From assembly GCA_948144175.1 (NCBI GenBank), contig CANXME010000501.1, forward strand, positions 930,001 to 994,000: a DNA stretch of 64,000 nt, given 5' to 3'. Under the pieces are notes generated by a model. The model was not told the origin of the DNA and made no database searches. It saw only the letters and a list, made by a program, of their open reading frames with translations. Source of the DNA: Closterium sp. NIES-65 (taxonomy: Eukaryota > Streptophyta > Zygnematophyceae > Desmidiales > Closteriaceae). This document shows, one piece after another, positions 1 through 64,000 of the stretch. A program made the translations under genes and the position numbers. The first letter of the stretch is position 1. Every line of letters begins with the position of its first letter.

Positions 1-1
1 C

Positions 2-3000
2 GAGGAGCAGGCCGCTGCCGCCGCGTCGTCCGTTGCCAACCCGGAGCCGGTTAAAACGCCGTCTTTCGTCATTCCCAAGAACAAAATATCGATTCCGGGG
101 CAATCGTTGGCGATCGTGCCGGTCGGGGGAAGCGTTACGAAAACTGGCGAGGAGGCGGAGGATGATAAGCCGAGGCGCCCTCGGAAGTACCGGTGGGGAC
201 CAGATCCGCTTCTGGATCCCGCGACGCGAAGGGGTCGCGCGCTGGCCATTCAGGTACGCCGTCGGTGTTTGAGTCTAGAGGGTTGTTAGTAAATATGAGA
301 TTAAAGACGTCATAGAAGCATTTGAAGAGATACTCGGATTCTGAGATGTTTTCTAAAGCTAAAATGTCAGATCTTGGACTAATTTGTGTGCGGAGCCGCA
401 AATTGATATCCCTCTTCTGAATTTGTTTCGCTGTACAGACGTGGGGTTTGTTTTGTGGCAATATGGTCGCCTTTTTTTTTTCTTTCCTCTCTTTGATTTC
501 GATAGATGGTTTCTTGGTTATGTTTCATCTGTTTGTATCTTTCTGCATACGCGAATCGAGCAGATCTCGTCACAGCTGGAGTCGAACACGCTGGAGATTG
601 ACGAGAAGGAGGCCACGCGCTCGCCGTTCCGGCTGTTATGCATTAAATTTTTATATCCGTTTTTTCCTCCTTTCTTTTTGTTTGTTCTCCTGCAGACACG
701 TATCGAGCAGATCTCGTCGCAGCTGGAGCTGAACACGTTGGAGATCGACGAGAACGAGGCCACGCGCTCGCCGTCCCCGCCGCCGATCTACGACAACATG
801 GGACAGCGCCTCAACACCCGCGATGTACGTTATTGCTGTTTGTGATCATAGTAAACCAGCTTGGTTTTTTCATATTCCATTCCACGCGCTCGCCGTCCCC
901 GCTGCCAATTTACGACAACATGGGACAGCGCCTCAACACCCGCGACGTACGTTACCGCCTTTAACTATCTGTCAGCGCCGAGTTGATTTTTTATTAACTT
1001 TTCTTTTCTCAAAATATCAATTGTTGGAATAAATCGTTCGTCTACGACATGGGCTAGGAACTCACACCACGACGTACGGTATTATCGTTGAGCAAATCAA
1101 CCGGCTTATGTCCTGTATCCTTTACCATCCATGATCCGCACTTGCCGGTCTCGTTTTTCGGCCCGGTTTTCTGCTTGTCCTGCGGAGCGATTAGGTTGAG
1201 GATTTCTGGACTTGTCAAACTTAAATTCACTAATTCGGATGTTCTGCCTCAAAACAAAAATCGTCCGTTTTTTTGTCTCCTTGCAGCAAAGGAAGCGCGA
1301 CCAGCTTGACATTGAAAAGCGCAGAGCAATAGGTATGGCCAGTCAGATTTACATGCTCAAACTTTTCCTGTTTCCCTTAGTTTTTTCCGTTATTGCGTCA
1401 GTATCTGTCTGTTTTAGTGGAACTCAACAACACTGTTTGGCTTCTCACACCGTTTCTTTTTTTTTCTTCTTCTTTTTTTCTTGACGATTTCCGTACAGCC
1501 GAGTGTATCAATCTCAACCCCCACTTCAAGCCACCTGCGGGTTACAAGCCTGTGCTGGAAGAGGCGAAGCTCTTTGTGCCGGTAAGTTGCAATACGAATT
1601 TTGCAAGATTTCAATTTCGGATACGAGTTCGCTGTTTTTGTATTTGCAAATTTCCGTGGGTTTTCTGTCGGGTAAGTCGCTGCCGAGTACGGTTTCTTAC
1701 AGCGGTAGCATTCCGTGCTGCCAGCCTAGTTGACTTCTCCCCATGCAACGCAATTTTTGAAAATTAGGTAGCAAGTCCGCAGTGTGAATTGGGAGTCCGT
1801 TAGAGATAGAAGGTAGTCGGCTAAGTTTGAGCCTGAGAAATCTAATTTTCACATTTCCAAACAATCCTTCTGTACTTCCCTGTGTCATGCGTTAGTCTGC
1901 TTTGCTTCGCAAGTGTTTTGCCAGTGGCGGTTGATGACATCCTTTAACGCGTACAGTTGTCCAGAAAGGCGTGGTAATTTCTCTGGCCTACACTGCACCA
2001 CGTGATGTTGCTGCTTTGCCCCTCCCTCGTCGTTGTTGCTATCTTTGTGGAGTTTCCTGACGTGTTGGTTTTTCTCTCTGCTGTGTTTTTTCTCGACTCC
2101 CCTTCTCGCACGCGCTGCGTCTCCCTCTTTTCCTACCCTCTTCCCTTTTTTCTTCTCCATCTCTGCCCATTTTCCTCCCGCTCCCCTTCTCGCCCCCTCT
2201 CCCTCTCCCTGCATTTCTCCCTCGCCCTTCCTCCTCCGCCCTCCCGTCATCCGCCCTTCCGCCTTCCGCGCGCCCTCCTGCCCTTCTTCCCCTGTCCGGC
2301 ATGCGTCCGTCCGTCGTACCGTCCCTATCACACACGTGTGTGCGCACTACCGCCGCCCTCCATACAATCACGAGCAGGTCAAGCAATACCCGGGCTACAA
2401 CTTCATCGGCCTCATTATAGGCCCGCGCGGCAACACTCAAAAGCGGATGGAACAGGTGAGCTCTTGTAGATCGTATTGAAGTGTCTTATGAGGTGTATGT
2501 TGCAGTCACGAGCAGGTCAAGCAATACCCGGGTTACAACTTCATTGGCCTTATTGTTTTTGTTGTGAAAAGGATACTAGGATTTTTTACCCCTTTTGTTT
2601 ATTTCTTCCCATTCGCCATGCATATGTCGTTCTTGATTTCACACTTACCACTAATAGTCTCTTACCTCCTTCGGTTTGCCCTGGTTGCAGGAAACGGGTG
2701 CTCGTATCGTGATCCGAGGGAAGGGCGCAACGAAAGAAGGAAAGGTAAGGCTGCTCTGTTGCTCGTCTGTACCCTATTGGCCTATCGCCCTGTCGCTCGT
2801 CTGTACCCTATTCGCCTATCGCCCTGTCGCTCGTCTGTACCCTATTGGCCTATCGCCCTGTCGCTCGTCTGTACCCTATTGGCCTATCGCCCTGTCGCTC
2901 GTCTGTACCCTATTGGCCTATCGCCCTGTCGCTCGTCTGTACCCTATTGGCCTATCGCCCTGTCGCTCGTCTGTACCCTATTGGCCTATCGCCCTGTCGC

Positions 3001-4567
3001 TCGTCTGTACCCTATTGGCCTATCGCCCTGTCGCTCGTCTGTACCCTATTCGCCTATCGCCCTGTCGCTCGTCTGTACCCTATTGGCCTATCGCCCTGTC
3101 GCTCGTCTGTACCCTATTGGCCTATCGCCCTGTCGCTCGTCTGTACCCTATTGGCCTATCGCCCTGTCGCTCGTCTGTACCCTATTGGCCTATCGCCCTG
3201 TCGCTCGTCTGTACCCTATTGGCCTATCGCCCTGTCGCTCGTCTGTACCCTATTGGCCTATCGCCCTGTCGCTCGTCTGTACCCTATTGGCCTATCGCCT
3301 TGTCGCTTCTAGTCGTTGTTCATATCTGTTGTCCTACGACGCCCTGTCGTCGTAGAACCAAGGACCTGGCGGGAGCGAGCGTGGACCTGCATGTGCATTT
3401 GCGCTGCCCATCCCTCCCTTGGTCCCTCTCCTTTGTATCGTCTCCGCTTGCTTCTCTACCCTCTTTATCAGGCAGAAGGACAAGTATCAGGAGGGGGCGA
3501 GCGAGGACCTACACGTCTACATCTGCACTGCTCATCCCTCCCTCGCCTGCGCTGCTCATCCCTCCCTCGCCTGCACTGCTCATCCCTCCCTCGCCTGCGC
3601 TGCTCATCCCTCCCTCGCCTGCGCTGCTCATCCCTCCCTCGCCTGCGCTGCTCATCCCTCCCTCGCCTGCGCTGCTCATCCCTCCCTCGCTTGCGCTGCT
3701 CATCCCTCCCTCGCCTTGTTCCTCTCTTCCTGACGTTTCGCTCGTTTCCCCTAATTTTCTCACCCCTGCAGAAGGACAAGTACCAGGAGGGAGCGAGCGA
3801 GGACCTGCACGTGTACATCTGCGCTGATAAGCTGGAGAAGGTGGATGCTGCTGTTGACATGATCGAACCGCTCTTGACCCCCATTGACGTGAGTAATAAG
3901 CGGTCACCAGGTAAGTGCGTGCAACAGCCGGGTTACCAGCTGTTCTTGACAAAAGGCGGGTGAACAGAGGGAGCGAGTGAGGATCTGCACGTGTACATCT
4001 GTGCTGACAAGCTGGAGAAGGTGGATGCTGCTGTTGACATGATTGAAGCGCTGCTCGCCCCCATCGACGTGAATAACAGGCGGGTTACCAGGTGGTTGAG
4101 TGCGTGTAACTGGCTGGGTAAAGGGAGTGAGGATCTGTATGTGAACATCTGCGCGGACAAGCTGGAAAAGGTGGATGCTGCTGTTGACATGATCGAACCG
4201 CTGCTTACTCCCGTAGATGTGAGTAGTGTGTGTGCGTACACCTGGTCACTGTGTTTGTGTTCTGGTAGCACCCCCCTTTGATGGTTTGGCTGCTGACAAG
4301 CTGGAGAAGGTGGATGCTGCCGTTGACATGATTGAACCGTTGCTTACACCCATTAACGTGAGTAAAAAGCGTGTGACCAGGTAGGTTTGTGTATCATCTG
4401 GTTACCAGCTCTTACCTTATCACTGAATGTGTGGATACTGTCGGCATGATTGAATTGCTGCTCACACCCATTGACGTGAGTAACAGCAGCAGCAGCATGT
4501 GTGCTTCCTGTGCGGCCAGCGAGATTGAAGAAGGGTTTTGAGACGTCTCACACCCATTGACGTGAGT

Positions 4568-4610
<43 letters not shown>

Positions 4611-7600
4611 TGTGTGCTTCCTGTGCGGCCAGCGACTCTCACAGTGCTCATTCGACCTCTCCGTTCCTCTCTTTTCCTTTTCTTTTCTCTTACCAACAGG
4701 AATGGAGGAACATTCACCGGCGCAAGCAGCTGAGAGAGCTCGCGCTGATGAACGGAACGATGAAGGACGTGCAGCAGGTGTGCTTCCTGTGCGGGGAGGC
4801 CGGCCACAAGGACTTCCAGTGCCCCAAGGAGAAGCTTCAGACCTTCAATGCCAAGGTCAGTAACCCGGTGGTAACCAGATTGTAACCCAAGGTAGGGTAG
4901 GTGCAAACTGTAGAGCAGTAGCGCCAAGAGCGCCAGCAGCAGCAGGTGTGTGCTTCCTGTGCAGCGAGCCGGGCCACAAGGACTTCCAGTGCCCCAAGGA
5001 GAAGCTGCAAACCTTCAACGCCAAGGTCAGTGTTACTTTGTGGTAACCAGGTGGTAACCAGGTGTAGGGCAGGTGATAGCAGCAGCAGCACCTACAGCAG
5101 CAGGTGTCCCACTAAGAGCTGGTAACCCCGTGGTAACCATGTGGTAACAAGAGGTAGGGCAGGTTGTAACCCTATGAGCTCAACCACGAGCCGGGTCACA
5201 AGGACTTCCAGTGCCCCAAGGAGAAACTGCAGATTCTCAACGCCAAGGTCAGATGGTAACCAGAAAGTAACCTGATGGTAACCAGAAAGTAACCTGATGG
5301 TAACCAGAAAGTAACCTGGTGGTAACCAGGTAAGGATTCCCAAACACCTATGTGTGATGGCTGGCTGTCAACGCTCCTGCCTATGCTTTCAAGATTCTTA
5401 AGAATAATCACCTGTATTGAATTTTTTCACACCCACCTGTGTCTGCCTGTGTTGTTGCCCATGTGTGGTGGTGATTGCAGGTGACGTGCGCCATCTGCGG
5501 AGATGGAGGCCATCCGACTGTTGATTGCCCCAGAAGGAGGGCAGGAGGGCCTCCGGTATGTGCCATTCCTCTCCTAGCCTCGCCATCTTTCTCTCCCGTG
5601 CATGTCTCTCTCTCTGCCTACCCCTCTCTTCCTCCCTCCATCTGTGGGGATGTGTCTGCCTACCCCTCTCTTCCTCCCTCCATCTGTGGGGATGTGTCTG
5701 CCTACCCCTCTCTTCCGCCCTCCTCCATCTGCGGAGATGGAGGTCATCCGACCGTTGATTGCCCCAGAAGGAGGGCGGGAGGAGGGCTGCCGGTATGTGC
5801 CCACCCCTCTCCTAGCCTCGCCGCCTTTCTCTCCCGCGCATGTTTCTCTGTCTGCCTACCCCTCTCTTCCGCCCTCCTCCATCTGTGGGGATGTGTCTGC
5901 CTACCCCTCTCTTCCGCCCTCCTCCATCTGCGGAGATGGAGGCCATCCGACCGTTGATTGCCCCAGAAGGAGCGCAGGAGGCCCCCCCCACTAAGTTCCT
6001 ATCTCTCCTCTACCGATCCCGTTGTACCTACCTTGTCCCTCTGCTCTGCCTGCCTGCCTCTACCCATCCCCCTCTACCTACCTCTGTCCTTCAACTCTGC
6101 ATTTGTGCCTACTTTTCTTCTTCTCGCAACCCGCCTTCCCCCCTCTCCTCAAGTGTTTCCGTTTTGCTTTCGCGTAGCGTTTGTTTTCCCCTGCTGATCT
6201 TGCTCGTGCTTCTTAACCGTCTTCCTCCCACAGGGCAAGGGCATGGACCAGGAGTGTCAGTCATTCCTCAGCGAGATCAGCGGCACAGGCGGACCAGACG
6301 GAAGGGACGACAGTAGGCGTCAGCAGCTACCTCACTCTGCCCCTCCCCCGGGTGCTTCCCTTTCTCTCCTTCCTTTCTCCTCCCACAGGGCAAGGGCATG
6401 GACCAGGAGTATCAGTCCTTTCTCAATGAAATCAACGCCCGCACCAGTCGGCTCTGTGTGTCTTACCAGCTGTTTACCTTTTCCCGTCCCCCTCTCCTGT
6501 GCTCCCGTCTCTCTCCTTCCTTCCTCCTCCCACAGGGCAAGGGCATGGATCAGGAGTATCAGTCCTTCCTCAACGAAATTAACGCCGGCAGTGGTGGACC
6601 GGACGCGAGGGGCGATGGGAGAGGGGATGGAAGAGGTGACGGTAGGGGGGATGGTAGGGGGGATGGCAGGGGGGATGGCAGGGGGGACGGCAGGGGCGAT
6701 GGCAGGGGCGGTTATGGAGATCGGAGGGGTGGAGATGGGTACAGGGGTGGTGGTGATGGGTACAGGGGCGGGGACGGGTACAGGGGTGGGGATAGTTACA
6801 GTCGTGGTGGTTACAGCGACATTGGTTATGGTGGTAACCGCGGGGGGCCAGGGGGAGGGGGGGGAGCGCCGGGGGGAGGTTCTTATCCCCCGGGGCGGGG
6901 TCCCCCAGGGGGTCCCCCCCCCGGGTCCTATCCCCCGCCAGGCATGGGCGGACCTCCCCCCGGCCGCCCCGCGCCCTCGTCCTTCCCCCGCCCGTTCGCC
7001 CCAGGGCAGGGTCCCCTGGGGATGCCAGGTCAGCAGCCAGGTCAGCAGGGAGGAAGCGCGTACAGCCACGTGGGCATGCCAGGTCAGCCGCCCATGCGCC
7101 CGAGCTTGACTCCTGGTCCGCCTATGGTCCCCCGGGGGCAAGGTCCCCCGCCTGTGGGGGGGTATCCTGCAGGGGGGGCGGGGGGAGCGCCCCCGCCTGG
7201 GGGCCCGGGGGGAGCGCCCCCTCCCCCAGGCCCTGGGGTGTATGGTCAGCAGCAGCCGTCGCCGCAGCAGCAGCAGTCTCAGTACCCGCAGCAGCCGCCG
7301 CAGCAGCAGCAGTACCCTCCTCCCCAGCAGCAGCAGGGGTACCAGCCTCAGCAGCAGCAGCCGTACGCGCCGCCGCATCAGCAGCCGGGTCAACCGAGTC
7401 AACCCGGTCAACCGCCGTCCAGCCAGCTGGCCTGGGGGGATGATCGCGCCAGCAAGCTGCCGAGAATGGACGGTGGGCCGACAGACGCCCCTTCCTCTTA
7501 CCCGCCGCCCCAGCAACAGCAGACAGGACAAGGAATGCCGCCCCGGCAGCGCACAGGGATTGGGTATCAGGCCCCTCCTCCTGGCCCGTCTGGTCCGTCT

Positions 7601-8236
7601 GGGTATGGCCCGCCCCGCCCCGCACCTGGATACGGACCTCCCTCCGGACCTCCTTCCGGACCTCCATCCGGACCTCCCTCTGGTCCTCCCGGGCCATCTG
7701 GACCAGCCGGGTATGGCCCTCCTTCCGGACCTCCCTCCGGACCTCCAGGACCATCTGGTCCGGGATACGGGGCGCCTCCGCCAGGCCCGTCCGCGGGGCA
7801 GAGCTATGGGGCCGCACAGGGGCAGGGGTATGGGTCCGCGCAGGGGTCTAGTGCGGTGCAGGGGTATGGGCAGGGGCCGGCGCAGGGGTCCGCGCAGGGG
7901 CAGGGGTATGGGTCCGCGCAGGGGCAGGGTCCGCAAGGATATGCGCCTGGTCCAGCCCCAGGGGGAGGTTATGCCTCCCCTGCTTCCGCTGGCCAGCAGT
8001 ATCCGCCACAGCAGCCTCCCCAGCAGCAGCAGCAGCAGCAGCAGTATGGGATGGCTCAAGCAGGAGGGGCAGCGCCCGCTCCCCCCGCCTTCCCCCCTCC
8101 GCCGCAGCCCAGCTCCCCCCCGCCCCCGCCTCCGCCTCCGCCCAGCAGCGGGGACTCCCCTCCCCCGCCTCCCCCCACAGACCAGCCCGCGCCCCCGCCC
8201 ATGCCCCCTACCGCGGGCGCCTATGGTGCTCCGTCG

Positions 8237-8270
<34 letters not shown>

Positions 8271-8275
8271 CGCCT

Positions 8276-8312
<37 letters not shown>

Positions 8313-9049
8313 GGCAGCAACAGCAGCAGCAGGGGCAGCCGGGGCAGCAGGGTGGCGGGTTTTATCAACCCCAGCAGCAGCAGCAGCCTCATGCAGGCGG
8401 GTTTGTAGCAGGAGGAGCAGCAGCAGGGGGAGCAGGAGCAGCAGGGGCAGGAGCCGCAGGAGGAGGGCCTGGGGCAACTGGACCCGGGATGGGGGGACCA
8501 ATGGGGGGCGGAATGGGGGGAAACATGGGGGGAGGCATGGGCTATGCCCCCCCCAGGGGTCCGCCTACGGGGCAGCCTCCTTTCACCCCCCCTGCTGGAG
8601 CTCCCCCTCCCTACATGCCCGGCCGCCCCCCCATGCCGGGCGGCGGTTACGGTGGTAACCAGTTCGCCCCTCCCCCTCAGTGGGGGCCTGGGACCCCCCT
8701 GGGGTTCGGGGGACCTGGTGCTCCCCGCCCTGCCTGGGGGCCTGGGGGAATGGGGGGCCCGGGGGGACCGGGGGGAATGGGGGGAATGGGGGGACCTAGG
8801 GGGCCTGGGGGAGCTTCCTCTTCCCCCTTTGGCCCTGGTGGCGCTCCTGGGTTTGGGCTAGGGGGTCCGCCTCGCCCTTTCCCCGGGGCTATGGGGGCGC
8901 CCAGGTTCCCTGGTCCGGGTGGTTACCAGCCGGGGGGTCCGGGTTTCGGGGGTGCTAGGCCTTCTGCTGCTCCCCCTGCGACTGGAGGAGGACAGGGAGA
9001 AGAAGATGCCGAGTATGAGAAGCTGATGGCATCGATTGGGGTGCAGTAG
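2..9049 (+). CDS. SF1: Branch-point binding protein / splicing factor 1 (3' part, ten exons)
   Basis: Exons inferred from GT/AG and phase: 2-253, 696-824, 1287-1332, 1499-1581, 2378-2455, 2691-2744, 3772-3888, 4700-4855, 5481-5555, 6536-9049; about 1,167 residues, 5' end outside the window. SF1/BBP binds the intron branch point and U2AF in early nuclear spliceosomes. Visible in order: a basic stretch ending in Trp (RRPRKYRW) like the U2AF-ligand motif, an SPSP motif before IYDNMG, a KH domain with [11 protein letters not shown] and the QUA2-like [13 protein letters not shown], then two CCHC knuckles ([14 protein letters not shown] and [14 protein letters not shown]). The KMD..EYQ-like [15 protein letters not shown] follows, then an RGD/RGG stretch and a long Pro/Gln/Gly tail. 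Two knuckles and the EYQ motif are plant-type, but I see no C-terminal RRM, which land-plant SF1 usually has. The KH and zinc exons are flanked by decaying copies. Confidence 0.9.
545..1078 (+). repeat. Partial copies of the SF1 SPSP exon
   Basis: Around the real exon (696-824) lie a 5' half-copy (about 545-626, [14 protein letters not shown]) with no donor, a 3' half-copy (about 882-946, ending LNTRD followed by GTACGT), and a heavily decayed remnant near 1044-1078 with a frame break. The real exon is the only copy with acceptor, open frame and donor. Confidence 0.75.
2505..2560 (+). repeat. Truncated copy of the SF1 KH exon
   Basis: About 50 bp repeats the start of exon 2378-2455, including the upstream CACGAGCAG acceptor context and codons for [13 protein letters not shown], then stops matching. 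It has no donor and lies inside the following intron. Confidence 0.75.
2763..3308 (+). repeat. 34-bp intronic minisatellite, about 16 units
   Basis: A 34-bp unit beginning TCGTCTGTACCCTATTGGCC is repeated head to tail about 16 times with only one or two base variants (a TTC for TTG in a few units). It fills the intron between SF1 exons 2691-2744 and 3772-3888. It stays open in all three forward frames because 34 is not a multiple of 3, so the long ORFs across it are artefacts. Confidence 0.95.
3467..3718 (+). repeat. KH-exon fragment followed by 24-bp minisatellite (about 8 units)
   Basis: Positions 3467-3527 copy the first half of exon 3772-3888 ([17 protein letters not shown]) with its own CAG. 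The copy then runs into a 24-bp unit starting CTGCTCATCCCTCCCTCGCC repeated about eight times. A weaker copy of the same exon start is at about 3360-3410. Confidence 0.85.
3960..4565 (+). repeat. Five decaying copies of the SF1 KH/QUA exon 3' half, each with a donor
   Basis: Copies at about 3967-4068, 4120-4218, 4294-4358, 4428-4473 and 4544-4562 repeat progressively shorter 3' parts of exon 3772-3888 ([22 protein letters not shown]). Each is followed by GTGAGT or GTGAAT. Clear acceptors are missing, except a possible one before the first copy. Confidence 0.85.
4567..4609 (+). repeat. (AGC)n microsatellite
   Basis: About 14 uninterrupted AGC triplets in the SF1 intron just upstream of exon 4700-4855; a short AGC run also sits at about 4483-4495. 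Confidence 0.95.
4930..5250 (+). repeat. Two part-copies of the first zinc-knuckle exon
   Basis: At 4948-5026 the sequence encodes [20 protein letters not shown] and ends in NAK plus GTCAGT. At about 5185-5249 only the part from EPGHKDFQC on is kept, again followed by a GT donor. These copy the 3' part of exon 4700-4855. A 20-bp GTAACC-rich repeat (about 5250-5330) lies downstream. Confidence 0.85.
5560..5990 (+). repeat. Second zinc-knuckle exon copies embedded in a CT-rich minisatellite
   Basis: Two further copies of the [15 protein letters not shown] coding block (about 5727-5791 and 5925-5988) follow exon 5481-5555. They are separated by about five units of a repeat containing TGCCTACCCCTCTCTTCC. 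The repeat unit itself includes ATCTGTGGGGATG, so it seems to have grown from the 5' edge of the exon copy. Confidence 0.8.
6234..6535 (+). repeat. Two extra copies of the start of the last SF1 exon
   Basis: The segment TCCCACAG plus codons for GKGMDQE-QSFL-EI occurs at 6234, 6390 and 6536. The third copy opens into the long terminal exon. The first two have usable AG acceptors but no obvious donors. Confidence 0.85.
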
Positions 9050-9380
9050 AGTGTGGAAGGAGAGAACAGTATCAGTCACAGGGATGTTATAGGTGGTGTT
9101 TGCAGCGGTGTGTACGAGAGGCTGGGGTGGCAGAGGAGCGTTGATGTGCACGCTGTGACCAACCTGTGTGTGTGAGGGGGCAGGGGGAGGAGGAAGCTTC
9201 GGAGTGTGAGAAGCTGATGGCGTCAAATGGTGTGCTGTAGAGGAGAGGACTGGCTGAAAGGGAGGTAACAGGTGCAGGGGTGTTCCGGAGGTTGCAGGGT
9301 GTGGAGGAGTGGCTGTGGTGGCAGAGGGGTGTAGATGGGTGTTGCTATCTGTGACCAACCCCTGTGAGCAGGCAGGGGGG
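9050..9380 (+). repeat. About 190-bp tandem duplication of the SF1 3' end
   Basis: The last codons ([11 protein letters not shown], stop) and about 130 bp of 3' UTR are repeated. The second copy at about 9186-9240 again encodes CEKLMASNGVL and a stop. The following GTGACCAACC and GGCAGGGGG blocks occur in both. Confidence 0.75.
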
Positions 9381-12120
9381 AACGGTTGATTTGGAGAATT
9401 TGTTGGTGTGTAGGTCTGATTTCCGTGTGGAGCTAGGTTTTCCTGTCTAACTCCTGCCCTGACGCTCCCTCTCCCCCTCCCCCCCTCTCCTCCCTTAGTC
9501 GTTCCCGCCTCTCCTCCCCTCCACCTCCCCTCCCCCCCTCCTTCCTCTTTCCCCTTCTTCCTCCCCCCCCCCCCCCCTGTGTCGCACTCTTTTCTGGTTC
9601 GTTATGGGATTCACTACTTGTGGTGGTTAGGAAGGGTATGGATGCGCTGTTATGATAAAATGGTTTAAATGTTCAAGATGCTATTCTTTTGCCTGTATTG
9701 CTTGATGCTGCGAGCCTCCACCCGAACTAATTATTGCAGTACAGTAACCCTCCGTGCGTTTGCATGAATGGCATCCGCTTTGTGCATTATCGGACTCGCC
9801 CGTGACGAGTTGGATTGATGTGCCCATGATCTCATGCGTGAGACCTCCGCATCGTCCAGTCAACAAATTTCTTGCACACGCCAGCTATCGTGCATAACTG
9901 CCAGGTGTGCATCCATGTTTGCGGCTGGATTTTGCAATTCCACGAACCTTGGGCGGAATGACTGTGGCAGTGAGCTGCTGGATTTTGCAATTTCACGGTG
10001 ATTGGGCGGGGATGCGGGGAAGGCCCACCACATCCCAGCAGTGACGGGCTTTCACTGTGTTCTTTCGCTTCTTTCGCTCGCCGAAGCAGAATCGGTATTT
10101 GTGCTTGCAAGCGATGTGAGCGAACGCTGGCGGCAGATCAAAGCTCGTAACCGTGCTCACCCCAGTAGATCGTGGCAGCAAGTAAGTTCCAGGGTTGAGA
10201 GTAGGGGCGCTTGCGCCCCCTGAGCACGAAATGTTATTCTGCTAGGGTTGAGTTGAGAGGGGCGCTTGTGCCTTGAGTACGAAATGTCCCTTCTGCGAAT
10301 CTCTTGAGTTTCGGAGACTCCGGGTCGCAGGAAAAAAAGTCGCATCCCATGTTCCTGGGCAGGCTGAAACCTCACCTGAAAAACTGTCGCTTGCGCGAAG
10401 GATCTTGTATCCAATCAGAGGGCAAGCGATGTCAAATTTGAAATGCCTCCAATCACGCTCCGTGTTGCCCTGCCAGGGTCGTATCGCTGCCTCCCCTCGC
10501 CAGTCCGAATCGCTGTTCTAGTCTACAGTGGGTGTACATGTACAGTATTGGAGAATGCCCTTGACTTGTGTGGTCAGTATGATTAAACCACGTTCACTGA
10601 ATACCAGATGCCAGAATTGCAAGGCTCTGTAAACTACATGTTTTTTGTGAGGGATATTGGATAGCGACCCTGCAAATCACCAATCTGTGGGGGAGATCTG
10701 ATAACTAACATGTTTCGCAACCACTGTCGACACTGTACGCTGTCTCCTTTTGCCGGGGCTCTTTTCAGCATTCCTCCTCCCTAAGTAGACCACTCTATTT
10801 CTGGAATGACAGTGACAGTAGAAGTCGACAAGCTACTAAATGCCACTGGCGTGTTCCCTTTAGAGTGGGTTGGCGGGAAGGGGAGGAGGGCAGGAACAAA
10901 TATCCCCACGTTTGGTTGCGTTCGAACTGAAATTATCTTCAGGGGAACGTCTCCACTTATCCCACACAACCAGTGACCTTATTTAGTAGTTCCTCTTCAC
11001 ACCCTCTCACCCACCCAACTTTCTCATCTCAAGTGCAGGATTTCTGCTGGGTTCGATGGGAGCATGTCCGAATCCTGCAGAAATAAATACACTGCTAAAA
11101 TACATACGTAGTGCAGAGAAAGCCCCAGAAAATTGTTGAGTACGTCGCCGGAAACACACTACGGTGCCGGGTGAACCTAGATTACCGCTCTGTTTCCGCA
11201 AGTCCCCCAAAACAAATCATGGTTCAAAACACTCTGCTGCTGACCCCCCTGGCTAGCAGTCTGTCGGAAGGGGATGAGAGGCTTCCTCTCTTCCTTCCCC
11301 ACCTTCCCCCGTTCCTTCGATCTTCCCCCATTCCCAAACATTCCCCCCCTCCCCTTCCGCTGAACTGTACTCCCCCCACACCTCCTCCTCCGCTCCCCCT
11401 CCGTTGTTTCCCAAACTTCCCTCGCTTTCCCCCTCCTTCCCTGTCCCCCTCCCTTTTTCCCCCAACCAATCCGCCAGCACATTTCACACAGTGCCTCCGC
11501 TTCGCGTTCAAGCGCGACTGTATTCCGCCTTCCCCTACCTGCCCGCCGACGTCACCCTCCAAGAAGTGACTCGCAACACTGGCAGCCACCCACTCACCTG
11601 CTCTGCCTGCTCGCCTCGTCTTGTTGTCACGTCTATCTAGCTTTCACCACTTTCGTTTGCGCCTGCTCCCGCGCGCGCCTGTCAAGAAGCACCCTCCTGC
11701 CTACGGCTTTCTGCCGCCTTCATGCTCCTCCTCTCCCCTCCTCCCCTCATCCTGCCCTCCTCCCTCACTCGTTCCTCGGGCCTGCATCAGCAACACTCTC
11801 CACTCCAACATCCGCCGAACGAAACCTGTTGACCGTCGCGGTGATAATTTCAGGTGAAGTAGAAAGAAAACACACGAGGCGAGACGAGACATTACAGACA
11901 GACAGCATCAAAGCATCACAGAGCATCACGTGGGACAGAACGAGACATCCGAGAGACGTATGAGACAGGCAAGAACCTTGCTCCCTCACATCACGGCCCT
12001 AATTCTGCATCGCAGCGGTTTAGTGGAAAACTGTATTTCTGCTTCCATTTGACCGTCAGTCAAGGGCACGGTAGGGACTCTGTCATTTCGCTGCTTCCCT
12101 CCTCCTGAGCTTGGACCTGC
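9381..12120. other. Intergenic region, no gene recognised
   Basis: Contains a pyrimidine-rich tract with a run of about 14 C (9440-9590), an imperfect duplication of about 65 bp (10190-10305, shared GGGGCGCTTG and ACGAAATGT blocks), and a second C/T-rich stretch (11280-11470). ORFs here are short and show no recognisable motif. SF1 3' processing signals must lie near the start but none is clear. Confidence 0.5.
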
Positions 12121-12549
12121 GGCGCAATTAGATCAGCGCTCTAGTAAATAGATCCGTTGGTAGATACTCCGCCGACATTCCCGCTTAGGTCAAAATTGCG
12201 CAGCCCCATAGGAGCGAGCGCGCGGAAACAGAACTGCGCGGAGGCGGAACGTTGCGAAGGCGGAATTGCGCGCCGAAAGATTGAGCGGGAAGTCCAGCAG
12301 TAGCGCGGAGCTTGGACAGCGCGCGGAAATTGCGTAGCGCGGAACTTGGGTCGCGCGGCGACGCGAGCGAGCAATGTGCGTTACTCTAGGCGGCTCAATA
12401 ATAGCTCTCGTGGATTCGCGATTGGCAATGTGCGCGGCGCGGAGGTAGGCGGAGCGCACCAGGCGTGTCTTAGATTAGCGGCGAAGGGAGGATTAGAAGG
12501 GAGCAGAACATATATTCAGTAGGCGACGCGAGAAAAAATTGGCGGTACA
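12120..12549 (+). promoter_or_regulatory. CpG-rich upstream region of the HD-Zip-like gene
   Basis: GC-rich block with recurrent GCGCGGAA words (several between 12215 and 12360) immediately 5' of the ATG at 12550. Position and composition suggest promoter or 5' UTR; no TATA box or start site can be named. Confidence 0.35.
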
Positions 12550-15500
12550 ATGGCCGGCGCGGGGACGGGAGCAATTTTCGCTCGAGAGGGAATGCACGCG
12601 GAGGGGATTCCGGGGACGGAATTGCGCGCGCATGGGAGGATGGCTGGCGCAGAAGGATTGGGGGAATTTCCGCCGGTTGCGGAAGCCCGCGAGGGGGGCG
12701 GGGGGGCCGCGGGGAGCGAGTGGTCCGCGGAGAAATACCGCGACTTCGTGGAGAGTATCGTGGAGGAGAGCGCGCGAATGGCGGAGCAGCAGCGCGGGGA
12801 GGGCGGAAATTTGGGGAGCGGGAATTCGCAGCAACATCATCAAAGAACGCAACACATGCAAGGTCAAAGCAGGCCGCGCAAACAACGGGCGGGAGGTGGA
12901 GGGGCAATTAACGGAAGGAGCGCAACAGGGGGGGCGCATGTTGCCGCTGCTCCGTCGGGCGCGAACGGCGAAACTGGTAACGGCGATTCTTCGCAGGCTG
13001 CTGCGCTGGCTTCGGTGTTACAGTTTTTCGCGGACTCGTTGGCGCAACACGAGGGGGGCACGGCGGAGATTCCGCCGTCTCCGTCAAGCAGCGCGCAGGC
13101 CAAAGCGCGCTCGCCGCGCGCCACGTCAGATCCCGCGGGATGCGCGGCTCCGCAGGACCGTGGAGGCGCAAGCGGCGGCGGAAATTGCGCCGCGAACGGC
13201 GCTGGTGGTGCGGAATGCGCGAGCGCGTTGAGCGCGGATGCGACAGGCGGCGCGGCGGATGCAGCGCGGGCAGCGGAGAATTCGTTTGGCGGAAGTAAAC
13301 CCGACGAAATGCGCGACGGAAGCGCGGAGTTATTTGACTTCGGAAATTTTCGTATGGGCAGACAAGATTCCGATCCGGGCAGGGGCGGCGGAACTTCGGG
13401 TGGAGCGCTATTGGGCGGAAATGGTCGCGGGGAAAAGGGACCGAAGAAAAACGGGCAGAAGAAGGGGCAGGCGGGTAGAGGAGTGCAGAGGAAACAACAG
13501 CAGCCGCCGCCGCCGCAGCAGCAGCAGCTTAACTGGAATTCGCCGAACCAATTTGCACCTTCACCGAGCCAGAATCTGCTGAGCCAAATCAGCGTATCAC
13601 CGAACCAAAATGGGTTGCCGAACCAACTCGGGCTTTCACCAAACCAGAACGGTCTGACAAATCAGTTCGGGACTTCACCGAACCAAAGTGGTCTACCGAA
13701 CCAGCAGGAACAGTCCCTTCCCAGCAAGCACGCAGTCTGTAAGATCCCCCTTTGTCAATCCAGAAGCGGTTACAAAATTATCTACACAATCTAAACTCGC
13801 AGCTCTTATGAGAAATTTCATACTTGATTGCAGAATAGCCTGCCCATGGTAATTACCCATTGCTCTTGTTCATTTTTCCTCGTACTGTGCTCTTCCGTCT
13901 CTCTCCTCTGCTTTCCGCATTCTTCCCTTTCTCCTCCTTCCTGTGCCCACAACCCCTCACCGCCCCCATCCCCACCGCAGGTCCCCCCGCGCCCCAACCT
14001 CCCCCCTGCGCGCCCCCATCAGTCCCGCCTCTGCTTTCCCCCTGCGAGAATCACCTCAACTCCAAACACATACCTGCCCGAAATACTGCCCCGATTTCTG
14101 CCCCGGGCACAAGGAAATTCGTGCTCGTGGGGGCTCCAAACCCCCCAGCCGCCCCTCCTGCTGCTGCTGCCGCTGCTGCTGCTACTTCACCTTTTTCTCC
14201 CGGGAACCCTAATCCGACAACCAAAACAGGGCCCCTCGCTCCCCCTTCCCCGCTCGCTCCCCCTTCCCCGCTCGCTCCCCCTTCCCCGCTCGCTCCCCCT
14301 TCCCCGCTCGCTCCCCCTTCCCCGCTCGCTCCCCCTTCCCTTCTCGCTCCCCCTTCCCCGCTCGCTCCCCCTTCCCCGCTCGCTCCCCCTTCCCCGCTCG
14401 CTCCCCCTTCCCTTCTCGCTCCCCCTTCCCCGCTCGCTCCCCTTCCCCCACTTGCTTCCCCTCCCCCGCTTGCGGGAAAGCGGGTGATGCCACGTGGGCA
14501 AGCGCAAGCAATGGGGGGCGGCGGAAGAGGAGGCGGAGGAGGAGGAAGGGAGGACGAATTTGTGCATGAGTTTATGTTGAGGGCTAATAGCGAGACTCTC
14601 AGTGGAAGCACTCTGTCAGAAGGGCAGCAGCAGGAGCAGCAGCAGCAACAGCAGGAAGGGGAGGAGGAGGAAGAGCAGCAGCAGCAGCAGCCGCAGGAGC
14701 ATCAGCGGCAGCAGGAGGAGGAGGAGGAGCAGAAGCAGCAGGTGCTGCAGGGATGTGACTATACGCAAGCGGCTGGGCATGCACATGGTGATTGTAACGA
14801 GCAGGGGGTTGCTACAGGGATGGAGTGTGCTTTTGCTGATAATACTGCTGCTGACCGTGCTGTTCCTGTTGGTGTTTCCATGCCGTTACAATCTGGTAGC
14901 CGCTCAGCTGCTGGTGCGAATGGTCCGGGAGAAGCAGGAGCAGGAGCAGCAGCAGCGACAGAAGCAGGCGAAGGGATGGAAGCACAGGGAGGCCCGGTGT
15001 TCAGCTTTGGTTCGGGCCAAGTCTCGGAGCAAGGTCCGGCGCGAGGTTCGGAGGGAGGTTCGGAACAAGGGAAAGACCGGGAGCAGGAGCAGGGTGCAGG
15101 AGCAACTGAAGGGATACTAGAAATGCGAACGGTATTGCCTGGTGTGACTGTAAAGAATGTGACTGTAACGGGTGTGACAGGACACGGTGGGGCTACAAAA
15201 GGGGGTTGGAAGGAGGACTTTATAGTGAGTGGTTCGGAGCATGGTTTGTGGCTGTCGAGCCTGACAGATTTCCAAACCAAGAAGCTCGAGGAGTGGTTCG
15301 GCACGGACCTGAACCCGTCTCCGGAGCAGAGGGCGAGCGTCGGCAAGAATCTCGGGCTGCTGCCACAGCAGGTACGCTCTAGCAACAACAGATTGAGTCC
15401 ATATCTTTCTGCAACAACAGCAACGATCAGCAGCACATTTCCTCTCTCTCTTGTTCTCTCCCTCCTCCCCTTCTACTCCCCTTCCCCCCCCCCACCCTCT

Positions 15501-18044
15501 TCCCCACCTCCAGATATCCTCCTGGTTGCATCACCGTCGCCTGCAACACACAGTGCAGCAGCAGCAGGCAGAGCTCGAGTCCCTCCGATCAGCCTTCTCC
15601 CATTTGTCAGTCCTACCCAACAACGCAACTCTCTTGGCAATTTCTCTCCCCTCTCCTCCCATCTCTCCCCTCCCCTCTTCCCTTCCTCCAGATCGCCTCC
15701 TGGTTGCATCACCGTCGCCTGCAGCACACAGTGCAGCAGCAGCAGGCAGAGCTCGAGTCCCTCCGATCGTCCTTCTCCCGCCTACAAGCATCAGCGAGTG
15801 GCATGAGCGGGGATTATGAGCTTCTTCAGGCGGACTATTTTGCTCTCTTGGACAAGAAGGAAGAGCTAACCAGCAAGGTGAGAAGGTGTAGAGCAGGTTG
15901 AGAAGTGGTGTAGTGCGGTGGAGTCCCTTTGATTGGCAAGTGGCATGAGCGGGGACTACGAGCTTCTGCAGGCTGACTATTTCCCTCTCTTGGACAAGAA
16001 GGAGGAACTCACATGCAAGGTGAGATACGGGGGGTGGTGTGGGATGACAAGGAGTGTGGTGCGGTGGAGTGGCATGAGCGGGTGTTATGAGCTTCTGCAA
16101 GCTGACTATTTCGCTCTCTTGGACAAGAAGGAAGAGCTAACCAGCAAGGTGAGAAGGTGTAGAGCGGGGTGAGAAGGGGTGTTGTGCGGTGGAGTCCCTC
16201 TGATCTGCCTTCTCCCGCCTACAAGCATCAGCAAGTGGCATGAGTGCGGACTATGAGCTGCTTCAAGCGGATTACCCCACTCTCCTGGATAAGAAGGAGG
16301 AGCTAACCAGCAAGGTGAGGGGTGATAAGGGGTGCAGTGCGGTGGAGTGCGGACTATGAGCTGCTTCAAGCGGACTACCACACCCTCCTGGATAAGGAGG
16401 AGCTAACCAGCAAGGTGAGATAATAAAGAGCACAACGAGGGGTGAGAAGGGGTGTAGTGCAGTGGAGTGCGGACTATGAGCTGCTTCAAGGGGATTACCA
16501 CACCCTCCTGGATAAGGAGGAGGAGGAGCTAACCAGCAAGGTGAGGGGTGACAAGGGGTCAAGGGAAGGGTGATAAGCAATCTACGTTTTTGTGATAAGC
16601 ATCAGCAAGTGGCATGAGTGCGGACTATGAGCTGCTTCAAGCAGATTACCACACCCTCTTGGATAAGGAGGAGCTAACCGGCAAGGTGAGACACAGGGCA
16701 CCACAACGAGGGGTGATAAGGGTTAAAAGGAAGGGTGATAAGCAAGGTACGCCTTTGTGATAAGCATGCACAAGTGGCGTGAGCGCAGACTATGAGCTTC
16801 TCAAGGCACATTATCATGCGTCCCTGGATAAGGAGGAGGAGCTACCCTCCTTGGTATGTGATTGTGATGAGCATCCGCAAGTGGCATGAGCGGGGACTAG
16901 GCGCTACACAAATTGAATTATCACGCGCAACTGGATAAGGAGGAGCTATCAGAGGGGTGATAAGGGGTGTAGGGCAGGGTGATAAGCAAGGTAGCCTGTA
17001 TTGATAAGCGCATCCACGAGGAATAGGTGATTATAATCTTCTTTGGAATGATAATCTGGATTTTCCATACCAAACAAGTTCTTTGTGCTTGTGCGAAAGG
17101 AACAGACTGTGTAAGACATTTCATGCGCGTCCCGTCCTCTCCTCTCCCTTCACACCTCTCTCTCTCATCCCATCCCTCTATGCACCTCTTTGACCTGGTT
17201 CAGTTTGAAGTTTAACACTTTGAAGTTTGACACTTTTAAAGTCAAACCAAACACCTCCCTCTCGCCGTTTATTTCTTACTCCCATTTCCCCCTTTTCCTC
17301 TCCACCCTGCTACAGCTGTCTGACGTGGCATCCAGGCTGGCAGCAAAGCATCGTTCCTTGAGCTCGGGCAATCCAGGCAGTTCTGGGGGAGGCGTTTCCC
17401 AGACAGGTGTTTTTCGGGCAGCTTCTGCAGAAGCAGGTGTTGATCGGGCAGGTTGGAACCAGCCCGGTGCCTCTGCAGAGGAGGGACGAGCAAGGGTAGC
17501 AGTTGCAGCAACAGGAAAGAAAAACCTGGCTGGGGTTGGAGTGAGGAATTGGTCTGGAGGGGCACTGGGGACAATGATGGGTAATGGAGGTGACTATGCT
17601 GAATGTGCTACTATCGCGATCGCAGATGCTCCTTCAGACACAGCTGCTGTTTCTCCTGGCACTGCTGCTGCCAATGCTGCCGCTGCTGCCGCTGTGGGTA
17701 CCACTGCTGCTGTTCCCGTTGCTGGTCATGGTGATGGTTCTGCAGCTGCTGTTGCTGCTGCTGGCACTGCTGCTTGTGTGGCAGAACACGGAAGAGAACA
17801 ACTAGCAGGGAAGGGAGGAGATGAGGAGGGTGTGCAAGGATCCAAGAGTTTCCAAAACAGCAACCACGAAACGAGTATGGAGGAGACAGGGAGTGACAAG
17901 GAGAAGGAGGAGGCGAATGCTGATGCTTCACGTGCTGCTGGTGGTGTTGGTGCTGACGATTACGGCCGTATGGTTGGTGCTATGACTTTCGATAGTCAAC
18001 TCAAGGCATGTGGAAGCATGACGTTCTTGCATCACCAGCCTTCT

Positions 18045-18076
<32 letters not shown>

Positions 18077-19088
18077 GCACCAGCATCAGCACGTCGATAC
18101 CACAGCAGAAGCACAACCAGAAGCAGACGCTTGCGCAGCAGCAGCCGTGGCGGCTGCGGCAGAAGCAGCTGTGGAGTCCATGTGTACACCAGCATCAGCA
18201 TTGGAATCAGCACCAGAACAATACACCACGTCCCTTTCACTGCAAATCCGCCCAGCTGCTACAGCTGCTGCCAACTCTGATGCTGCTGCTGCTGCCACTG
18301 CGGATGGCACTGCTGCTGGCAATGCTGATGCTGCCGCCACCACACCTACTACTTTCTTCGCGTTTGGGTCGCTACAAAGCTCAGTCTCCCCCGGTTCATC
18401 CCCCACACTGGTCTCCCCATCGCCTCCCACCTCTTCCCACCACACTGAGTGCACTCCATCTCCTCCTCCTCCTGCTGCAAATCCTGGTTCCAGCCATCCT
18501 GATTCTTGGCACTTAACTAAGAGACAGAGGGGACCATTTGACAGAACTTCTGTGGTAGAAGAAGCAGCAGAACCAGCTGCAGGATTCCCATCAGCAGCAG
18601 CAGGAGAAGCTTCAGGAGGGGTCACAGCAGCAGCAACGACAACACCAACTGCAGCAGCAGCAGCAGCAACGACAACACCAACTGCAGCAGCAGCAGCAGC
18701 AGCAGCAGCAAGATCAATAGGGTCCCAAGAAACTCATGCATTCGTCCCTCCATCACTCTTCCCTCCCACCTCCCCTGTGACTTTTGAACGAGGGGGCATC
18801 TGGGCACAAGATACACCTGATACATCACCTGATACTGCTGGTAACATGCCTGTTACAATCACTGGTTCTGCGGTTACCAGTAACACCATGCTGCAGGAGA
18901 GTCTGAATGGTTCAGGGCCTGCTGATTGTGCCAGGGCTCCACCAGACCTGTTCCCCACGCTGGCTGGTAAGCCACCGAACCTGCTGCTCAGGTTTGGAGA
19001 ACAGGAAGATGCCGAGCCTGGATTCTCCGGTATGGAGGCCCTTGGGGATCTCAACTCACCCCATGGATTTTGGGACCACACTGAATGA
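12550..19088 (+). CDS. Very large HD-Zip-like homeodomain leucine-zipper protein (four exons)
   Basis: Exons by splice sites and phase: 12550-13738, 13981-15371, 15692-15877, 17316-19088; about 1,512 residues. The homeodomain starts near LTDFQTKKLEEWF and is split by an intron just before helix 3, which reads WLHHRR in exon 15692-15877. It runs straight into a heptad zipper (AELESLRSSFSRL..., DYELLQADYFALLDKKEEL). This order, including GDYELLQADYF beside the class I motif D-Y-x-L-x-x-x-Y, is that of HD-Zip class I/II, nuclear transcription factors of streptophytes. Helix 3 has His where Asn51 is expected. Class I/II members are usually 200-350 residues; here long Gly/Ala/Gln/Pro tracts on both sides give five times that size and no START domain is seen. 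The extreme N-terminal exon is assigned by phase and could belong to another gene. Confidence 0.75.
14232..14450 (+). repeat. 18-bp coding minisatellite (Leu-Ala-Pro-Pro-Ser-Pro)
   Basis: About 12 units of CTCGCTCCCCCTTCCCCG or near-variants within exon 13981-15371. The length is a multiple of three, so unit-number changes would keep the frame. Confidence 0.9.
15514..15610 (+). repeat. Upstream part-copy of the homeodomain helix-3 exon
   Basis: After a CCTCCAG acceptor the sequence encodes ISSWLHHRRLQHTVQQQQ and AELESLRS, then diverges without a donor. The complete copy is 15692-15877. Both copies carry the same unusual WLHHRR. Confidence 0.85.
15930..16955 (+). repeat. Array of about eight decaying copies of the leucine-zipper exon 3' part
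   Basis: Blocks near 15939-16018, 16069-16149, 16210-16314, 16345-16413, 16467-16541, 16604-16685, 16768-16852 and 16878-16950 repeat GMSGDYELLQADY and LLDKKEEL with increasing damage. Most keep a GTGAG donor directly after the AGCAAG end of the exon; none has a clear pyrimidine tract plus AG acceptor. All lie in the intron before exon 17316-19088. Confidence 0.9.
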
Positions 19089-19229
19089 CTTGTGCTAGGG
19101 AGTACATTGCATGCTGCTTATGCTATTACTTAGTAGCTTATACAGTACAACTCTCCCCCCAACTCTTTACACGTGTTGATGTTTTGTTTCTCCCTGTTTT
19201 CCTATCTTTTAATAATGCATGGTTCAATA
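19089..19229. other. Presumed 3' UTR of the HD-Zip-like gene
   Basis: 141 bp between the stop codon and the solo LTR insertion; no other feature seen. The LTR may have supplied or disrupted the 3' processing region. Confidence 0.4.
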
Positions 19230-19643
19230 TGTTGGAAACAATCGGTCCTAAGCGCCTCTGTCGTGTCGAAACACTAAGGCACAAGCGAAGCGAAGCATAC
19301 CGAAGCACCTGCGAGTCAACCTTCGGAGGTTGAAGCAACCGCTGGAGGTTACTCGAAAGTCAAAGGTCAGCTACCTTTGACCTGACAAGTACAGCGCGAC
19401 AGCAAGGACACACAACTGACTCGCTACAGAGCAGTTGCCCGAGTCGTCACTATATCGAACCGCAACAGCAACAGTAAAAGTAGTTACAACCGTATCTCTT
19501 CACATTCCTTGTACTCTTAAATATTCTTGTATCTCTTTGCTTCAATCAACTTACTTTGCCCTCACATACTAGCGCAAGGTGGTTCAGAATCCCTTTATTA
19601 AAACGCTTCCGCTACTACATCACTCTACCCAGAGATTAACCCT

Positions 19644-19753
19644 TGTCAAATGTTGTAGCCTGTAGTGAGGTTTGTCTTAGGGGGTACAGAAGTTAGGGTT
19701 TGTCATATGTACCCCAACCAACATCAATGGACACATCATTCCTCATTCTGACA
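19644..19753 (+). repeat. Copia A 5' LTR
   Basis: Begins TGTCAAATGTTG and ends CATTCTGACA, with terminal TG/CA. Unusually short for a Copia LTR (110 bp). Confidence 0.95.
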
Positions 19754-19762
19754 TGGTATCAG
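19754..19762 (+). other. Copia A primer-binding site
   Basis: TGGTATCAG directly abuts the LTR and matches the first nine bases of the standard initiator-tRNA-Met PBS TGGTATCAGAGC. Confidence 0.85.
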
Positions 19763-19849
19763 CTAGGTTAGGATCCTGTGGGATCCCGTTCCTCCGTTCT
19801 CCGTTCGTACCTCCCGAGCCTGATCCTACCTCTCGTTCGTACCAGTTCC

Positions 19850-20530
19850 GTTGTTACCGAGCCTAGCGCCCTTTCCCCCGTCGCTTAGCGCCCTTTCTCC
19901 CCGTCGCCTAGCGCCCCCCCCCCCCCCGTCGCGTCGCGCCCTTTCCCCCCCCCCGTCACGCCCTTTCCCCCCGTCGCGTCGTGCCCGTTCCCCCCGTCGC
20001 GTCGTGCCCGCCTGTTCCCCCCCCGTCCCGTCGCCCTGTCCCGTCGCGTCGCCCTACCCCGTCCCGTCGCCCTGTCCCGTCCCGTCGCCCTGTCCCGTCG
20101 CGTCGCCCTACCCCGTCGCGTCGCCCTGCCCCGTCCCGTCGCCCTGCCCCGTCGCGTCGCCCTGTCCCGTCGCGTCGCCCTGCCCCGTCGCGTCGCTCCC
20201 GCCCTTTCCCCCGTCGCGTCGCCCTGCCCTACGCCCTGGCCCGTCGCCCTGCCCTAAGCCCTGGCCCGTCGCCCTACCCTAGGCCCTGGCCCGTCGCCCT
20301 CCCTAAGTCCTGGCCCGTCGCCCTACCCTAGGCCCTGGCCCGTCGCCCTACCCTAGGCCCTGGCCCGTCGCCCTACCCTAGGCCCTGGCCCGTCGCCCTC
20401 CCTACGCCCTGGCCCGTCGCCCTACCCTAGGCTCTGGCCCGTTGCCCTCCCTAAGCCCTGGCCCGTCGCCCTACCCTAGGCCCTGGCCCGTTGCCCTACC
20501 CTACGTCCTGGCCCGTCGCTCTAGCCCGCT
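19850..20530 (+). repeat. GC-rich leader minisatellite of Copia A
   Basis: Between PBS and gag ATG. First a C-rich GTCGC/CCCTGTCCCGTCG repeat, then about ten 25-bp units containing GGCCCGTCGCCCTACCCTAG. No start-led ORF across it looks like a protein. Confidence 0.85.
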
Positions 20531-20599
20531 CTTCCGCTGCGACTGAGTCCTCTTCCCCCCCGGTTGTTACTCGCCTGTTCGTTCGCTTTAGTCCTCACT

Positions 20600-22522
20600 A
20601 TGGCGACTCCGCGAGTTCTTCGTTTCGACGCTGACGGTAGACCCCTTGACTTTTCCGTCTGGCTTCTTCGCGCTCGCCGTCTGTTAGAGAGTCAGGTCCA
20701 GGGGGGCGAGACCCTCTGGTCACACGCTACTGGTGACCTCCCTGAGCCCCCCGAGCCTACAGCTTCAGGCCCTGCTCCTGACGACGCTGCTACGGCTCGC
20801 TTTGCCCGTCAGCGCGCTGACCAGACGGCTTGGACGTCGCGTGACGCTGCGGCCTGCATCGCACTCAGCAGCCTCCTCCCTGAGTCCGAGGAGGTCCACT
20901 TTACTCAGGTTCACACCGCTGCTGCGTACCTCACTGCGATTAAGGCCCGCTACTCTACTCCCGCTACTGTCTCTCTTGGCCGTCTTTTCCTCCCGTTCCT
21001 GTTTCCTGATCTTGCCTCGTTTGAGCGCTCTGCTGACTTGATCGCTCACCTCCGCTCGCTCGACGCTAGTTACCGCGCTGCTTGCACTGAGGCACAGCTT
21101 ACACTGCTTCCTCCCCCCATGGCGATCACTGTCTATTTCATCGCCACTAGCCTCCCTGACCGCCTTGCCTCCGTTCGTGACGCGCTTCTGCTGAAGCACC
21201 CTAGTGAGCTGACTATCGAGGTCCTTGAGTCTGCACTCAAGGACGTCGAGAGCAACCTTCGTTCGGTAGCTGCCGCCTCTGGTACTGTGTCCCCCCCACT
21301 CTTCCACGGGTGCACAGTCCCGCAGTTACCCACCTTCACTGCCTCTCTAGCCACTGCCGCTACTGACGCGACTGTGGCTGCTGTTACGACTGCGTCGCGG
21401 TCCCGCAGCAGGAGGGGCAAGAAAGGTGGTTCTGGTGGAGGTGGAGGCGGAGGTAGCGGAGGTAGTGGGGGTGCTGTTGCGACTGGCGGTGGTGGGAGTG
21501 CAGCGTCTGGAGAGACCCCTCGTGCAGCGGCTGGTGACTCCACTGCACCTGCTGGTGGCGGCGACCCCCGAGCTCGTCAGTCGCCTCCTGTACTGCCGGC
21601 CCCGCTAGGTGGAGCAGCGGCGTGGTACCAGGCTCAGCGTCAGCAGCACCTTCAGCAGCAGCAGCAGCCCCTTTCCTCCCAGCAGCCTCAGCAGCAGCAG
21701 CGTCAGCAGCTGGCTCCGGGGTCGGGGCTGCGTCAGCCCCAGCGCGGTGCGGCTTACCCTCCCTGCCCCTACCAGGTTCAGACAGGTCCTCGTCGGGGCC
21801 ACCCTTGTGGCCGCTTTCACCCCCCTGGTCAGTGCTTTGCTCAGCTCACTGACACGGTCCGGTTGACCTACGGGGTTGGCGGTCCTGCTCCTGACTGGCT
21901 TCCTCTGGTTCAGCGCTACGGCTCCGCTCTGTGGGGCATGTCTGCTGAGCAGTTAGTTGATCTGATTAGTGCTCCTCATGCTATGTATGCTGTTGTTGAC
22001 TCTAGTGTTTCTGACTCTGTTTACTCTGGTGTTGTTAGCTTAGGTGCTAGTCTTGCTCAGTTGCCTGTTGCTAGTGTAGGTACTTGTGTAGACTCTAGAC
22101 CAGCGACTACCTCAGGGGACGCTTCGCTGTCGTTCACACTGGACTCTGGAGCCTCCCACTGCTTCTTCCGGGACAGCACGACACTTACACCACTTCCTGC
22201 GCCTGTTTCTGTAGCGTTGGCTGATCCCACTACGGGACCAGTCACTGCCCGTCACACTACCACTTTACCGTGTCCTGCTGCTCCCTCCGAGTCTCTCACT
22301 GGGTTTCACGTCCCCTCGTTCTCCCGGAACTTGGTGGGCGTGCGACCCCTCGTGAGTCAGCACGTGGGTGTGTGGTTTGAGCCTTCTGGAGAGACTGCGG
22401 TGTGTGTTGACGGAGACTCTTACCAGCCTCTTGCTACCTTTACTGCTGAGCCGGGCTCGGGTCTCTACACTCTTCACACTGGCCCGCGTGCGCCGCAGCA
22501 GCAGCCGCAGCAGCAGCAGTAG
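20600..22522 (+). CDS. gag-pr: Copia A gag-protease block
   Basis: I start at 20600 (MATPRVLRF) because Copia B begins with the same words (MATPSVLTF). About 640 residues. The N-terminal gag capsid domain (ARYSTPATVSLGRLFLPFLF, then the ESALKDVE region) is followed by a Gly-rich linker and a Gln-rich linker. A stretched zinc knuckle runs from CPYQVQTGPRRG to HPPGQC (C-X13-C-X3-H-X4-C), and the aspartic protease signature LDSGASH lies near residue 515. It ends at TAG 22520 within a Gln repeat. The frame then continues open into integrase, so a single C-to-T change of a CAG codon explains the stop; readthrough is possible but unsupported. Confidence 0.85.
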   Translation: MATPRVLRFDADGRPLDFSVWLLRARRLLESQVQGGETLWSHATGDLPEPPEPTASGPAPDDAATARFARQRADQTAWTSRDAAACIALSSLLPESEEVHFTQVHTAAAYLTAIKARYSTPATVSLGRLFLPFLFPDLASFERSADLIAHLRSLDASYRAACTEAQLTLLPPPMAITVYFIATSLPDRLASVRDALLLKHPSELTIEVLESALKDVESNLRSVAAASGTVSPPLFHGCTVPQLPTFTASLATAATDATVAAVTTASRSRSRRGKKGGSGGGGGGGSGGSGGAVATGGGGSAASGETPRAAAGDSTAPAGGGDPRARQSPPVLPAPLGGAAAWYQAQRQQHLQQQQQPLSSQQPQQQQRQQLAPGSGLRQPQRGAAYPPCPYQVQTGPRRGHPCGRFHPPGQCFAQLTDTVRLTYGVGGPAPDWLPLVQRYGSALWGMSAEQLVDLISAPHAMYAVVDSSVSDSVYSGVVSLGASLAQLPVASVGTCVDSRPATTSGDASLSFTLDSGASHCFFRDSTTLTPLPAPVSVALADPTTGPVTARHTTTLPCPAAPSESLTGFHVPSFSRNLVGVRPLVSQHVGVWFEPSGETAVCVDGDSYQPLATFTAEPGSGLYTLHTGPRAPQQQPQQQQ

Positions 22523-25166
22523 TCGCAGCCGCAGCAGCAGCAGCAGCAGCAGCAGCAGCACCAGCGGCCGCACCAGCAGCCCCCCCTACTGCCACTGCCC
22601 CCGGTTCCCCCCCCCGTTCGGGTCCCCGTGTCTCACCAGGTTGCTTCGTCCCCCCAGGTGTCTGTGTCGTGTCAGGTTCCTACGTCTGTTCCAGTCGCTG
22701 CGTCGTGCTCCTGCCGGTCGCTTGCCCACCCCACCGTTCTGTGGCACCACCGGATGGGGCACCCGTCCCTTCCTCGTCTGCGCGCTATGTCTAGTCAGCG
22801 TCTTGTCCTAGGCCTCCCACGTGTCTTGCCGTCGCTGCCGCCTTCGCTTGCGCCGCCGTGTCGTCCCTGCGTCGAGGGTAGGCTGCGCGCCACCCCTCAC
22901 TCCTCCTCCCTTCATCCGGCCACCGAGCCTTTTGAGACGCTTCACTTGGACGTCTGGGGCCCCGCCCCTCGTCTAGGCCCTGAGCGTGAGCGTTACTTTC
23001 TGGTGGTCGTTGACGACTTCTCCCGCTACACCACAGTGTTCCCACTGGCGAAGAAGTCTGAGGTGACTTCTACGCTGATCAGGTGGTTGCTCACCACCGA
23101 GGACACTCGTGGTCGTCGTGTCAGCTGTCTCCACTCCGACCGTGGGGGTGATTTTTGCTCCGGCATTCTCGCTGGATTCTGTCGCGAGCAGGGCATCCGT
23201 CAGTCCTGGACGCTTCCAGAGTCCCCACAGCAGAATGGGGTTGCTGAGCGCCGCATAGGCCTGGTCATGGAGATCGCCCGCACCTCCCTGACTCACGCCT
23301 GTGCCCCCCATTTTCTGTGGCCCTACGCGGTCAGGTACGCCGCGCACCAGCTGAACCTCTGGCCACGTGTCTCTCGACCAGAGGTTTCACCGACCAGTCT
23401 TTGGACAGGGTCCCCTGGTGTTGCGTCGCGGTTTCGTGTCTGGGGGTGCTTGGCTCTTGTCCGCGACACCTCCGCGGACAAGCTCTCGCCTCGTGCCGTC
23501 CCCTGTGTCTTCCTTGGTTTCCCTGAGGACTCCTCTGACTTCACCTTTTACCACCCTCCCTCTCACCGGTTCTTTGACTCCCGTGACGTCCGTTTCGAGG
23601 AGTCCACTCCGTACTACGTCAGGTACCCCAGTCGAGGTCTCCCGGTTCCTCCTCCCCCCCTCTTCCTGACTGCCGCTCCCCCTCCTGCTCCCCCGGTACA
23701 GCCTCCCCCCCCTGGCCCAGCCCCGTCAGGTGTGTCCCAGGCTACCCCTCCTCCTTCGGTAGCCCCTCCGGTACAGCCTCCCTCCCCACAGTCCTCCTCG
23801 CAGCGTGCCGCAGGTGCTAGCTCTCGAGAGGTTGGTGTTGCGCCTGTTCCTGTACCGGTTTCTGGTTCTGGGGGTGCTGGAGTTGGAGCTGGTGTTGGAG
23901 CTGGAGGTGGAGCTGGAGTAGGCACTGGAGTTTCTGGTTCTGGGGGTGCTGGAGTTGGAGCTGGAGTTTCTGGTTCTGGAGTTGGAGCTGACCCGGTGGG
24001 TGCAGAGGACTCTTGTCGTCCGGGAGCCGGTGCTGGCCGCGCGGACTCTGGGGGTGCTCCCTCTGGGGGTGAGGGTGCGCCTGCTTCGGGTTCTGGTGCG
24101 CCTGGGTCTGGAGCTGGTGTTAGTGCTGCCTCTGGGGGTGGTGCGCCTGGTTCTTCGGGGGTTGACTCTGGAGCTGCCGCTGCTTCGGACACTACTCCGC
24201 CCCCCCACCCCTACCCGACTAGGCACCAGGCTCGTGTTCGCCGTGCGCGTGACGAGCAGCTGGAGTTGGAGAGAGAGGAGAGGGAGTTACAGCGGCTGGC
24301 GGAGCAGCAGCAGCAGCTGGACCCGCAGGACCAGCAGTCCCAGCAGCAGCCGCTTCCGCAGCAGCAGCAGTCGCAGCAGCAGCAGCAGCAGCAGCCACTT
24401 CCTCCTCCTGTCTCGGGTCTTCGGGCCCTTGGTCTCCCCTCCCCTTCTCCTCCCTCCTCCGCCTCTCCTCCTGTCTACGGTCCCACGTTTCCTCCGCCTG
24501 ACTCCTCCCCCGCTGTTTTCTCTAGTTCTCCGCCTTTGTCCTCTCCTCCTCCGTCTCGTTCTTGGGCTACTCGTCGCTCCCCTCGTGCTCGTCCCTCGTC
24601 TCCTGTTCCCTTCACTGACCTTCGTACTGCCTTACTTTGTTCCAGTCCACCTCGTCCGTCTCAGTCTGTGCTACCGTCTCCTCCTGAGTCGGCCCTCACC
24701 GTGTCGCTCCCTACTCCTGTCACTGACTACTACCGCACGTACCGTCCTGTTCTCTCTCGTGTTCTCGCCTCTCTTGTTACTCACCCTCATGCCTCTGTGT
24801 CCTCTGTGTCTGCTCTTACTGCCGCGGTTACTGACTTTGCCGCTACCCGCCGCCTTGACTACGCCACCACGCTTGTGGCTGCTCCTCCTACCAGTCCTCT
24901 GGCCGTCGGGGGTGTGTCTGCCCTTGGCTGTGACGCCCTAGAGGACAGGCAGTTTGAGCTAGAGTTCCTGGCGGCCGCTTCCCCTCATCTCTGTGCCATG
25001 CTCCTCGCCCCTGAGGGTGACCCCGACGCCCTTGACATTCCGACTCCTCGCACTTACGCTGAGGCAGTGTCAGGGCCTTGGGCCTCTCAGTGGAGAGCTG
25101 CCATGGACGCAGACATGGCCTCCTACAGATCCATAGGCACCTACGTCGATGAGGTTCCCCCCCCCC
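22523..25166 (+). CDS. int: Copia A integrase and start of RT
   Basis: Same frame as gag-PR after the TAG. Shows the HHCC zinc domain (LWHHRMGHPSLPRL ... CRPCVEGR) and the DDE core: LDVWGPAPRL with D, then SDRGGDF with D, then PQQNGVAERRIG with E. There follows the GxGAG-type linker (about 23860-24180), a Gln-rich stretch, and the RT lead-in (TYAEAVSGPWASQWRAAMDADM). The frame is lost at a run of ten C (25157-25166); Copia B has nine bases at the matching place, so one C was gained or is a sequencing error. Confidence 0.85.
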
Positions 25167-26606
25167 GGGGCGAACGTAGTCGACGGCATGTGGATCTACA
25201 GGGTGAAGCGGCCACCGGGATCTCCCCCGGTCTTCAAGGCGCGCTACGTGGCTAGAGGTTTCAGTCAGCGCGAGGGAGTTGACTTCTTTCAGACCTTCGC
25301 ACCTACCCCGAAGATGACCACTCTTTGGGTGTTGCTACACGTAGCAGCACAGAGAGACTACGAGTTACACTCTCTCGAATTCTCCACTGCTTTCCTTCAG
25401 GGCAGCCTACACGAGGAGGTCTGGTTGCGTCGTCCCTCGGCCTTCACTGGCACTTTCCCTCCTGGGACCCAGTGGAGGCTGAGGCGACCTGTTTACGGTC
25501 TTCGCCAGGCCCCTCGCGAGTGGCACGACACTCTGCGTTCTACCCTCTCTGACCTTGGGTTCCAGCCGTCTTCTGCCGACCCGTCGCTGTTCGTTCGTCG
25601 TGGCTCCACACCGTTCTTTGTTCTGGTCTACGTCGACGACCTCGTTTTCGCCACTCCGGACAGGGTTGCTTTGGCAGACGTGAAGTCCGAACTGCAGAAG
25701 AGACACACGTGCACTGATCTTGGTGAGCTGCGCCACTACCTTGGCCTGCAGATCACCAGGGACAGAGCCGCTCGCACCATTACACTCTCACATTCACACA
25801 TGGTGCAGCAGGTCCTTCAGCGGTTCGGGCTTCAGCACTCCACCGTACAGCGCACACCTCTCGCTGTTGACCACAGACTCACTGGTCCCTTTCCTGACGA
25901 GTCGTTTGAGCCTAGTGGTCCCTACGCAGAGCTTGTGGGTTGCCTCATGTACCTGATGACTTGTACTCGCCCGGACCTCGCCTTCCCTCTCAGCATCCTT
26001 GCGCGCTTTGTTGCGCCAGGGAGACACCGTCCTGTTCACTGGACGGCAGCTGTGAGGGTGGCGAAGTACCTAGCGACTACATCAGGCGTGGGGCTAGTTC
26101 TTGGAGGGCAGCAGTCTGTCGTACTCACTGGTCACTGTGACTCCTCTTACGCTGACGACGCTGAGACTCACAGGTCTACTCAGGGGTACTGTTTCAGTCT
26201 GGGTTCTGGAGCTGTTTCCTGGCGTTCCACGCGCTCCTCTTCTGTCTCGACCTCTACAGCTGAGGCTGAGATTTACGCTGGTGCCATGGCGGCACAGGAG
26301 TTGCGGTGGTTGACCTTCTTGCTCGCCGACCTTGGTGAGCGGCCGAGCTCTGCACCGACCTTGTTTACTGACAACAAGGCGTCGATCCTCCTCTGTCGTG
26401 AGCCGCGACTGGAGAGCAGAGTGAAGCACATTCACGTCAGGTACTTTCTTCTGCGAGAGTTGCAGAGACGTGGACAGGCTCGCTTCGAGTTCGTGGAGTC
26501 CGAGGCCAACACTGCAGACATCTTCACCAAGGCGCTTCCGCCTCGTGACCACCAGAGGTGTTGTGTGCAGTTAGGCCTTGTTGACACAGGTTCTAGTCAT
26601 GTGTAG
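25167..26606 (+). CDS. rt-rh: Copia A reverse transcriptase and RNase H
   Basis: About 480 residues in the +1-shifted frame. RT signatures GMWIYRVKRPPGSPPVFKAR, QREGVDFFQTFAPTPKM, FSTAFLQGSLHEEVW, VYGLRQAPREWH and the catalytic LVYVDDLVFA are all intact. RNase H follows with TGHCDSSYADD, STAEAEIYAG, LFTDNKASI and EANTADIFTKALP. The stop is at 26604-26606, about 200 bp before the 3' LTR. Confidence 0.9.
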   Translation, partial: GANVVDGMWIYRVKRPPGSPPVFKARYVARGFSQREGVDFFQTFAPTPKMTTLWVLLHVAAQRDYELHSLEFSTAFLQGSLHEEVWLRRPSAFTGTFPPGTQWRLRRPVYGLRQAPREWHDTLRSTLSDLGFQPSSADPSLFVRRGSTPFFVLVYVDDLVFATPDRVALADVKSELQKRHTCTDLGELRHYLGLQITRDRAARTITLSHSHMVQQVLQRFGLQHSTVQRTPLAVDHRLTGPFPDESFEPSGPYAELVGCLMYLMTCTRPDLAFPLSILARFVAPGRHRPVHWTAAVRVAKYLATTSGVGLVLGGQQSVVLTGHCDSSYADDAETHRSTQGYCFSLGSGAVSWRSTRSSSVSTSTAEAEIYAGAMAAQELRWLTFLLADLGERPSSAPTLFTDNKASILLCREPRLESRVKHIHVRYFLLRELQRRGQARFEFVESEANTADIFTKALPPRDHQRCCVQLGLVDTGSSHV

Positions 26607-26809
26607 ACTTGAGTTTATTGCCTGCTTCGTCTGTACACTTGCTATATATACTTGTGATCTCTTGGACTGGCCTTGTGGCCACTGTTGCTTGTGCTCAGAG
26701 TGTGTGGTGACGTTGTGATCCACCCTGAGCTTTGTTTTCTTTTGGACTGGTCTTGTGACCGTACTCTTTTTGATTTTGCTAGACACCCCTCACTTAGGCT
26801 ATGGGGGTG

Positions 26810-26919
26810 TGTGAAATGTTGTAGCCTGTAGTGAGGTTTGTCTTAGGGGGTACAGAAGTTAGGGTTTGTCATATGTACCCCAACCAACATCAATGGACAC
26901 ATCATTCCTCATTCTGACA
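26810..26919 (+). repeat. Copia A 3' LTR
   Basis: 110 bp, starting TGTGAAATG and ending TTCTGACA; preceded by a GGGGG polypurine tract at 26803-26807. Confidence 0.95.
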
Positions 26920-26956
26920 ACCCTACCAAAGATCCTAAGGGGCACTCAACCCAACA

Positions 26957-27940
26957 CAATAGAGCAGAACTTTAGTGTACTAGCTGTGACCTAGCTCCCC
27001 CGGACAAGATTACAGCAGAGGAACAAAAGTTTTGGGCGGCTGAAAGCATCACATTACATGGTCTTACCCTTGTGTAGCACAAGATATATGAGCAGCAAAT
27101 TCTAAACAGGTCCCAACCAAGTTGGTCATTGAGTGAAACATTGTGCCCTGCTGGCATCCTATCCCATACAGGTCTCCCTGCCCTGCAATGCAATAAAGAG
27201 GATGGCTAACTAAGCTCCTCAATAAACGCTTTACGAGCAGCTCTTCAAGCTCAGTTACACTCGCATACACTAATAGCCCTAGTCCTTCACCAGCTTTCAA
27301 GGACCACTGGCACGACCACTTACCTTACCTCACCAACTATTCCCTTCCCCCTCTCCCCCCCTCCCCATCCCCCCTTGACCCCTCTTTCAACCTAGATTCT
27401 CTCTACCTCCACTGGCGAATCTGAAGTCAGCCAAGTGAAGAAAGTCAATTAAAAAATCAACCATCTCCCATTTCTGTCTCCACTCTTTACCCTCCAGAAA
27501 CGCTCGAAGAGCTTCTGTCTGCTTGTCAATAAACCTATTTCCTAACATGGCGCCTGGCATTCAGTAAAACGCCAGCGGACTCTGAGGCTTGTGCCAAATA
27601 CCTACGTCGACCTTGCAATATCACCTACTGTTTGCTCCGTATCTAAGACAACTCACTTTCTCTCCCCAAAACTTAAGACACTACCACCAGCGGACCCAGA
27701 AACTGGAGCCTTGCATTATTACTTGGAGCTCCTATCGTCATCTTGCGATATGCAGCCCCTCTCCCATAATCATCTGACGGACCCTGGAATTGGCGCCTGA
27801 GATTCGACTTGGAGCCCCCGTAGTCACCTACATCTAGGTGATATCTTGTGGGATGCCACTTCCTTTTTCTTTTTTTACTGAACCACTGACGCTACCAACC
27901 TCATCCGCTCCTCCTTATCAGGGCTTGCGCCAATCAGCTA
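26957..27940. other. Intergenic region, no gene recognised
   Basis: Short unrelated ORFs only, with a pyrimidine-rich stretch at 27340-27390. A weak duplicate of the 3' end of the adjacent minus-strand exon is visible (GATATCTTGTGGGATGCC near 27839 against the related words near 27976). Confidence 0.45.
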
Positions 27941-28210
27941 CTACCTTGACCTTCCATCGTCACTCAACGTCTGCGCGATGTCTTGTGGAATTCCACTTCT
28001 CTCCCCTACCCTTGACTCTCTAACGCTGCCAGCCCCATCCGCTCCCCCTTGCTTAGCCGCCTTCTTCTCCTCCATAAACGCCTTGAGCTCTTCTCGCTCC
28101 TTCTCACAGAGGCTGATGCCCTGAATGATATCCACCATGGCTCCTGTGGTACCGTAGAACACCAGCGGACCCAGCGACTTGCGCTTGATACCTATAGGGA
28201 TGGAGATTAA
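27941..28210 (-). CDS. Terminal exon of an unrecognised minus-strand gene
   Basis: Reading the minus strand, the exon encodes IPIGIKRKSLGPLVFYGTTG, AMVDIIQGISLCEKEREELK and a charged tail ending DDGRSR with a stop at 27941. A possible AG acceptor (CCTATAG before GTATCAAG) exists only in this copy. The short GPLVFYGTTG block followed by a charged helix looks like a small conserved protein, but I do not recognise the family and assign no function. Upstream exons are not identified. The two neighbouring copies at 28285-28410 and 28510-28640 support real coding sequence being duplicated. Confidence 0.5.
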   Translation of the reverse strand, partial: LISIPIGIKRKSLGPLVFYGTTGAMVDIIQGISLCEKEREELKAFMEEKKAAKQGGADGAGSVRESRVGERSGIPQDIAQTLSDDGRSR

Positions 28211-28284
28211 ACACCCCCCCAAGGTGAAAATCCAGGATCTGGGGACGGGAAAGACGCGAGAGGGAGGGGAAGGGGATCTGAGAT

Positions 28285-28645
28285 CGGGTGATGTCCACCA
28301 TGGCGCCTGTGGTGCCGTAGAACACCAGCGGACCCAGGGACTTGCGCTTGATACCAATAGGTATGGAGATTAAACACCCCCCGAGGGTGAAAATCCAGGA
28401 TCTGGGAACGGGAGAGACGCGAACGGGAGGGGGAAGGGAAGCCGTCAATACGAGAAAGAGGGTGCTACACAGCGTCTGCCTCTAAACGTCATCGCGGAGA
28501 AAGAGGCTGATTCCCTGAATGATGTCCATCGTGGCTCCTGTGGTACCGTAGAACACCAGCGGGCTCAGTGACTTGCGCTTGATACCAATAGGTATGGAGA
28601 TTAAACACCCCCGAGGGTGAAAATCCAGGAGCTGGTGACGGGAGA
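28285..28645 (-). repeat. Two upstream tandem copies of the minus-strand exon
   Basis: Blocks 28285-28430 and 28510-28645 repeat the KRKSLGPLVFYGTTGAM coding stretch plus the upstream sequence GAAAATCCAGGA (+ strand) with few changes. The spacer differs between copies. Confidence 0.85.
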
Positions 28646-29875
28646 GACGCGAGAGGGAAGAGAAGAGAATTGGAGAGGAGGAGTGAATCTAGAAGCAGAA
28701 AGATTTCGAATTTCGCGATCCGATCGATGGCCTGTACGTTACCAACGAGAAGTTATAGATTAGGAAAAACGGATAGATGGAGAACCAGGATCGTGACCAG
28801 AATAACCGAACGCGAGATCAGAACTTGGAGAGAAAAGGCTAAGGCTAGTTGTCTCAAAAAAATATGCTATCCATCGCATATACATTGTCGGTCGCGGTGC
28901 GACAACCTTACCTACTCAAAGCGCATTCTCCGAGAGCGTACTGCAGCTCCCTCTCCCTTTCTGCAGCGGTCGCCATGGCTAATGCAAGCCGATCATCCCA
29001 GGTAAATATTGCAAATCATCTGTCAGAACGGATTCAGATCATTCAACGATAAAATCCCAGGTTGCAGCTTGGCCAGACCAGATGCTCCAGGGCTTGAATT
29101 CGCATGTGAAAAAGATGATGCGATAAAGAATGTGCTGCTTTTAAGTTTGCGGCATATATTTGTGTACAAAGCTCATAGATTCCGACAGGAAAATCTCATC
29201 GAAAAAAGCTCGCCAGAGTCGTCGCAAATAGCCCCTCAATCTGCCTCCACCGACATCGCGAAATCATCGCTGAGACAAACGACGCCGTTGACCGACAAGT
29301 CGCGGGAGTGAGCCAGCTCATCCGCGACGAACGATTGGCGGAGCTGATGCTTTTGCGACTTCCGTTATGAGATATTCTGTAGGCTGACCAGCTGATTGGC
29401 TGGTTGTTTTGCCTTGCTGTTGGCTCCATGTCTTGTGTTGTTCTGTTAGTTACGAGATTCTCTAGGAAATCTCTAGAACGGTGGAGAGTGCAGGTCCATT
29501 GTTCTTCAGTCCTACTCTTCGCCACACACTTCTCTCTTCATCTGAAGTTCTTCACTCATTTCTCGCCGCACCTCAACCATTCGACTCTCTATCCATGAGG
29601 AATATTGTTCTTGCGTGAAGCGCATTGCTCTATTATCTGCTCTATATTTGTTCGAGCGCACTAGCATTTTCGAGCAGCTGAATTGCCGCGAGGTGTCGCT
29701 TCTCCAACTTAGCAGAACTGGTCTTTACATCGAGCACATATCCGTGCGTGTCCGCCTGTGAAGACGCTGTCGGATTTTTTTGTACGTCGAACGCATATCC
29801 GTCGAGAGTGTCGGTCTTCGGCTGCGAAGTCCTGATTCCTACTCACGAAGCTCTCATACTTCCGTGAATAGACAT
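28646..29875. other. Intergenic or 5' region, no confident gene
   Basis: A favourable ATG context with a nearby donor (GCCATGGCTAATG at 28973, MANASRSSQ then GTAAAT at 29002) hints at a small plus-strand exon, but I cannot connect it to further exons. The rest probably contains the 5' UTR and promoter of the F-box gene. Confidence 0.3.
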
Positions 29876-30897
29876 ATGGCATTCGAATTGTCATTGGTCA
29901 CTTCAGATGTTAAAGCGAACCCGCTCTTATCGTCTGCAGCAGGAGAATCTGTGTCCACTGAAGATGGAACTGCATATATCCTTTGTCTGGACGAGGCGCT
30001 GCTCCATCGTATATGCAGAGTTCTGTCTTTGATGGATCTGATGTCTGTCCAGTGCACCTGCAAGGATCTCAACAACTTTGTCGTTCACGACCGTCACTTG
30101 TGGAAGAGGATTACCATCCCGAGGTCCCTCTCGGAAAAGCTGACTGACACCCGTCTCATGGTGTTGATAAAAAGAGCTCAAACAGAGCTTGAAGTTGTCG
30201 AGATCCATGGATCAAAACGGTTGACTGGAGCATTTCTTCTTGCAGACGGCATGAAGGAAAACAGGAAGCTGGAGAAGGTGAGCACCAATGCCTCTATTGT
30301 CTAGACTGTCTCGTTTGTGGTATTGTTCTAATTGCATTGCTCTCTTTATTGCAGCTTTGGCTTCTGGAGTGCCCGAAACTGTCAGGAGGAGCCTTGGTGT
30401 CACTGGTCGGTCATTTGGCAAAAGCATGCCACGAAGCAGGATCGGACCCAGTTTTAAAATCCATGCGATTGTCTGGTTCGACTAATGTCGAAGGCCGCCA
30501 TGTTCGTTTGCTGGAGAAATTCAGGCTCGCTGAGACACTGGATGTTGCTCCGTGTCCACACTGTCCCAGGGCTGGTCATGTCATGATGTGTGGTGTGTAC
30601 TCCATGCTTAATGGCGAGGGGGCTCCAGCGGACGTTCTGGGACATGCCATTGTTAGAGATGGGGAGATAGGTTGTGAAAACTGCCTGGTCCAGTGCTCCA
30701 TTTGCCCCGAGTACTTTTGCAGAGCCCACCTTTTCCGGCTTAATGTAAGTGCGACTGCCACTCACACAAGCACACAAGCACTTCAATGTCAACCTGTACT
30801 CATCCTTCCACTCTGCTTTTTGTTCTTGCAGTGCGGCCTTCAAGGAATTTGCTGCAAATGTTGCACTGAGCATTCTTGCAGCGTCTGTGACGCCTGA
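29876..30897 (+). CDS. SKIP14-like F-box protein (three exons)
   Basis: Exons 29876-30277, 30355-30744, 30832-30897 (GT/AG, all phase 0). About 285 residues from ATG 29876; an in-frame ATG at 29780 would add 32. The F-box (LDEALLHRICRVLSLMDLMS to HDRHLWKRI) is followed by the DTRLMVLIKRAQTELEVVEI leucine-rich segment. The C-terminus is rich in Cys pairs (CPHC, CENCLVQCSICPEYFC, CCKCCTEHSCSVC). F-box, single LRR-like region and Cys-rich tail together are the layout of plant SKIP14, which is expected to act as the substrate adaptor of an SCF ubiquitin ligase through SKP1/ASK. The Cys-rich tail may bind zinc; the target is unknown. The reading frame is intact, so the gene appears functional. Confidence 0.8.
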
Positions 30898-31318
30898 GTG
30901 CATGAAGAAGCAAGGAACTTAGCCAACCAACCTTGAACCTTAGCAACATTAAACACCAGCAAGCAACAGCTCTATGGGCATAACCTGTTCTTAGAATTGA
31001 TTCAAAGTTGCCAGTGAAGGTCTCAGCAAATTAATTTGCTTTACGTGACACTGTTACAGACTAAGCAGACACTATAATTGAATCTGCAAGATGGTATCTT
31101 AGTTGCCAGAGAGACTCTAAGCCCCTAAGAAACCAGGACAACTCATGGTAGGACTACTAGCTACTCCTAGTTTAACCTAGTATATCCTACTGTACCCTAA
31201 CAGCTACGTGTTGACCAACCTAACCGAAATGAACGGATTTTTGGTCAGTTCCAGCAGCTACACAAGGTTGTTCCCCTGCATGCAGCTAGAGCAGAACTTT
31301 GCTGGCTATACCTGATCC
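30898..31318. other. Convergent 3' intergenic region
   Basis: About 420 bp between the stops of the F-box gene (+) and the STAR-KH gene (-). Moderately AT-rich, nothing else recognised. Confidence 0.5.
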
Positions 31319-32690
31319 TCAGCGACGGGTCTTAGAAGATCTGAATTCAGGGTCACTGAATGGTGATGGGGAGCCTGCAAAGAGACTATGCGACCCCGTG
31401 TCTTCTCGGAGGGTACCATTGATTATAGCCAACTCTCTTAGTTGTGCCCGTTTGAGGATGTCACAAGATTCATCCTGTACCACCATAACAAGGCGTTAGT
31501 CTTGGGAAACGTTTGAGAAGCAACAACGCAGACACGAATGGGATCACAACACTTACTACTGGTTTCAGAAGCTCCTCAAGAATTTCACAAGCTTGTGAAA
31601 GCTGAGCATCTACAATGTTTGCTGGAAGCTCAGCCTCCACAATGACGTGCAGTGGCTCATTCAGGTGCTCGTAACCTGGCTTGTTTCGCATCTTTTCTTC
31701 CTGCAAGACCGAGCGTACCGCATGAGGACTTGGCCTGAAAAACGGAAGATGAAACAAGGAATCTGGAAATAGATCACCTACCTTAGTAGGGTCTTTGATG
31801 GATCCTCTGCCTCGGATAAGGACGCGGCAACCCGTTTGAGCCTCAACTCGCTTTAGCGAATTGCCTCGGGGCCCAAGAATTCGTCCAACAAAATTGAAGG
31901 TGGGATACTGATCCACTGGAACGTCAATCCTGCGGGCCTTTTTTAGAATTGGGGCAGCGCCGGGTTGAGGGGTCCAGCCTACCAGTGTCGTTGTTGTTGG
32001 TTGGTGAGCTGTTGGGGTTGCGAAAAGAGTCGAAGGCTGCAGAAACAGAGATCGCGAGAATTAGCGTATCGCTTGAGCTGAATTCAAAGCAACCATGACT
32101 TGCAAGCAAGGAAAAAGTTGGAGGGGATAATCGTACCCCGACTTCGTTCGGCATCGGAGACCATGTCTGTGCATCAAACGGAGAAGGTCCAGGAGAGAAT
32201 ATGGGATGGGATATGGGCGAGGACGTCTCGGCGTGTTCATGGTCCATGTAAGTCGGAGAACCAACTATCGACGATAAACGCGCAATTTCTGAAACGAAAA
32301 CAACGGTGTTAGCAGATAACGTAACAACTTATACAACGGCAGTAAATATCAGTATTTTGCCTAACCTTGGTCAAGCAACCGACCGCAATGCGGTAAAACT
32401 TGTCTGAAGGGAAGAAGCTTTTTCCGCTCAGCCAACAGGTCCGCGAGGTATCTGAACGAGCGAAAACAAGAGCCAGCACTTGATCAATAGCAGCACGCAC
32501 TTGATCAATACCGCAGGAAAGGGTATCATAAGCTCATAACTGTCAGATATAAAACGATCTCGAAGAAATGAACAAGCTAGTTAGCTGCTTACTGATGGTC
32601 GCCATCGCTGCTTGAAGGAGATGGGGTGTTTCTGACGAGTTGGGGAGATGCTGGAGCAGAGGAATAGCCAGCGAGAAACCTTCCATTCAT
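31319..32690 (-). CDS. Plant STAR/Quaking-type KH RNA-binding protein (six exons, complete)
   Basis: Minus-strand exons in order: 32690-32593, 32451-32366, 32288-32137, 32036-31782, 31700-31557, 31474-31319. All have GT/AG borders and matching phases; 296 residues. The N-terminal STAR_dimer region contains [20 protein letters not shown]. The KH domain has the family signature [20 protein letters not shown], then [13 protein letters not shown] and [20 protein letters not shown]. The QUA2 helix is [18 protein letters not shown]. Length and motifs match land-plant SPIN1/KH-domain proteins (about 280-300 residues), nuclear RNA-binding regulators of splicing or flowering. Unlike its neighbours it has no duplicated exons or long low-complexity tracts. 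The start codon fits the family N-terminus ([11 protein letters not shown]). Confidence 0.9.
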
Positions 32691-33901
32691 GATTCAGATT
32701 CTTAGAATTTGCTCTCAAGCTAAGAGGCTAATCGTCGATCGAGATGGGGCCAGAAGGGGTAGCAGCAGATTAGGTATCCAGAACTATGGCATGGCTGATT
32801 AGCGAAAGTATGGTTGGTCCATGAATGCATGGTATGGTGGACACCAAAACAGAAGTATCGTACCACTTTTGTAAGAGTTTGTTCCATCCCTGCTATCCCA
32901 ACTGACATGGGGGGAGTGCATGGCGGAAGGTTGATGGTGCAGCATCCACCACAGTACAGACCATGGGGACCGATGGTTGCGGCGGGCTGCCCAGTATGGC
33001 AAAAGCATGGTTGGAGTGGATGGGGGATGGATCATGGCATGGCACACCAGTTTCTACACAGTTCAACAACTGGATGCCCCTAATCATTTTGGTGAAAGTC
33101 GAGTGTCACAGGACAGCACCCCAGTGCACCGGGGCGTGCCGAGGCGTTCCGCACAAGTGAAACAAGGCATTTCTTCTGTTCTAAACTTCCATAGCACACA
33201 ATTGTTTAGGGCCTAGAAGCAGAAACCACACTAGCTCAATATTGGTGGTACAATTGAGACAGCCACACCCTTCTTGGTACAGTCGCGACCAGCTTCTCGT
33301 ACATTGAGTCTACAATGACCATACGTACAAAGCACCCCAACGCACATCATGCCCGAGACAAACTCATTTGGACGGTCAGCAGTTGTCCCATGACATGGAG
33401 GGCGTGGGGGGCTCGACATTGATGCAAGGGCAGCTGTGCTTCAATCGAGTGACAACCGTCATGAAACTGCCCCCCCATCTACATGTTAGGGCCCTCAAAT
33501 CAATAGAATATACTCCTTATCTAGATACACTCTTTTTACTCAAATCTTTTTCAGCCTACACGTCAGATGCTGAACCAATTCCTTCCATCCCAAATTTATG
33601 GTGTCAGCTGTGGAACATTTCAGCAAGGTTTAAAACTAAACAATAAAAACATTTCAGAATTTTTTTCTTTTTGTTTAAACATGGTAGCTGAAGTGAAATC
33701 AATGCTGGTACAGAATTCCTAATTACTATAATTCGTGGCTGTCTTGATCCCTTGCTCACGGACTATTATTTGTTTGTGTTAAACAATGCAATTCTTTCGT
33801 TCTCACTCCATTGCACCCAACACTGGCAAGCCAGTGCGGTGTTCCCACACTTAATCAATGTACCTAAATCAGAACCCACTACCGTATATGCATGTAAAAA
33901 T
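32691..33901. other. Upstream region of the STAR-KH gene, no gene recognised
   Basis: Should hold the promoter and 5' UTR of the minus-strand STAR-KH gene. ORFs are short and unrelated to known families. The right half is AT-rich. Confidence 0.45.
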
Positions 33902-34194
33902 TGTTGGAAACAATCGGTCCTAAGCGCCTCTGTTGTGTCGAAACACTAAGGCACAAGCGAAGCAAAGCATATCGAGGCACCAGCGAGTCAACCCTCGGAG
34001 GTTGAAGTAACTGCTGGAGGTTACGCGGAAGTCAAAGGTCAGCGACCTTTGACCTGACAAGTAGAGCGCGACAGCAAGGACACACAACTGACTCGCTACA
34101 GAGCAGTTGCGCGACTCGTCACTGTATCGAACTGCAACAGCAACAAGTAAAACAGTTATAACCGTATCCTTTCATATTCCTCGTACTCTTATAT
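33902..34194 (+). mobile_element. Truncated Copia C-family LTR
   Basis: Starts TGTTGGAAACAATCGG and follows the 59992-60436 LTR closely for 293 bp. It then ends abruptly at CTTATAT, where the next LTR begins; the missing right part was not found downstream. Confidence 0.85.
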
Positions 34195-34582
34195 TGTCAG
34201 AGTACGACGGCTTATGCCAGCTATGCTTGCTTGCCTCTACTTTATCATGCTATTTCTAGCATAGGATAATCATATGCATGCATGAATTGCTTGATTTCCT
34301 AGGCTAGGTGCTTTCCTATATTTTATTATAGTTATAGCACCGAGCTAGGTTACGTGCACCGAATTCTGGCTTTTCGGTTGCCACCGAATTGCCTTCTACC
34401 GAATTCGGTAAGGATCTGTCCGGGACGCTTCGCGACCCGCGGAACCTTCGCGTAACACCTGGTTACGGGGCCTTGTGTCGAGCCTATATATAGCCTCGTG
34501 TTGTACCCAGGTGGACATTCAATTCAATTCAATTCGACTCAATTCTCATTCTCTTTTCTGAACTCGATCCTAGATCCTCACA
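34195..34582 (+). repeat. Putative gypsy 5' LTR with TATA box
   Basis: Begins TGTCAGAG and ends CTCACA. A TATA-like CCTATATATAGC sits near 34482, and a PBS-like TTGGTAATCAGAGCGG (tRNAiMet-type with one inserted base) starts at 34584. Confidence 0.65.
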
Positions 34583-34945
34583 CTTGGTAATCAGAGCGGG
34601 TTTACACGCGAGGTCTTCAACCGCTTAGTTCCGGCCTTTAAAAACCGCGGGGGCGACGACGAAAGCGCCGATACGGGTATGTAAAACCAGTTCCGCGCAA
34701 TTTTTCTAAGTCCCCCTCGATTCGGTTTTCGAACACCCCTCAGATTTACTGGTGGAAAGGTTGGAGTTTCGACCGTTCGATCGAGTTTCATCTCAACGGC
34801 CCAGAGAATTTCGCCCAAAAAGTTGGAATTTGGAGCGTCGGATTGATTTTCTCCTCAACGGCCGAGATCGGACGCGAATTTCGCCTAAGGGAGATTTACG
34901 CAACCTACAGAATTCGCGCTCGTCGATTCTACAGTCAATTTGACT

Positions 34946-35700
34946 CGCCGCCCCTAGCGCCCTAGCGCCCGTCCGCTGCCTGCTCTAGCGCTAGCTGCCC
35001 GACGCGCCGCCCACAGCGCTGCCCGACGCGCTGCCCTAGCGCCGCCCTAGCGCCGCTCGACGCGCCAGCCTAGCGCCGCCCGACGCGTTGCCCGACGCGC
35101 CGCCCTAGCGCCGCCCAACGCGCCGCCCTAGCGCAGCCCGTTGCGCTGCCCGTGCAGGCGCCCTAGTGCCGCCCGTCGCGCTGCCCAACGCGCCGCCCGT
35201 AGCGCTGCCGGCTGCCCGCCCTAACGCCGCCCGTCGCGCTGCCCAACGCGCCGCCCACGCGCCGCCCTAGTGCCGCCCGACGAGCAGCCGGTGCAGCCGC
35301 CCGTGTGCCCGCCCGTGCACCCGCCCGTGTACCCGCCCGTGCACCTGCCCGTACACCTACCCGTGCGGCCGCCCGTGCACCCGCCCGTGCACCTACCCGT
35401 GCGGCCGCCAGTGCAGCCGCCCATGAGCAGCGTGCGAGCCGCCCCAGCAGCCCGTGCAGCCGCCCCAGTCGCCCGTGAGCCGCCCCAGCCGCCCGTGCAG
35501 CTGTCCACGAGCCGCACCAGCCGCCCGTGCTGCCGCCTGTGAGCCGCCCGCGAGCCGCCCGAGAGACGCCCACGCCGCCCGAGCCGCCCGAGCCGCCCAC
35601 GCCGCCTGAGCCGCCCGAGCCGCCCCCGCCGCCCGAGCCGCCTGAGCCGCCCGAGCCGCCCGAGCCGCCCGAGCCGCCCGAGGAGCCAATCTTCTGCTCC
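34946..35700 (+). repeat. GC-rich leader repeats of Copia B
   Basis: Variable units built from GCCGCCCTAGCGCC, CCCGTGCACCTGCC and GAGCCGCCC occupy the place of a 5' leader upstream of the gag ATG at 35808. No protein-like ORF. Confidence 0.8.
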
Positions 35701-35807
35701 TGTGGGGCTCCCACTGCTCCTGGGCCGGCGCAGCTGCTGTACTGCCGTGTTGCTGTGCCGCTGTGCTACCCGACTCTTCCTGCCCGGTGAGACTGTCAGC
35801 TGCTACA

Positions 35808-36867
35808 ATGGCCACCCCCAGTGTCCTTACTTTTGACGCTGAGGGTCGCGCCATTGACTTTGCAGTCTGGATTGAGGACCTGCAGCTGTACTTACTGTGC
35901 GATGCGATCGATGAGGTTTCTCTTTTTGACTTTGTCTCTGGCGCTGTCCCTGCCCCTCCTGCTGATGCTAACCCCACTGTTCGCTCCAAGTGGGCCACAC
36001 GCGATGCTGCTGCACGTCTTGCTGTGCGTCGCCACCTCCCTTCCTCCGAGCGTGCACACTTTAGTCAGTGCAAGACCGCTCAGGCCTTGTACGACGCTGT
36101 AGTTGCGCGCTACTCCTCCCCTTCCACTGCTACACTGAGCCGCCTCATGCTACCGTACCTCTTCCCTGACCTTGCTGCCTTTCCCACAGTCGCTGACCTC
36201 TTTACCCACCTTCGCGCTAGTGACACTCGCTACCGAGCTGCGCTTCCTGCTGCCTTCCTCTCTGAAAACCCCCCTCCCATGTACATCACCCTCTACTTTC
36301 TAGTCACCCGTCTCCCTAAGTCCCTTCGTGCTGTTAGGGACCAGGTTCTCTCTGTCTGTCCCACCACCCTCACTGTCGACCTCCTCGAGAAGTCCCTGCT
36401 AGCGGCCGAGAAGAGCATAGTCGCTGTAGGGGCCTCTCGTGGTGACCCGCGCACCCCCATCTTTGAGGGGTGTTCTCCTTCCCCCCTGTTACCCTCTGTC
36501 GCCTCTGCTGCTGCGGCCGACCTCGTTGGTTTAGAGTCGGTCGGTGCGGCGTCTGCCCCCAGCGGTAGACGCCGCTCTGGCAGGAGCAAGGGGGGCAAGG
36601 GAGCGGGTGGAGCTAGCGGGGGCGGTGGCGGAGGAGGTGGGGGTGGCGGGGGGAGTGGGGGTGGCGGTGGGGGTGGAGCCGGGAGTGGAGGTACTGGTGG
36701 CAGCAGTGGAGGCGGAGGTGGCAGCTGAGGTGGTGGCGGAGGTGGCAGTGGGAGCGGAGGGGCCGAGGGTAGCGGTGGCGGCGGTGGCGGCGGAGGCGGA
36801 GGTGGCGGTGGTGGAGGTGGTCGGAGTGGCTCGTCCCAGCGGGGCAGCACTGGGGGTGGTCAGCGCT

Positions 36868-36898
<31 letters not shown>

Positions 36899-39800
36899 CT
36901 CTCGCGACGTCTCCGCCCCTCAGCAGCTCCGTGAGTGGTACTCGGAGCGTCAGCGTGGTGGGGCGTTCGGTCCCTGCACCTACGTCCTTCGCACCGGCGA
37001 CCGCGCGGGTGAGCAGTGTGGGGGCACCCACACCGCTCGTCGCTGCTTTGCCCGTTTGACCGACGCTTGGCGCCAGCAGTTTCCGGAGGCCTCTGAGATC
37101 CCCCGCTGGGGAGAGCTATCTAGGGCTGGTGTAGCTGTTTTTGATCTTGACTTTGATGCTATCCTTGCTGCCATGTATGCTGTGACTGTTAGTGATGATG
37201 GTGACTGTTACCAGTGTTTCCCGCCCGACCCGGGCATTGGTACTGCTGCGTCAGGTGCCAGTGAGGCTGCTGCTCTAGGTGCCAGTGCGTCTGTGCTCTC
37301 AGGTACTGGTGAGTCTGCCCTCTCAGGTACTGTGTCGGCTTCTGCCTCTCACACCTTCACCCTTGTCTCTGGGGCGTCTCGCTCCTTCTTTCGGGACCGC
37401 ACCACTCTCACGCCGCTTAGTCGGCCTGTTGCGGTGTCCCTGGCTGACCCCTCTGGGGGTCCTGTCCTGTCTCGTTTCTCCACAGTCCTCCCGTGTCCGG
37501 CGGCTCCCTCTGGCACCCTGACTGGTCTTTACCTCCCCTCGTTCTCTACGAACCTGGTGAGTGGTGCTGACCTACAGGATGTGGGTGTCCACCAGTTCAC
37601 TCCTGCTCGTCAGCGGGTGACACACTACACAGAGGCTAGCACAGGTCGCCACCTGGCTACGTTTACACGTCAGCCAGGGTCGAGCCTGTACACACTGACC
37701 ACTGCTTCTCCTCCCGGTGCTGACTCTGGTAGAGTCCCTTTGTCTGGTCAGGTATTTGCTGCAGCGTCCAGGTCTGGTCCTGAGTCTGCCCCCTGTTCGT
37801 GTCGCCGTCTGTCTCACGAGACTCTCCTCTGGCACCACCGCCTTGGCCACCCCTCTCTGCTTCGGCTCAGAGGCATGGCCTCCCGTCTTCTTGTGTCTGG
37901 TCTCCCCCGGTCCCTCCCTCCCCTTCCTCAGGGCCCTGGCCCTGCCTGTGTCCCCTGTGTCGAGGGGCGCCTGCGTGCTGCCCCTCACTCCTCCCAGTTT
38001 CCTCCGACAGAGGCTCCGTTGCAGACACTTCACATGGACGTGTGGGGCCCTGCCCGCGTCCGTGGACTCGGTCACAAGCGCTACTTCCTGTTGGTGGTTG
38101 ACGACTACTCGCGTTACACCACAGTCTTCCCCTTGCGCAGCAAGGGTGATGTCACTGAGGTGCTGATCGACTGGATCCGCGCAGCTCGTCTCCAGCTCAG
38201 GCAGAGCTTTGGCTCGGACTTTCCTGTGTTGCGTCTGCACTCGATCAGAGGCCGAGAGTTCTCCTCTGGCCTTCTGCGTGCCTTCTGTCGTGCGCGAGGC
38301 ATCCGCCAGACCTTCACGCTTCCGGACTCACCGCAGCAAAATGGGATTGCAGAGCGCCGCATTGGCATGGTCATGGACGTCGCTCGTACGTCTATGATGC
38401 ATGCGGCTGCCCCCCATTTTCTGTGGCCATTTGCGGTCAGGTACGCGGCGCATTAGATCAACCTCCAACCCAGGGTCTCCAGGCCGGAGACCTCCCCAGC
38501 CCTGCTGTGGACGGGGAAGGTTGGCGATGCGTCGGCGTTCCGGGTCTGGGGATCTCGGGCGTTTGTCCGCGACTTGTCTGCGGACAAACTGTCCCCTCGC
38601 GCTGCTCCCTGCGTCTTCCTGGGGTTCCCCCCCGACGCCCCTGGGTGGCAGTTCTACCACCCCACCTCTCGACGTGTTCTGTCCTCCCAGGACGTCACGT
38701 TCGACGAGCCGGTACCCTACTACCGCCTCTTCCCCTACCGCACTCCGTCCCTCCCCCCGCCCCCGCTCTTCTTGGTACCAGGTCCCCCCCCGGTAGACCC
38801 CCTCCCCCCTCAGGGTCCTGCCCCTTCAGGTGTGTCCCAGGTAGACGCGGTCGAGCCTTTCGAGGTCACTGGTGACTCTGGTGCTGCTGCGGGAGCTGAG
38901 CCTGGGGGTGCTGAGCCTGGGGGTGCGGAGTCTAGGGGTGCTGAGCCTAGAGGTGCTGAGGCTGGGGGTGCTGAGCCTGGGGGTGCTGAGCCTGGGGGTA
39001 CTGAGTCTGGGGGTGCTGAGCCTGGGGGTGTTGAGTCTGGGGGTGCTGAGCCTGGGGGTGCTGAGCCTGGGGGTGCTGAGACTGGGGGTGCTCCGCCTGG
39101 AGGTGCTTTGCCTGAGGGTGCTGAGCCTGGAGGTTCTTCGCCTGATGGTTCTCCGCCTGGAGGTGCTTCACCTCGCCGAGAGCCACTCTCCCCGCAGGAG
39201 CTGCGTGAGTGGTTTGCCCGGCGCTGGAGGCGTGCTGCTGGTGCTGGAGGTTCTTCGGCTGCAGAGGGTGCTGCTGCCGCGCGTCCCGGAGGTGCTCATG
39301 TTGTGGGTGCTGGAGCTGCAGGGCCTGAGGGTTCTCCTGGAGCTGGTGCTGCTGAGGGTGTTGGCGCTAGAGGTGCTGCTGGAGGTGCTGCTGGAGCGGG
39401 TACTCCTGCTGGAGGTACTGGTGCTGTCCCTGCTGTTTCTGGCGTCGCCACGCGGCTCCGATCGTACTTCGTTCCGCTCCTGCAGTAGGTTCTTGGTCTT
39501 ACACCTTCTCCTGGTCCTCCTCCGCCTCCCTTCGAGGGTCCACAGCCTGTCCAGTCCCAGTCACAGCTACAGCCTGCCTCCCCTTTGCCTGCTCCTTCTC
39601 CCTACGCTGGTCCGACTGGAGGTCTTACTGAGCGTCGTGAGCCTGCGTCTCGTCCTGCGTCGCCTGTTCGTCCTGCACGCACTAGTGGTCGCGGTTCGCG
39701 TCAGCGTCCTCCTCCTGTCCCTGGCACGCACCGGATGTCTTTGCGTCCGTCCACTGCTCCTCTGCGTGCCCCTTTGCCTTCTCCTCCTGAGTACTCTCTT

Positions 39801-41720
39801 CCTGCTCTTCACGACCCGGAGTCGGAGTCTCTTCGTGCTGCCAGTCCCACTGTCACGTGTCTCCTTGCTACTGCTCTCACTGACCCTTCCTTCGAGTCTT
39901 CTGCTGCGTCTGCCCTTGTCACTGAGCTTGTCGACTTTGCTGCGCGCTGTCTTCTGGACTACGCTGCTAGTCTTGTCGCTGAGTCTGAGTCTGCCTGTCC
40001 TCCGTCCGTCGAGGGTGAGTGTGCCCTAGGCACGGACGTCCTTGAGGACAGGCAGGAGGAGTTCCAGTGTCTGGCCGCCGCTTCACCTCATCTCGCGTCT
40101 GTACTGCTCGCCTCTGAGGGAGACCCGGATGCACTAAACATCCCGACTCCGCGCTCTTACGCGGAGGCGATAGAGGGTCCCTACTCTTCTCAGTGGCAGG
40201 CAGCTATGGATGCAGAGATGGCTTCCTGGAAGTCCACAGGCACCTACGTTGACGCTGTTCCCCCTCCTGGGGCGAACATCGTCAGTGGCATGTGGATCTT
40301 CAGGGTGAAGCGACCGCCGGGTTCTCCGCCTGTCTTCAAGGCGCGTTACGTGGCTCGTGGCTTCAGTCAGCGGCAGGGAGTTGACTACTTTCAGACCTTC
40401 TCCCCCACTCCGAAGATGACCACTCTTCGGGTACTGCTGCACGTTGCTGCTCACCGTGACTACGAGCTGCACTCTCTCGACTTCAGCACTGCTTTCTTGC
40501 AGGGTAGCCTGCACGAGGAGATCTAGCTGCGTCGCCCACCTGGCTTCTCTGGGTCTTTCCCTCCTGGTACCCAGTGGAGTCTCCGGCGTCCAGTTTACGG
40601 TCTCCGCCAGGCGCCACGTGAGTGGCACGACACACTGAGGACTACGCTTGCGGCACTTGGGTTTGCTCCTTCTACTGCCGACCCGTCGCTGTTTCTGCGC
40701 ACCGACACCTCTCTGCCGCCGTTCTACATCCTCGTGTACGTCGACGACTTGGTCTTTGCCACAGCTGACACTGCTGGACTCGCCTACGTGAAGTCCGAGC
40801 TGCAGAAGAGACACACGTGCACTGACCTGGGTGAACTGCGCAGCTACCTTGGCTTGCAGATCACCCGGGACAGAGCACGCCGCACCATTACCCTGACTCA
40901 GTCACACATGGTGCAGCAGGTCCTTCAGCGCTTCGGCTTCACGTACTCCTCGCCTCAGGCCACTCCTCTGCCTACTCGCCACTCGCTCTCAGCTCTGCCT
41001 TCGGATGAGTCTGTAGAGTTGAGTGGCCCGTATGCAGAGCTTGTTGGCTGCCTCATGTACCTGATGACCTGCACACGACCTGACCTTGCATACCCTCTCA
41101 GCATTCTCGCACGCTATGTTGCTCCTGGGAGACACCGACCAGAGCACATGGCTGCAGCGAAGAGGGTGTTGCGCTACTTGTGCAGTACGTCGGGCATGGG
41201 GCTAGTGCTTGGAGGGCGCAGTCCAGTGGTCCTCACTGGGCACGCGGACGCTTCTTGGGCTGACGACCAGGCTACGCAGCGGTCGTCACAGGGTTACACT
41301 TTTGGCCTTGGTTCCGGCTCTGTTTCGTGGCGGGCTACTCGCTCTTCTTCTGTTCTCGGCTCCAGTTGTGAGGCTGAGATCTACGCCGGGGCTATGGCTG
41401 CTCAGGAGCTTCGCTGGCTCACCTACCTGCTGACCGACCTTGGAGAGCCGCTTCGTTCTCCTCCAGTCCTGTACGTAGACAACAAGGCCATGCTGGCCTT
41501 GTGTCGAGAGCAGCGACTGGAGCACAGGACAAAGCACATTGCTCTCCGCTACTTTCTTGCTCGTGAGCTACAACAGCGTGGACAGTTGCGACTTGCGTAC
41601 GTGGCCTCTGAGGCCAACACTGCTGATGTCTTCACCAAGGCACTTGCGCCTTGTGATCATCAGCGTTGCTGCACGCAGCTAGGTCTTGTGCCTGTCTTGC
41701 CTCACTTGCTCACTTCTTGA
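35808..41720 (+). pseudogene. gag-pol: Copia B gag-pol, single frame with nonsense changes
   Basis: All domains stay in one reading frame from MATPSVLTF (35808) to 41720. The frame is broken only by stops near 36726 (TGA), 36868, 38454, 39486 and 40524 (TAG). Gag capsid, a long Gly tract, the stretched knuckle CTYVLRTGDRAGEQCGGTH (C-X13-C-X3-H), protease, HHCC, integrase, RT with YVDD and RNase H are recognisable. Two catalytic sites are also damaged: the protease reads VSGAS instead of DSGAS, and the integrase reads HSIRGREF instead of HSDRGG. It cannot be autonomous. Several stops match CAG-to-TAG or TGG-to-TAG changes. The stop in YAAH-stop-INL is shared with Copia D. Confidence 0.85.
38880..39175 (+). 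repeat. 15-bp coding minisatellite (Gly-Gly-Ala-Glu-Pro) in Copia B
   Basis: About 18 units of CTGAGCCTGGGGGTG and variants in the linker between integrase and RT. A related but frame-broken stretch is in Copia D (49760-49990) and a Gly/Val/Ala version in Copia A (about 23870-24000). Confidence 0.9.
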
Positions 41721-41932
41721 CCTTGCTTGTACCTTGACCTATATATACTCTTGCTCTTGCTTGCTTGACTCTTGTATATCTCTATATATGATCTTGTATG
41801 TGAACTGGCCTTGTGGCCCTTGAACTTGTGCTCGGAATGTGTGGTGACTTTGTGATCCACCCTGAGCTTTGCTTTGCTTTGCTTGACTGGTCTTGTGACC
41901 CCTTGTTCTCCCCCACTTTGCCTATGGGGGTG

Positions 41933-42066
41933 TGTCAGAACATTATAGCTTACTTATTTGTGTAGGCTATAGTGGGGTATCCCATAGGGGGTACAACCCA
42001 ATTAGGGTTTCATATTTGTACTCACTTCACTCATAGTTCATTCATCCTCGTTCACTTCTTCTCACA
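41933..42066 (+). repeat. Copia B 3' LTR
   Basis: 134 bp, TGTCAGAACATTATAGC to TTCTCACA; highly similar to the Copia D LTRs. The next bases, CCTAG, resume gypsy leader. Confidence 0.9.
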
Positions 42067-42114
42067 CCTAGAATTCGATTTTTTTTCGTCGCGCATCTTC
42101 CTGTAAATCACCAA

Positions 42115-43909
42115 ATGGAGGGCCAAGGCGACAACTACGCGACTACGAGCGACATCGCGAGCCTCCGCACCGACATGGAGCAGACGCAGGCGACACTTCG
42201 TCGACTCGAGGCTTTTCTGACAAGTCAACCAGGGTTCGCCACCGCAGCAGCAGCGACCACAGCGACTGCAGCACCGACAACTCCAGCAGCAGTGGCGACA
42301 CTGACATTTCACGGACCAATGGCACCACTGTCGCCGAACCTTGAAGCAGCACGACCGAGGCTCCCGGAGGCGTTCGATCCAAGCGCGAAGGGATCCGACG
42401 TCCGGCGATTCGTGGCCACCCTCGAAATTTACTTCGAGGCCATTGGCTGTTCGGCCCCGCAACACGACGCAGCAAGGATTCGGCTCACAACGACACTGTT
42501 ACGTGGACCGGCTCTCGAATGGATTTACTACACCGACGTAGCCCGCGGGGAGAAAACGTGGCAGCAGTTTCGGGCAGATTTAATCGAGCGTTTCGAACCA
42601 ATTAATACAACCTACATGGCGCGGCAACAGATACACCGATACAAGCAATACAGTAGTGTAACACAGTACACGCTGCAGATGGAGTTACTGTTCAACCGCA
42701 TCACCGACCTAACCGAAGGCGAAAAAATCCAGGCGTACACCGAAGGATTAAAAATGGAGGTTCGGCGGCAGGTGATTGCGGCGAATTACAACAGCTACAG
42801 AGACATCGTGCGTGCTGCCGAGCGATACGACGCGCTGACTCGAAGTCAACCCGAAACACGACGCTTCACGCCGAACCGTACATTCGGCACGGAGCGATCG
42901 ACACCCCCCACGTTCACCGAACCGATGGATATCGACAAATACGACGCGAAGCAGCAGCCGACAAAATGCGAATTTTGCGGCGCAGCGGGACATCAGTTTT
43001 TTGTCGTGCTACAAAATCAAGAAAGCACGTGCGGCACTCCGGGACGGAAACAGTGGAGCACCCCCGAAGTAAAAAAACGGGAATCGCCAGTAGCCGCGGA
43101 TCGACCTGGCGATCGCGTAAAGATCCGAAAAGCAGGAAAAGGCGACGACGTGGCGACTTCGGAGCGGGTGAAAAAAGGAGAAAATGATGGCGCGAATTTA
43201 AAACGTCACGACCGGCCGGCATCAGGGGAAATCGACGAGGCGAATGGAGGCTCCGCGAAAAAAGACTCTGCATCGACCGGGAAACTCCAGCCGAACACCC
43301 ACGAAAGTAAGAATTCGTTAAAAGTATCCTATAAAGATGCTCTAACGAAGAATATTGCTTCTCGTGGTTTACAAGCCTTCAAAAAATTCAGGGGAGGTCT
43401 AGAGGCCAAGAAAAAGCCTTTAGAAATTATTCAGGTACCTGAGAAGTTGGGCAAAATACTACGGAGCGTAGAGAAGGGTCGTGCGTTCCGTGGAGTTAAT
43501 ATTCTCTCCCCGCAGCACACTGTTAAGGCTCCCCGTCGCCCACAGGTGAAGCCTACACAGCTGCCAAGGCGTAGAGGAGACATCCAGGCTCAGGAAAAAT
43601 TATACAAGCCTCGGAAAAATCCTCCTACCCCCCAGGTGAAGTTGGAAAGCGCAGAGTCAGGTATAGGAAAAAGGGAAGGTATTAAGTTTGATGTACCCTA
43701 TGATCCTGTTAACGAGACCCTCTTTGGCTACTCAGCACAGCAGAAACCACTACTCCTCGAGGTGTTATGCAATGGGCGACGCCTCCAGGCACTGGTGGAC
43801 AGCGGTGCATCTCACTCGGTGTGTGACCGCGGAGCATTGGAGAAAATTGGAGAGAAGGCGGAAGAGACCCAGTTTTCAGCAACCATGGTGGAGGGTACGA
43901 AGCTTCCTA
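42115..43909 (+). pseudogene. gag: Gypsy gag and first part of protease
   Basis: Open from MEGQGDNYATT. The Retrotrans_gag-type capsid shows RLPEAFDPSAKGSDVRRFVA, then LRGPALEWIYYTD, then FRADLIERFEPINTTYMARQ. The knuckle starts CEFCGAAGH but continues FFVVLQ, so the final Cys is missing, probably a local rearrangement near 43000. A Lys-rich linker leads to the aspartic protease signature ALVDSGASHSVCD. The frame is interrupted at 43909 by the 582-bp miniature LTR element and continues in frame at 44498, so this insertion is the only break at this point. Confidence 0.8.
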
Positions 43910-44051
43910 TGTCAGAATCCCAACCACTAGACCATTGGGATAAAAGGGCTTGTTCAGTAGCGGGTCAGAGTGCGCCCATAACCCCCCAGGCAAACGCGCC
44001 TGTAACCCCCCGTAGGATCAATCGGGCATCCACAGTGCAGATCTACTGACA

Positions 44052-44144
44052 CCCCCCCACACTGGGAGGCCCAGGACTGAGCACAGCGGCAACGGCCTAC
44101 ATGTGCATACACCGGGATTCGAACCCGAGACCACTCTGACACCA
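44052..44144 (-). other. Internal segment 1 of the TRIM-like element
   Basis: 93 bp; PBS with one change (TGGTGTCAGAG), B box at 44125-44115, PPT of eight G at its far end. Carries about 27 bp more than internal segment 2, between the B box and the PPT. Confidence 0.8.
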
Positions 44145-44287
44145 TGTCAGAATCCCAGTCACTAGACCATTGGGATAGAAGGGCTTGTTTCAGTAGCGGG
44201 TCAGAGTGCGCCCATAACCCCCCAGGCAAACGCGCCTGTAACCCCCCGTAGGATCAATCGGGTATCCACAGTGCAGATCTACTGACA

Positions 44288-44353
44288 CCCCCCCACACTG
44301 GGATGCCCGAAGTGCATACACCGGGATTCGAACCCGAGACCGCTCTGATACCA
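44288..44353 (-). other. Internal segment 2 of the TRIM-like element
   Basis: 66 bp; 12-base PBS TGGTATCAGAGC matching the initiator-tRNA-Met type, B box at 44334-44324, G-rich PPT beside LTR 44287-44145. Confidence 0.85.
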
Positions 44354-44497
44354 TGTCAGAATCCCAACCACTAGACCATTGGGATAAAAGGGCTTGTTAA
44401 GTAGCGGGTCAGTGCGCCCACAACCCCCCAGGCCAACATGCCTGTAACCCTTCCCTAGGATCGATCGGGGATCACCAGTGGACCTCTGACATCCTAT

Positions 44498-45557
44498 CCA
44501 CGGCGAAGCATCACTGCAACTGCATATAGGTGCATTGAGGTGGAAGCCGAAGCTACCAGTCACCAATATCAAAGGATTAGATTTTATCTTGGGGCGAGAT
44601 TTCCTGAAGCAGTTCAACCCCGAGATCGATTGGGTCAACAGCAAGGTGTGCATCTACAACAACGGGAAACGAGTGGAGCTGCGAAGCTGGACCGATACAG
44701 GGGACATACCTGAAACGACACTGGCACGGTTCGAACAGACGGTGAACAAGAGTAACACGCGTTACCTTGCACTGGTTATGGCAGCAGCAGAGGAGGAGAA
44801 GCCGAGTTCCGAGCTATCTGCAGCAGTGAAAGAGGTCTTGGAGCAGTACAAGGATATAATGCCCGACGACCTACCTGCAGGCGTACCTCCAGCACGCACC
44901 CACGAGCACGAGATCGTGGAGGAACCAGGTGCGAAACCCGTCTCACGTGCACCATACCGACTGAGTCCGACTGAACTGACAGACATGAAAAAACAGATAG
45001 AGTATCTACTGGACAGACAACTCATCCGCCCATCCACCTCTCCCTACGGCGCACCAGTTCTCTTCACTCCAAAACCAGACGGCAGTTTACGGATGTGCAT
45101 CGACTACCGCGCACTGAACAAACAGACAATCAAAAACAAATATCCCATACCGCGCATAGACGACCTACTTGATCAACTGCGTGGAGCAACAGTATTTTCA
45201 AAACTGGACCTACGATCGGGCTACTGGCAGATCAAGATGGCAGACAACTCCGTCCACAAGACAGCGTTCCGTACCAGATACGGCTCCTACGAATACTTGG
45301 TGATGCCGTTCGGACTCTGCAACGCACCAGCAACGTTTCAGGCGGAGATGAATCACATCTTACGACCCCTGCTGGACGAATGCGTGGTGGTGTACCTGGA
45401 CGACATTCTCATCTACTCCAAGAACATGAAGGAGCACGTAGAGCATCTGCGGAAGGTGTTCGAGATCGTGCGGAAAAACAAGTTCTACGTGAAGCTGTCA
45501 AAGAGCGACTTCGCCCTGAAGAAGGTGCAGTTTCTCGGGCACATGGTGAGTGCCGAG
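44498..45557 (+). pseudogene. pol: Gypsy reverse transcriptase block
   Basis: Opens in frame with the gag-protease block once the miniature element is ignored. Protease tail [20 protein letters not shown], then RT with [74 protein letters not shown] and the catalytic [13 protein letters not shown]. It stops after FLGHMVSAE, where Copia D is inserted. Confidence 0.9.
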
Positions 45558-45689
45558 TGTTAGAACATTATAGCTTATGCTTTTGTGTAGGCTATAGTGG
45601 GGTATCCCATAGGGGGTACAACCCAATTACGGTTAGTAATTGTACCCACTTCGCTCATAGTTCATCCCATTCTCGTTCTCATTCTCACA
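45558..45689 (+). repeat. Copia D 5' LTR
   Basis: TGTTAGAACATTATAGC to CATTCTCACA. One early base differs from the 3' LTR (TGTTAG against TGTCAG). Confidence 0.95.
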
Positions 45690-45779
45690 TGGAATCAGAG
45701 CAGGTCCCCTCCTAGGGACTGTTTCTTGGGCCCACCGAAGCGCGCCCCGAGGCGCGCGTTTTTTTTTAGCGACCCGTAG

Positions 45780-46600
45780 TGTCGCCCTCCCCCCCTCCCA
45801 GCGGCCCGTCGCGCCGCCTTTCGGTCGCGGCCCCGCCGCCCTACTCTAGCGGCCCCGCCGCCCTACGTCGCGGCCCCGCCGCCCTACCCTTCGACGGCGC
45901 CACCGCCCTAAGTCGCGGCCCCGCCGCCCTACTTCGACGGCCCCGCCGCCCTACCCTACGTCGCGGCCCCGCCGCCCTACCCCTCGACGGCGCCGCCGCC
46001 CTACGTCGCAGCCCAGCCGCCCTACTTCGACGGCCCCGCCGCCCTACGTCGCGGCCTCGCCGCCCTACTTCGACGGCCCCGCCGCCCTACCCTACGTCGC
46101 GGCCCCGCCGCCCTACCCTTCGACGGAGCCGCCGCCCTACGTAGCGGCCCCGCCGCCCTACTTCGACGGCCCCGCCGCCCTACGTTGCGGCCCCGCCGCC
46201 CTACTTTGACGGCCTCGCCGCCCTACGTCGAGGCCCCGCCGCCCTACCCTACTTCGCGGCCCCGCCGCCCTACGTTGCGGCCCCGCCGTCCTACCCTACA
46301 TCGACGGCCCCGCCGCCCTACTCAGCGGCCCGCCAGCCGCCCTACCCGCGGCCCACCCGCCGCCCGACCGCCGGGTCGCCCAGCCGCTGAGCCGCCGAGC
46401 CGCCCAGCAGCCGACCGCCGAGCCGCCGAGCTGCCGAGCAGCCGGGCCGCCGAGCCGCCCAGCAGCCGAGCAGCCGAGCCGCCCCGCAGCCGAGCCGCCG
46501 AGCACCGAGCCGCCCCGCAGCCGAGCCGCCCAGGAGCCGAGCAGCCGAGCCGCCGAGCAGCCGAGCCGCCCCGCAGCCGAGCCGCCGGCCGCTGAGCTGC
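45780..46600 (+). repeat. GC-rich leader repeats of Copia D
   Basis: First about 20 units around CGGCCCCGCCGCCCTAC, then a GAGCCGCCGAGCAGCC repeat, all between PBS and the gag start at 46705. Same position as the different repeats in Copia A and B. Confidence 0.85.
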
Positions 46601-46704
46601 CCTACTTCCATACGGCCCGTTCTACCCAGCCTGGTGAGCACAGAGCCTTCTTTTTCACTGCGCTGCCCTCACCCTACTGCTTGCACTGCTAGGCGTCTAT
46701 CGTC

Positions 46705-49700
46705 ATGGCTACCCCCAGTGTCCTCGCTTTTTACGCTGAGGGTCGGGCCATTGACTTTGAGGTCTGGGTAGATGACCTCCAGCTGTTCTTACAGTGCGAT
46801 AGGGCAGACGGCATCTCTCTCTCTTTGACCTTACCTCTGGCGCTTCCCCTGCCCCTGCTGCTAATGCTGACCCTACTGTTCGCTCCCAGTGGGCTAGGCG
46901 CGATGCTGCTGCATGTCTTGCTGTGCGTCGCCACCTCCCTACATCTAAGCGTGCGCACTTTAGTCAGTACAAGAGTGCTCAGACCTTGTACGACGCTGTA
47001 GTTGCGCGCTACTCCTCCCCTGCCACTGCTGCACTGAGCCGCCTCATGCTACCCTTCCTCTTCCCTGACCTTGCCGCCTTTCCCACAGTCGCTGATCTCA
47101 TTACGCATCTCCGCACTAGTGACACCCGCTACCGCGCTGCGCTTCCTGCTGACTTCTGCGCCAAGAACCCCCCCCCCCCCATGTACATCACTCTCTACTT
47201 TCTAGTCACCCGCCTCCCCGACTCCCTTCGTGTAGTCCGGGACCACTTCCTCGCGGTCTGTCCCACCACTCTCACAGTCGACACCCTAGAGAAGGCCCTC
47301 CTAGCGGCGGAGAAGAGCATCGTCGCTGTAGGAGCCTCTCGAGGTGGCCCCCGCGCCCCCATCTTTGAGGGGCGTTCTCCTTCCCCTCTCTTGCCCTCTG
47401 TCGCCTCTGCCGCTGCGGCCGACCTCGTTGGTCTTGAGTCGGTCGGTGCGGCGTCTGCCCCTAGCGGGAGACGTCGCCCTGGCAAGGGCAAGGGGGGCAA
47501 GGGAGCGGGTGGGGCTAGCGGGGGCGGTGGCGGTGGAGGTGGAGGCGGCGGAGGGAGTGGGAGTGGCGGTGGAGGAGGTGGCGGGGGTGGGGGTGCTAGT
47601 GGCAGCAGTGGTGGCGGAGGCGGCATCGGCGGCGGCGGTACCGGCGGGGGTGGCGGCGGTGGCGGAGGTGGAGGAGGTGGAGGAGGAGGTGGTGGAGGTG
47701 GTCGGAGTGGCACTTCACAGCGGAGCGGCACTGGGGGTGGTCAGCGCCAGCAGCAGCAGTAGCAGCGTTCTCGCAACGTCCCCACCCCTCAGCAGCTCCG
47801 TGAGTGGTACACGCAGCGTAAGCGTGGTGGGGGACTTGGTCCCTGCACCTACGTCCTTCGCACCGGCGACCGCGCGGGTGAGCAGTGTGGGGGTGCCCAT
47901 CCCACCCAGCACTGTTTTGGCCGCCTGACGGACGCTTGGCGTCAGCAGTTTCCGGAGGCCACGGAGATCCCCCGCTGGGGAGAGCTGTCTAGGGCTGGCG
48001 TGGCTATCTTTGATCTTGACTTTGATGCTATCCTTGCTGCCATGTATGCTGTGACTATTAGTGATGAGGGTGACTGTTACCGGTGTTTCCCGCTCGACCC
48101 GGGCATTGGTACTGCTGCGCTAGGTGCTTGTGAGGCTACTGCTCTAGGTGCCAGTGCGTCTGCGCTCTCAGGTGCTAGTGAGGCTGCGCTCTCAGGTACT
48201 AGTGAGGCTGCGCTCTCAGGTACTGCGTCGGCTTCGGCCTCCCTCACCTTCACACTTGACTCTGGGGCTTCTCGCACCACACTCACGCCGCTTGGTCGGC
48301 CGGTTGCAGTCTCCCTGGCTGACCCCTCTGAGGGTCCTGTCCTAGCTCACTTCTCCACTGTCCTCCCGTGTGCGGCTGCCCCCTCGGGCACCCTGTCGGG
48401 TCTGTACCTCCCCTCGTTTCGACAAACTTGGTGAGTGGTGCTGACCTGGAGGATGCGGGGGTTCACCAGTTTACTCCTGCGAGTCAGCGGGGGACCCACT
48501 GCTCGGACGCCCGCACATGCCGACACCTAGCCACGTTTTCGCGTCGGCCCGGGTCGAGTCTCTACACCCTGACCATTGAGTCTCCTCCAGCCCCTTCGTC
48601 TAGCCAGGTAGCTGCGTCGGGTCAGGTGTTTGCTGCTGCGTCCAGGTCTGGTCCTGAGTCTGCCCCCTGCTCGTGTCGCCTCCTGTCTCATGAGACTCTC
48701 TTGTGGCACCACCGTCTTGGCCACCCCTCCTTGCCTCGTCTTCGGGGCATGGCTTCCCGTGTCCTTGTCTCTGGTCTCCCCCGGTCTCTCCCTCCCCTTC
48801 CTTCTAGGCCAGGACCTTCCTGTGTCCCTTGTGTCGAGGGGCGGCTCTGGGCTGCCCCTCACTCCTCCCAGTTACCCCCGACAGAGGCTCCTCTGCAGAC
48901 GCTTCACATGGACGTGTGGGGCCCGGCCCGCGTCCGTGGACAGGGTCACGAGCGCTACTTCCTGCTGGTGGTTGACGACTACTCGCGTTACACCACAGTC
49001 TTCCCCTTGCGCAGCAAGGGTGATCTCACTGAGGTGTTGATCGACTGGATCCTCGCGGCTCGTCTCAAGCTCAGGAGGAGCTTTGGCTCGGACTTTCCTG
49101 TTCTGCGTCTGCACTCTGACCGAGGCGGATAGTTCTCCTCTGGCCTTCTGCGAGCCTACTGTGGTGCACGAGGCATCCGCCAGACCTTCACGCTTCCGGA
49201 CTCTCTACAGCAAAATGGGATTGCTGAGCGCCGCATTGGCATGGTCATGGACGTCGCTCGTACGTCCATGATGCATGCGGCTGCCCTCCATTTTCTGTGG
49301 CCGTTTGCGGTTCGGTACGCGGCGCATTAGCTCAACCTTCACCCCAGAGTCTCCCGGCCGGAGACCTCCCCAGCTCTGCTGTGGACGGGGAAGGTCGGCG
49401 ATGCGTCTGCGTTCCGTGTCTGGGGATCTCGTGCGTTTGTCCGTGACCTGTCTGCGGACAAGCTGTCCCCTCGTGCTGCTCCCTGTGTCTTCCTAGGCTT
49501 CCCCCCTGACGCCCCAGGGTGGCAGTTCTACCACCCCTCCTCTCGTCGTGTTCTGTCCTCCCAGGACGTCACGTTCGACGAGTAAGTCCCCTTCTACCGC
49601 CTCTTCCCCTACCGCACTCCTTCCCTCCCGCCGCCGCCGCACTTTCTTGTACCAGGTCCCCCCCCGGTAGACCCCCTTCCCCCTCAGGGTCCTGCCCCTT

Positions 49701-52686
49701 CAGGTGTGTCCCAGGTCGATGCAGTCGAGCCGGTCGAGGTTGCTGGTGACTCAGGTACTGCTGGGGGTGCTGCGCCTGGGGGTGCTGACTCTCGGGGTGC
49801 TGAGTCTAGGGGTGCTGAGCCTGGGGGTGCTGAGTCTGGGGTGCTGAGCCTAGGGGTGCTGAGCCTGGGGGTGCTGCCTCTGGGGGTGCTGAGCCTGGGG
49901 GTGCTGACTCTGAGGGTGCTGCGCGCGTGGGTGCTGAGCCTGGGGGTGCTGAGCCTGGGGGTGCTGCGTCTGGGGCTGCTGAGCCTGGAGGTGTGGAGCC
50001 TGCGGCCACAGGACCTCCCCTTGTGGCGTCTGACGGTACTGGGCGTGGAGGTTCTCCGGGTGTTTCGTCTCGGCGGGAGCCACTCTCTCCACAGGAGCTG
50101 CGTGAGTGGTTTGCTCGCCGCTGGAGGCGTACTCCTGGAGCTGGCGCTTCTTCAGCCGCTGAGGGTGCTGGTGCCGCCGGTCCCGGAGCTGCTGGGCCTG
50201 CGGGTCCGCCTGGAGCTGGAGCTGCTGAGGGTATTGGTTCTGAGACTACTACTGTACGTTCTGGTGGTGGTCGTGCTGCGGGTACTGCTGGCGCTACTGG
50301 AGGTCCTGCCGCTGGAGGTGCTTTTGGCGCTGGTGCTGCCGGAGGTGCTGAGGGTGCTGGTGCTGTCCCTGCTGTGTCTGGTGCCGCCGCGCGGCCTCGG
50401 CCGTACTTCCTTCCGCTCCTTCAGCAGGTTCTTGGTCTTCCTCCTCTCTTAGAGGGTCCACCGCCTGTCCAGTCGCAGTCACAGTTAGCGCCGGCCTCCC
50501 CACTGCCTTCTCCGTCTCCGTACACTGGTCCTACTGGTGGTCTTGCTGAGCGTCGTGAGCCTGCGTCTCGTCCTGTGTCGCCTGTTCGTGCTGCTCGCAC
50601 TAGTGGTCGCAGTTCGCGTCAGCGTCCTCCTCCTGTCCCTGGCACGCACCGGATGTCTCAGCGTCCGTCCACTGCTCCTCTGCGTGCCCCTTTGCCCTCT
50701 CCTCCTGAGTCCTCTCTTCCTGCGCTTGCCGACCCTGAGTCGAACTCTCTTCGTGCTGCCAGTCCTACTGTCACGCGTCTCCTTGCTACTGTCGTCACTG
50801 ACCCCTCCTTTGAGTCCACTGCTGCGTCTGCTCTTGTTGCTGAGCTCGTCGACTTCGCTGCTCGCTGTCGTCTAGACTACGCTGCTAGTCTTGTCGCTGA
50901 GTCTGCGTCTGTCTGTCATCCGTCCGTCGGGGGTGAGTGTGCTCTTGGCACGGACGTCCTTGAGGACAGGCAGGAGGAGTTCCAGTGTCTGGCTGCTGCT
51001 TCACCTCATCTCGCGTCTGTACAGCTTGCCCCTGAGGGAGACCCGGATGCACTAGACATCCCGACTCCGCGCTCTTACGCGGAGGCTGTAGAGGGTCCCT
51101 ACTCCTCTCAGTGGCAGGCAGCTATGGATGCAGAGATGGCTTCCTGAAAGTCCACAGGCACCTACGTTGACGAGGTTCCCCCTCCTGGTGCGAACATTGT
51201 CAGTGGGATGTGGATCTTCAGGGTGAAGCGGCCGCCGGGCTCTCCACCTGTCTTCAAGGCGCGGAACGTGGCTCGTGGCTTTAGTCAGCGGCAGGGAGTT
51301 GACTACTTTCAGACCTTCTCTCCCACCCCGAAGATGACCACTCTTCGGGTGCTGCTGCACATAGCCGCTCAGCGCGACTACGAGCTCCACTCTCTTGACT
51401 TCAGCACTGCTTTCTTGCAGGGTAGCCTGCACGAGGAGATCTGGCTGCGCCGTCCACCTGGCTTCACTGGGACTTTCCCTCCTGGCACCCAGTGGAGCCT
51501 CCGACGGCCAGTCTACGGTCTCCGCCAGGCACCACGTGAGTGGCACGACACACTGAGGACTACGCTTGCGGCTCTTGGGTTTGCTCCCTCTACTGCTGAC
51601 CCGTAGTTGTTTCTGCGCACCGACACTTCTTTGCCGCCGCTCTACATCCTTGTGTACGTCGACGACTTGGTCTTTGCCACAGCGGACACTGCTGGACTCA
51701 CCTACGTGAAGTCCGAGCTGCAGAAGAGACACATGTGCACAGACCTGGGTGAACTGCGTAGCTACCTTGGCTTGCAGATCACTCGGGACAGAGCACGCCG
51801 CACCATTACCTTGACTCAGTCACACATGGTGCAGCAGGTCCTTCAGCGCTTCGGCTTCACGTACTCCTCGCCTCAGGCCACTCCTCTGTCTACTCGCCAC
51901 TCGCTCTCAGCTCTGCCTTCGGATGAGTCCGTAGAGTCGAGTGGCCCGTACCCAGAGCTTGTTGGCTGCCTCATGTACCTGATGACCTGCACACGACCTG
52001 ACCTTGCATACCCTCTTAGCATCTTGGCACGCTATGTTGCTCCTGGGAGACACCGAACAGAGCACATGGCTGCAGCGAAGAAAGTGTTGCGCTACTTGTG
52101 CAGTACGTCGGGCATGGGGCTAGTGCTTGGAGGGCGGAGTCCAGTGGTCCTCACTGGGCACGCGGACGCTTCTTGGGCTGACGACCAGGCTACGTAGCGG
52201 TCGTTGCAGGGTTACACCTTCAGCCTTGGTTCCGGCTCTGTTTCATGGCGGGCTACTCGCTCGTCTTCTGTTCTCGGCTCCAGTTGTGAGGCTGAGATCT
52301 ACGCCGGGGCCATGGCTGCTCAGGAGCTTCGCTGACTCACCTACCTGCTGACTGACCTTGGAGAGCCGCCTCGTTCTCCTCCAGTGCTGTACGTAGACAA
52401 CAAGGCCATGCTGGCCTTGTGTCGAGAGCAGCGCCTGGAGCACAGAACGAAGGACATTGCTCTCCGCTACTTTCTTGCTCGTGAGCTGCAGCAGCGTGGT
52501 CAGTTACGACTTGCGTACGTGGCCTCTGAGGCCAACACTGTTGATGTTTTCACCAAGGCACTTCCGCCTTGTGATCATCAGCGTTTCTGTACTCACCTGG
52601 GACTTGTCCCAGTCTTGCCTCACTTGCTCACCTCTTCACCTTACTTGTACTCTTGCATATATATATGCCTGCTCTTGCTTGTTTAG
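46705..52686 (+). pseudogene. gag-pol: Copia D gag-pol, with frameshifts and stops
   Basis: MATPSVLAFYAEGRAIDF starts gag. Frameshifts occur near 46820, 48425 and 49840. Stops include TAG 47760 (Gln run), 49130 (integrase DRGG-stop), 49328 (YAAH-stop, as in Copia B), TGA 51145, TAG 51604, TAG 52195 and TGA 52333. The protease has DSGAS but lacks about six residues just after it. Stretched knuckle CTYVLRTGDRAGEQCGGAH is intact. RT keeps YVDD; RNase H keeps YVDNKAML. Near-identical LTRs with so many coding lesions suggest a defective copy mobilised in trans or rapid decay after insertion. Confidence 0.85.
47515..47735 (+). repeat. Poly-Gly coding tract in Copia D gag
   Basis: GGN-rich simple repeat coding for about 70 Gly with a few Ser/Ala/Thr. 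The same tract is at 36600-36835 in Copia B and a shorter one near 21430-21500 in Copia A. On the minus strand it reads as poly-Pro, which explains the long false ORFs there. Confidence 0.9.
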
Positions 52687-52687
52687 A

Positions 52688-52722
<35 letters not shown>
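52686..52722. repeat. (AT)n microsatellite
   Basis: About 17 uninterrupted AT repeats in the Copia D 3' non-coding region; the matching place in Copia B has only short TATATA stretches (41741-41787). Confidence 0.95.
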
Positions 52723-52725
<3 letters not shown>

Positions 52726-52872
52726 TCCTCCTGCATGTGAACTGGCCTTGTGGCCTTGACCTTGTGCTCAGACTGTGTGGTGACATTGTGATCCACCCTG
52801 AGCTTGCTTTGCTCTGCTTTGCTTGACTGGTCTTGTGACCCCTTGTTCTCTCCCACTTTGCCTATGGGGGTG

Positions 52873-53004
52873 TGTCAGAACATTATAGCTTATGCTTTTG
52901 TGTAGGCTATAGTGGGGTATCCCATAGGGGGTACAACCCAATTAGGGTTAGTACTTGTACCCACTTCGCTCATAGTTCATCCCATTCTCGTTCTCATTCT
53001 CACA
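52873..53004 (+). repeat. Copia D 3' LTR
   Basis: 132 bp, TGTCAGAACATTATAGC to CATTCTCACA, followed by the target duplication CCGAG. Confidence 0.95.
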
Positions 53005-53009
53005 CCGAG

Positions 53010-54427
53010 GGCGTACACGTGGACCCACGGAAGATCGAAGCCGTCAAGAAGTGGAAAGTACCAGAGAACGTGAAGGAGTTACAGCAGTTCTTAGGCTTCG
53101 CCAACTACTACAACAGGTTCGTGCCGCAGTACGCTAAGATAGCAGCGCCACTAACCGACCTACTGAAAAAGGATACGCCCTACAAATGGGATACCCTTCA
53201 TCAGCAAGCCATGGAGCAGCTACAGACAGCACTGACTATAGCGCCAGTACTCATCTTGCCGGATCCAGACAAGGACTACGTGGTGGAAGCAGACGCTAGT
53301 GACCAAGCAGTCGGAGCAGTACTGATGCAGGATCACGGACGCGGTTTGGAGCCCATCGCCTACCTCAGTAAGAAGCTACACGGAGCAGAACTAAACTACC
53401 CCATTCACGACAAGGAAGCCTTAGCGATAGTCATAGCCTTCAAGGCGTGGAGGTGTTACCTAGAGGGAGCCAAGACTACAGTCTATACTGACCACTGCAA
53501 TCTCAAATACCTGAAGTCACAGCCGACACTCTCACGATGACAGGTGCGGTGGGTGGACTTCCTGGAAACTCACTTCCACTACGACATCGTCTACAAGCCC
53601 GGGCTACACAACAAGGCAGACGCATTGAGCCGCCCCGGACATGTAGCAGGCATCCAGCTCGACGGGATGAGCCCTCTGCTCAAGGGTCTATTCCAACATA
53701 GGTACTCCGTGGACGTAGAGATTGCTACAGGACAGACCAAGAAGCTATTACAGTGTGAGAAAGACTTAGCTGTAAGAAAGGGTTCAGGAAAGATCTGGGT
53801 ACCGAATTACGCCCCGCTACGGCAGATCCTATTGGAGGAGTTTCACGACGTACCTTACGCGGGACATTTCGGGAGCAACAAGACGTTAGCAGGGATAGCG
53901 AAGTATTACTACTGGCCCGGGATGGCAGCAGACGTGCAGCAGTTCATCACCTCTTGCGACACGTGCCAGCGGATGAAGAGCAGCAACCAGAAAAAAGCAG
54001 GGTTACTTCAGCCTCTACCCGTACCGGAGCAGCCATGGCAGGTCGTTAGCCTCGACTTCATCACAGAGCTTCCTTCGACCTCACGGGGACATGATTCCAT
54101 CCTCGTGGTGATCGATAAGTTCTCCAAAATGGGTCACTTCATACCGACCAACGCCACAGCTACAGCTGAAGCAACTGCTCGACTCTTCTTCGACCACATC
54201 ATCACCATCCACGGCATCCCCGCTACACTCATCTCAGACAGAGACCCCAAATTCACGAGTAAGTTCTGGAAGGAGCTCATGGGACTGTTGGGGACAAAGC
54301 TTGCAATGTCTTCAGCATACCACCCCCAGACTGACGGACAGACAGAGCGACTCAATCAAGTGGTTGAACAGTTACTGCGCACAGCTTGCAAGGACGACGT
54401 CAGCCACTCGGACACACAGTTACCGAC
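53010..54427 (+). pseudogene. pol: Gypsy RNase H and integrase, 3'-truncated
   Basis: Continues RT with GVHVDPRKIEAVKKWKVP and LQQFLGFANYYNRFV. RNase H follows (VVEADASDQAVGAVLMQD, DHCNLKYLK). A TGA at 53538 stands in LSR-stop-QVRWVDFL. Integrase has the HHCC region (HFGSNKTLAG ... CDTCQRMK) and the DDE core (SLDFITELP, ISDRDPKFTS, HPQTDGQTERLNQ). It ends at LPTLEF where reverse Copia sequence begins. Confidence 0.85.
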
Positions 54428-54901
54428 CCTAGAGTTTAGGGCACCGTCGCGCACCACAGGGCACTTGACGGGCAGTTTAGGGCACCGTCGCATGCCACGG
54501 GGCGCACGACGAGCAGGGCACCGTCGCGTGCCACGGGGCGCACGACGGGCAGGTTTAGGGCACCGTCGTGGGCCACGGGGCGCACGACGGGCAGGGCACC
54601 GTCGCGTGCCACGGGGCGCACGACGGGCAGAGAAGATGTCACTCGCCACCCGGGGGCGGGACAGGACGAAAATCGCCACGCGCCTGAGGCGCGCGACCGG
54701 AAAAACAGCAGCGGAAGCATAAGGCGGGCCCACAGGCCAGGACGTAACTCGCTCTAATGCCATGAGAAAATTAGTAGGAAAGTTTAGAATGAAGAAGAGG
54801 GGGTTCACTAGAAAGCACCAGGATACATATAGGAAACCCTAAGGGGTTGTACTCGCTATAGAGTACCCCACTGCAGGCTAGAGAACAATAACATTCTGAC
54901 A
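54428..54901 (-). mobile_element. Reverse-oriented Copia 5' fragment
   Basis: On the minus strand: LTR 54901-54763 (139 bp, TGTCAGAATG to TTTTCTCA; related to the Copia B/D LTRs by the shared GTGGGGTA and GTACAACCC words). PBS TGGCATTAGAGC is at 54762-54751, then a GC-rich leader with about five units containing CCGTCGTGCGCCCCGTGGC down to about 54430. No gag reached. It truncates the gypsy element. Confidence 0.75.
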
Positions 54902-55600
54902 CCATCCGCATTCGCTATTCGTCAACCACATTCTCGAAGGTAGATTCTGCTCACCGTGATCAATATCATGTTATTGTTTTTGTCTAATTCAGCTTTCCTT
55001 CTTGCTCTTTGCATTTTTTGACCTCCAAGCAAGTTCTGATTTTGTGATCTTGACTTGTGCAGAATGGACCTAACGCTACTGCACAGAATGGATCTTGAAC
55101 TTCAAGATGCTGCTGAAGTTGGTGATGCGGCTGAAGTTGGTGATGCTGCTGAAGTTGATGCGGTGCTGCTGCAGTTGAAGTGATGCAGTTGAAGTTGAAA
55201 ATCTGCAACTCCTTGCCATCCGCCACCCCCCATCCAACACTCGACACCTGCCATCCACCATCCGCAGGTCCTCCAATCTGAAATTTAAAGTAAGAATTTT
55301 CTTTTTGCTGCTACGTCATGCCTAAGTTGAATTTCTTTTGTTGCTCTTTATTTGCCTCTAAGATTCTTCTTTTTAGCTTCGTTGCAAGTACTGATTTTGG
55401 GTTCTTGACTTGTGCAGGAAGGGAGCTGCTGCTACAAACTGAAGTGATGCGGCTGAAGTTGGTGATGCTGCTGAAGTTTGTGATCCTGGTGGAGTTGAAG
55501 CGGTGCTGCTGCAATTGAAGTGCTGCAGCTGGAGTTGAAGAGAATGAGCTCCCTGCCATCGGCCACCCTCCATCCAACACTCAACATACTCCCTGCCGGC
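54902..55600. other. Duplicated non-coding or exon-derived segment
   Basis: Segments about 55030-55275 and 55385-55620 are tandem relatives. Both contain TTGACTTGTGCAG, then GCTGAAGTTGGTGATGCTGC, then a CCATCCAACACTC block. The repeated TGTGCAG looks like a splice acceptor, so this may be a duplicated host exon. No protein family recognised. Confidence 0.5.
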
Positions 55601-55612
55601 GGCCTCGGTCCT

Positions 55613-58600
55613 CAATGTCGCGCCACGAAGGCCATTCTCCGAGCTCACGGAAGAATCTCCGAAGCAGCGCTCTGCGCCGAAATCCACGCCGAGCAGCAAG
55701 ACATGGACCTGCAAGAAGAACGACACAAAAAGAAGACATCAGCACCGGAATTCGCGTTCCACACTCAGCGATGCTACAACAACAACAACAACAACAACCG
55801 GCAGCAACAACCGAAGCCAGTACCTCCGTTCTGCCACATCTGCAAAACTTCAGGACACCCGCGTACACACTGCCCGAATCGTCAACAGTCAACAACTCCA
55901 CATCGGCAACTTCGACCTTCAAGCAGCCAAATCGCCTCAACGCAAGCAAATCCCACGACTCAGATTCAAGCCTCAACGACCTCAACAAGACAGCCTGCAC
56001 AAGGAGCAAGAAACATCGTCAGCTGCATGGCAAAGCTGAGTGACTCCTGCATCACCGAGTCACCACCACACTACTCACCGGAAGAACAACTCGACGAAAC
56101 CACACCCCGCCGCGAGTCACTTCAGCCGAACCCGACATACGCCGCCATCACCCAAAGCGAACCATCCGGAAGGGACACATGGTTCTTGGACAGTTGCTCC
56201 GGACAGCACATGTGCTCCTCGGGACGCTTCGGTCAACGAGAACACCAACTTCAACGCGAAGTTGTCATTACAGTCGCCAACAATCAGAACCTGCGAACAC
56301 GACGACAAGGTGTAGTTCAACTTCAGTCAAGGGAAACAAACGTTGTACTGCAGATGTCAAAAGTACTAATCGCGGAGGGACTTTGCTACAACTTACTGAG
56401 CGTCAGTCAGCTAATGGCGAAAGGGATTCACCTCGAAGCAGACAGCACCATCCAAGAATTCAAACTGTATCACGGGAGAGGAGGACTCTACATCGGCAAG
56501 GTGGTCCTCAAGAACAACGTCTTCGTTCTTGACTTCATTCCTGACCTTGGCACCGCCGACAGCGACGCCATCGTTAACTTCACCAACTGGACACACCCTC
56601 CAGACCTTGATCCAGACTTCAGTCCAGAAGGCTTCTGGTATTCACACACCATCCCTGAAGCAGAAAGAACAAGGGCGTTAGCAACAATTCAGACAACATC
56701 AGCAGCAGCAGAGACAACACCGGCAGCAGGAGAGACAACATCAGCAGCAGCAGAAACAACACCGGCAGCAGGAGAGACAACATCGCCAGCAGCAGAGACA
56801 ACATCGGCAGCAGCAGAGACAACATCGGCAGCAGCAGAGACAACATCGGAAGCAGCAGAGACAACATCAGCAGCAGCAGAAACAACATCGGCAGTAGCAG
56901 AACCATCAACGGCAGCAGCAGGAACGTCAACACCAATTGCTAGTCCTTCAACGACACCGCTCCTCATCAACAACACACCACCGACACCCGCGCAACAACT
57001 ACACCCAGCACCACGAGAAGTTCATCGTAGCGCCAACTTCACCGCCAACTTCTACTCCAACTTCAATATGTACCGACGATCACCCGGACATCGCGCCGAC
57101 GAAAGCACCTGGCACGCAAGGATAGGACACCCAAGCAACAAAGTATTAAACAATGCGATAAGAGCAGGAGTACTCGACAAGGACTCACTCCTACTGACCG
57201 ACGGACGAGAACTTCAACGAGTATGCGGAACGTGCCTCACCTGCCCTGAAGGTGACTTACCACATCGACCGTTTGCGTCTCACCACAACCCGAGCGCACC
57301 CGCGTACGCACCACTCGAGAAGGTGTATAGCGACATCCTGTTCAATCGGGAACCAGGACAAGTAATATACAACTATACAATCACCTTCATCGACGCCGCC
57401 ACCCGTTACGTCTGGCACCTAAACCTCCCTAGCCGCGACATGGCATTCGCAACCTTCGTTGCCTGGCTACCAGTAGCAGAGAGAGAATCGGGCGTGCAAC
57501 TGAAAAGCTTCCAGTCAGATGGAGGAGGAGAATACACTTCTCAGCGATTCAAGCATTACATGGCGGAAAGGGGAATCAAGCGACTCATCTCCCTTCCCTA
57601 CGCCCATCAGCAACAAGGTGTAGCAGAAAGAATAAACAAGACCTTGTAGAACAGCATGCGCAAACTATTACGTGGCATGCGGCTACCCAACCACCAGTGG
57701 CCTGCGGCAATGGACCACGCCGTCATGCTGCACAACTTGCTCTCGTCATCATCGCTTCCGAACAACGCATCACCGCATCTGCTATGGACAGGGAAACAGG
57801 GCAGCACAAAAATGTTACGAGTATTCGGATGCATGGTACAGTACCGACCCCCAGCAGCACGAGCGGGCCGATTTTCTCAACGAGCACAGTGGGGACTACA
57901 CCTGGGAATCGAAAAGAACTACGACGCGTGGAAAATCTTCGACGTCCACTCCAAGGAAACAGTAGCAGCACGTGACGTAATTTTCTACGAACGACTCACG
58001 CTCCAGACATACCTTGCCAACCTGCAAGAAGACCAGGATCCCACTGGTGGCTTTCGCGGTGACCGAGCCTTCGCCTCAGCAGCGGACGAAGCTGACTGGG
58101 ACGAGCAGAATGTGGACAACGCATCAGAAGAAGCCGGACCTCTTCCGTTCTGCTCCGTCGACGTTCCCATGGACGAAGATAACCCTTGCGAAAGTGTCAA
58201 CGCCGAAACCTTCTACTATTTCGCCGACAACGGTTACGTAACACCTGCGACAGTCAACTCGAACAAAGCAGAACGAGTAGGACCGAACTTCATACCTGAT
58301 CCAGAAGCGGGAGATGAAGCAGCTTATCCCGAGGACGTAAATCTTCCCCGCTACTCACAGAGTGGACTGCAGATTCTCGGACTCGTCACCGCAGTCCACG
58401 GCACCGCCACTCCTAAAGAGCCTGCGACAGTTCAACAGGCTCTAGGGGGGGAACATAAGGAAAAATGACGCGAAGCCATGGACAAGGAGCTGAAGGCACT
58501 AGAGGAACGCAACACGTGGAAAGTGGTTCCTATCGGCGTGGCTCGGAACAAGACAGTGCTCACCGGGAAGTGGGTCTTCCGTGTGAAGACAAAGGCTGAC

Positions 58601-59985
58601 GGCACCATTGACAAATTTAAAGCTCGCTGGGTTGTACGCGGCTTCGACCAAGAACACGGACAAGACTTCACCGAAACTTTCGCTCCGGTTAGCCGCCACA
58701 CCTCACTACGCATTCTCCTCGCAATCGCCACCATGAAGAAGAAGAAGCTACGACAAATCGACGTCGCGAACGCGTTTCTCTACGCACTTGTTGATGCAAA
58801 AATCTTCGTCGAGCTACCGCACGGCTCCCACGGAGAACCCAACAAAGTCTGCCAGCTACTCAAGTCACTCTACGGCATCAAGCAGGCTCCGCGACTGTGG
58901 CAACAGTACCTGCACGCTCGCCTCATCCGCATCGGCTTCAAGCAACTACCGCACGACCAAGGCATGTACCGGCTCACAAAAAACGACGACTACATCCTAC
59001 TAATCGTCTGTGTGGACGATCTCCTTTACATTGGCTCAACTCACGGCATCACTACCTGGTTCGAAGGGGAGCTCCATCGAGATCTCACGCTCACAGTTTC
59101 ATCTACCGTCACTCAGTACCTCGACCTCAACATTCGGGAAGAGGAGGACGCGATCTACCTCAGCGCCGAGAAATATGCCGACACTATCGCCAAACGTTTT
59201 ACGCTTACACCGACAACCATCTCCACACCATACCGATACACGGCAGGGAACGACAGAGGAAGCTCTACTCTACTTAAGTCCGCCGGCATACGAGACTACA
59301 AGAAGAAGCTGGGATGTCTTCTCTTCGCAGCCGTCACCTGTCGCCCCGACCTATCATACTCCGCAAGCCAGCTCGCCACCTACCTCAAGAAGCCTGAAGC
59401 AGAACATCTGGCGGAGCTCTACCGCGCTCTTCACTACTTCGTCAGCACCCCAACGATCGGCCTAACTTACTACAAGAACGCAACCACACCGACTAAGTTA
59501 ATCGGCTACGTCGACGCTGATCACGCTGGCGACTCCGACAATAGGCGCTCCCGCACTGGCTACATCTACCGCCTCGAACCTATCGGACCTATCTCTTGGC
59601 AATCGAGCTAGCAGGAATTAATTGCTCTCTCGTCAGCTGAAGCAAAATATATTGCACTCTGCTCAGCCACCAAGGAAGGACTCTATCTTCGCGAACTGCT
59701 GGAAGATGCGAAGTTAGCCGAGTTACCCAACTTTACCCTGTTCTGCGACAACTAGTCGGCAATTCGTATCGCCAACAAGAACGGCTTCGCGAACAGGACG
59801 AAACACATCACCCTGCGATATTTCTTCGTGAAGGATGACATCGAGAAGGGAAGGCTCGAGCTGTCATACTGTCCCACGTCCAAGATGGCAGCTGACTACC
59901 TGACCAAGAAGCTCGGAAAGCAGAAGTTCGAATACTGCATGTTGCTGACTGGACAGAGCCACGTTAGCGACACTCCAGAAGCGAA
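55613..59985 (+). pseudogene. gag-pol: Copia C gag-pol with four in-frame stops
   Basis: One reading frame throughout. Gag end with CHICKTSGHPRTHC (C-X2-C-X4-H-X4-C), protease near WFLDSCSGQHMCS (D-S-C instead of D-S-G), and a Thr/Ala repeat. Integrase has WHARIGHPSNK, CGTCLTCPEG, FQSDGGGEYTSQ and QQQGVAERINK. RT has KWVFRVKTKADGTIDKFKAR, DVANAFLYALVD and LYGIKQAPRLWQ, with the catalytic motif VCVDDLLYIG; RNase H has DADHAGDSDNRRS. Stops at 57647 (TAG), 58466 (TGA), 59609 (TAG) and 59753 (TAG) interrupt it without frameshifts. Confidence 0.85.
56690..56910 (+). repeat. 30-bp coding repeat (Thr-Thr-Ser-Ala-Ala-Ala-Glu)
   Basis: About seven imperfect units of ACAACATCAGCAGCAGCAGA type in Copia C between protease and integrase. 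Confidence 0.85.
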
Positions 59986-59991
59986 GGGGAG

Positions 59992-60436
59992 TGTTGGAAA
60001 CAATCGGTCCTAAGCGCCTCTGTCGTGTCGAAACACTAAGGCACAAGCGAAGCAAAGCATATCGAGGCACCAGCGAGTCAACCCTCGGAGGTTGAAGTAA
60101 CTGCTGGAGGTTACGCGGAAGTCGAAGGTCAGCGACCTTTGACCTGACAAGTACAGCGCGACAGCAAGGACACACAACTGACTCGCTACAGAGCAGTTGC
60201 CCGAGTCGTCACTGTATCGAACCGCAACAGCAACAAGTAAAACAGTTATAACCGTATCCTTTCATGTTCCTTGTACTCTTATATAATCTTGTATCTCCTT
60301 GTTTTAATCAACTTACTTTTGCCCTCACATACTAGCGCAAGGTGGTTCACAACTCTTTATTAACGCTTCCGCTACTACACCAACTCTACCTAGAGTTCAC
60401 CCCTGCAAAGATCCTAAGAGCTTTTTCAGCCCAACA
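59992..60436 (+). repeat. Copia C 3' LTR
   Basis: 445 bp from TGTTGGAAACAATCGG to CAGCCCAACA, preceded by a purine-rich PPT (GAAGCGAAGGGGAG). Confidence 0.9.
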
Positions 60437-60476
60437 TAAATTTCACCAATCTACAAGACACGATCCCGAAAGAGAG

Positions 60477-63400
60477 CTACACTGATTGATCTGTTTTTGC
60501 TGGAACCTGTGACTCATCATTCTTGAAATGCAGGCAGCAGAAACCAACTTGGTCCAGCACGAAATCAATTATGTACACCATAGAGAACAGTCCAATCACT
60601 ATCGAGAAGGCAATGTAAGACCACTGTTGAGGAGGGACGAGTGGTAGGAAGGCATGGGAGAGGGAAGGAATTAGCTCCTGGCAACGTGGCTACATATGGT
60701 ACCGGGTGCGATTTCTGAACCAAGTCATGAGTGGAAGAGCAAAGGTTGCAGGACCCTGAAAAAAATGGAATAAAAATATATGTTGGAAAGCTCACAGTGA
60801 GGTCGTAACCAAACTTGGAGGCGGCAAGATCGAACCCCAAGTATGTGTCTGCCCACGCGATCGCCATCACGACAATCCCAACCACCCAATGCAGGGCAAA
60901 CCAGGATCGACGGCTGAGATGCTTCTGGAGCGGCTTGACCTGAGCCACGATTAGCTGCGCAACGATCAACACCATGACGGCCATTCCGAGCCGTCCGTGT
61001 GTGGAGTGCAATGATTGCGACCCTTTTTCCACAAATGCCATGATGATTCCAGTGAGGGCGAGGGTGACAGCTAGCAGAACAAGCCACCTGTGCAGCTTAA
61101 AGGCCAATGACTTGCTGACCCACTGCTTCCCCCACTGCTTCCTTGGGACTACCTCCTTGCTCCGCCTGACACCCCGGCTCCGCCTGACCCCTCTGCTCCG
61201 CCTGACCCCTCTGCTCCGCCTGACCCTCTGCTCCGCCTGACCCCTCTGCTCCGCCTGACCCCCCTGCTTCTCCTGACCCCCCTGCTGGACTGGCTACACC
61301 TATTCCCCCCGGTCCTCCAGGTCCCGCAGTTTCTGCTCCTGATGCTGCTCCGCTCACTGCCGCTGATGGCTTCGCATGGGAGGTAGAATCGAGAGCCGGC
61401 GCAGCTACTGCCTCCAAGCGGCCAAAAGGCTTGACTTCGCCCTTTGCTGCTCCTGCTTCTGCTCCGCTCACTGCCGCTGGTGGCCTGGCAAGGGAGGCAG
61501 AAGCGAGGGCCAGCGCAGCTACTGCTGCCGATTTCTGAGGCGCCTCAAAAACAGGCGCACCTACTGCTGTCAAGCGGCCGGGAGGCTTGCCTTCGGCCTC
61601 TGCTGCTTCTGTCCCACTGTGCCTCCCGCCAAGCTTTGGCTCCTCCCCCAACCCCCCTGCTGCCCCCGTGGCTGTAGCTTCTGCAGAGCTATTGCTAGCT
61701 GCGGTGTTTTGAGACGTCTCAAAAGTTGCTGCAGCAGGGCTGTTACTTGCCACGCCAGGGGTGGTATCAGGCATGAACAAGGGCTTATTCGCTAGAAAGA
61801 GCCTCGATATAAGGATGGTGAAAGGCATGAGCAGGCCAAAGGCCAGTGCGAGCAGCCATGCATGGATGGTGTGGAGCGTGGCGCTCCCACTGCTCCACTC
61901 GCCCTCCTCTGATGCTCCTATGAAGAAGTTGACTCTAGCAGAGCCTCTGATAACGGGGATGGGGGAGGGAGGGAGGGAGGGAGGGAGGGAGGGAGGGAGG
62001 GAGGGAGAGAGGGAGGGAGGGAGGGAGGAAGGGAGGGAGGGAGGGAGGGAGGGAGGGAGGGAGGGAGGGAGGGAGGGAGGGAGGGAGGGAGGGAGGGAGG
62101 GAGGGAGGGAGGGGTGGAAATGTGAGTGAGTAAGTACAACACCATGGGAATGTGGCATGTGAATACTTCTTGGGAATGATGCATAAGCAGTTTTGAAGGC
62201 GACTCACGCATTCGGCCCGCGGGTCGAGTCGACCAACCGCTGCGAGTTATCCGTTTTGAGATTTCTCAAAAGCGGATTCAACATGGGAGTGTGACTGGGG
62301 AACGGACACATGGTGATGCAGGTGCGGCTTAGAAGCAGCTCTCAGACGCAGCAGCAGCTCTCAGACGCAGCAGCTCTCTTAGAGCGTTGTCTTAGAGAGC
62401 CTGGGAGTGTGACTGGGGAGTGGACACATGGTGATGCAGGTGCGGCTTAGAAGCAGCTCTGCTCTGAAGGCAACTCACGCATTGGGCCCGTGGTAGGCTA
62501 ACTGCTGCGAGTTATCCCGGGAGTAAGCCCAAAGGATGGTGCTGCTGCCACCGCCGCCACCGTCGCCTCCGCTGCTGCTGCTCCTGCTGCTGCTGCCAGT
62601 GGCACCACCGTCACTCCCACTCGAACTCATGGGGAAATCTCCATCGCCCAACCGCTCAAACTTGATGGTCGTCCTCCCATTGGCCGATTCCACGGCCGTG
62701 TTGGTAACCGCAAACGAGCCCGTGGGCGTTACATCGCTCACAGCATACCCACTCATGTGGTATGCTCCCACTGCTGCCCCGGAGGGAAGGGTTCCTGGGG
62801 GAAGGTTGCCGATGGCTGCATCAGCAGGATACATTCGACCAGTGGCTGACCAACCTAGCGACACCCACCCGCTCGTTGCTGCCTCCGCTGCCAGAGCGAT
62901 GCTGCTGCTGCTAATGATCTTCCAGTGTAGGATGAAGCTGCAGGGAGGGATGGGGGGAGGGGAGGATTCGGGAGTATGCGTGATTGAGTATGCCCCCCGC
63001 TGCATCACCAAGGGAAGGGTTCCTGGGGGGAGGTTTCCAATGGCTGCATCAGCAGGGTACATTCGGCCGTTGGCAGACCAGCCTAGCGACACCCACCCAC
63101 TCGTTGCTGCCTCTGCTGCCAGTGCAATCCTGCTGCTGCTGCTGCTGGTGGTCTTCCAGTGTAGGATGAAGCTGAGGGGATGGGGGTAGGCAGGGTAGGG
63201 AAGTATGCATGATCGGGTACCAGCCTAGTGATACCCACCCGCTTGTTGCTGCCTCTGCTGCTAGGGAGATGCGGCTGCCGCCGGTGGTGATGCTGGTCTT
63301 CCAGTGCAGGATGCCCCATGCTCAATGTCCCATGCTCCTAACCCCATGCTCCTCCTAGCCCCATGCTCCTAACCCCATGCTCCTAACCCCATGCTGCTAA

Positions 63401-64000
63401 CCCCATGCTCCTAACCCCATGCTCCTAACCTCATGCTCCTAACCCCATGCTCCTAACCCCATGCTCCTAACCCCATGCTCCTAACCCCATGCTCCTAACC
63501 CCATGCTCCTAACCCCATGCTCCTAAACCCACGCTCCTAATTCCATGCTCCACGCCCCGTGCTCCATGCCCCAAGCCCCGTGCTCCATGCACCATGCATC
63601 CTTCCTCCCCCCCATGCCACATCGCCCTGACTCAAGAGCTGCACTCGCTCCACATGGCCCTGAGCACTCACTTGTCGCCACTGAGTTGCACCATGCAATC
63701 ATATCTGGGCAGGGAAGATGCCGTGCAGGCACTACTGCTTTTGAGATGTCTCATCACTCAGACCCTAACTCATCCTTCCTCACCTCACCCTGAGAGGTGG
63801 GCACTCACTTGTCGCCACTGAGTTGTACCATGCAATCATATCCGGGCAGGGAAGATGCCGTGCAGGCACTACTGCTTTTGAGATGTCTCATCACTCAGTC
63901 AGACCACTAACTCATCCTTCCTCACCTCGCCCTGAGAGGTGGGCACTCACTTGTCGCCACTGAGTTGCACCATGCAATCATATCCGGGCAGGGAAGATGT
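60477..64000 (-). CDS. DOMON / cytochrome b561 membrane protein (partial, spliced)
   Basis: Minus-strand pieces I can support: N-terminal exon ending GYDCMVQLSGDK (63672 to about 63741, one of three copies), DOMON exon 62937-62479, first b561 helix exon from 61946, b561 core exon 61114-60796, last exon 60623-60477. DOMON shows LHWKI, SGWVSLGWS-TGRMYPADA, TTIKFER and ILWAYS...LAYHG. The DOMON exon splices in phase to GSARVNFFIGASEEG. b561 has helices with the four expected His (HTIHAW, KLHRW, STHGRLG, ALHWVVG), and the end is a further helix, WSYIAFSIVIGLFSMVYIID. Plant members move electrons across membranes, usually using ascorbate. The loop after RLFLANK is either about 200 Ala/Gly-rich residues or contains an intron; the exon between 60796 and 60623 is unresolved. 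Confidence 0.75.
61140..61290 (-). repeat. CTGACCCCTCTGCTCCGC-type repeat
   Basis: About seven 18-bp units in the b561 gene, in the loop or intron region between first and second helices. Confidence 0.8.
61966..62113 (+). repeat. (GGGA)n tract, about 37 units
   Basis: Nearly pure GGGA on the plus strand (two variant units) lying in the intron between DOMON and b561 exons. The transcribed RNA of the minus-strand gene would be CCCU-rich, effectively a very long pyrimidine tract before the acceptor at 61947. Confidence 0.95.
62160..62478 (-). repeat. Duplicated 3' end of the DOMON exon and flanking intron
   Basis: CTGCGAGTTATCC...GGCCC...GCGTGAGT-type sequence (plus-strand ACTCACGCATT) occurs at about 62204 and 62473. 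The block GGGAGTGTGACTGGGGA to CGGCTTAGAAGCAGCTCT also occurs twice (62286-62343 and 62403-62461). Confidence 0.8.
62945..63320 (-). repeat. Two upstream part-copies of the DOMON exon
   Basis: Copies at about 63175-62990 and 63310-63210 repeat the exon 5' part (FILHWK, IALAAEAATSGWVSLGWS, RMYPADAAIGNLPPGTLP in the nearer copy). These are mirror-like to the SF1 case: here the 5' end of the exon is what is repeated. Confidence 0.85.
63330..63545 (-). repeat. 14-bp intronic minisatellite, about 14 units
   Basis: CCCCATGCTCCTAA repeated head to tail with few variants, followed by CCATGCTCC-type degenerate units to about 63600. Confidence 0.95.
63640..64000 (-). repeat. Three tandem copies (about 135-145 bp) of the DOMON gene N-terminal exon
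   Basis: Blocks starting near 63662, 63797 and 63941 repeat an exon ending YDCMVQLSGDK with donor GTGAGT (minus strand) and an AAAAGCAG acceptor candidate upstream. Unlike the SF1 copies, these may be complete cassettes. The third is cut by the window end. Confidence 0.8.

What the first reader, a model, noticed from the sequence alone, without database searches (positions are those of the whole stretch)
43910..44491. Tandem TRIM-like element with a tRNA-like Pol III module across its LTR/PBS junctions
Seen: a 582-bp insertion with a 5-bp TSD (TCCTA), three 138-143 bp LTR-like repeats and two internal segments of only 66 and 93 bp, each with a PBS flush to the LTR and a G-rich PPT. The LTR 3' end supplies a perfect A box (TGGTCTAGTGG) and the internal segment a perfect B box (GGTTCGAATCC), 44 bp apart as in a tRNA. 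The first half and T arm resemble tRNA-Glu, while the anticodon-arm position is occupied by the LTR end plus initiator-tRNA PBS (TCTGA-CATGGTA-TCAGA can pair as a 5-bp stem). Known: TRIMs are non-autonomous mini LTR elements, and Cassandra carries a 5S-type Pol III promoter. A TRIM with a tRNA-type promoter that itself contains the PBS would be a different solution. Inference: the Pol III start would lie inside the LTR, so one module may serve transcription and priming.
Basis: partly seen in the sequence, partly recalled or inferred. Interest (0 to 1): 0.88.

Follow-up and report, generated by a model that had tools for sequence, protein, structure and literature searches.

The report
Miniature retrotransposon with split tRNA-type promoter
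A tiny, protein-less mobile element, present in thousands of copies in a green alga related to land plants, seems to build a tRNA-type promoter out of the very junction where its reverse transcription starts, a variation on a recently described kind of element.

Summary
43910-44491 (sense: minus) is a TSD-flanked insertion, LTR(138)-int(66)-LTR(143)-int(93)-LTR(142), in the protease region of a Gypsy element. It is a composite of two miniature LTR subfamilies. In the 874-Mb host assembly 3,625 places carry TGGTATCAGAG (primer site) followed by a B-box core, 2,684 of them also the A-box core; reversed-pattern controls gave 0. Single LTR-int-LTR copies of 342-377 bp with 5-bp TSDs were found at 16 of 17 and 15 of 20 sampled loci. 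The primer site is complementary to 13 nt of the host initiator tRNA. So it is a TRIM, plausibly moved by local Copia elements, not a SINE. The A box lies in the LTR end and the B box in the internal segment, 44 bp apart, with the primer site between. Known tRNA-type TRIMs (Helenus, 2024) are described as carrying the tRNA-like sequence inside the LTR; the split is a new variant of a known kind. Tandem and inverted TRIM arrays are already known. Pol III transcription is inferred, not shown; the tRNA-Glu resemblance is weak (tRNA model 16.4 bits, cutoff 29).

The parts
43905..43909 (.). target site duplication TCCTA (left)
44492..44496 (.). target site duplication TCCTA (right)
44354..44491 (-). 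5' LTR, 138 bp, U3 type a (TGTCAGAGGTCC...TTCTGACA)
44386..44389 (-). TTTT run in the 5' LTR just upstream of the tRNA-like module; proposed Pol III start about 10 nt upstream of the tRNA-like start (AAGCCCTTTT), inferred
   Evidence: sequence; inference
44368..44378 (-). A box TGGTCTAGTGG in the 5' LTR end
44341..44353 (-). primer-binding site TGGTATCAGAGCG, 13 nt complementary to the host initiator tRNA 3' end plus CCA (CCA assumed, not encoded)
44324..44334 (-). B box GGTTCGAATCC in internal segment 1
44288..44353 (-). internal segment 1, 66 bp (PBS, B box, PPT)
44288..44294 (-). polypurine tract GGGGGGG flush to the middle LTR
44145..44287 (-). middle LTR, 143 bp; T-run interrupted (TTCT, 44177-44180) and A box changed (TGGTCTAGTGA, 44159-44169)
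44132..44144 (-). degenerate PBS TGGTGTCAGAGTG of internal segment 2
44115..44125 (-). B box GGTTCGAATCC in internal segment 2
44052..44144 (-). internal segment 2, 93 bp, ending in PPT GGGGGGG (44052-44058)
43910..44051 (-). 3' LTR, 142 bp, U3 type c; TTTT at 43942-43945 as proposed Pol III terminator (inferred); no B box follows it

Best explanation
It is a copy of an abundant TRIM family of a Closterium-like alga. Two subfamilies (LTRa-int1, about 342-347 bp; LTRc-int2, about 375-377 bp) occur as singles and in composites such as this one. SHOWN: LTR/PBS/PPT/TSD anatomy, thousands of junctions, PBS complementarity to the host initiator tRNA, A box in the LTR end and B box in the internal segment at tRNA spacing with the PBS between them. 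INFERRED: RNA polymerase III factors bind the A and B boxes of the 5' LTR-internal junction, transcription starts about 10 nt upstream of the tRNA-like part (near AAGCCCTTTT) and stops at the TTTT of a following LTR, giving an RNA with a very short terminal repeat; initiator tRNA primes on the PBS and a Copia element's proteins copy and insert it. Because the B box lies outside the LTR, the complete promoter exists only where an LTR is followed by an internal segment, so 3' LTRs and solo LTRs would lack it.
For: TSDs outside LTR ends: 16 of 17 distinct loci (20 stretches fetched, 3 of them duplicates) selected by similarity to LTR-int1, and 15 of 20 stretches taken from the first 100 listed PBS+B-box places (not checked for duplicates). 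Counts 3,625 (TGGTATCAGAGN{1,20}GGTTCGA) and 2,684 (with GGTCTAGTGG upstream), 0 in reversed-pattern controls; duplicated stretches of the assembly are included in these counts. An initiator-tRNA pattern matches 27 places; two were read in full; the PBS fits over 13 nt, or 14 nt in the GAA form. A+B pair in 0 of 20,000 shuffles. The window's 5' and 3' LTRs (types a and c) differ at 21 of 143 columns but at none of the last 45, which hold the T-run, A box and LTR end. In 29 distinct TSD-flanked composites the outer LTRs keep TTTT (55 of 58) and the A box (55 of 58), inner LTRs in 19 of 40 and 10 of 40; the first PBS is good in 26 of 29, later ones in 12 of 40. Partner: Copia 1 and Copia 3 of the window have LTRs of 110 and 132 bp, 5-bp TSDs and a flush PBS of initiator type (Copia 1 matches only 9 nt, Copia 3 has one mismatch in 12); Copia 1 shares the 18-nt LTR end/PBS string. 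The looser B-box pattern GGTTCRANNCC occurs in the window only at the two TRIM junctions. No TATAWA motif is visible in the LTR (by eye).
Against: No RNA or Pol III occupancy data. The tRNA model score is below cutoff. The composite contrasts are confounded by shared ancestry, and loss of the PBS alone could explain them. Inner junctions mostly keep the B box, so the contrast does not test it. The unchanged last 45 columns compare one LTR pair, could reflect exchange or recent descent, and the middle LTR does differ there. The expected number of looser B-box matches in the window by chance is 1.09, so 2 alone is not striking. A TTTT directly after the proposed start is awkward, and a terminal repeat of about 10 nt is very short. 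One TSD-flanked single (L121) has two LTRs with the altered A box and a degenerate PBS, so such a copy can move or be made. In 13 of 29 composites the outer LTRs are less than 97% alike (79.9-96.5%), the window's copy among them at 86%, so those are not plain products of one recent reverse-transcription cycle.
Confidence: 0.66

Rival explanations
1. An ordinary Pol II-transcribed TRIM. The A and B boxes are relics of an old tRNA or SINE insertion near the LTR/internal border and have no present role.
For: Pol III use is untested; tRNA score below cutoff; L121 moved or was formed with an altered A box; canonical TRIMs are taken as Pol II elements (TRIMp2) in PMC10886601.
Against: LTRs with diverged U3 share an unchanged A-box region, the two internal segments share the B-box stretch (first 42 nt 95% identical), and 2,684 of 3,625 PBS+B-box places keep GGTCTAGTGG. 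All of this could also follow from recent common descent.
Confidence: 0.2
2. The tRNA-like stretch acts as an RNA structure (primer recruitment, packaging or particle entry) rather than as a promoter.
For: The LTR hairpin and the TCTGA/TCAGA arm are predicted with high pair probability in all three pieces folded, the T arm in the two short ones.
Against: Folding energy is close to mononucleotide shuffles (86 nt: -23.3 against mean -21.7, sd 3.1; 73 nt: -22.9 against -19.1, sd 3.1; unit: -82.4 against -76.6, sd 4.7), and the T arm dissolves in the unit-length RNA (probability 0.02).
Confidence: 0.09
3. A Helenus element in which the LTR border merely lies further 5' than in described families; same thing, no separate type.
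For: Same size class, 5-bp TSD, tRNA-type boxes; the one plant Helenus (Selaginella, LTR 120 bp, internal 85 bp) is of very similar size.
Against: Helenus is defined by the tRNA-derived sequence inside the LTR, and the figure legend aligns boxes A and B within LTRs (figure itself not seen); here the B boxes found lie in internal segments.
Confidence: 0.03
4. A tRNA-derived SINE moved by a LINE, with accidental repeats.
For: A and B boxes at tRNA spacing.
Against: 5-bp TSDs flush to LTR ends, near-identical LTR pairs, PBS and PPT.
Confidence: 0.01

Closest known systems
Helenus (TRIMp3), Kojima 2024, PMC10886601
   Same: TRIM with tRNA-type A and B boxes, PBS, PPT, 5-bp TSD in fungi and plants, tandem arrays noted for one family; one plant family (Selaginella) of similar size
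   Different: Helenus is described as carrying the tRNA-like sequence inside the LTR, so each LTR has both boxes; here the promoter is divided between LTR and internal segment with the PBS between. The only plant in that paper's Table 1 is Selaginella; no alga is listed.
Cassandra (TRIM with 5S-type promoter)
   Same: Pol III transcript described as starting in the 5' and ending in the 3' LTR with an 18-bp repeat (PMC10886601); tandem arrays (PMC7215508, passages)
   Different: 5S-derived promoter inside the LTR; no 5S match here. The original Cassandra paper was not held.
Tandemly arrayed TRIMs (TA-TRIMs), Gao et al. 2016, PMC4717578
   Same: L3I2 and longer arrays with TSD, and inverted pairs with one TSD (section 8), as in L071 here
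   Different: The terms tRNA, polymerase III and promoter have 0 hits in its main text
tRNA-derived SINEs (SINE2)
   Same: Bipartite A/B-box promoter (general knowledge)
   Different: LINE-type insertion; no LTR, PBS or PPT

Membership tests
TRIM | shorter than 1 kb, LTRs of about 100-250 bp, no coding capacity | tested here: met
   342-377 bp singles with 137-142 bp LTRs; window copy 582 bp; non-coding judged from size, no ORF test made on it
TRIM | PBS flush to 5' LTR, PPT flush to 3' LTR | tested here: met
TRIM | short TSD directly outside the LTR ends | tested here: met
   16 of 17 and 15 of 20 loci in two samples
Tandemly arrayed TRIM | three or more LTRs with two or more internal segments within one TSD | tested here: met
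   29 distinct loci, the window's locus among them
Helenus | tRNA-derived sequence (both boxes) inside the LTR | tested here: not met
   A box in LTR, B box in internal segment
TRIMp3 | TRIM carrying a small-RNA-type Pol III promoter | tested here: inconclusive
   boxes and spacing present, tRNA model below cutoff
TRIMp3 | transcription by RNA polymerase III | not testable with these tools
   no RNA or ChIP data on hand
Cassandra | 5S rRNA sequence in the LTR | tested here: not met
   no 5S match
Retrozyme | hammerhead ribozyme in the LTR | tested here: not met
   only a weak tRNA match at E<=5 in 43700-44700
tRNA-SINE | 5' end at the tRNA-like start, A-rich or simple tail, LINE-type TSD | tested here: not met
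   sampled copies end at LTR ends with 5-bp TSD; no separate search for copies starting at the tRNA-like part

The most novel reading that the evidence does not exclude
The LTR/PBS junction is itself a bipartite Pol III promoter: the A box is supplied by the LTR, the B box by the internal segment, and the anticodon position of the tRNA-like unit is taken by the LTR end plus the initiator-tRNA primer site. The promoter is therefore complete only at LTR-internal joints, re-made at every insertion, and absent from 3' and solo LTRs. In many composites the inner junction has lost terminator, A box and PBS, so the whole array is copied as one transposing unit.
Probability: 0.45. Interest if true: 0.78.

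Novelty: new variant of a known kind. Interest (0 to 1): 0.57.

Why it matters
If Pol III does read these junctions, this would be a promoter that exists only in the join between LTR and internal segment. That would avoid a problem of LTR elements that carry the full promoter in every LTR: 3' and solo LTRs firing into flanking DNA. It would also place transcription and priming signals in one module of about 70 nt and extend Pol III-type TRIMs to streptophyte algae. The family has thousands of junctions and many identical LTR pairs (17 of the 37 rows at 100%, duplicates included), so it can be tested directly.

Tried and rejected
Related copies in viral contigs: two specific patterns gave 0. 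The PBS+B-box pattern returned 20 stretches which, by eye, are 12 copies of one tRNA-gene-like cluster, one further tRNA-like gene (L020) and seven stretches without the element; a B-box pattern gave seven loci that were not examined. tRNA-Glu origin: not supported by two genome patterns. An RF00005 search of the host genome did not complete. An LTR-end count meant to estimate solo LTRs did not complete (last try), so solo-LTR abundance is unknown. A within-family conservation look at the boxes (111 junctions) was set aside: copies are too young and the finder itself required a near-intact B box. The identical 582-bp copy on contig C1682 is not an independent insertion: its 8.5-kb surroundings are 99.5% identical to the window's.

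The idea that degenerate-junction singles prove the junction dispensable was checked. Of three distinct TSD-flanked ones (L120, L121, L130 with L131 taken as one), two have an altered 5' LTR beside a normal 3' LTR, as LTR-LTR recombination inside a composite would give; L121 has both altered and stands against a strict need. Two further ones without exact TSD (L126, L132) are also asymmetric, and L133/L135 (three LTRs, TSD) have two altered LTRs followed by a normal one.

Full report
Anatomy. The element occupies 43910-44491 and reads on the minus strand. TSD TCCTA flanks it on both sides. It consists of LTR (138), internal segment 1 (66), LTR (143), internal segment 2 (93), LTR (142). It lies in the protease region of a Gypsy element: gag domains and a sub-cutoff aspartyl-protease match before it, the reverse transcriptase after it, by Pfam. 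No other copy was found in the window by blastn. At the 5' junction the LTR ends ...TGGTCTAGTGGTTGGGATTCTGACA and the internal segment begins TGGTATCAGAGCGGTCTCGGGTTCGAATCCCGG: A box, LTR end, PBS, B box in this order, with A and B starts 44 bp apart. No dinucleotide shuffle of the unit (0 of 20,000) gave an A+B pair. The Rfam tRNA model sees it only weakly (16.4 bits; cutoff 29), and 16 single copies scanned together gave no match at E<=10.

Host. The held assembly is 874 Mb in 2,400 contigs. A cytochrome b561-like ORF of the window finds one protein at E<=0.001, from Closterium sp. Yama58-4 (73% identity over 43% of the query), so the host is probably a Closterium or a near desmid; the exact species is unknown.

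Copy number. TGGTATCAGAGN{1,20}GGTTCGA occurs 3,625 times (1,766 + 1,859), control 0; with GGTCTAGTGG 8-30 nt upstream 2,684 times (1,301 + 1,383), control 0. Several fetched loci are duplicated in the assembly with 97-100% identical flanks, so independent insertions are fewer. The similarity searches scored only 40 candidates each (of 2,417, 1,142 and 775).

Single elements. Of 20 stretches fetched from the 80 rows of the LTR-int1 search, 17 loci are distinct and 16 have 5-bp TSDs (the exception is L076); LTR 138-139, internal 66. As a sample not chosen for similarity to the whole element, 20 of the first 100 listed PBS+B-box places were fetched: 17 parse as LTR-int-LTR and 15 of the 20 have TSDs, 9 with internal segment 1 (69 bp) and 6 with internal segment 2 (93 bp); L097 and L101 have no exact TSD and L098, L112, L114 are partial. 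One of the 15 TSDs (L103, GCAGC) lies in a GCA-rich stretch and is weak. In these 15 a strict A-box expression matches 13 and a strict B-box expression 14. The 5'-3' LTR identity over the 37 rows parsed from both samples, duplicates included, is 88-100%, mean 98.0.

Composites. Forty stretches around the 58 places of the 582-bp search were fetched (two cover the window's own locus and its duplicate). 29 distinct elements with three or more LTRs and an exact TSD remain after removing duplicates; 19 are of the order int1-int2. In 16 of the 29 the outer LTRs are at least 97% alike, and in 15 of these 16 the second LTR differs from the first by 6-21% (L045: 3.5%), so these composites moved as a unit; in the other 13 the outer LTRs are 79.9-96.5% alike. 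The window's copy is among the 13: outer LTRs 86%, middle and 3' LTR 96.5%, which suggests a recombinant of types a and c. Outer against inner LTRs: TTTT 55 of 58 against 19 of 40, A box 55 of 58 against 10 of 40; PBS good in 26 of 29 first against 12 of 40 later junctions; the PPT is kept in both (27 of 29, 38 of 40). These elements share ancestry, so the p-values printed there are not independent evidence. A further sample, chosen by similarity to internal segment 2 (20 stretches, 17 parsed into two or more LTRs), shows that degenerate-junction singles exist; of three distinct TSD-flanked ones, two have an altered 5' and a normal 3' LTR and one has both altered.

Priming and partner. An initiator-tRNA pattern matches 27 places; two were read in full and ARAGORN called the one tested a tRNA. 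The 3' end plus CCA gives the ideal PBS TGGTATCAGAGCGAGG...; the window's 5' PBS matches 13 nt in a row, the common GAA form 14 nt. Copia 1 (19644-26919, TSD ACCCT, LTRs 110 bp) and Copia 3 (45558-53004, TSD CCGAG, LTRs 132 bp) have a PBS flush to the 5' LTR, and Copia 1 shares ATTCTGACATGGTATCAG across LTR end and PBS; their PBSs are imperfect (9 nt; one mismatch in 12). Of a third Copia only the 3' LTR (134 bp) was placed with confidence. The looser B-box pattern occurs in the window only at the two TRIM junctions, so none of these Copia junctions has one. They are plausible partners; trans-mobilisation is inferred.

Transcription model (inference). In tRNA genes the start lies a few nt upstream of the mature 5' end (recalled). 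That places it near AAGCCCTTTT in the LTR. The TTTT of a downstream LTR would stop the transcript, leaving a repeat of about 10 nt for strand transfer; Cassandra is described with 18 bp (PMC10886601). As the B box is outside the LTR, only LTR-internal joints carry the full promoter.

Literature. PMC10886601 (main text read in six parts; figures and supplement not seen) describes Helenus, TRIMs with the tRNA-like sequence inside the LTR, and states that it found no complementarity between that sequence and the PBS. A search for Helenus/TRIMp3 found that paper, a 2026 meeting report that mentions it (PMC12859917, passages) and one unrelated paper (listing). Five term searches for an LTR element or TRIM with Pol III boxes around the PBS (two of them empty; listings, with passages of PMC3532108, PMC6934838 and PMC7215508) showed me no split promoter; the library is open-licence only, and most listed papers were not opened. 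Searches on Closterium, on TRIMs in streptophyte algae and on the origin of tandem arrays were read as listings only. TA-TRIMs, including L3I2 and inverted pairs with a TSD, are known (PMC4717578, section 8 and passages).

Verdict. The split of the tRNA-type promoter over the LTR/PBS junction is, as far as I could check, a new variant. Its use by Pol III is the likeliest reading but is unproven.

Noticed in passing
L068 (2839-3864): Five-LTR element with TSD TAAGC whose left 374-bp block [LTRa-int2-LTRc] is identical to its right block (0 differences) while an inner LTRa differs by 7. This would fit plus-strand priming at an inner polypurine tract followed by strand transfer, an alternative to unequal recombination as origin of tandem TRIMs. 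L060 and L061 show the same kind of block order but 19 and 17 differences.
   Followed up: partly
L071 (2628-3557): Two elements joined exactly head to head with one TSD (CGAAG) around the pair; the same form is reported for maize SMART.
   Followed up: partly
window 45558-53004: Copia element with 132-bp LTRs and TSD CCGAG inserted into the pol gene of the same Gypsy element that holds the TRIM.
   Followed up: partly
window 19230-19650, 33902-34194, 59992-60409: Three copies (89-97% alike) of a repeat of about 300-420 bp of unknown nature, one ending at the 5' LTR of Copia 1.
   Followed up: no
G000 initiator tRNA genes: Two T-stem versions of the initiator tRNA coexist among the 27 pattern matches (6 with CCAGG/CCTGG, the rest CGAGG/CCTCG or close to it); the TRIM PBS fits the commoner one at its 13th nt.
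   Followed up: no
composite elements, e.g. L038, L039, L049: A variant LTR end TGAGA instead of TGACA usually occurs at both outer LTRs together, and often with a PBS carrying an extra C (TGGTATCCAGAGC); exceptions are L043, L053 and L061.
   Followed up: no
window 2753-3307: 34-bp direct repeat array, 97-99% alike, open in more than one frame.
   Followed up: no
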